Origin: a virus
Virus record (IMG/VR): IMGVR_UViG_3300044641_003388
Span: 1-28,629 of that record
Direction: 5' to 3' (one strand)
Length of the DNA: 28,629 nucleotides
Positions within the stretch are counted from its first letter, which is position 1; every line of letters begins with the position of its first letter. Of this stretch, positions 1-28,629 are shown in pieces. The position numbers were made by a program, and so were the translations under genes. A model generated the notes under the pieces. It saw only the letters and a list, made by a program, of their open reading frames with translations. It had not been told where the DNA came from and made no database searches.

Positions 1-670
1 CATCAGAACCATTGATCGATGTTACACCAAACCCACTCACATAACTCTCATTAGATAGATTAAATTTTTCAATCGTTGTTGATCCTCCCGAAATTAAATA
101 AGCGAATTCTGTTTCTTTTTGCATGGTTGCAACGTCACTTCTTGCGATACCCGTATTAAATTTTGTTTGATGTGCATAATTCGTATCATTAAACATATTA
201 ATAGCAGATGTTCTAGTTCCATGAACAGCATCAGGTGCTTTCCATAAGTTATCATCATTTACTGACCAAATAAATAATATTGTTTTATTACATGCACCTG
301 AAGAATATGAAACCGGAAAATCCAATAGTTCACCAATGTGTGTTGTTTGATGTGTTGAATTGGTTGTTTTATGAACATTTCTCCATGGTGAAGAATCTTT
401 ATACCCACCAGCCAAATATGAATATGATAAAATTTGTCTATATCTAAATGCTATTGGTATTGTTTCTTGAGCTGCGATTCTTTCCCACCCATTATCAATA
501 TTTGATACTCCTGTATATAACATTAAGAAGCTGCCACTTGTGGATTCTTCCAAGTATAATGATCCAGATAATGGTGAGCCAGGTCTATTTGCTCTAGTTC
601 CTCTAGGTGGTCTATTAACCACCCTATCTGATGTTAAACTTCCACTAACTTCTAAATTCTCGTATATCAT
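1..670 (-). CDS. Fibre-like protein, third tandem copy (3' end cut by window edge)
   Basis: The reading frame starts with ATG at 670 and runs open to the left edge, so about 223 N-terminal residues are visible and the C-terminus is outside the window. It is a clear paralogue of the next two genes: it opens with MIYENLEVSGSL, then has ANRPGSPLSGSLYLEE, SNIDNGW, YLAGGYKDSSPWRNVHKT, HIGELLDFP and SSGACNK at the same spacing. The SGSL start is the same kind of beta-repeat unit that fills the 1,864-residue fibre protein upstream. The role is inferred to be a virion fibre or fibre-associated receptor-binding protein; no enzyme motif is visible. It lies 13 bases after the preceding copy, so it is probably co-transcribed with it. 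Confidence 0.75.
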   Translation of the reverse strand, partial: MIYENLEVSGSLTSDRVVNRPPRGTRANRPGSPLSGSLYLEESTSGSFLMLYTGVSNIDNGWERIAAQETIPIAFRYRQILSYSYLAGGYKDSSPWRNVHKTTNSTHQTTHIGELLDFPVSYSSGACNKTILFIWSVNDDNLWKAPDAVHGTRTSAINMFNDTNYAHQTKFNTGIARSDVATMQKETEFAYLISGGSTTIEKFNLSNESYVSGFGVTSINGSD

Positions 671-683
671 AATTTAATTATTT

Positions 684-1790
684 TTATGCTCTCCATCCAC
701 AATGTCCAGATGATGTTCCTCCATTTACACCAGGGGCTAAACCACTAACACTTGTTGTTCCTGTATCTGTTGCGTAGAAGAATTTCCAGCTCGTATTATT
801 TTGTTGTCCATCATAGTTACCTAGCATATACTGATGGTCTTGACCCATGGTGAAATTTTCCTCACCACAGTTTGGGTGTGGTTTTACAACATTCCCAATA
901 TTTGTGTCATTTGCATTACTCCATCTTCTAAGGTTATAACCACCAGCATAATCTCCTTCGTTACCTGCATATCCTTTACCAACCTTTGAACTAATTCCTT
1001 TCTGTTGTGAGTGGGCTCCCCATTGTGCGGATGATTGAAATGATTCTGTAGAGAAATTCATTTTAATACCAGCACCAGTTGTCCAACCATATCCAAAATT
1101 TTCATCAGAAAATGCACTACCACCATCACCACCATTTATTGTGGATAAATTAAATCCAGTGGCTATTGTTTCTGTGCTTAAATCAAATTTTTCAACTATA
1201 GTACTACCACCGGTAAACATATAAGCGATTTCAGTTTCTTTATGCATAGTCCCAAGATCACCTCTTGGTGTTGTTATATTAAACTTAACGTTATGTGCAT
1301 ACCTCGTGTCGTTTGCCATATTAATCGCCGATGTTCTAACACCAACATTATCGGCCGGACCTTTAAATGCGTTATCTTCATTAACTGACCAAACAAAAAA
1401 GATGTATTTACTACATGCCCCAGATGTATATGATGCAGGAAAATCTAATAATTCACCAATGTGTGTAGTTTGATCAGTAGCATTAATTGTTTTATGTACA
1501 TTTTTCCAAGGAGATGAATTTTTATAACCTCCAGCAAGAAATGAAACACTAATTATTTGTCTAAATTTAAAGCTAACATTAGAATTTACTTGAGACGATA
1601 CCCTAACCCAACCATTATCACCGTTACTTACACCAGCATATACCATTAAAAAACTACCACTAACCGCTTGTTCCAAATACAAAGAGCCTGTTTGTGGGTT
1701 ACTTGGTCTATTTGCCCTAGCACCTGTTGGTGGTTTTGTAACACCTTGTCCTCTTAACGAACCACTAATTTCAATATTCTCGTGTATCAT
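684..1790 (-). CDS. Fibre-like protein, second tandem copy
   Basis: A 368-residue protein starting MIHENIEISGSL. It has a short SGS beta-repeat head (about 1-15), a conserved ANRP...GSLYLEQA...SGSF block (about 26-48), a middle region that differs most between copies, and a highly conserved tail: GISSKVGKGYAGNEGDY, NCGEENFTMGQDHQYMLG, and the terminal SGHCGWRA. The conserved head and tail around a variable middle are typical of phage adhesins, where the variable part would meet the receptor; that role is inferred. No signal peptide or membrane segment is seen. Conserved cysteines (SGACSK, NCGEEN, SGHCGW) recur in the copies that reach them. It sits 17 bases downstream of the first copy. Confidence 0.8.
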   Translation of the reverse strand: MIHENIEISGSLRGQGVTKPPTGARANRPSNPQTGSLYLEQAVSGSFLMVYAGVSNGDNGWVRVSSQVNSNVSFKFRQIISVSFLAGGYKNSSPWKNVHKTINATDQTTHIGELLDFPASYTSGACSKYIFFVWSVNEDNAFKGPADNVGVRTSAINMANDTRYAHNVKFNITTPRGDLGTMHKETEIAYMFTGGSTIVEKFDLSTETIATGFNLSTINGGDGGSAFSDENFGYGWTTGAGIKMNFSTESFQSSAQWGAHSQQKGISSKVGKGYAGNEGDYAGGYNLRRWSNANDTNIGNVVKPHPNCGEENFTMGQDHQYMLGNYDGQQNNTSWKFFYATDTGTTSVSGLAPGVNGGTSSGHCGWRA

Positions 1791-1807
1791 ATATTATAAA
1801 TATAATT

Positions 1808-2947
1808 TTATGTTCTCCATCCACAGTGACCAGATGATGTTCCTCCATTTACCCCTGGTGCTAATCCACTAGGATTAACTGTCCCACTATCAGTAGCATA
1901 CATGAACTTCCAGCTTGTGTTTACTTGAAGCCCATCATAACACCCTAGCATATATTGATGATCTTGTCCCATTGTGAAGTTTTCTTCACCACAATTAGGG
2001 TGAGGTTTAGATACATTACCAATATTGGTTTCAGTGAAAACATTCCATCTTCTTAAAAAATAACCGCCATTATATGTTCCTTCATTACCAGCATATCCTT
2101 TACCAACTTTAGAACTAATTCCTTTCTGTTGACCACTGGCACCCCATTGTTGATTATTAGTGAATGTATCGTTCGCAAAAAATAATTTTGTACCACTTTG
2201 TTGTGTCCAACCATATCCATAATTCTCATCAGAAAATCCAGATGCTCCTGATGGACCACTACCAGTAATTGATGTTGTAGTTACTATGTATGGTGAACCA
2301 GCTTGGTAGTAAACACTATACATCGTCTCATTTGTTAAATTAAATTTTTCAACCGCCGCAACACCCGCACCAAATATCCACGCAAATTCTGTTTCTTGAT
2401 GTAAAGTACCACAGTCATCTCTCGCATTTGCTAAATCCCATTTTGATTGGTGAGCATAAGCTGTTTCATTAACCATATGTACACCACTAGTCCATGTTGA
2501 ATGAATAGTACTATCTCCTTTAAATGTACCATCGGTGTTTGTTGACCATAAAAATAAAATACGTTTACTACAAGCACCAGATGTATATGATGCTGGGTAG
2601 TCTAATAGTTCGCCTAAGTGAACCGTTTGGTCTGTTGCGTTTGTTGTTCTATGGACATTTTTCCATGGTGAAGCATCTTTATATCCTCCCGCCAAATATG
2701 AGAAATTAACAACTTGTCTATATTTAAAACCAGTTCTATCTGTATCCTGCGAACCAACTGGTTCCCATCCATTATCATAATTTGATGATGCAGTATATGT
2801 TACAACAAAACTACCACTTGTAGACTCTTCTAAATATAATGAACCAATATCAGGACTAGTTGGTCTATTTGCTCTTGGACCTCTTGGTATAATATATTCT
2901 CCACTTACATTTAATGATCCACTTACTTCTACGTTTTCTCTTAACAT
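1808..2947 (-). CDS. Fibre-like protein, first tandem copy
   Basis: A 379-residue protein starting MLRENVEVSGSLNVSG, directly after the large fibre gene (17-base gap). It shares the same head (ANRPTSPDIGSLYLEEST), centre (YLAGGYKDASPWKNVHRT, HLGELLDYPASYTSGACSK) and tail (GISSKVGKGYAGNEGTY, NCGEENFTMGQDHQYMLG, SGHCGWRT) as the two following genes. It is slightly longer than the second copy because of an insertion rich in S, T and G at about 220-237. Family identity beyond fibre-like is not recognised. Its position after a giant fibre gene and its SGS head suggest that it attaches to, or replaces, the distal part of that fibre. This is inferred from order and composition. Confidence 0.8.
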   Translation of the reverse strand: MLRENVEVSGSLNVSGEYIIPRGPRANRPTSPDIGSLYLEESTSGSFVVTYTASSNYDNGWEPVGSQDTDRTGFKYRQVVNFSYLAGGYKDASPWKNVHRTTNATDQTVHLGELLDYPASYTSGACSKRILFLWSTNTDGTFKGDSTIHSTWTSGVHMVNETAYAHQSKWDLANARDDCGTLHQETEFAWIFGAGVAAVEKFNLTNETMYSVYYQAGSPYIVTTTSITGSGPSGASGFSDENYGYGWTQQSGTKLFFANDTFTNNQQWGASGQQKGISSKVGKGYAGNEGTYNGGYFLRRWNVFTETNIGNVSKPHPNCGEENFTMGQDHQYMLGCYDGLQVNTSWKFMYATDSGTVNPSGLAPGVNGGTSSGHCGWRT

Positions 2948-2964
2948 ATTCTAATATAATGATT

Positions 2965-5900
2965 TTATCCTGTAACTACAAGTCTTCCGCTTCTATTTGA
3001 TGCAAAAGTTAATATTACTTGTGTTGCTGTTATTCTTATATTAGATGGCCAAAACATATCTCCATTTGTATCAAATACTTGTGCTGTTACGTTTGCAGTT
3101 CCCAAAGTATGGGTAAAGGTAAGACTTGATACGTTTGAGAATGTTGTTGAACTACTTAGTGCAACTCTTTTCCATGACTGCCAAGTGTTATTATTTTTTC
3201 CTCTAACATACATGATACCCGTTCTATAATCACCATATATTTGATGTTGCCAGTTTGAACTGTATGCTTGACCATATATGGCACCGTCTGTTGCGTTACC
3301 TGTTAAGTTAGTGGTTGAACCATCCACGTTTGTTACATAACCAACAACGTTTGAATCGATACTATTCGCATTTAATGCATTATTAATATTACTATTAACA
3401 AAACTTACATTATCAATTTGATCTGCACTCGTTGCAGTTGCGGCGTTACCAGTAATACTGATACCCCACGTACCTGATGCATTACCACCTGTTAAGGTTG
3501 GTGAATATGAATTATAGTTTGCTGATGATAACATTGTTAACCAGTTACCCCAGCTACCTGAATATCCTTGTCTGAAATAGAATGTACCGTTACCGGAAGT
3601 ACCGTAAGTACCTTGAATTTGCCACATCGTATCACCGGCGCCCGCATGAAAAACAGGAGAATATGATAAAGCCGCACCCGACCCGTTTTCATTTCTATAT
3701 ACCGCTGAACTTCCGTTATTTACGTTTACTGAACCATTACCTAAACTTGTTAGTGAAATATTAGCAGCAGCTGTTGCATTTGTTGCACTTGCAACCGCAC
3801 CACTTATTTTTGAACCAGCTAATAATGTTATCCAAGAAGGATCAGAATATGAACCATTTGTATATACACCATTTGTTACTGTCGAAGCGTTACCTGAAAG
3901 AGCACCGGAAAATGTTGGTGCTGTAACAGTTCCAGGGAACGATGTGTTACCACTACCATCTAATAGCGTTGCGGTTCTTGTTAATGTTGCAAATGTTCCA
4001 CTATATTGTCTAACATGTATTGGTTCAGTTGCATCATCCGCAGTTGCTATTTCTGCAAAACCTGAATTTGAACCACCACCAACTCTAATTCTAAAGAAAT
4101 CATTGTCAGCAATTGTTGCATACACTAAGTTTGCTTCACTACTTGCGCTAACAGTTCTAATAACTTCCGTTGCAGTTGCAGCATTACCATCGATACTAAC
4201 ACCAGTCAGTGTTTGCGAAGCTGAACTTCTACCTAATGATATTGATGTTGTACCAATATTAAAAGATGAGTTTGCCAAATTTGCGTTTGCAATTGCAGTA
4301 CCATTCCATACACCTGAAGTGATTGTACCAACTGTAGCTAAATTAGCTAATGATGTTAAACTTGTATTTGAACTTGCTGTTATATTAGCAGCAGTTCCAG
4401 TTGTATTTTGATTAAATGTTGGTACTGAAGCTGTTACTGTTGCGCTATCAGCTAATGTAATTGTTACAGTTGAGCTAGTAAAACCTAAAGATGATATTCT
4501 TTTATTAAAGGCTGTGTTCCAATTTGATGCTGAACTGATATATGTGTCACCGATTGCAGTACCATTCCACACACCCGTTGTAACAGTACCCATAAAGACA
4601 GTACCATCACCATAAACTCTTAATAAATTATCCGCACCCCAATGTCCAAGACTTACGTAGTTACTGTTTGATGCTGAACTAGACCAGTTGTATCCTAAGT
4701 AACCAGCATTTTTTGTGCTACCAGCTTGACCAACAACTAAAATGTTTGTTTGGCCAGCAGTCATGTTTGCTGAGAAGTTTTCTTGTGAATGTATAAATGA
4801 TGTTGCGGTTGACGTGTTGATTTTTAATGTTGCTGCACCTGCAGTTCCTGTTGAGCCAATAACTAATTGACCGGTCATAGTGTCACCAGCCTTTAGTACA
4901 AAGGTTGTTAATTGTCCCGATCCAGAAACAATACCGCTTGGTATGTTACTTAAACTAGGGTATGAAATTTGACTTGATCCGGAAACCAACGCCGGTTTAT
5001 CTACAATTCCATTAAATGATATTTGAGCAGAACCTGAAACAATGCCGCCAGGTATGTTACTTAAACTAGGATAGGAAATTTGACTAGACCCTGAAACTAA
5101 TGCTGGCTTGTCAGTTATCCCATTGAAAGATACTTGAGCAGAACCAGATACCACAGGTACACCAGCAAAAAATGAACCAGAATGAACTGTAGAATTAAGT
5201 AATATTTGTGATGATCCGGATATAACACCCTCCGTATTTAATTCTTTTTTAACACCATCTAAAAAGTGTACTGAACCTGTATCTAATCTTAATTCTCTAT
5301 TTGCTGCAATTGTACCACCACCACTTAAACCGTTACCGGCAGATACTGAAACAGACGTGTGGTCAACGTGTTGATTTGCATCATAGTTTGTTGTTGCATT
5401 GTGATTTACTTGTACAGATCCACTAATTACACCTTCAGTGTTTAATCTATTTTTAATTGTTGTATTAATAGATGATGTAAATGAATTCAATGAAGCTGTA
5501 CTTGTCTCAACATTATTGATTCTTGTAACTTGTGTATTAAATTCTGTTTCTCTTACTAATCTTTGTTCTGAACCTAACGGGCCACCAATCCAGTAATCAT
5601 TAGTGGCATCCCATAATAATGAACCAGACACTTGATTAGGACCTGTTGTATCTTTAACTCTTAAACCAGCGCTAGTTGCACCAGTACCGTTTAGGTTAAT
5701 TAAATTATTATCAACATCTAGTGTTGTTGTATTAACGTTTGTTGTTGTTCCTTTAACCAATAAGTTACCTCTGACAGTTAAATTAGAACCCGTTAATTCT
5801 ATTGCTGTTAATAATGATGATGTAAAAGTATTTAAACTGCCGGTAGATGTTTCTATTGCTGTTATGTTAGGACTAGATATATTACCTGTAACTTTTAATG

Positions 5901-8559
5901 TGCCGGTTACCTCAGTATTTGAATTAATGGATACCTTAGAACCATTATCGAATATACTTGAAGTTGTTAAATGGTGACCGTGTCCATTATTTTCTACCTT
6001 TGTTAAGTAATTACCATCTAATAATTGAGCATTGTCTATATCGTTACCTAAAGGACCAAATAACATAATACTTGCATCATTTGTACCAGTATCTGTATGT
6101 TTAAATTTCCATTGATTTGTTAAAGAATCATAAAATAATGAAGCAGTAATGTTTGTTGAACCAGAATCAAAAACAGAAATACCAGCATACCTAAATGCCG
6201 GACTATCTGTGTTTAATACAATTGTATTAGTTCCTATTGATACTGCAGATGCTGTAATATTTTCTAAAGATGATGAACCCTGTACAATTAAATTTTGACT
6301 AATGTAAAGTGATCCAGTTATTGTTTGGTCACCCTTGAAAACATTTGATCCAGTTGTTGCATAACTTCCAGTTTTACCTTCAATAGAATCTAATCTATTA
6401 TTTTGATTTAAATTGATTGTTGCAACAGATGAAGATAAACCACCAATACTAGAACTTAAATCACCAGTTGTTGTAGCAACCGATGAACTTAAAGAACTTA
6501 TCGATAATGTTAGTCCAGATGTTGTTGTTGCAACACTAGAACTTAAAGTATTTGTTGTGGTTGCAATACTAGAGCTTAAACTTGTAATAGTACTTGTTAG
6601 TCCAGATGTTGTTGTTGCAACGCTAGAACTTAAAGTATTTGTTGTAGTTGCAACAGATGAACTTAATTCACCAATACTTGTGGATATACTTGAACTAAAT
6701 GTTGAATAACCGGTTGTGCCGGTAATTAAAATTTGTGAGCTACCAGATATTACAGAATCAGCGTTAAGTTTATTTTTAATTGTGGTGTTTATTGATTCCG
6801 TAAATGAATTTAAACTACCTGTTGATGTCTCAATACTATTTAATCTACTATTTTGTGTGCCATTGGTAGAACTAAACGATGAGGATATTGTTCCAATACT
6901 AGAACTTAAACCAGACGTCGTTGTTGCAACTGATGAACTTAAACTATCAATTGATGTGCTAACGCTAGAACTTAATTCACTAATACTTGTGGATATACTT
7001 GAACTAAATGTTGAATACCCTGTGGTGCCTGTAATTAGTACCTGAATACTTCCTGATATAACAGTGTCAGTATTAAGTTTATTTTTAATTGTGGTATCAA
7101 TCGAACTACTAAATGTGTTTAAACTACTTGTTGTTGATTCAATACTACTTAATTTATTATTTTGTGTATCATTAGTAGAACTAAATGATGATGACAGTGC
7201 CCCGATACTAGAACTTAAATCACTAGTTGTTGTGGCAACTGAAGAACTTAATAAACCAATTGATGAACTAAGACCAGATGTTGTTGTTGCAATAGACGAA
7301 CTAAAAGCCCCTATTGACGAACTTAACCCAGATGTTGTTGTGGCAACCGACGAACTCAAAGAACCTATTGATAATGTTATACCGCTAGTTGTTGTTGCTA
7401 CGGATGAACTCAATGCGTCTATACTTGTAGACACACTTGAACTAAATGTTGAAAATCCTGTTGTTCCTGTGATTAAAACCTGAATCGACCCTGAGATAAC
7501 ATTTTCCTCATTCATCTCATTCTTAATTCTGGTGTCTATCGAATTGGTAAATGTATTATATGATGATGTGGAATTTTCAATAGCAAATAGTCTACCATCG
7601 TTTGATGATGTATATGTCTGAAAAGTTGTTTCATCTAATTTACCTGTACCAATTGCTTGACCGTTTAATGTAATTGAACCAGTTATGTTAACGGAGCCGG
7701 TAACGTTATGTGATCCACTAACATCGACAGATCCTGTTACTACTAACGACCCACTTGTTCTTTGAATATTTGTAAAGTTATTTGACCCGGTTGTGGCAAA
7801 CATTCCAGTGTCTACATTAGTGAGGTTAACACTAGATTGTGCATTAAGAAAGTCTGAATATACCGAAATAGCATTACCCATCCCAACGTGAAAATCACAG
7901 AAATAGTATAATGTTGATGGAGTGGCATCCGTAACATGAATTTGAACATAGAATGGAGTTGCTCCAGTTGTTACTCCTGTAGTATATACAACACCACCGT
8001 TATGTTCGCCATCGTTAGTTAAAGAAAAAAGTAATGGGTGAACATTATTATTATCAAAATAGAATCTATATTTAAATCCCCTAATAAATGATAGTTTTGG
8101 ATTTTTAACCCCATTAACGTAATATTTTCCTCCAGCATCTGTAAGAGTAATTTCAACAATATCATCACCACCCAAGTTAAAGTTATTAACTTTTAATGTA
8201 CCCGTTATTTCGGTATTTGTATTAATTCTTAGGCCATTAGCACTTGAAATAGATGCGGTAGCACTACCATCAGCAATTCTTGTTAGATTAAGCCCCGTAA
8301 CCCCACTAGCTGGGATATTATATAATTTAGATCCGTCACCATTAAAAGAACCTGTAAAAGACCCAGTGGTATAGGATGAGGTAAAAGCCCCAAAACTAGA
8401 TGTTAATGTGTAATTTGCAGCATGTGATGTAGAAACAGCGTTTTGTGTTGTACCAGAAATTGTGGCAAATAATGTGCCTAGGACTGTTAAATCGCCAGAA
8501 ATTTCTCCTGAACCAGATACTGATAGGGAGCCCGATACGTGAGGATCAAATATATTCAT
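2965..8559 (-). CDS. Giant tail-fibre-like structural protein with repeats and a cupredoxin-like domain
   Basis: A 1,864-residue protein starting MNIFDPHVSGSLSVSG. Regions in order: SGS/TGT beta repeats (1-130); a cupredoxin-like domain (about 133-235) with H174, C221, H224 and M227 placed like type 1 copper ligands; more SGS repeats; a long S/T-rich section of 18- and 11-residue units (LSSSVATTTSGLSSSIG); several copies of a module with VISGS.Q and LITGTTGYSTFSSS; then TGNAATAT-type repeats. The end, MYVRGKNNNTWQSWKRV and FTHTLGTANVTAQVFDTNGD, resembles the C-termini of many phage tail fibres. No intramolecular-chaperone peptidase (S74) motif is seen. Start ATG at 8559 lies 44 bases after the preceding gene. 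The tail-fibre role is well supported by composition; the receptor is unknown. Confidence 0.9.
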   Translation of the reverse strand: MNIFDPHVSGSLSVSGSGEISGDLTVLGTLFATISGTTQNAVSTSHAANYTLTSSFGAFTSSYTTGSFTGSFNGDGSKLYNIPASGVTGLNLTRIADGSATASISSANGLRINTNTEITGTLKVNNFNLGGDDIVEITLTDAGGKYYVNGVKNPKLSFIRGFKYRFYFDNNNVHPLLFSLTNDGEHNGGVVYTTGVTTGATPFYVQIHVTDATPSTLYYFCDFHVGMGNAISVYSDFLNAQSSVNLTNVDTGMFATTGSNNFTNIQRTSGSLVVTGSVDVSGSHNVTGSVNITGSITLNGQAIGTGKLDETTFQTYTSSNDGRLFAIENSTSSYNTFTNSIDTRIKNEMNEENVISGSIQVLITGTTGFSTFSSSVSTSIDALSSSVATTTSGITLSIGSLSSSVATTTSGLSSSIGAFSSSIATTTSGLSSSIGLLSSSVATTTSDLSSSIGALSSSFSSTNDTQNNKLSSIESTTSSLNTFSSSIDTTIKNKLNTDTVISGSIQVLITGTTGYSTFSSSISTSISELSSSVSTSIDSLSSSVATTTSGLSSSIGTISSSFSSTNGTQNSRLNSIETSTGSLNSFTESINTTIKNKLNADSVISGSSQILITGTTGYSTFSSSISTSIGELSSSVATTTNTLSSSVATTTSGLTSTITSLSSSIATTTNTLSSSVATTTSGLTLSISSLSSSVATTTGDLSSSIGGLSSSVATINLNQNNRLDSIEGKTGSYATTGSNVFKGDQTITGSLYISQNLIVQGSSSLENITASAVSIGTNTIVLNTDSPAFRYAGISVFDSGSTNITASLFYDSLTNQWKFKHTDTGTNDASIMLFGPLGNDIDNAQLLDGNYLTKVENNGHGHHLTTSSIFDNGSKVSINSNTEVTGTLKVTGNISSPNITAIETSTGSLNTFTSSLLTAIELTGSNLTVRGNLLVKGTTTNVNTTTLDVDNNLINLNGTGATSAGLRVKDTTGPNQVSGSLLWDATNDYWIGGPLGSEQRLVRETEFNTQVTRINNVETSTASLNSFTSSINTTIKNRLNTEGVISGSVQVNHNATTNYDANQHVDHTSVSVSAGNGLSGGGTIAANRELRLDTGSVHFLDGVKKELNTEGVISGSSQILLNSTVHSGSFFAGVPVVSGSAQVSFNGITDKPALVSGSSQISYPSLSNIPGGIVSGSAQISFNGIVDKPALVSGSSQISYPSLSNIPSGIVSGSGQLTTFVLKAGDTMTGQLVIGSTGTAGAATLKINTSTATSFIHSQENFSANMTAGQTNILVVGQAGSTKNAGYLGYNWSSSASNSNYVSLGHWGADNLLRVYGDGTVFMGTVTTGVWNGTAIGDTYISSASNWNTAFNKRISSLGFTSSTVTITLADSATVTASVPTFNQNTTGTAANITASSNTSLTSLANLATVGTITSGVWNGTAIANANLANSSFNIGTTSISLGRSSASQTLTGVSIDGNAATATEVIRTVSASSEANLVYATIADNDFFRIRVGGGSNSGFAEIATADDATEPIHVRQYSGTFATLTRTATLLDGSGNTSFPGTVTAPTFSGALSGNASTVTNGVYTNGSYSDPSWITLLAGSKISGAVASATNATAAANISLTSLGNGSVNVNNGSSAVYRNENGSGAALSYSPVFHAGAGDTMWQIQGTYGTSGNGTFYFRQGYSGSWGNWLTMLSSANYNSYSPTLTGGNASGTWGISITGNAATATSADQIDNVSFVNSNINNALNANSIDSNVVGYVTNVDGSTTNLTGNATDGAIYGQAYSSNWQHQIYGDYRTGIMYVRGKNNNTWQSWKRVALSSSTTFSNVSSLTFTHTLGTANVTAQVFDTNGDMFWPSNIRITATQVILTFASNRSGRLVVTG
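6413..6690 (-). repeat. In-gene repeat of 11- and 18-residue S/T-rich units
   Basis: Within the giant fibre gene, units beginning LSSSVATTT or LSSSIATTT recur with spacings of 11 and 18 residues (33 and 54 bases), in the order 11, 18, 11, 18, 18. The hydrophobic positions alternate with 4-7-4-3 spacing, the mixture of heptads and hendecads expected for a trimeric coiled coil. The codons differ between units, so the repeats are old rather than a recent slippage product. Confidence 0.75.
7200..7415 (-). repeat. Four 54-base in-gene repeats (18-residue units)
   Basis: Four consecutive 18-residue units of the pattern LSSS(V/I)ATTTSGLSSSIG(A/S/L) occur in the giant fibre gene. They are separated from the repeat block at 6413-6690 by a longer module (VISGSIQVLITGTTG followed by STFSSS) that itself recurs near 7060 and 6750 and in shorter form near 7495, 5430 and 5225. 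Confidence 0.75.
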
Positions 8560-8603
8560 CTAATATGGTATTATTTTATTTAAATAAATACTTTATCCTT
8601 CAG

Positions 8604-9635
8604 TTATATCAATATATTTGTTGTTTTGGGGGTATAAAAATCTACTATGTCGTGCATATTATGGGTACACCTGTATTTTTTATTTATTTTAACTAATTCT
8701 ATTAAGAATTTATCAAATTCAGGGTGATTGTGTGACCAAATTTGTTTTAATCTAAATTCCCCTTCTGAATATGTCCCCCAGTTGTCAATTTTATTAAAAA
8801 ATACATTTACGTCGTTTTTAAAAATTTTCATTATCATTTCATAAAAATCCCACATTTCCATATAATTGGTGTCTTGCACAACAAATGACACATTTTTTTT
8901 CTTCATGGGGATTTTTGAGATGAATTTTAAGTTTTCAATAAGGGTTTCCCAATTACCACCTCTCCTAACAACCTCGTATGTTTCCTTTTTACTAGCATCC
9001 ACGCTAATTTCAATGGTTTTTATTAAATGGTGTATGTGGCTTAATTTATCCCACATTTGGTTATTTAAAAGTAACCCATTGGTGTGTAGGTGGATGTGAT
9101 TTAAATTTGGGAACTGGTTTAAATCAATATTAAATAAAAAGTTTCTAAATGTTTTAGACGCAAACGGGTCAGATGTACCTGAAAGATATATTAACTCAAC
9201 ACTATCGCCAAACTGGGTGATGACCTCATTTAATTTTGATTCAACAAAATCAATCTCGGAGCCGTTTGCCATTATCATAGAAGTCCTACATGTTGGGCAA
9301 GATAAATTACAACTTCTATCGAACGCAAAATTTAAGCTTTTGGGGCCATTTTTATATTTTTCTACCTTAAAATCTTCTTTTTTAATGAATTTTGATGGCG
9401 GTTTATTTGTGGAAATAAAACTAGATAGATATGGGCAAGCTGTTTTAGAGCAATATTTATATGATCCATCTAAAATAGAGTTTTGTACTTTTTTCAATTG
9501 TTCGCCACCCCAAACTTCATTTAATGAATCACCTATATTGTTAGGTAACCAAGTTGGACAACAACTATGTGTACTATTTTTATGTATTTCCATATACATA
9601 AATGGTGTGGGGCATACATAATCATTCAACTTCAT
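8604..9635 (-). CDS. Radical SAM protein with N-terminal SPASM-like cysteines
   Basis: A 343-residue protein. The [4Fe-4S]/SAM site is C109, C113 and C116 in SCNLSCPTCR (CxxxCxxC). The glycine-rich SAM contact is degenerate: YLSGTSDPF where family members have a GGEP-like loop. Extra cysteines C8, C25, C26, C62 and C67 lie before the core, in the pattern of an auxiliary-cluster (SPASM-like) domain. It is a paralogue of the 356-residue enzyme at 20790-21860: both share CPTCR, LHTN, ISVDA/ISIDA, FSFVVQ/VSFVVQ and a common C-terminal region. It is separated from that relative by about 11 kb and stands alone before the fibre genes. The substrate is unknown; SPASM-type enzymes usually modify peptides or proteins. 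It ends in -ILI. Confidence 0.85.
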   Translation of the reverse strand: MKLNDYVCPTPFMYMEIHKNSTHSCCPTWLPNNIGDSLNEVWGGEQLKKVQNSILDGSYKYCSKTACPYLSSFISTNKPPSKFIKKEDFKVEKYKNGPKSLNFAFDRSCNLSCPTCRTSMIMANGSEIDFVESKLNEVITQFGDSVELIYLSGTSDPFASKTFRNFLFNIDLNQFPNLNHIHLHTNGLLLNNQMWDKLSHIHHLIKTIEISVDASKKETYEVVRRGGNWETLIENLKFISKIPMKKKNVSFVVQDTNYMEMWDFYEMIMKIFKNDVNVFFNKIDNWGTYSEGEFRLKQIWSHNHPEFDKFLIELVKINKKYRCTHNMHDIVDFYTPKTTNILI

Positions 9636-9639
9636 TGGA

Positions 9640-10287
9640 CTATATTAAATAAGCATGAGGTGATTCTCCTTTGTTGAGTCTGACCCTATTTTTATCGGCC
9701 AAAACAAATTTATTATAAAGCTCATCATTTAGTTCCACACCAACATATGTTAATATATCTTTAACAACAGATTTATTTCTATCCGTATAAATGTCTTCAA
9801 AGTAAAATATTGGATAACCCTTTTCGGTTAAGTTGTGTAGTTTTTCGGACTCTTCGATTAATATGTTTTTTCTATATTCGATTTCTTTTTCCTCAATACC
9901 GGAAAAATCATAATATTGTCTTTTATGCCAATCCCCTTTTGTTCCCTTTATTGCATGATATATGAAACTTTCACTTTGTAGAGTCTTATCTTTTCGGTCT
10001 AAAAGTATTATTTTTTCAAAATAATTGAAAAACCAATCCCAGTACATATCATCATTATTTATAAATCCTTTTGGTCGATGAACGTCGTTTAAGAATGTTT
10101 TTATAAAGACATTATTCTTATTTTCATAAAAACTCGGCGAATAAACATTTCTATTTTTTAGTTCGTGTAGATATTGATTAAATGGTTCACAGTGGCTAGT
10201 ATAATTTAAAGAATCTAAATGTTGTTTAATGAGGTAAAAAAGTGTTGTTGATCCGGTTCTTTCGCTACCTAGTAGTGCAATTCTCAT
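9640..10287 (-). CDS. P-loop sulfotransferase
   Basis: A 215-residue protein of the sulfotransferase superfamily, which moves sulfate from PAPS to a hydroxyl or amine. The 5'-phosphosulfate-binding loop is GSERTGSTTLF (7-17), and the 3'-phosphate region is LLDRKDKTLQSES (95-107). It is a paralogue of the 219-residue enzyme at 15346-16005: both share RxGST, CEPF/YEPF, FIKT, KIILLDR, the QxES segment, WHKRQYYD/WHRKKYYE, YFEDI/YYEDI and a VRLNK tail. The start ATG (10287) overlaps the stop of the preceding oxygenase gene by four bases, suggesting translational coupling. The acceptor is unknown. The confidence in family is good; the claim of sulfate transfer rests on the motifs alone. Confidence 0.8.
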   Translation of the reverse strand: MRIALLGSERTGSTTLFYLIKQHLDSLNYTSHCEPFNQYLHELKNRNVYSPSFYENKNNVFIKTFLNDVHRPKGFINNDDMYWDWFFNYFEKIILLDRKDKTLQSESFIYHAIKGTKGDWHKRQYYDFSGIEEKEIEYRKNILIEESEKLHNLTEKGYPIFYFEDIYTDRNKSVVKDILTYVGVELNDELYNKFVLADKNRVRLNKGESPHAYLI

Positions 10288-10808
10288 ATAAGTTTATTTT
10301 TATTTGGTTCCATTCTAAATTTATGAATGAACATAGCAATTGACCATCTTTCCCCTTTAATTAATGGTGTGACTTCGTGAGGTATTTGTGATTGAAATAT
10401 ACACACATTACCCACCTTTTTATCGATAACTATTGGGTGATCATCCACATCATAAATTATATAATCCCCACCAATAAAATCTTCATTTAAGACGATACCA
10501 ACATTCCACTCTTTTATGGGGTTTCCGGTGTCTATATGTTTACCAAATTCATCACCAACAGTAAAATGATGTAAATTTAGTTTAGTAGGTCTAGTGTATA
10601 TATGTAATTTCATTTCATCCTCAAAAAAATCACACATCCTTTTTATTATCCAATCAATATCGGTCAAGTATTCTAGGGCATAGAATTTATATCTAAAATT
10701 ATCAAACTCATCCCACCTACCATTATCACCCAATAGTGGGTATTTATTTTTTAAATTTATAATAGATTCACACTCATCTTTGGTAAATAAAATAGATTGA
10801 ATTAACAT
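10284..10808 (-). CDS. 2-oxoglutarate/Fe(II) oxygenase (prolyl-4-hydroxylase-like)
   Basis: A 174-residue protein with the double-stranded beta-helix iron site HxD...H: H91 and D93 (GKHIDTG), H144 (QIPHEVTP) and the 2-oxoglutarate-binding R154 (KGERWSIAMF). It is compact and lacks extra domains, like the prolyl-4-hydroxylase-type enzymes of marine phages. It most resembles the 191-residue oxygenase at 16384 (FTVGDEFGKHID against YSVGDKFSKHID, GERWSIAMF against GERLSIVMP). It overlaps the following sulfotransferase by four bases, so hydroxylase and sulfotransferase are probably made together. Substrate unknown. It ends in -KLI. Confidence 0.85.
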   Translation of the reverse strand: MLIQSILFTKDECESIINLKNKYPLLGDNGRWDEFDNFRYKFYALEYLTDIDWIIKRMCDFFEDEMKLHIYTRPTKLNLHHFTVGDEFGKHIDTGNPIKEWNVGIVLNEDFIGGDYIIYDVDDHPIVIDKKVGNVCIFQSQIPHEVTPLIKGERWSIAMFIHKFRMEPNKNKLI

Positions 10809-10843
10809 TTATAACCATTAATTTTTTGTTTTGGTGTTGACAT
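10802..10843 (-). CDS. Possible 13-residue leader ORF
   Basis: An ATG directly after the upstream gene's stop (in the same TTATATAATATG context as other starts here) opens a 13-codon frame, MSTPKQKINGYKC, whose stop overlaps the start of the 2OG oxygenase gene by seven bases. It could be a coupling leader or chance. There is no homology basis. Confidence 0.2.
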   Translation of the reverse strand: MSTPKQKINGYKC

Positions 10844-10844
10844 A

Positions 10845-11576
10845 TTATATAAGAGATTTTTTTCTTTTGATTGCTCCGTCTATGTATTTGTCCACAAACT
10901 CTATCAATTCAGGGGTTTTTGTTACTGCACAGTAATCTATTTTTGTTTGATTAGCGTGTAATAATTTAAAATCAACATTAAGTTTTTCGGAGATATAACT
11001 TTCAAATTCTTCTATTCTATCAAAATGAAATTCCTTAACTTTTACTGTGTCGTTTAATACCCAATTATATTGTGATATGAATGTTAATATGTGAAGTGAG
11101 AAGCGATCAATGAATTTATTATCTTTTTTTAATTCTTCGGGAAATTCAAGTTCATCAATTAAATTACGAAAAACTCTTTCTTTTATTTCTTTGTCCCCAT
11201 ACGCGTTTATGAAATCATTATAATTGTTTTTTATGAAATTAATTATAAATTCATTGTTTTTACTTTTCATTTTATTTAATGTAAAAGAATCTAAAACTTG
11301 GTATGATTGTGTAATGAAAAATTTCCAAGCTGAAATGAGTCTATCTGTTGAATCTCTTATTATACAAACGTAATCTAAATTATCACCAAACGTCTTAATT
11401 AAGGATTGTACTCTTGTGTGAATATGTTTATTTTTTTGCTCATTTTCTCTGATTGTATTTTCCCATAAAATATCGGAATATTTTAAATCAAAATTATATT
11501 CCTTACAAGTAGATTCTACCGACCAAGATGCGTTTTTGGGTATAGGAATGAAAGCAATTTTATCATTTATAACCAT
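10845..11576 (-). CDS. Sulfotransferase (Sulfotransfer_2-like)
   Basis: A 243-residue protein of a second sulfotransferase branch. The 5'-phosphosulfate loop is IPIPKNASWSVES (10-22), matching the PKxxxxS form seen in carbohydrate sulfotransferases, and the 3'-phosphate motif is VCIIRDSTDRLISAWKFF (70-87). It is not a close relative of the 215- and 219-residue enzymes, so at least two acceptor types are likely. It follows a 2OG oxygenase with a five-base gap. No signal peptide or membrane anchor, unlike eukaryotic Golgi relatives, so it acts in the cytoplasm of the infected cell. It ends in -SLI. Confidence 0.8.
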   Translation of the reverse strand: MVINDKIAFIPIPKNASWSVESTCKEYNFDLKYSDILWENTIRENEQKNKHIHTRVQSLIKTFGDNLDYVCIIRDSTDRLISAWKFFITQSYQVLDSFTLNKMKSKNNEFIINFIKNNYNDFINAYGDKEIKERVFRNLIDELEFPEELKKDNKFIDRFSLHILTFISQYNWVLNDTVKVKEFHFDRIEEFESYISEKLNVDFKLLHANQTKIDYCAVTKTPELIEFVDKYIDGAIKRKKSLI

Positions 11577-11581
11577 ATATT

Positions 11582-12145
11582 TTATATAAAACTTTTCACG
11601 TTTTTAATGGTGTTTTTTATTTGAAATCCTAATGTTAGTGTTATTCTTGGTTTTTCACCTACTACTGGAGTACTACCGTGTTTAACTTTCCCAGCCACAC
11701 ATTTCCAAACCATTCTTTCTTTTAATTCATTAATTTTACCATTGTAGATGGAATGACCTCCTTCATTTGGATATGATAATATAACGTTATATCTGACATG
11801 TGTGTAACCATCTAAGTTCATATCAGTATGTGTATGAATCGAACCTCCCTCTTTATTAATACCAATAGAATCTTCAAAACTCGGATCTAATATCCAATCG
11901 TTAATTTTTTCTACTTCAATCACCCTATCCTTTATTTTTTTTACTAAATCTAATGGCGAATTTGGTATCCTTGTTAACACACCAATTTGTCTAGATCCGT
12001 ATGGTGCATCTATGGTGTGGCTATTTGTTGTGTTTACCTTAAATAAATGTGAATTAGAATTTACCCAAAATAAAAGAAACTCTTGTTCTTCTTTTGTTAT
12101 AAACTCCTCATAACCATAGGTATCGTTCAACTCTATGTGTCTCAT
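11582..12145 (-). CDS. 2-oxoglutarate/Fe(II) oxygenase
   Basis: A 187-residue protein with iron ligands H106 and D108 in HTHTD (104-108), H156 in KHGSTP, and R167 in EKPRITLTLGF as the 2-oxoglutarate contact. The HTHTD form and the wide Arg spacing set it apart from the 174- and 191-residue oxygenases and bring it closer to the 212-residue one at 13883, which also has HTHTD. It follows the 39-residue ORF by 15 bases and precedes a sulfotransferase by five. Substrate unknown; hydroxylation of a protein or small molecule is the family's usual reaction. It ends in -SFI. Confidence 0.8.
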   Translation of the reverse strand: MRHIELNDTYGYEEFITKEEQEFLLFWVNSNSHLFKVNTTNSHTIDAPYGSRQIGVLTRIPNSPLDLVKKIKDRVIEVEKINDWILDPSFEDSIGINKEGGSIHTHTDMNLDGYTHVRYNVILSYPNEGGHSIYNGKINELKERMVWKCVAGKVKHGSTPVVGEKPRITLTLGFQIKNTIKNVKSFI

Positions 12146-12160
12146 AAAATATGTTTACAT

Positions 12161-12280
12161 TTATTGATTTGTTACTTCAGCATAAATAAGGGTTGCAACC
12201 TCTTGGATTATAGCAGCAACACTTGCGTCTGTTGTTGTATTTGTCATTACAACTTCTTGGGATAATATTTTTGGTTTCAT
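12161..12280 (-). CDS. 39-residue ORF of unknown function
   Basis: ATG at 12280 begins MKPKILSQEVV and the frame closes with TAA at 12161. A second ATG at codon 12 (12247) could also serve. It is 26 bases downstream of the ATP-grasp/Hint gene, preceded by an A/T-rich leader of repeated AAATAAA. The C-terminal half is a likely amphipathic helix (VAAIIQEVATLIYAEV). It has no cysteine. Its place between an ATP-grasp protein and an oxygenase makes a modified-peptide precursor conceivable, but it has no recognisable core, so this is only a suggestion. It fills an otherwise empty gap between tightly packed genes, which favours it being real. Confidence 0.45.
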   Translation of the reverse strand: MKPKILSQEVVMTNTTTDASVAAIIQEVATLIYAEVTNQ

Positions 12281-12306
12281 ATTTTTATTTATTTTTTTAT
12301 TTATTT

Positions 12307-13842
12307 TTATATTTTTTCTTCTCCACCACCTCCGCGACAATAAGAACAATTACCACACTCCCACCAAGAACAACCACTACCTCTCTCACACCAACCATAG
12401 CATGGGTTGTGTTGTATAAACGCCAAACCTAAAGTCTCATCTAAAACAGGTAAGAATACATCGCTTTGTTCAACATTCATATCATATACCATTCTATTTA
12501 CATAAACTACCTCTAAATTTGTTATTTTAGATTTAGTTAATGTATTATTAATATAGTCATAAAACACAATTGAGTCATTTATTCTAAAGGTATTTGTTAA
12601 TGAGTGTGTGGTGCGAAGTGTGTCAAATTCTTCAATAACCATATTACTACCGGCTAAATCTTCATATGATAAACCATTTTCTAAAGTGACTTTAATCATT
12701 AAGCATTCTTTTTGAACACCGGTTATTTCCTGAACATTTGTGGATGTTATTGTGAATCCTGTAAGATCATCCGCAAAATTACTTGAATTAACACCAGTTA
12801 AAAAATTTGGAACTCCGTCAATTATTTGATCATCAATGGGTACCCACGGAAATACTAATGTTTTTAATGTACTATTTTGTACTATTTGGCTTGGTAACAC
12901 TAAATTACCTTCACCATTTAATATTTTAGTATCATCGTCTAAAATATAAGCGTCACTACCTATTTTTGACGATTTAGTCATCCACAATACTCTAGATGGT
13001 TGTAACATTAATCCATTCGAATCATATTCTGTAGCCCATTCGTTATTTTTAACTACTGAAGTCATCATATAAGACCCTAAATGTAGGCAGCTGAGAGTTC
13101 CTCCGTATAGTATATCTAAACTTCTGATTACCCCCATCTTTTCATTAACAATATTATCTGAATGAGTGTGATACTCTTCCATGTATTCCGATTCGTCCAA
13201 TGAATTTTTTAACGATTGTAAATCTTCCAATGATGTGACTTTATAGAATTTTGGATATACAGAGATATTTGTACCTGCGTAACTGGTTTTAACAATATAG
13301 TTCGGGGTGTCCCCATTTGTAATGTGTAAATCCGTTAATTGGTCGATGTTTAAACTAGGATTCAAATCAGATGAATAAAATACATTAGGTGAATATGGTT
13401 TATCCTTAATTAATCTATGAAAGTTAACCTTATCTTTTGCATATTCCTCGTCCACAACCGCAGTGGTGTCATATGACGTTCTTATAATTAATGTATTGTC
13501 ATTATCTTCGATATATGGTACTGTTATCGAATTAAATGCCACTTTATGAAAAGTAAATGACCCACCTAAATCAGTTATAATTTCATCCATTTTATCTTTA
13601 ATACTAACATCATTAAGATTTGTACTAAACGCACCATCCTTTTCGCTGGGTAGTATGTTCCCTTCAGTCACGATGAGGTGTAAATTATTTATGGAGTTAT
13701 CTATTAAAAATTGATTAAAAGAGGTCCAATCTAAATTTGGTACAATTTTGTTGTGTATATCAACATTTGTATTTGTTTCAATTATTCTTAAATTTCCATT
13801 TGAATCTTTTAATAGATCCGTACCAATTATTACTGCTTTCAT
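12307..13842 (-). CDS. ATP-grasp-like protein with degenerate Hint domain and Cys-rich tail
   Basis: A 511-residue protein. Residues 1-290 look like an ATP-grasp-type domain: a possible acidic/Asn site IETNTNV (21-27), LIIRTSYD (118-125), a YIVKTSY lysine segment (182-188) and EKMGVIRSLD (234-243). Residues 298-479 resemble a Hint (hedgehog/intein) fold: DTKIL (304-308), KVTLENG (384-390), MVYDMNVEQSDVFL (451-464) and the closing FIQHN (475-479). The position of intein Cys1 falls on I300, so splicing or N-terminal cleavage is not expected; the C-terminal HN is kept, followed by P480 and C481. The tail 481-511 has six cysteines (481, 485, 491, 496, 499, 502) and four glycines in a row. ATP-grasp enzymes make amide or ester bonds; the substrate here is unknown. 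The ATP-grasp call is weaker than the Hint call. Confidence 0.65.
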   Translation of the reverse strand: MKAVIIGTDLLKDSNGNLRIIETNTNVDIHNKIVPNLDWTSFNQFLIDNSINNLHLIVTEGNILPSEKDGAFSTNLNDVSIKDKMDEIITDLGGSFTFHKVAFNSITVPYIEDNDNTLIIRTSYDTTAVVDEEYAKDKVNFHRLIKDKPYSPNVFYSSDLNPSLNIDQLTDLHITNGDTPNYIVKTSYAGTNISVYPKFYKVTSLEDLQSLKNSLDESEYMEEYHTHSDNIVNEKMGVIRSLDILYGGTLSCLHLGSYMMTSVVKNNEWATEYDSNGLMLQPSRVLWMTKSSKIGSDAYILDDDTKILNGEGNLVLPSQIVQNSTLKTLVFPWVPIDDQIIDGVPNFLTGVNSSNFADDLTGFTITSTNVQEITGVQKECLMIKVTLENGLSYEDLAGSNMVIEEFDTLRTTHSLTNTFRINDSIVFYDYINNTLTKSKITNLEVVYVNRMVYDMNVEQSDVFLPVLDETLGLAFIQHNPCYGWCERGSGCSWWECGNCSYCRGGGGEEKI

Positions 13843-13858
13843 TGTTATTTTTTTTTAT

Positions 13859-13866
13859 TATTTATA
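13859..13866 (-). promoter_or_regulatory. TATAAATA, possible T4-type late promoter
   Basis: The minus strand reads TATAAATA in the 40-base gap just before the ATP-grasp/Hint gene, one of the longest gaps in the accessory region. This is the T4 late-promoter -10 consensus. In DNA this AT-rich several such matches are expected by chance, and the site is nearly palindromic, so the call is weak. Confidence 0.25.
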
Positions 13867-13882
13867 TATAAATATCCTTATT

Positions 13883-14521
13883 TTAAATTAACGATGAGGT
13901 CTTCTTAACGAATTCTAGACCAACATTTCCCGCTAAAACTATCCTATCAATTGTAGAATTTGGTGCATGACTGGGGGAATGGGGGATATCTCCTTCCATA
14001 ATTATTAATTCATCTTCCTCTGGTCTAACCCAATATTCAACACCCTCTTTACTTTTAAAATACAATACCCCATCATCACCATTCATAATATCTGGCATTT
14101 GAATATAATAAACAAAGGTGAAATTGGGGTAAAACCCCTTTATTTTTTCATTAATATCCGTATGTGTATGATATCTATCAACATTTCTCCAAAATTCAGT
14201 TTGTACTGGATTTTTATGTCTAATTCGATTTACCCATGTCTCCACGTTAACTTTGTTAAAGACAACGTTGTTGTCCTCGTATATTTTTTTACACTCGTTA
14301 ATTGCTATTTGTGTAATTTCGTCCATTTTATTTTTTATGTCCAACTCACCTGACGAATTTATATTATCCACCCAATTTATAACACCAAACCCGTCTTGTT
14401 TAGACATGGGCTGGGCTTCTATAACATCATTTGCGGCTTTCAATAAAATGAGTTTATAACTTACTAAATTTAACTTTTTTTTCCAAATAAATGTAGTGTC
14501 GTCAAAGTATATTTTTTTCAT
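13883..14521 (-). CDS. Putative 2-oxoglutarate/Fe(II) oxygenase
   Basis: A 212-residue protein. Iron ligands are probably H120 and D122 in YHTHTDI (117-123), H181 in GDIPHSPSHAP, with R193 in TIDRIVLAGNV as the 2-oxoglutarate contact. The spacing fits the family, and the HTHTD motif is shared with the 187-residue oxygenase at 11582. It overlaps the upstream methyltransferase gene by four bases (ATGA) and precedes the ATP-grasp/Hint gene, so it may act with those two rather than with a sulfotransferase. Substrate unknown. It ends in -SLI, although the next gene starts 41 bases further on. Confidence 0.75.
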   Translation of the reverse strand: MKKIYFDDTTFIWKKKLNLVSYKLILLKAANDVIEAQPMSKQDGFGVINWVDNINSSGELDIKNKMDEITQIAINECKKIYEDNNVVFNKVNVETWVNRIRHKNPVQTEFWRNVDRYHTHTDINEKIKGFYPNFTFVYYIQMPDIMNGDDGVLYFKSKEGVEYWVRPEEDELIIMEGDIPHSPSHAPNSTIDRIVLAGNVGLEFVKKTSSLI

Positions 14522-15126
14522 AATAAAACCTTAGTGTCCTTTTTTTTATAAAAATTGGTACCATTAAATGTTGTATATTTCAATTCGAACTCACCGTTTA
14601 TAAAACAAATATTTTTATATGGTAGTGTTTCATATTCCACATCTGTTAATTTATATCTAACTGCGTTAAATATGTTATCAGTAACCGGAGTTTGGAAAAA
14701 ACCAACTATAGTTCCTTCTTTACAATTTGGTTTTACATAATCTAAAAATTTAGGAATATTTGGGTCTCTATGTGTATCATGTAAAATACCGTCAAATTTT
14801 GATTGTAGTGTTGGTAAAACATCAATCCAATCACCTAAAATTATTTTTACGTTTGGTTTATTCTCTGCCCATAGTAATGCATTTTTAAACATTTCAGGAT
14901 GAATTTCAATTATTGTATGTGATGTTACATTTGGATTGGACTGAACGGCGTCAGCGGACAAATGCATACCGAATCCAATTTCAAGTATATCTCCACCATT
15001 TTTCGTTACAATTTCTGCTAACTTACACATTAGAGATTTCTCCCCTATATGCATCACCCAATCTTTTTCTAAATTTGTAATTCTAATCTCATCGTTAGAT
15101 ATTATTACGTTTTCTGTTCCCTTCAT
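14518..15126 (-). CDS. SAM-dependent methyltransferase, guanidinoacetate/arginine methyltransferase-like
   Basis: A 202-residue class I methyltransferase. Motif I is EIGFGMHLSADAVQ (49-62), motif post-I is IIEIHPEMF (72-80), followed by GDWIDVLPTL (98-107) and FDGILHDT (111-118). The segments VMHIGEKSLM, LEIGFGM and FDGILHDT closely follow the guanidinoacetate N-methyltransferase / RMT2 arginine-methyltransferase pattern (W-E-x-x-M, LE-GFGM, FDGIxxDT), so a guanidino group of arginine or a related compound is a reasonable target. This is inference from motifs. It lies between the DUF2061 membrane protein and a 2OG oxygenase, overlapping the latter by four bases. Confidence 0.75.
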   Translation of the reverse strand: MKGTENVIISNDEIRITNLEKDWVMHIGEKSLMCKLAEIVTKNGGDILEIGFGMHLSADAVQSNPNVTSHTIIEIHPEMFKNALLWAENKPNVKIILGDWIDVLPTLQSKFDGILHDTHRDPNIPKFLDYVKPNCKEGTIVGFFQTPVTDNIFNAVRYKLTDVEYETLPYKNICFINGEFELKYTTFNGTNFYKKKDTKVLL

Positions 15127-15139
15127 TTATAAAATAGTT

Positions 15140-15349
15140 TTATTTTTTTAATCCGTACTTAATCCATTTATACCATACTCTTTCGTGTATATAATATTGT
15201 ATGGGTTTATATACTAATTCAGCAACACCAAAAGCGGCACCCACTTTAATATCACCACTTACCCACCACATTATAACAAACCCAATTAAGGTACTTATAA
15301 CACGATATGAGATGGTTTTGGCGATATGTCGTTTACGTTCTACTATCAT
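15140..15349 (-). CDS. DUF2061 small membrane protein
   Basis: A 69-residue protein matching DUF2061: a basic start MIVERKRHIAKTISYRVIST, a hydrophobic segment LIGFVIMWWVSG (about 21-32), KVGAAFGVAELVYKP (about 36-50) and the family-typical YYIHERVWYK (52-61). It probably has two membrane or re-entrant segments and is the only evident membrane protein in the window. DUF2061 proteins have no proven function; I recall them beside sulfate-activation genes (cysC/cysD/cysN) in bacteria such as Bacteroidota, and here one sits in a group with APS kinase and sulfotransferases. The start overlaps the preceding sulfotransferase's stop by four bases. Confidence 0.8.
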   Translation of the reverse strand: MIVERKRHIAKTISYRVISTLIGFVIMWWVSGDIKVGAAFGVAELVYKPIQYYIHERVWYKWIKYGLKK

Positions 15350-16005
15350 ATTATTTTATTATTTTTTTTATTTAATCTTACTTTATATTCTTGTGATAGA
15401 ATGTATATTTCAATTGTTTCTTTATCTGGTTTAATTCCTAAATAATCAAAAATTTCATTAATTATTCCCATATTTTTATCGATAAAAATATCTTCGTAGT
15501 AATATATTTTAAACCCATATTTTAACCCAAAATCATTCAGCATGTTTTTATTGTTTAATAAATGCTTTTTGGTGGATTTTAACAATATTTGGGGTATTTT
15601 ATCTATTTCGTAATATTTTTTTCTGTGCCACCCCAGATCTTCATTTAAATAAACATGATAAGCCATACTTTCAAGTTGTGGTTTTTCTTCTCTTCTATCT
15701 AGTAAAATAATCTTATCAAAAGTATTATATAGCCAATCGTTAAATTCTACATTTCCAACATTATCAACATTTATAAGTTCACCATCTTTTATGTTAAACC
15801 TTTCGGTTCCTTGTCCAATTAATGTTTTAATAAAGACACCTTCCTTTTTATTTATTTCTAAAAAAATATCATGTACATCATCTATTTTTTTTAATTTATG
15901 GAAAGGTTCATATACTGAATAATAAAATTTGGGTAGATGTCTATCTATACAATGAAAAAGGGATGTAGAACCACACCTACCAGAAGCTATTATACAAATT
16001 TTCAT
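15346..16005 (-). CDS. P-loop sulfotransferase
   Basis: A 219-residue sulfotransferase-superfamily protein. The 5'-phosphosulfate loop is ASGRCGSTSLF (7-17), and the 3'-phosphate segment is LLDRREEKPQLES (101-113). It is the paralogue of the 215-residue enzyme at 9640-10287, with matching EPF, FIKT, LGWHRKKYYE, IYYYEDIF and VRLNK segments, so the pair arose by duplication within this genome or its ancestors. It follows the nucleotidyltransferase with a one-base overlap and precedes the DUF2061 gene. Cytoplasmic; acceptor unknown. It ends in -KII. Confidence 0.8.
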   Translation of the reverse strand: MKICIIASGRCGSTSLFHCIDRHLPKFYYSVYEPFHKLKKIDDVHDIFLEINKKEGVFIKTLIGQGTERFNIKDGELINVDNVGNVEFNDWLYNTFDKIILLDRREEKPQLESMAYHVYLNEDLGWHRKKYYEIDKIPQILLKSTKKHLLNNKNMLNDFGLKYGFKIYYYEDIFIDKNMGIINEIFDYLGIKPDKETIEIYILSQEYKVRLNKKNNKII

Positions 16006-16382
16006 TAACCTTTATTTTTATCATAAGTAACAACACCATCGGGTGTCATGTGGCCAGTTCTTATTGCGGTACCACTAATAACAGCAATATCCGCAGGTGG
16101 TTCGTGATAAATCACATCATAACCAACCCCTCTACCATAGTTAATGCTTTCAATATCGGGAATGATTGATAAGAGAATTTTATCAAAGTTTTCATTAAAA
16201 AATGGTTCCTGTATTAACATTTGAAACACCTCTTGTGCTGTCTTTGGGTTATTTTCATCAACCTCAACGTCTCTAATTGCTACCCAAACATTCTTGCCTT
16301 GGGATAGTTGTTGGTTAATTAACCATTCGTGACCTTTATGCCAATTCTGCCAACGGCCAACGTACATTGCATACTTTTTCAT
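16005..16382 (-). CDS. Small HxGH nucleotidyltransferase-like protein
   Basis: A 125-residue protein of the HxGH nucleotidyltransferase superfamily: GRWQNWHKGHEWLI (9-22) carries HKGH at 15-18, and ISGTAIRTG (102-110) is the matching ISGTxIR motif. Members transfer AMP or CMP from a nucleotide (NMN adenylyltransferase, FAD synthetase, glycerol-phosphate cytidylyltransferase); ATP sulfurylase shares the fold and the HxGH site. It is shorter than a full NMN adenylyltransferase. Its place between APS kinase and a sulfotransferase raises the possibility that it supplies an activated sulfate or sugar precursor, but the motifs do not identify the substrate. It starts two bases after the preceding oxygenase's stop. 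Confidence 0.75.
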   Translation of the reverse strand: MKKYAMYVGRWQNWHKGHEWLINQQLSQGKNVWVAIRDVEVDENNPKTAQEVFQMLIQEPFFNENFDKILLSIIPDIESINYGRGVGYDVIYHEPPADIAVISGTAIRTGHMTPDGVVTYDKNKG

Positions 16383-16392
16383 ATTATATTAA
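16380..16392 (-). promoter_or_regulatory. TTAATATAATATG gene-junction motif (example)
   Basis: The stop of one gene and the start of the next are joined by TTAATATAATATG on the minus strand, with no purine-rich ribosome-binding site. Very similar joints occur at 20788 (TTAATATAAGATG), 10843 (TTATATAATATG), 23140 (TATATAATGAG) and 17544 (TTAATATG). It probably marks the A/T-rich initiation signal used here in place of Shine-Dalgarno. Confidence 0.35.
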
Positions 16393-16959
16393 ATTTGTTT
16401 TTTCAATTATATGGTGTTTATAAATGGGCATTACAATTGACAATCTCTCACCATTTGTAATTTCCTTTATTTCGTGCCAAATTCTACCATGATATGACAA
16501 TGCGGTTCCCGTTTGTTTAGAAATTAAAACTTCATTATCGTTATCGTCCCAACATACGTATTCCCCTCCTTCGTATGAATCACTTAATTGGATACCTAAA
16601 TTATATCTTCTTGTATCAAATCCTTTCATTAGATCTATGTGTTTTGAAAATTTGTCCCCAACACTATACTGATGTAATGTACACGATTCTACCTTATTAT
16701 TATAATTTATTCCAATATTGTTAACATCACTAAACCATTTTATTAATTTATTAAACATCCATTCTGTCTTTGATGTGTTTTCTATAACAAACACCCTATA
16801 TGATGTTTTACTATCAGTTGCAACTAATTTATTACCGTCTATAATATTAAAAAACCCTGTTGTGTTAAAATATTTACTTAATTCAGCGGGTTGTAATTTT
16901 ACATATGATTTTATTAAATCACATTCTTCTTCATTAAATAATTTTTGTTGATAGATCAT
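16384..16959 (-). CDS. 2-oxoglutarate/Fe(II) oxygenase (prolyl-4-hydroxylase-like)
   Basis: A 191-residue protein with iron ligands H107 and D109 (FSKHIDLM), H162 (RIWHEIKE) and 2-oxoglutarate-binding R172 (NGERLSIVMP). The Q97-Y98-SVGDKFSKHID stretch is typical of prolyl-4-hydroxylase-like enzymes. It overlaps APS kinase by four bases (ATGA) and is followed by the nucleotidyltransferase and then a sulfotransferase, the first of three oxygenase-then-sulfotransferase arrangements. Closest relative in the window is the 174-residue oxygenase at 10284. Substrate unknown. It ends in -NLI. Confidence 0.85.
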   Translation of the reverse strand: MIYQQKLFNEEECDLIKSYVKLQPAELSKYFNTTGFFNIIDGNKLVATDSKTSYRVFVIENTSKTEWMFNKLIKWFSDVNNIGINYNNKVESCTLHQYSVGDKFSKHIDLMKGFDTRRYNLGIQLSDSYEGGEYVCWDDNDNEVLISKQTGTALSYHGRIWHEIKEITNGERLSIVMPIYKHHIIEKTNLI

Positions 16960-17390
16960 AATGTAATTGCTTTTAATAGCTCATAGTATGAATCTGTTTC
17001 ATTTTTTGTTGTTGTGTCAATATCAATAAAGTTTTCTGTTGGTGCTTCATACTCAGCAACATGAAATGATTCACGACCTCTTGATTCAGTGGTGTGAACA
17101 TATATTTCAATAACCGAATTTTGTGATTTAAACTGATCTCTTTGGTCTTTATATGGCGCCACTAAAGACACCACAACCTCATAACCTTTATTGTGCATAA
17201 ACAATGCAATATCTTGCGCTCGTTCAATGTTTTTTCGCCTACCGGCTTCCGAATAGTCTTTGTTATTAAAGATGCTACGTAGATCATCACCATCAATGTG
17301 AATGACACGATTTTCCTGGTAATATTCTACCAAGTATTTTGCTAATGTGGTCTTACCAGCGCCTGGTTGACCCGTAAACCAATATATCAT
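16956..17390 (-). CDS. cysC: Adenylylsulfate (APS) kinase-like protein
   Basis: A 144-residue P-loop kinase. APS kinase makes PAPS, the sulfate donor for sulfotransferases, from APS and ATP. Visible are Walker A GQPGAGKTT (7-15), HIDGDDLR (31-38), YSEAGRRKNIERAQDIA (46-62), VAPYKDQRDQF (77-87) and YEAPTENFIDIDT (114-126), all in the family order. It is shorter than cellular CysC (about 200 residues) but keeps the core. I chose ATG at 17390; a TTG at 17417 would add nine residues with no support. With three sulfotransferases in the next 8 kb, PAPS supply is a coherent role. Some phage relatives may phosphorylate other small substrates. The gene overlaps the following oxygenase. Confidence 0.85.
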   Translation of the reverse strand: MIYWFTGQPGAGKTTLAKYLVEYYQENRVIHIDGDDLRSIFNNKDYSEAGRRKNIERAQDIALFMHNKGYEVVVSLVAPYKDQRDQFKSQNSVIEIYVHTTESRGRESFHVAEYEAPTENFIDIDTTTKNETDSYYELLKAITL

Positions 17391-17427
17391 ATTACTAATA
17401 TACTGAAATAATTCCAAAAAACAAATA

Positions 17428-17544
17428 TTAATGATTATAAATAAATGGGTCCTTTTTACGAAGTTCCTCTAGTTTTTTCTTGATTCTTTTCTTACGCTTA
17501 TAGTCCTCTATTTTACCTAAAAACCACTCTATTATCTTTTTCAT
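17428..17544 (-). CDS. 38-residue basic protein
   Basis: ATG at 17544 opens a frame beginning MKKIIEWFLGKIEDYKRKK and closing ...DPFIYNH with TAA at 17428. It is rich in K and R (about 14 of 38) with an amphipathic helix pattern and a DPFIY end. The ending looks like that of short conserved ORFs in marine phages, but I cannot name the family. It follows the SGNH remnant by one base, uses the same TTAATATG joint as other genes, and fills the gap before APS kinase, which supports it being translated. A nucleic-acid or membrane-surface-binding role would fit the charge but is unproven. Confidence 0.6.
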   Translation of the reverse strand: MKKIIEWFLGKIEDYKRKKRIKKKLEELRKKDPFIYNH

Positions 17545-17545
17545 A

Positions 17546-17632
17546 TTAATTTTTTTGTATATTTAGAATTATGTCTTCAAAATATTGAGCTTGTTTTTGA
17601 TGACCGACTTCTCCCATGTGTTCATTTATAAC
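17546..17632 (-). pseudogene. C-terminal remnant of an SGNH/GDSL hydrolase
   Basis: Between the carbamoyltransferase stop and the 38-residue ORF, one frame is open for 28 codons and reads NEHMGEVGHQKQAQYFEDII before ending in TAA. This resembles the last conserved block of SGNH hydrolases (D/N-x-H-x-x-x-x-G-H-x-x-x-A), as in the intact relative at 20084 (DNGFHLNSGGHKLFAENYL). There is no room for the rest of the enzyme because the carbamoyltransferase ends 11 bases before it. An internal ATG at 17617 could still give a 23-residue peptide. It is best read as the stump of a gene that was replaced. Confidence 0.5.
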
Positions 17633-17643
17633 TTACCCATAAA

Positions 17644-19311
17644 TTATTTATATATCAAATAATTACCAACAATCAATAAATCCATGTCAGTATTAAAAAA
17701 CGTTTCTATTGCATCTTTAGGGGTTAATACCATTGTTTTATCTTTGATATTAAATGATGTGTTTAATAAGATGGGATAGCCACTTAGTTTTTCAAATTCA
17801 ATCAATAAATTATAAATCAAGGTGTTCTTATAAACGGTTTGAATTCTGGCGCTACCATCTACATGGGTTACCGCAGGTAGTTTGTCACGGTATTCTGCTT
17901 TAACCTGAACAACTTGGTTCATGTATGGTACATCATCTGTCACATCAAAAAATATGTGTTGTTTGTCTTTGATAACCATCGGTGCAAAAGGTCTAAAACT
18001 TTCTCTTTTCTTTATTACCTTATTGATTCTTTCTTTCATCATTGTGTTGGTTGGATCAGCTAGTATTGACCTGTTCCCAAGAGCCCTTGAACCGAATTCA
18101 CAATGACCATTATACCACCCAATAACTTTACCTTCTCTTATCTTCTTAGCAACATTTCTTATTAGGGTTTCTTCTGAAGAAAATTTGATATGTTTATAGT
18201 TCTTAACAACATTTACAATATCATTATGAAGATACTCTGGTCCCAAAAATGGGTTTTTATTGATTCTATTTGGTAGTTTCTTATTTTTAACTAGATAATG
18301 AATACAAGCACCTATTGCTGATCCAGCATCTGATGGGGCTGGTGGTATCCATAAATTATTAAAATGTGATTGTTTAACTATCTTACCATTAGCGGTGCCA
18401 TTGTATGCACACCCACCACCTAAGCATAAGTTTCTGTTATCATTTATTAACGATATTGATTTAATCACCTCAAATAAAATCTCCTCATATCTTTTTTGAA
18501 TAGCTGCAGCAAGATCCATATGATATGACTCTATCTTAGAGTCCGGTGTTCTTGGTTCAATATTAAGTAAATCAACTAGTTTTTCATTAAACATCATTGT
18601 ATTTGACCTATCCCAACAAAAAACATCCATGTTACATGTTAGCTTACTATTTTTATAATTGATCAACTCTCTTACCTTATCGATATAAACATTTGGATTA
18701 CCATAAGACGCTAACCCCATAACTTTATATTCACCTTCGTTTGGTCTAAAGCCTAAGAACGATGTCATAGCTGAATAGTATAACCCCAATGAATGCGGAT
18801 ACTCCCCTAATGAGATATAATCAATACCTGTTTTGTCTGCTAAACCCAATGACATAGTATCCGTTTCACCAACACCGTCTATTGATAAGCAAATAGCGTT
18901 TTCAAAATTTGATGTATAGAAGGAATAATACTGATGAGATTCGTGGTGAGTTGAATAAAAAACGTTATTAGAATAAGTTGAAAGCAATTCGTTAACCTTC
19001 TTAATATTGTTTTTTATTTTAAAATAAGATTTTAAAGAGTATATAGGGTTTCTAAAAAACTGTGGTTTAACGTTATTTATAACTCGTTTTAGTTTTAGTT
19101 TAGGGTCTTCGTAATAACATATAGCCTCTATGTTATTTTTAGTCAATTTAAACTTTTTTGTTATATAATTTAAACTATTAAACGGAAAACTGTTGTCATG
19201 TTTTATTCCTGTAAACTTCTCTTCTTCACACGCATATACCAATTGACCATCTCTAAAAAGACAGGCTGATGAATCATGGTAAAATGCTGAAACCCCTAAA
19301 ATATATTTCAT
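17644..19311 (-). CDS. Carbamoyltransferase, NodU/CmcH family
   Basis: A 555-residue protein close to full family length. The N-terminal ASKHA/TsaD-like part has GVSAFYHDSSACLF (6-19), the early basic EEEKFTGIKHD, THHESHQYYSF (121-131), SIDGVGETD (143-151) and LCLGGGCAYNG (295-305). The C-terminal part has GWYNGHCEFGSRALGNRSIL, carrying the family's FG-RALG signature, and FRPFAPMV. The family transfers carbamoyl from carbamoyl phosphate to a hydroxyl on a sugar or antibiotic (as in Nod factor or cephamycin), through a carbamoyl-adenylate. All motifs look intact. It overlaps the preceding glycosyltransferase gene by four bases, which suggests that the acceptor is a glycan made nearby. This last point is inference. 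Confidence 0.9.
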   Translation of the reverse strand: MKYILGVSAFYHDSSACLFRDGQLVYACEEEKFTGIKHDNSFPFNSLNYITKKFKLTKNNIEAICYYEDPKLKLKRVINNVKPQFFRNPIYSLKSYFKIKNNIKKVNELLSTYSNNVFYSTHHESHQYYSFYTSNFENAICLSIDGVGETDTMSLGLADKTGIDYISLGEYPHSLGLYYSAMTSFLGFRPNEGEYKVMGLASYGNPNVYIDKVRELINYKNSKLTCNMDVFCWDRSNTMMFNEKLVDLLNIEPRTPDSKIESYHMDLAAAIQKRYEEILFEVIKSISLINDNRNLCLGGGCAYNGTANGKIVKQSHFNNLWIPPAPSDAGSAIGACIHYLVKNKKLPNRINKNPFLGPEYLHNDIVNVVKNYKHIKFSSEETLIRNVAKKIREGKVIGWYNGHCEFGSRALGNRSILADPTNTMMKERINKVIKKRESFRPFAPMVIKDKQHIFFDVTDDVPYMNQVVQVKAEYRDKLPAVTHVDGSARIQTVYKNTLIYNLLIEFEKLSGYPILLNTSFNIKDKTMVLTPKDAIETFFNTDMDLLIVGNYLIYK

Positions 19312-20090
19312 ATTATGCTTTCTAAATAAATAATTTCATCCTTAATTTTCTTGTTATTAATGTTTAGGTGTACATATTTCTTTGAAATCATATCCATTTC
19401 ATTAAAATCAATATCATCACCATTAATATAATGATTATTACTCAAAAAACCAAAATCAGTTTTATTTTTAACGATTTCTTGGTGGCATAAAAATTGTTCT
19501 AATAACATTGGTGGAATTTTTTCGATATCTTCTAATGAAATATTATTGAAGATATTCTTATAAATGTTACGTATCAATAGTGGATTTTTTACCATCATAA
19601 CACAAAACGATGGGTAGGTTATCAAATCCATTTTTGATATATCATTATCATTGTAATATTTTCTAATATGATCATTAAATGGTTTTAAATATTGATCATA
19701 TGTATACATCAACGCGTCCAGACCAACATAATCATATGTGATTTGAACCTCTGGGTGTCCATATGTAATTGTATATTTAGGTTCTAGCTTTTCAAATAAA
19801 ACTACATCAAAGTCCAACATAATATATGGCTCGGTTTCTTTCATCATAGCATATATTTTAGATATTGTGACTTGATTTTGAAACTTATTAACAAAATCAC
19901 CCATTAAAACAAACTCATCGAATATTATCCCGTTTTCAGTAAAAAAATCAAATGATTCTTGATCACTATAAAATCTTGTTTTATAATACTTCTTAGCCGA
20001 TTTAACCGACAGCTTGGCTAACTTTATAAATTCATCATTTATCGGTTTATAATGCCCATCAAATTTTTTAAAAGAATATACTGCTACCAT
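19308..20090 (-). CDS. GT-A-like glycosyltransferase
   Basis: A 260-residue protein with the features of a GT-A glycosyltransferase of the capsular-polysaccharide/DUF6734-like kind: a short N-terminal strand MVAVYSF, KLSVKSAKKYYKTRFYSD (27-44), and a DxD metal/nucleotide-sugar motif LDFDVVLFEKL (92-102, D93 and D95). It lacks a signal peptide and membrane segment, so cytoplasmic. It sits between an SGNH hydrolase (seven-base overlap) and the carbamoyltransferase (four-base overlap); the three probably act on one glycan. The donor sugar cannot be told. It ends in -SII. Confidence 0.6.
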   Translation of the reverse strand: MVAVYSFKKFDGHYKPINDEFIKLAKLSVKSAKKYYKTRFYSDQESFDFFTENGIIFDEFVLMGDFVNKFQNQVTISKIYAMMKETEPYIMLDFDVVLFEKLEPKYTITYGHPEVQITYDYVGLDALMYTYDQYLKPFNDHIRKYYNDNDISKMDLITYPSFCVMMVKNPLLIRNIYKNIFNNISLEDIEKIPPMLLEQFLCHQEIVKNKTDFGFLSNNHYINGDDIDFNEMDMISKKYVHLNINNKKIKDEIIYLESII

Positions 20091-20788
20091 TTAATTAATT
20101 TGGTTAAATAGTTTTCAGCAAATAATTTATGACCGCCAGAATTTAAATGAAACCCATTATCTATATAGTAATCAGATGGGTTATAGTTATCTTTTAACCA
20201 TTTCATAAAGGGGTAATCAATATAATCTGTTTTATCTATTTTTTTAGCACCATCAAATCTCCATATACTCATGTAACTTAGATTACCCCAGAAATGGTCA
20301 TCATAGGGTATTAAAATAAAACGGGTGTTTTTATATTTTAATAACTCCTGAAGTAGATATATCTCATTGATAATTGTGTTTAAATAAAAAGTAGAATAGG
20401 TAACATTTTCAAAAAAGTGTCTAATATTTTCACATTTAACTGGGAAGTTTTTACCATCTATAGATTCTAAATAATTCGCTGGTACCAAATGAAAGACATC
20501 CTCTTCACTTTTAATACTAATATCACCACCAAGATATCTTTTTGCCCCATCAAACGGAATGGGATATCTGTCAAACGTGGTTAGCTGCAGAATAACCAAA
20601 TCAAAGTTTTCTCTAGATATATTATCTATAATTCCTTGTACCGAATATTGTATTGATGAAGCTGCTTTAGCTATGTTTGTTAACTCATAACCATTATTTT
20701 TAGCAAAAATGTTTCCCCAGGAATCATCCACATTCTCTAAACCAAAACCAACAGAATGGCTGCAGCCAGCAAGTAACATTTTCTTCAT
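20084..20788 (-). CDS. SGNH/GDSL-type hydrolase
   Basis: A 234-residue protein. Block I is AGCSHSVGFG (7-16) with S10 as nucleophile, the NIAKAASS segment (38-45) is the place of block II, and the catalytic Asp/His pair is D210 and H214 in IDNGFHLNSGGHKLFA. The GCSH form rather than GDSL is common in sugar O-acetyl esterases and in phage members. No signal peptide, so it acts in the cytoplasm or in the virion. It follows a radical SAM gene by one base and precedes the glycosyltransferase, so O-deacylation or O-acylation of a glycan is plausible but unproven. A stump of a second such gene lies at 17546. Confidence 0.8.
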   Translation of the reverse strand: MKKMLLAGCSHSVGFGLENVDDSWGNIFAKNNGYELTNIAKAASSIQYSVQGIIDNISRENFDLVILQLTTFDRYPIPFDGAKRYLGGDISIKSEEDVFHLVPANYLESIDGKNFPVKCENIRHFFENVTYSTFYLNTIINEIYLLQELLKYKNTRFILIPYDDHFWGNLSYMSIWRFDGAKKIDKTDYIDYPFMKWLKDNYNPSDYYIDNGFHLNSGGHKLFAENYLTKLIKW

Positions 20789-20789
20789 C

Positions 20790-21860
20790 TTATATTAATT
20801 TTTTTTCCGAGTGCTCATTTAAATTATGTAATATGTGGTCATATTTTTTAATTTTTGACAATTCAATTACAAAATCATTGTACTCAGGATTAGTAGGTTC
20901 CCATATTTTCATTTCTTTATACCGTTCATCTGATATGCTTGGCCACTGAACAACTTTTTGAAATTGAATAATTTTTTCTATTGGTGAATCCTTGAATATT
21001 CTATCAATCATCTGCACAAACATTTCCATTTCTCTGAAATTATTTTGTTGCACAACAAATGAGAACATAATTCTTTTAATAGTCTTTATTGTTTTAACAA
21101 ATTCTAAATTAGCCATTAATACATCCCATTTACCACCTAATCTGGTTTTGTTTTCGTATGTATCTTTGGTGGCCGCATCAATTGAGATCTCACAGTCTTT
21201 TACATGTGGGTGAATAGCTTCCATTTGATTCCATAACTTTTCTGTCCATAATGATGCATTAGTGTGTAAAATAACACTGTCCATAACCGGAAAATCTTCA
21301 GACTTTAAATTCATTAAAAAATTTCTAATTGGAATACTATAAAAAGGATCACCACCACCACTTAAATAAATCTCTTTTAATGTTGGTCCATAATATTCCG
21401 TGATTCTATCAAGTAATTTATTTGTTCGTTCAGTCTTTTCTGGTGTGTTTGGATATAAATCAACTCTACACGTTGGGCAGCGAAAATTACATGCATCGTC
21501 TGAACATATTTTTACTCTAACTGGGCCTTTTTGATTGAACCTTTCTGGTGAATACTCACTGATTGGTCTAATGCTTCCTGCCGGCTTACCTGTATTTAAT
21601 AAGGTATTATATGCTGGACAATTTATTGGATTACAACCAACAAAATTACCACTTAAATGACCTTCTCTAACACTTTTAGCAGCATCTGATTCCCAATTTT
21701 CCATAAGGTTATCTGATACAGCAATATTAACATTATTCCAATCTGGACAACATAAATATTGTGTTTCTCTTGGTTTACCTTGACTCCAATCTCTGTGAAA
21801 CTCTGTATACAAAAATGGGTGTAAGCAGAAATAATCTTTTAAATTAACTTTCGGTTGCAT
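20790..21860 (-). CDS. Radical SAM protein with N-terminal SPASM-like cysteines
   Basis: A 356-residue protein. The cluster motif is C124, C128 and C131 (DACNFRCPTCR); the SAM-binding glycine loop is YLSGGGDPF. C12, C37, C38, C76 and C81 precede the core in the order of an auxiliary-cluster domain (FCLHPFLYTEFH, LCCPDW, GCNPINCPAY). It is a paralogue of the 343-residue protein at 8604. The ATG (21860) lies inside the end of the previous radical SAM gene, giving a 22-base overlap, so the two are strongly coupled. The substrate is unknown; peptide or protein modification is usual for such enzymes. It ends in -KLI. Confidence 0.85.
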   Translation of the reverse strand: MQPKVNLKDYFCLHPFLYTEFHRDWSQGKPRETQYLCCPDWNNVNIAVSDNLMENWESDAAKSVREGHLSGNFVGCNPINCPAYNTLLNTGKPAGSIRPISEYSPERFNQKGPVRVKICSDDACNFRCPTCRVDLYPNTPEKTERTNKLLDRITEYYGPTLKEIYLSGGGDPFYSIPIRNFLMNLKSEDFPVMDSVILHTNASLWTEKLWNQMEAIHPHVKDCEISIDAATKDTYENKTRLGGKWDVLMANLEFVKTIKTIKRIMFSFVVQQNNFREMEMFVQMIDRIFKDSPIEKIIQFQKVVQWPSISDERYKEMKIWEPTNPEYNDFVIELSKIKKYDHILHNLNEHSEKKLI

Positions 21861-23140
21861 AATCTTTTAATTGGTTCACCCATATACCATTCTTTGTAAT
21901 ATGGGAATGTTTTTATGAAGGACTCACCTCTTCCTTCGTCTTTTATTTTGGTGTGTCTTTTAAAATCTTCATATATGTCCTCTAATGGTCTACCTGGTGT
22001 TCTATCCATATATCTTTTTATGACATTATAATAGTTTTCTACATTACGGTGTTCTGGATCGTGTCTAAGTGTGTTTATGTGCTCATCCAAAATAATAACC
22101 ACATCTTCTTTCAATTCTTTTGGTAAAATATTAATGTTATAATAATCAGGAAATGTAAGTACGTTGTTCATTTGCATCATATTCAGTGGAATACCTAATT
22201 CATACATTCTATTCACGAATTTTGGTAATTCAAATATGTTAAAAATACTAACAGTTGTACTAGTCCAAACATTCATTCCGTGTTTGTGTAATCTTTGAAT
22301 ATTAGCTTCTACTGCTGACCATTTAGTTCCCTTTCTAGAATATTCTGCTACGTTACCAATGGCGTCTAAAGATGCAAATATACGAACATTATCTATATTA
22401 TCTTTAATGAATGGTTTCCATAATTTAATAAGATCCCAATTTTTAAATTTTAAACTAGTAAAGTTTGTGTTGTATCTAATTCTACACTTTGTGTTTCCAG
22501 CGGCAGCTAACTTCTCTAAAATTAAATAATGTTCATCCATAATGAATGGTTCACCACCAGCAAAATATATTTCTTCAACATCATTTATAAATCTATCAAC
22601 ATAGGACATAATATCTTCTATACTACCATCATTCATATGAACTATTGCCTGGCTTGTTGTTGAACTACCATAAAATTTTATCTGATCAGCATACCAACTA
22701 GAGCTAAGTTCTGGCCCACACATTCTACACCTTAAATTACACACATTAGAAAATCTAAAATCCCAATAATTTAATTTAAAATTATTGTCGGTACCATCTT
22801 CATCAGTTGTCTCAACTGCTTTATCTATATGGTGTGCCCATTGATTATTAGAGCTAACCCTGAATGATGGCGTGCCCATCTCTTCTTGCATATAACATCT
22901 TTTACAAACAGCTGGTTGTTCTCCTTTTAAAAACTGGGTTCTGATCTTTTTTAAATCTGGTGAGTTCCATATTTGTTCTAAGGTATGTCTCTTTAAATTA
23001 CCGATTGGGTGATTTGAATCTGCCAAACAACAAGGGAAAACGTTACCGTTTGGCCAGGTGTGTAAATGTGTCCATGGCATTATACAGAAGCTTTCACTAA
23101 CTTTGTCCCCCGCACTTTCAAATTTTGTTTTTGTACTCAT
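21839..23140 (-). CDS. Radical SAM/SPASM-type protein with reversed domain order
   Basis: A 433-residue protein. Residues 17-85 fit the SPASM domain: FCIMPWTHLHTWPNGN (18-33), PCC (C37, C38), IGNLKRHTLEQIWNS (46-60), then CKRC (C79, C82). The radical SAM core follows, with C134, C138 and C141 in VCNLRCRMCGP and FAGGEPF for SAM binding. In most SPASM enzymes the order is the other way round. SPASM enzymes such as anaerobic sulfatase-maturing enzyme and PqqE act on peptides or proteins using an auxiliary Fe-S cluster. It is the best conserved of the five here and overlaps the upstream and downstream radical SAM genes. Substrate unknown. It ends in -KLI. Confidence 0.9.
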   Translation of the reverse strand: MSTKTKFESAGDKVSESFCIMPWTHLHTWPNGNVFPCCLADSNHPIGNLKRHTLEQIWNSPDLKKIRTQFLKGEQPAVCKRCYMQEEMGTPSFRVSSNNQWAHHIDKAVETTDEDGTDNNFKLNYWDFRFSNVCNLRCRMCGPELSSSWYADQIKFYGSSTTSQAIVHMNDGSIEDIMSYVDRFINDVEEIYFAGGEPFIMDEHYLILEKLAAAGNTKCRIRYNTNFTSLKFKNWDLIKLWKPFIKDNIDNVRIFASLDAIGNVAEYSRKGTKWSAVEANIQRLHKHGMNVWTSTTVSIFNIFELPKFVNRMYELGIPLNMMQMNNVLTFPDYYNINILPKELKEDVVIILDEHINTLRHDPEHRNVENYYNVIKRYMDRTPGRPLEDIYEDFKRHTKIKDEGRGESFIKTFPYYKEWYMGEPIKRLCNRKLI

Positions 23141-24588
23141 TATATAATATTATTAGGTTTTATTCCTTTATATTCACCAATTTCATAATTGGTTATTTTA
23201 CCATCAGTTACCGATACATTTGGTATACCATGATCAACAACTATTGTATTGTACCACTCAGCTACCTCAGGAAATGTTTCACAGAAATTCTTGTTTCTTC
23301 TTTTATCATATTGAACATAGAAGCTTTTAAAATCATGAAAATGTTTTTCCATTTCATTTTCTGTTGCGATATGTCCTTTGTCCACCACTTCAATATAATC
23401 AATTACACGTTGTATTTGTGCAACCTCACCTTCATGTAATAGTTCTCTATTTTCTGGATTGGTGAACCATCCTTTTAATTTATCATGAACAAGTTGTTTT
23501 AAGTGGTCTGGTAACGATACTGGTGACATAAATGCTGGCCATCTTAGTATGTTTAAATCAACAACCAATTTATATTGGCCATATTTCTTTTTTAAACTCA
23601 TCATATCATCAAGAAACTCGGTGATACTGAATAAACATAAACTATTAATAGTCATCATAACGATCAATTGTCTACATTTAGCTTCCTCAATTATTCTAAC
23701 AACATTCTTTCTCCACACATCATATTTTAAACCATCTCTAATATATTCAGCATGTGCACCAAAAGATTCGTTTGATGTGTACAAATCAAAGTTTTTAACA
23801 TCAATCTCATGTGTCGCTTGAATTAGTTTGTCAATTAGTTTATCATCAACACCTAAATTAGAATTAACCGCCATATTCAAATTTGGCGATGGGTTTTGTT
23901 TCATAACATCAACAAAGTTCCAAAAATTAAATGATGTTGATGGCTCTCCGCCAGTAATTCTAATTTCTTGTAGTGTTTTAGATAGTTCTGGCCACCATTC
24001 CATGAATGCTTGTACATATGGGTTGTGCTCACCGTTCTTACCAAAAGCTTCTGCCCATGAGCCATCAGTATAATACGCACCAGCAGAGTTTGTTTTAAAC
24101 TTCTGGTAAGCACCATTCTCCTTGATATCTTTACCCCAAGTTGTAGAGTAACCTGAGTTACAATATGAACATGCGAAATTACATGTTCTATCAAATGAAA
24201 CTTCAACAGTCTTTAAAAGAATGTCTTGATCCCATGGAATATCTTTTAATTTAGCAATTTCATCTTCTGGATAGATAATACTTTTGAATACTCTATCAGA
24301 AACATTATTTCTACCAACATCTTCAATCTTCCAGCAATATGAACACTCGGCGGGTCTAACACCCTCAAGCATCATTTTTCTAGCCAATTTTTTTAGTTTT
24401 GTATTGTGTAATGCTGAAGGATTGGTTTTAATCTCTTCTAAATCAATTGGATGTGGTAATGGTAGGTGACATGAATTTGTATATCCATGACCAAGGTGCA
24501 AACTAGCATTATACCATTTTGCTGCACAAAATCCGCAACCTACTGAATTTAGGTGTTTTTCTCTCCATTGTATTAAGTGATCTGACAT
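23140..24588 (-). CDS. Radical SAM protein, twitch/SPASM-like
   Basis: A 482-residue protein. Cluster cysteines C136, C140 and C143 lie in TCNFACSYCNSGY, and RITGGEPS is the SAM-contact loop. N-terminal cysteines C18 and C21 (VGCGFCAAKW), C40 (SCHLPLPH), C82 and C85 (ECSYCW) probably hold an auxiliary cluster. It is a paralogue of the 455-residue enzyme at 25157 with shared GCGFC-AKW, LHNTK, DRVFKS, WWPEL, RITGGEP and YDKRR-FxxTFP. It overlaps the following SPASM gene by one base. It differs at the C-terminus by an added tail of about 30 residues. Substrate unknown. It ends in -NII. Confidence 0.88.
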   Translation of the reverse strand: MSDHLIQWREKHLNSVGCGFCAAKWYNASLHLGHGYTNSCHLPLPHPIDLEEIKTNPSALHNTKLKKLARKMMLEGVRPAECSYCWKIEDVGRNNVSDRVFKSIIYPEDEIAKLKDIPWDQDILLKTVEVSFDRTCNFACSYCNSGYSTTWGKDIKENGAYQKFKTNSAGAYYTDGSWAEAFGKNGEHNPYVQAFMEWWPELSKTLQEIRITGGEPSTSFNFWNFVDVMKQNPSPNLNMAVNSNLGVDDKLIDKLIQATHEIDVKNFDLYTSNESFGAHAEYIRDGLKYDVWRKNVVRIIEEAKCRQLIVMMTINSLCLFSITEFLDDMMSLKKKYGQYKLVVDLNILRWPAFMSPVSLPDHLKQLVHDKLKGWFTNPENRELLHEGEVAQIQRVIDYIEVVDKGHIATENEMEKHFHDFKSFYVQYDKRRNKNFCETFPEVAEWYNTIVVDHGIPNVSVTDGKITNYEIGEYKGIKPNNII

Positions 24589-24591
24589 CGG

Positions 24592-25176
24592 TTATATTTT
24601 ATGTATGAAATTGCAATTGTTAGTTAAGTCTACAAATTTATTGTGTATTATGTTATTAAAGTCATGATCACAAACCAGTTCATTTTCATGATATAACTTG
24701 AAACTATACAGATCCATGTCACATGAATTTAAGTCTGGTTCTTTCCAAGGAAACGTCTCAGATCCAAAGAAAATTTGGGGATCATTGGTGACATTAAAAT
24801 TGGATGTTGATAATACTTTTACATCATCAATATATACATTAAATTCGGTAAAATAAACGTTTTCTACCTTTAGTTTGTGCTTTTTACCAAGTTTAATTAT
24901 ATTGTATAAATCTTCGTGAACGTTATGTCTTTTTTTACCATCAGTACTCATGTGTATGGCACTTAATACATCACCATAATAGTGAAAAGCAAAGTAATTT
25001 GGGTTTATGGAAAGAATAGTTCCTCTTTCGCCATTGATTTTGTTTATTTTAAACTCTAATTCAAAATAAAAGTCATGTTTACCCGAAATTATTTGATTTG
25101 CTGGTAGATTAAAAAATGATGGGCATATTTTACTTGGCCACAAAACCCATGTTTCGTTAGTCTTTATATTTGTCAT
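24592..25176 (-). CDS. LamG/concanavalin A-like lectin-domain protein
   Basis: A 194-residue single-domain protein. The pattern fits a LamG jelly roll: FYFELEFKIN near the start, GTILSIN, a KLKVENVYFTEFNVYIDDVK hairpin and FFGSETFPW and DLYSFKLYHE near the end, where LamG domains carry the last conserved strands. I chose ATG at 25176; the frame opens with a TTG at 25185 that would add three residues. It overlaps the upstream radical SAM gene by 20 bases. It resembles the LamG domains built into the two galactosyltransferases, so it may be a glycan-binding accessory or a structural decoration protein. Which, cannot be told. Confidence 0.65.
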   Translation of the reverse strand: MTNIKTNETWVLWPSKICPSFFNLPANQIISGKHDFYFELEFKINKINGERGTILSINPNYFAFHYYGDVLSAIHMSTDGKKRHNVHEDLYNIIKLGKKHKLKVENVYFTEFNVYIDDVKVLSTSNFNVTNDPQIFFGSETFPWKEPDLNSCDMDLYSFKLYHENELVCDHDFNNIIHNKFVDLTNNCNFIHKI

Positions 25177-26524
25177 AAAAATCAATTAGTTGTGGGAATG
25201 TTTTTTTAAAATCAGTACCTCTTCGTTTATCATATTCTGTAACATATGCTACAAATTGTTTCTTTAAGTAACGATTATCTTTACTAACCACATTTGTTGC
25301 ATAATCATAGGTTCTTTTTATTTTTTGTATCTGAGTGTCCGAGAAGCCTGGACCATTTTCAATTCTACCATAGTATAGAGCCTTTTTAGCAGCTTCTAAT
25401 ATTAATCCCTTATGTTCCTCTTCAAGAATATTAATCGATAAAAATGCGGGGTATCTTAGGTATGATGTATCAAGTAATAATGCTTCACCCCAATATCGTT
25501 GTTCATTATGGAATTTCTTTTTATACTCAAAAACCTTATCCAATAAATCACCATATGTGAAAATAGATAACGCATTGAATGTGGCCATAATATTGACAAC
25601 CACCTTTGGTAATTGTTCCAGTATATCATGAATATTAACCCATAATTGATCATAATCTAAACCAAAACGAATATACTCTGCTTGTTCTTTTGACGCCTCA
25701 ACGGATGTGAAAATAACTAGCTCTCTAACTTTATTGTTCTCTGTTAAATCTTTTACAATGCTAATTAATTTATCAATAAGAGGTCTTGGTACTGATAGAT
25801 TTGTATTAATGGCTAATGATAAATTTGGATTGTCTTTCCAATTTTCTTGAATGTACTCTAACACCTTAAATGTATCATCCATCAATAATGGTTCGCCACC
25901 AGTAATTCTAAAAGTATGTAGGTCTTTGAATAGTTCTGGCCACCATTTCCAAAATGCGTCCCTGTAAGGATTATCATCAGTTAGTTTATATCTAGTGTCA
26001 ATTCTATTATCAACAAAGTCCAATGAATTGAAATCATGGTTCTTAGTATATGGGCCAAACTTTTTAATTTCCTCAACCCACTTTGAAGAGTATGGTGGGC
26101 TACAGTATGCACATTTTAAATTACAGGTGTTACCAAATGATATTTCAACATATCTTGGATTATAATCTTCTCGCCAATCTAAATCTTTGATTATATTATA
26201 CTGATCAATAGACCATGGTTCAGCAGATTTAAAAACTCTATCAGAAAAAGAATTGGATGAATTTTCTACATTCCAACAATAGTTACACTCCTCCGGTTTT
26301 TCACCAGATAACATTTCTTTTCTTTTTTGTTTCTTAAACTTGGTGTTATGTAATGCTTTTGGATTTCTAAGAACCTCATCTAATGGGATCTTATGTGGTA
26401 TTGGGTGGTGACATGAGTGTGTCGTCCCATTAAGTAAATGAATAGTAACCTGTGTCCATTTTGCTAAACAAAATCCGCAACCAACGGAATCTAACTTGTC
26501 TTTTATTTTTTTGTAATCGGACAT
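25157..26524 (-). CDS. Radical SAM protein, twitch/SPASM-like
   Basis: A 455-residue protein. Cluster cysteines C134, C138 and C141 are in TCNLKCAYCSPPY, with RITGGEPLL for SAM binding. The N-terminus has C16 and C19 (VGCGFCLAKW), C38 (SCHHPIPH), C80 and C83 (ECNYCW), as in the 482-residue paralogue immediately after the LamG gene. The two share most of their length and probably come from a duplication with a LamG gene between them. It has a one-base offset from the galactosyltransferase gene upstream (start ATG at 26524 next to its stop at 26525). Substrate unknown; peptide modification is likely from family knowledge. Confidence 0.88.
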   Translation of the reverse strand: MSDYKKIKDKLDSVGCGFCLAKWTQVTIHLLNGTTHSCHHPIPHKIPLDEVLRNPKALHNTKFKKQKRKEMLSGEKPEECNYCWNVENSSNSFSDRVFKSAEPWSIDQYNIIKDLDWREDYNPRYVEISFGNTCNLKCAYCSPPYSSKWVEEIKKFGPYTKNHDFNSLDFVDNRIDTRYKLTDDNPYRDAFWKWWPELFKDLHTFRITGGEPLLMDDTFKVLEYIQENWKDNPNLSLAINTNLSVPRPLIDKLISIVKDLTENNKVRELVIFTSVEASKEQAEYIRFGLDYDQLWVNIHDILEQLPKVVVNIMATFNALSIFTYGDLLDKVFEYKKKFHNEQRYWGEALLLDTSYLRYPAFLSINILEEEHKGLILEAAKKALYYGRIENGPGFSDTQIQKIKRTYDYATNVVSKDNRYLKKQFVAYVTEYDKRRGTDFKKTFPQLIDFYDKYKD

Positions 26525-27922
26525 CTATTTCATTTTAACATTTATAAACTTAGTGTTAGGGTATAAAGATACATCAATATTATCAATATCCAAGACATCC
26601 ATTATTTTATTTAAACCATCTTCTTTATGGTTGATTTTACCCTGTTGCATCTCGGTGACAAATCGTTTTTCATTTCTTGCTGTTGTTTCACCTTTAGCCC
26701 AACCACCATTAACGAATCCCTCATCAACATGTGGTAAACAATAGAAATTCCCTTCTCGTCTATATGGAATAATGTTTTCAATTATTTCAATATTCTCATT
26801 AGTTAGTTCAATGTTTTGTTTAAGAACCTCTTGTGCGTTAATATCTAATTCAAGCACAACGTTTTCTTTATTTTTATACATGTCCTGGATATCACCAAAG
26901 AATTTATTAAAAATTTTAAATTCAGATATCTTACCTTTAAATCTTGTATTAACGTGTGAGCAAAAACCCAATAAAAATGGTTTAATGGCATCATGTGTTT
27001 TTAATTCCTCACCAATTGGGAACGGTATATTTTGTTTTGTTCCATTCATTTGAGATACCAATTCATCATTTATGTAAAAATACATTTTCTTTTCTTCTGA
27101 ATTGTAACTTACAGTAACCTGAGTCCACATACCCTCAAACCTTTTTGCCCAGTTGTAGTGTCTCATATTTGTTCTATCAAATATGTTCATGGTGACAGCT
27201 CTGGAATTATTAAAGGATAATCCCCATGTCCAGCTACCATCTTTTCTTAATAACGGGTATTCAATGAATTGTTTGTTTTGATCTCCAACCAACCAAATTG
27301 GTACTTTATCTTCTTGTTGGTCAGCATTGAATGTCATTGTTATTGTGTGGTCATTGTGTAAGCATGAACTAATTTCTCTATTCGTTGGTACATATATTGC
27401 AGAATCATTTCCATTAAAGTTTGCTATTAATTTACCCTCTTCTGTTTTAATAACTCTACCCGTTGTCATCCCCTCAAAATAACATCTCCAAAATAAATCA
27501 TCATCTTCCTGGCCCCAATCCCAATAGTCATTTGAATAACCATTGGTCTTGTATGCTTGCTCCTTGTTAAATAAAACAACACCACCAAAGTATTGATCAT
27601 AGCCTAAACCATAATTGTATTTAGATAGTTTGGTTGCTATGTGTATAGGGGTTTCTTCTGGATAAGAATAATCCGCACCTTCACCTGATAACATATCAAC
27701 ATCATGCCAAGCGATATAATCACAACCATCCTCAAATGCATAATGTGCTGCAATATTTTTCATAGCACCTCTATTGAATAGTTTTTCATCTACCTGGTGA
27801 CCAACATAAAAAGTGTGGTCAATGCCTTGTTTATCTAGTTCCTTGCTTAAATGAGGAATTAATCTTTCAATGTGTTCTTTTCTGTTTCTATATGGTATAC
27901 AAATACCTAATTTATGTTTCAT
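26525..27922 (-). CDS. GT7 (beta-1,4-galactosyltransferase-like) with an inserted LamG domain
   Basis: A 465-residue protein. The N-terminal catalytic part (1-157) shows the GT7 motifs IPYRNR (9-14), FNRG (49-52), the metal-binding HDVD (73-76), YFGGV (111-115) and NGYSNDYWDWGQEDDD (127-142). A LamG-type domain fills about 160-380 (TMTFNADQ, WTWGLSFNNS, WTQVTVSYNSEEKKMYFYIN, FKGKISEFKIF). GT7 then resumes: CLPH (395-398, H398 in the place of the Mn-ligand His), NEKRF (417-421), EDGLNKI (434-440) and a TKFINVK end, like DGLNSL and ITVDI in animal enzymes. The family adds galactose or a related sugar to an acceptor sugar. No membrane anchor. It overlaps the paralogue upstream by four bases. Sugar and acceptor unknown. 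Confidence 0.85.
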   Translation of the reverse strand: MKHKLGICIPYRNRKEHIERLIPHLSKELDKQGIDHTFYVGHQVDEKLFNRGAMKNIAAHYAFEDGCDYIAWHDVDMLSGEGADYSYPEETPIHIATKLSKYNYGLGYDQYFGGVVLFNKEQAYKTNGYSNDYWDWGQEDDDLFWRCYFEGMTTGRVIKTEEGKLIANFNGNDSAIYVPTNREISSCLHNDHTITMTFNADQQEDKVPIWLVGDQNKQFIEYPLLRKDGSWTWGLSFNNSRAVTMNIFDRTNMRHYNWAKRFEGMWTQVTVSYNSEEKKMYFYINDELVSQMNGTKQNIPFPIGEELKTHDAIKPFLLGFCSHVNTRFKGKISEFKIFNKFFGDIQDMYKNKENVVLELDINAQEVLKQNIELTNENIEIIENIIPYRREGNFYCLPHVDEGFVNGGWAKGETTARNEKRFVTEMQQGKINHKEDGLNKIMDVLDIDNIDVSLYPNTKFINVKMK

Positions 27923-28629
27923 ATTCCTACTGTTATTTGATATATGTTTTCTTCTTTTATTATACCGTGCTCAATAAATTCTAAGGTTGATAATCCATCA
28001 TATTCAAGTAACTCATCGTTAACTGAAACTTCATTAACAAACCTAAGCTGATTCCATCTAGTCGCTTGATCTTTCCACTTATTGTTTAAAAATCCATTTG
28101 ACTCATGTATTAATGAATCAAATCTTGATGGACGTCTATATGGAATTTTAACTTCCGTAAATTCGGTGTATATACTTTTTATTATATCACAATTTTTTAT
28201 CATTCCATTGTTGTTATTCCCAGATAAGTCAATTAACTGGTAATTTTTAATGTGATCTGAATTATAATATATTTTTAAAAATGATGATAATGTTTCATCA
28301 TCAAATGTTTTCTTAAAATATTCTTTCTCGTTATTAGATATCTTTTTAATATCTTCATCACCTAGTTTTTCTTCAAAATATGCAAAAATATCTAAAGTAC
28401 CTTTAAAATAGTTTTCCATTTTTTCTCTATCCGGTTTACCAACACCAAGATAAAAATGTGGTTCCTTTCTATAGAAATATAATTTTTTAAATGTTGGTGT
28501 CTCACCAATAAATTCACCGTCCTGATATACTTTTATTATTTTTTCATCATTATCCAAAACAACGGTGATGTTTGTCTTGTAAGTTGGCTTTATTTTAGAG
28601 TTAACATAAAGGGCGTTTTTCTGACTATC
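27919..28629 (-). CDS. GT7-like protein with LamG insert, N-terminus beyond the right edge
   Basis: The frame is open from the right edge to the TGA at 27919, giving at least 236 residues; a TTG at 28557 is not a real start because clear domain sequence lies upstream of it (KTNITVVLDNDEKIIKVYQD). The visible part is the second half of a LamG domain (YFKGTLDIFAYFEEKLGDED) followed by KIPYRRPSRFDSLIH, GFLNNKW, NQLRFVNE and YDGLSTLEF, which align with the resumed GT7 end of the next gene (IPYRREGNFYCLPH, GFVNGGW, NEKRFVTE, EDGLNKI). So it is probably a tandem paralogue whose GT7 N-terminus is outside the window. If so, the His in SLIH is the metal ligand. Confidence 0.7.
   Translation of the reverse strand, partial: DSQKNALYVNSKIKPTYKTNITVVLDNDEKIIKVYQDGEFIGETPTFKKLYFYRKEPHFYLGVGKPDREKMENYFKGTLDIFAYFEEKLGDEDIKKISNNEKEYFKKTFDDETLSSFLKIYYNSDHIKNYQLIDLSGNNNNGMIKNCDIIKSIYTEFTEVKIPYRRPSRFDSLIHESNGFLNNKWKDQATRWNQLRFVNEVSVNDELLEYDGLSTLEFIEHGIIKEENIYQITVGI

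Follow-up and report, generated by a model that had tools for sequence, protein, structure and literature searches.

An uncultured virus encodes a tandem pair of beta-1,4-galactosyltransferase-type enzymes (glycosyltransferase family 7, GT7) in which a LamG/pentraxin-fold domain lies inside the catalytic domain. The pair, gene A and its upstream paralogue gene B, lies in a 28.6-kb fragment (28,629 nt; hereafter the window) of the virus IMGVR_UViG_3300044641_003388. Given this anatomy, its modelled fold, a conserved active site and the conserved pairing of the two genes, we lean towards a reading in which A and B are active metal-dependent inverting UDP-Gal transferases of the B4GALT kind that work in a phage glycan operon, with the LamG domain helping to choose the acceptor. 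Such an architecture could set which sugar chain an enzyme extends.

Three Pfam families match gene A above their cut-offs: Glyco_transf_7N at residues 2–80 (4.4e-16, 59.2 bits; cut-off 27), Glyco_transf_7C at residues 94–159 (3e-19, 68.9 bits; cut-off 23) and Laminin_G_3 at residues 171–340 (7.2e-7, 29.9 bits; cut-off 27.6). The 7C profile has 78 positions, of which 2–67 are matched in gene A and 2–77, unbroken, in the insert-free relative L237; the LamG domain therefore falls within the Pfam domain, not behind it. A sequence search of the PDB matched B4GALT1 over residues 2–156 only (E 2e-30). The remainder of the fold follows the LamG domain. Built from 21 relatives, a profile restricted to the last 82 residues found 12 PDB sequences at E <10, all of them B4GALT1, with N..RF and DGL in the correct register; each match is weak (E 0.45–1.4), and the weight of the result lies in its selectivity for B4GALT1, not in the E-values. 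The initial annotation had placed a GT7 end with a metal-place His and a DGLN motif behind the LamG sequence, and both are located there, as H398 and D435-G-L-N. Its insert also stands, with shifted boundaries: it had let the GT7 motifs stop near residue 157 and about 220 residues of LamG follow, and these limits are refined to those in the table.

Table. Features of the split-GT7 region of the window.
Feature	Position	Strand	Details
Gene A	26525-27922	-	465 aa; beta-1,4-galactosyltransferase-type (GT7), catalytic domain split by LamG/pentraxin-fold domain
GT7 first part, gene A	27461-27922	-	residues 1 to ~154; Pfam 7N/7C and PDB B4GALT1; donor site PYRNR, FNR, DVD (D74, D76); acceptor loop and Y111; Trp loop W136-G-Q-E139-D140-D-D
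LamG/pentraxin-fold insert, gene A	26762-27460	-	residues ~155-387 (~233 residues); Laminin_G_3, model, spacing
GT7 last part, gene A	26528-26761	-	residues 388-465; structural alignment to 1tvy_A and weak profile matches; strand, C395-L-P-H398, lid helix N417..R420-F421, D435-G-L-N, last strands
Gene B (upstream paralogue)	27919-28629	-	5' end cut by contig; 236 aa present
LamG remainder, gene B	28144-28629	-	
GT7 end, gene B	~27922-28143	-	
Radical SAM gene	25157-26524	-	directly downstream of the GT7 pair; Pfam Radical_SAM 3e-8
Stand-alone LamG-like ORF	24592-25185	-	two genes downstream of gene A; same operon

Structure prediction led to the same layout. An AlphaFold2 (AF2) model of gene A, built from 63 relatives, has a mean pLDDT of 91.7 and a pTM of 0.85, and VIA-align superposes it on bovine B4GALT1 (1tvy_A) at Z 27.8 and an rmsd of 1.9 Å over 215 residues, spanning model residues 1–465 and target residues 178–399. 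B4GALT1 and B4GALT7 score Z 27.8 and 26.8, respectively. The C-terminal ~80 residues, on which the initial annotation had made the claim of an insertion depend, complete a B4GALT-type GT-A fold that covers the whole catalytic domain including the lid. With Foldseek alone, the alignment was largely confined to the first 154 columns, as expected because the GT7 domain is split. The LamG part of the model (163–380) matched the PAPP-A LamG domain and pentraxins at Z 17–19.

The distance from EDDD to the lid His gives a direct measure of the insertion. It is 256 residues in gene A and about 27 in B4GALT1; among the proteins for which it was computed, it is 24–25 residues in nine insert-free phage and bacterial proteins readable by script versus 256–315 in six sampled split ones. 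Model and spacing together rule out a tail fusion, and with the Pfam break they bear out the placement of LamG within the GT7 catalytic domain. Gene A thus lacks the contiguous catalytic domain of GT7 and is a variant of the family: contiguity is usual, not catalytic, and all catalytic features are retained.

The split form is widespread in viral sequences. A first scan gave 66 loci and a profile query 539 matching stretches, of which 80 were taken on, many of them from the same contigs. Start, LamG and end occur together in 275 of 278 viral ORFs with a GT7 start, a set in which the loci of two scans overlap and the ORFs are not all independent; this recurrence rules out an assembly artefact or frame error as the source of the layout. 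When an insert-free profile served as the query of a third scan, it recovered phage GT7 genes of ~250 aa that lack the insert, as well as further split genes, including loci with three copies. Insert-free GT7 proteins (L237, L256 and L198; Pelagibacteraceae, Azospirillum) have a homologous start and end and the same motifs but no LamG domain, and a profile of the viral GT7 end finds that end directly behind the GT7 start in the Azospirillum, Pelagibacteraceae and small-phage enzymes (E down to 1e-6). The insert-free proteins of Pelagibacteraceae genomes (L087, L096–L105) are ~259 aa long and have a divergent NN(V/I)D for HDVD.

In a tree, the short forms L237, L243, L246, L256, L260 and L264 and the bacterial-bin L071 group with all split forms in a single clade (support 100/99). 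The insert label needs at least two changes on this tree, either a gain then a loss or two gains; a single clade of split proteins is not rejected (AU p 0.30). Among 39 matches in a genome collection, the split form occurs on only three contigs, L068, L069 and L070, from two draft genomes, one of Pelagibacterales and one of Flavobacteriales. The viral gene layout recurs on L068 and L069 and, less completely, on L070, which disfavours a cellular origin of the split form. These contigs are probably, from that layout, phage DNA in bins, and they hint at Pelagibacterales and Flavobacteriales as possible hosts. No cultured relative was found among 50,697 phage records (tblastn; near-identical DNA).

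Gene B shares the layout of gene A, as the initial annotation had supposed of tandem paralogues. The part of it in the window carries LamG at residues 1–94 (LAMG profile, 1e-30) and the GT7 end at 161–216 (GTC profile, 1e-25). The closest complete relative, L004:4577-6004, shares 64% identity with it across the full 236 aa; it has the GT7 start, which supports the full split layout for the cut gene. The AF2 model of this relative (pLDDT 93.9, pTM 0.89) combines a GT-A domain with LamG; it aligns with B4GALT1 end to end at Z 26.5, and its LamG domain with PAPP-A at Z up to 21.8. Genes A and B overlap by 4 bp (27919–27922) and are translationally coupled, and in relatives the overlap between consecutive split genes measures 4 bp in 128 cases and 1 bp in another 17. 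All 12 large records (160–336 kb) have two strong GT7 places side by side, and four of them have a further, weaker GT7 match elsewhere. Split-GT7 pairs are carried by large uncultured aquatic viruses, probably phages. The moraphages form a comparable lineage, likewise large and aquatic, whose core genes include glycosyltransferases (PMC12619734), and no link between them and the split-GT7 contigs could be shown.

The active site is conserved across the split. The metal in human B4GALT1 has two strong ligands, Asp250 and His343, and a weak one, Met340; galactose is held by Glu313, Arg224, Asp248 and Gly288, and UDP by Trp310, Arg187 and Phe222, with donor choice set by Tyr285 (PMC6198961). We compared 90 A and 87 B proteins with overall identities of 27–85%. 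The equivalents of human R187, F222, R224, D248, D250, Y285, G288, W310, E313, D314 and H343 are the same in 90/90 or 89/90 A and in 87/87 B proteins. In gene A numbering, D74, D76, W136, E139, D140 and H398 are invariant throughout, bar one gapped or variant A row, and the metal-site residues flank the insert, D74 and D76 before LamG and H398 after it. With next to no variation in the donor, metal and catalytic residues, A and B should both be catalytically active. The same conservation, at such low identities, makes it very improbable that the split proteins are dead enzymes, serving as lectins only or surviving as degenerate remnants, even with Met340 not kept and some residues lost in a third paralogue.

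The Met340 place holds Cys in 87 of 90 A proteins and varied residues in B. The insert-free relatives with sequences compared here lack Met as well; at this weak metal-ligand place it is seen in B4GALT1 and is not a strict feature of the GT7 family. With Met340 replaced in both A and B, metal preference may differ from that of B4GALT1. The third split paralogue, the C type, is more diverged and known from six sequences (L244:2016-3581, L239:1778-3277, L242:1793-3280 and others). Its active-site residues are partly lost, with FNY for FNR and, in two sequences, A for E; it perhaps has an altered donor or is inactive.

A and B differ systematically where the acceptor would bind. The acceptor of human B4GALT1 is held by Phe276, Tyr282, Arg355, Phe356 and Ile359, of which R355 and F356 hold its N-acetyl group (PMC6198961). 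Arg355 and Phe356 correspond to R420 and F/Y421 in the split proteins, where they are mostly kept; this mapping of lid residues comes from motif register and the model. The systematic difference between A and B lies in acceptor loop 1 and the residue before W136: the loop 1 aromatics are mostly kept in A, whereas B has other residues at the first of these places and Phe at the last. The simplest reading of these patterns is one donor, presumably UDP-Gal, with different acceptors for A and B. The differing acceptor loops, together with translational coupling, suggest that the acceptors of the two enzymes are probably consecutive or distinct ones on a single operon-made glycan.

The position of the insert bears on what the LamG domain might do. 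In human B4GALT1, concerted closure of the Trp loop (309–318) and the lid (338–365) makes the metal and acceptor sites (PMC6198961). By position mapping, the LamG domain would replace about residues 328–333, the short link from the Trp-loop helix to the lid, and would stand at Arg330, on the rim of the B4GALT1 homodimer interface (PMC6198961). Lying directly between Trp loop and lid, with the ends of the metal site on either side, LamG could be a built-in lid regulator, as alpha-lactalbumin is for B4GALT1, ligand binding driving lid closure and altering acceptor choice. We regard this as quite improbable; the insert is followed by lid residues of the usual GT7 kind, which might move on their own. 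It also seems unlikely that LamG is an internal alpha-lactalbumin in the strict sense that the lid is opened or closed by the acceptor held and LamG alone sets the acceptor.

In the reading we prefer, where LamG helps to choose the acceptor, the conserved catalytic halves would bind UDP-Gal and metal and transfer galactose. The LamG domain, anchored between Trp-loop helix and lid next to the acceptor cleft, would bind or shape the longer part of the acceptor, be it a glycan or a glycoprotein, such that only the right chain is extended. The insert satisfies both sequence and fold definitions of LamG, with Laminin_G_3 above cut-off and the PAPP-A and pentraxin matches given above for A and B, and no sugar or calcium site was identified in it. 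It also changes fast: among the closest A relatives, LamG identity is 62% versus 86% and 80% for the catalytic halves, and in the next identity band 45% versus 75% and 75%. This faster divergence may reflect a part that tracks a changing ligand; weak constraint fits it too.

LamG domains recur in the neighbourhood of the pair. The stand-alone LamG-like ORF of the window is without a Pfam LamG match by itself; by iterated search it clusters with the stand-alone LamG ORFs from relatives, one of which (in L011) matches Laminin_G_3 at 2e-8. One or two such ORFs stand at similar places in many relatives, which identifies LamG as a shared operon module. In some relatives, the radical SAM protein after the GT7 pair has an N-terminal LamG domain, as at 13–174 in L031:7425-9530 (702 aa).

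LamG/pentraxin folds often bind proteins, and the insert might be an assembly or tethering module that does not touch the acceptor sugar, uniting A and B with the radical SAM and stand-alone LamG proteins in one complex or docking them on a protein such as a tail fibre. This alternative is possible, if doubtful. It would account for LamG domains that stand alone in many loci and are fused to radical SAM in L031, and it agrees with the translational coupling of A and B and with an insert mapped to the rim of a homodimer interface. Against this, a tail fusion would suffice for tethering, which needs no insert in the catalytic domain beside the lid, and a fast-diverging LamG is as compatible with a changing ligand as with a partner.

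The genes around the pair seem to form an operon that builds a decorated glycan, which would sit on the virion or the host surface. In relatives, a GT2-type glycosyltransferase precedes the GT7 pair in 57 of 66 loci and a methyltransferase does so in 52 of 66, and some have a nucleotide-sugar epimerase or the end of a tail-fibre gene near the pair. A GT2-type glycosyltransferase and an insert-free GT7 are fused in one 679-aa viral protein (L210:2708-4744).

Lectin-bearing glycosyltransferases, to our knowledge, usually carry the lectin as a tail or front domain. In polypeptide GalNAc-transferases (GT27), which contain the Glyco_transf_7C motif region of Pfam, acceptor choice is steered by a lectin domain, a ricin trefoil attached to the C terminus as a tail. 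Their lectin is on the tail, whereas LamG lies inside the catalytic domain in the phage enzymes, an insertion that model and spacing establish and that agrees with the initial annotation's contrast to tail-fused lectins. An interplay of the GT27 lectin domain in acceptor choice is reported (PMC4432651). The LacdiNAc synthases B4GALNT3 and B4GALNT4 likewise join a non-catalytic lectin-like beta domain to a B4GALT-like enzyme, and in B4GALNT3 this PA14 domain beside the catalytic domain is needed for activity (PMC11254600). PA14 has another fold than LamG, and we take it as a precedent for an accessory-domain role, not for the position. The split proteins share with B4GALT1 and B4GALT7 (CAZy GT7) the GT-A fold over the whole catalytic domain, the motifs DVD, FNR, YFGG, WxWGxEDDD, lid His, N..RF and DGL, and the same residue roles; they differ in the LamG domain between Trp loop and lid, in Cys or another residue at the Met340 place, and in being viral proteins, known here from sequence and model, with no membrane anchor seen.

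GT7 and LamG are each known, and we could not find the arrangement of LamG within GT7 described. In the literature searched, which was of partial coverage, no paper joined LamG, galactosyltransferase and virus, or glycosyltransferase family 7 and bacteriophage. PHROGs has no family for the gene A protein and NCBIfam none of note; in BFVD, viral GT7 and viral LamG proteins are separate, with none covering both among the matches listed. The split enzymes add a large group of phage proteins that PHROGs and NCBIfam profiles miss, and their natural split and unsplit forms make accessory-domain control of acceptor choice testable.

The rest of the window holds further enzymes. Five radical SAM genes lie within 18 kb (25157-26524, 23140-24588, 21839-23140, 20790-21860 and 8604-9635), one of them with SPASM. 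A longer radical SAM protein of 940 aa in a relative (L133:5430-8249) is also matched by the stand-alone LamG search. The stretch 10284-19311 is rich in decoration enzymes: a methyltransferase and a carbamoyltransferase, two or more 2OG-Fe(II) oxygenases, an APS-kinase-like gene and a weak match to sulfotransferases. Sulfation of a glycan is possibly one of their roles. The 1864-aa protein at 2965-8559, with only sub-threshold coiled-coil-like matches and no convincing family, adjoins phrog_1417 and is possibly structural.
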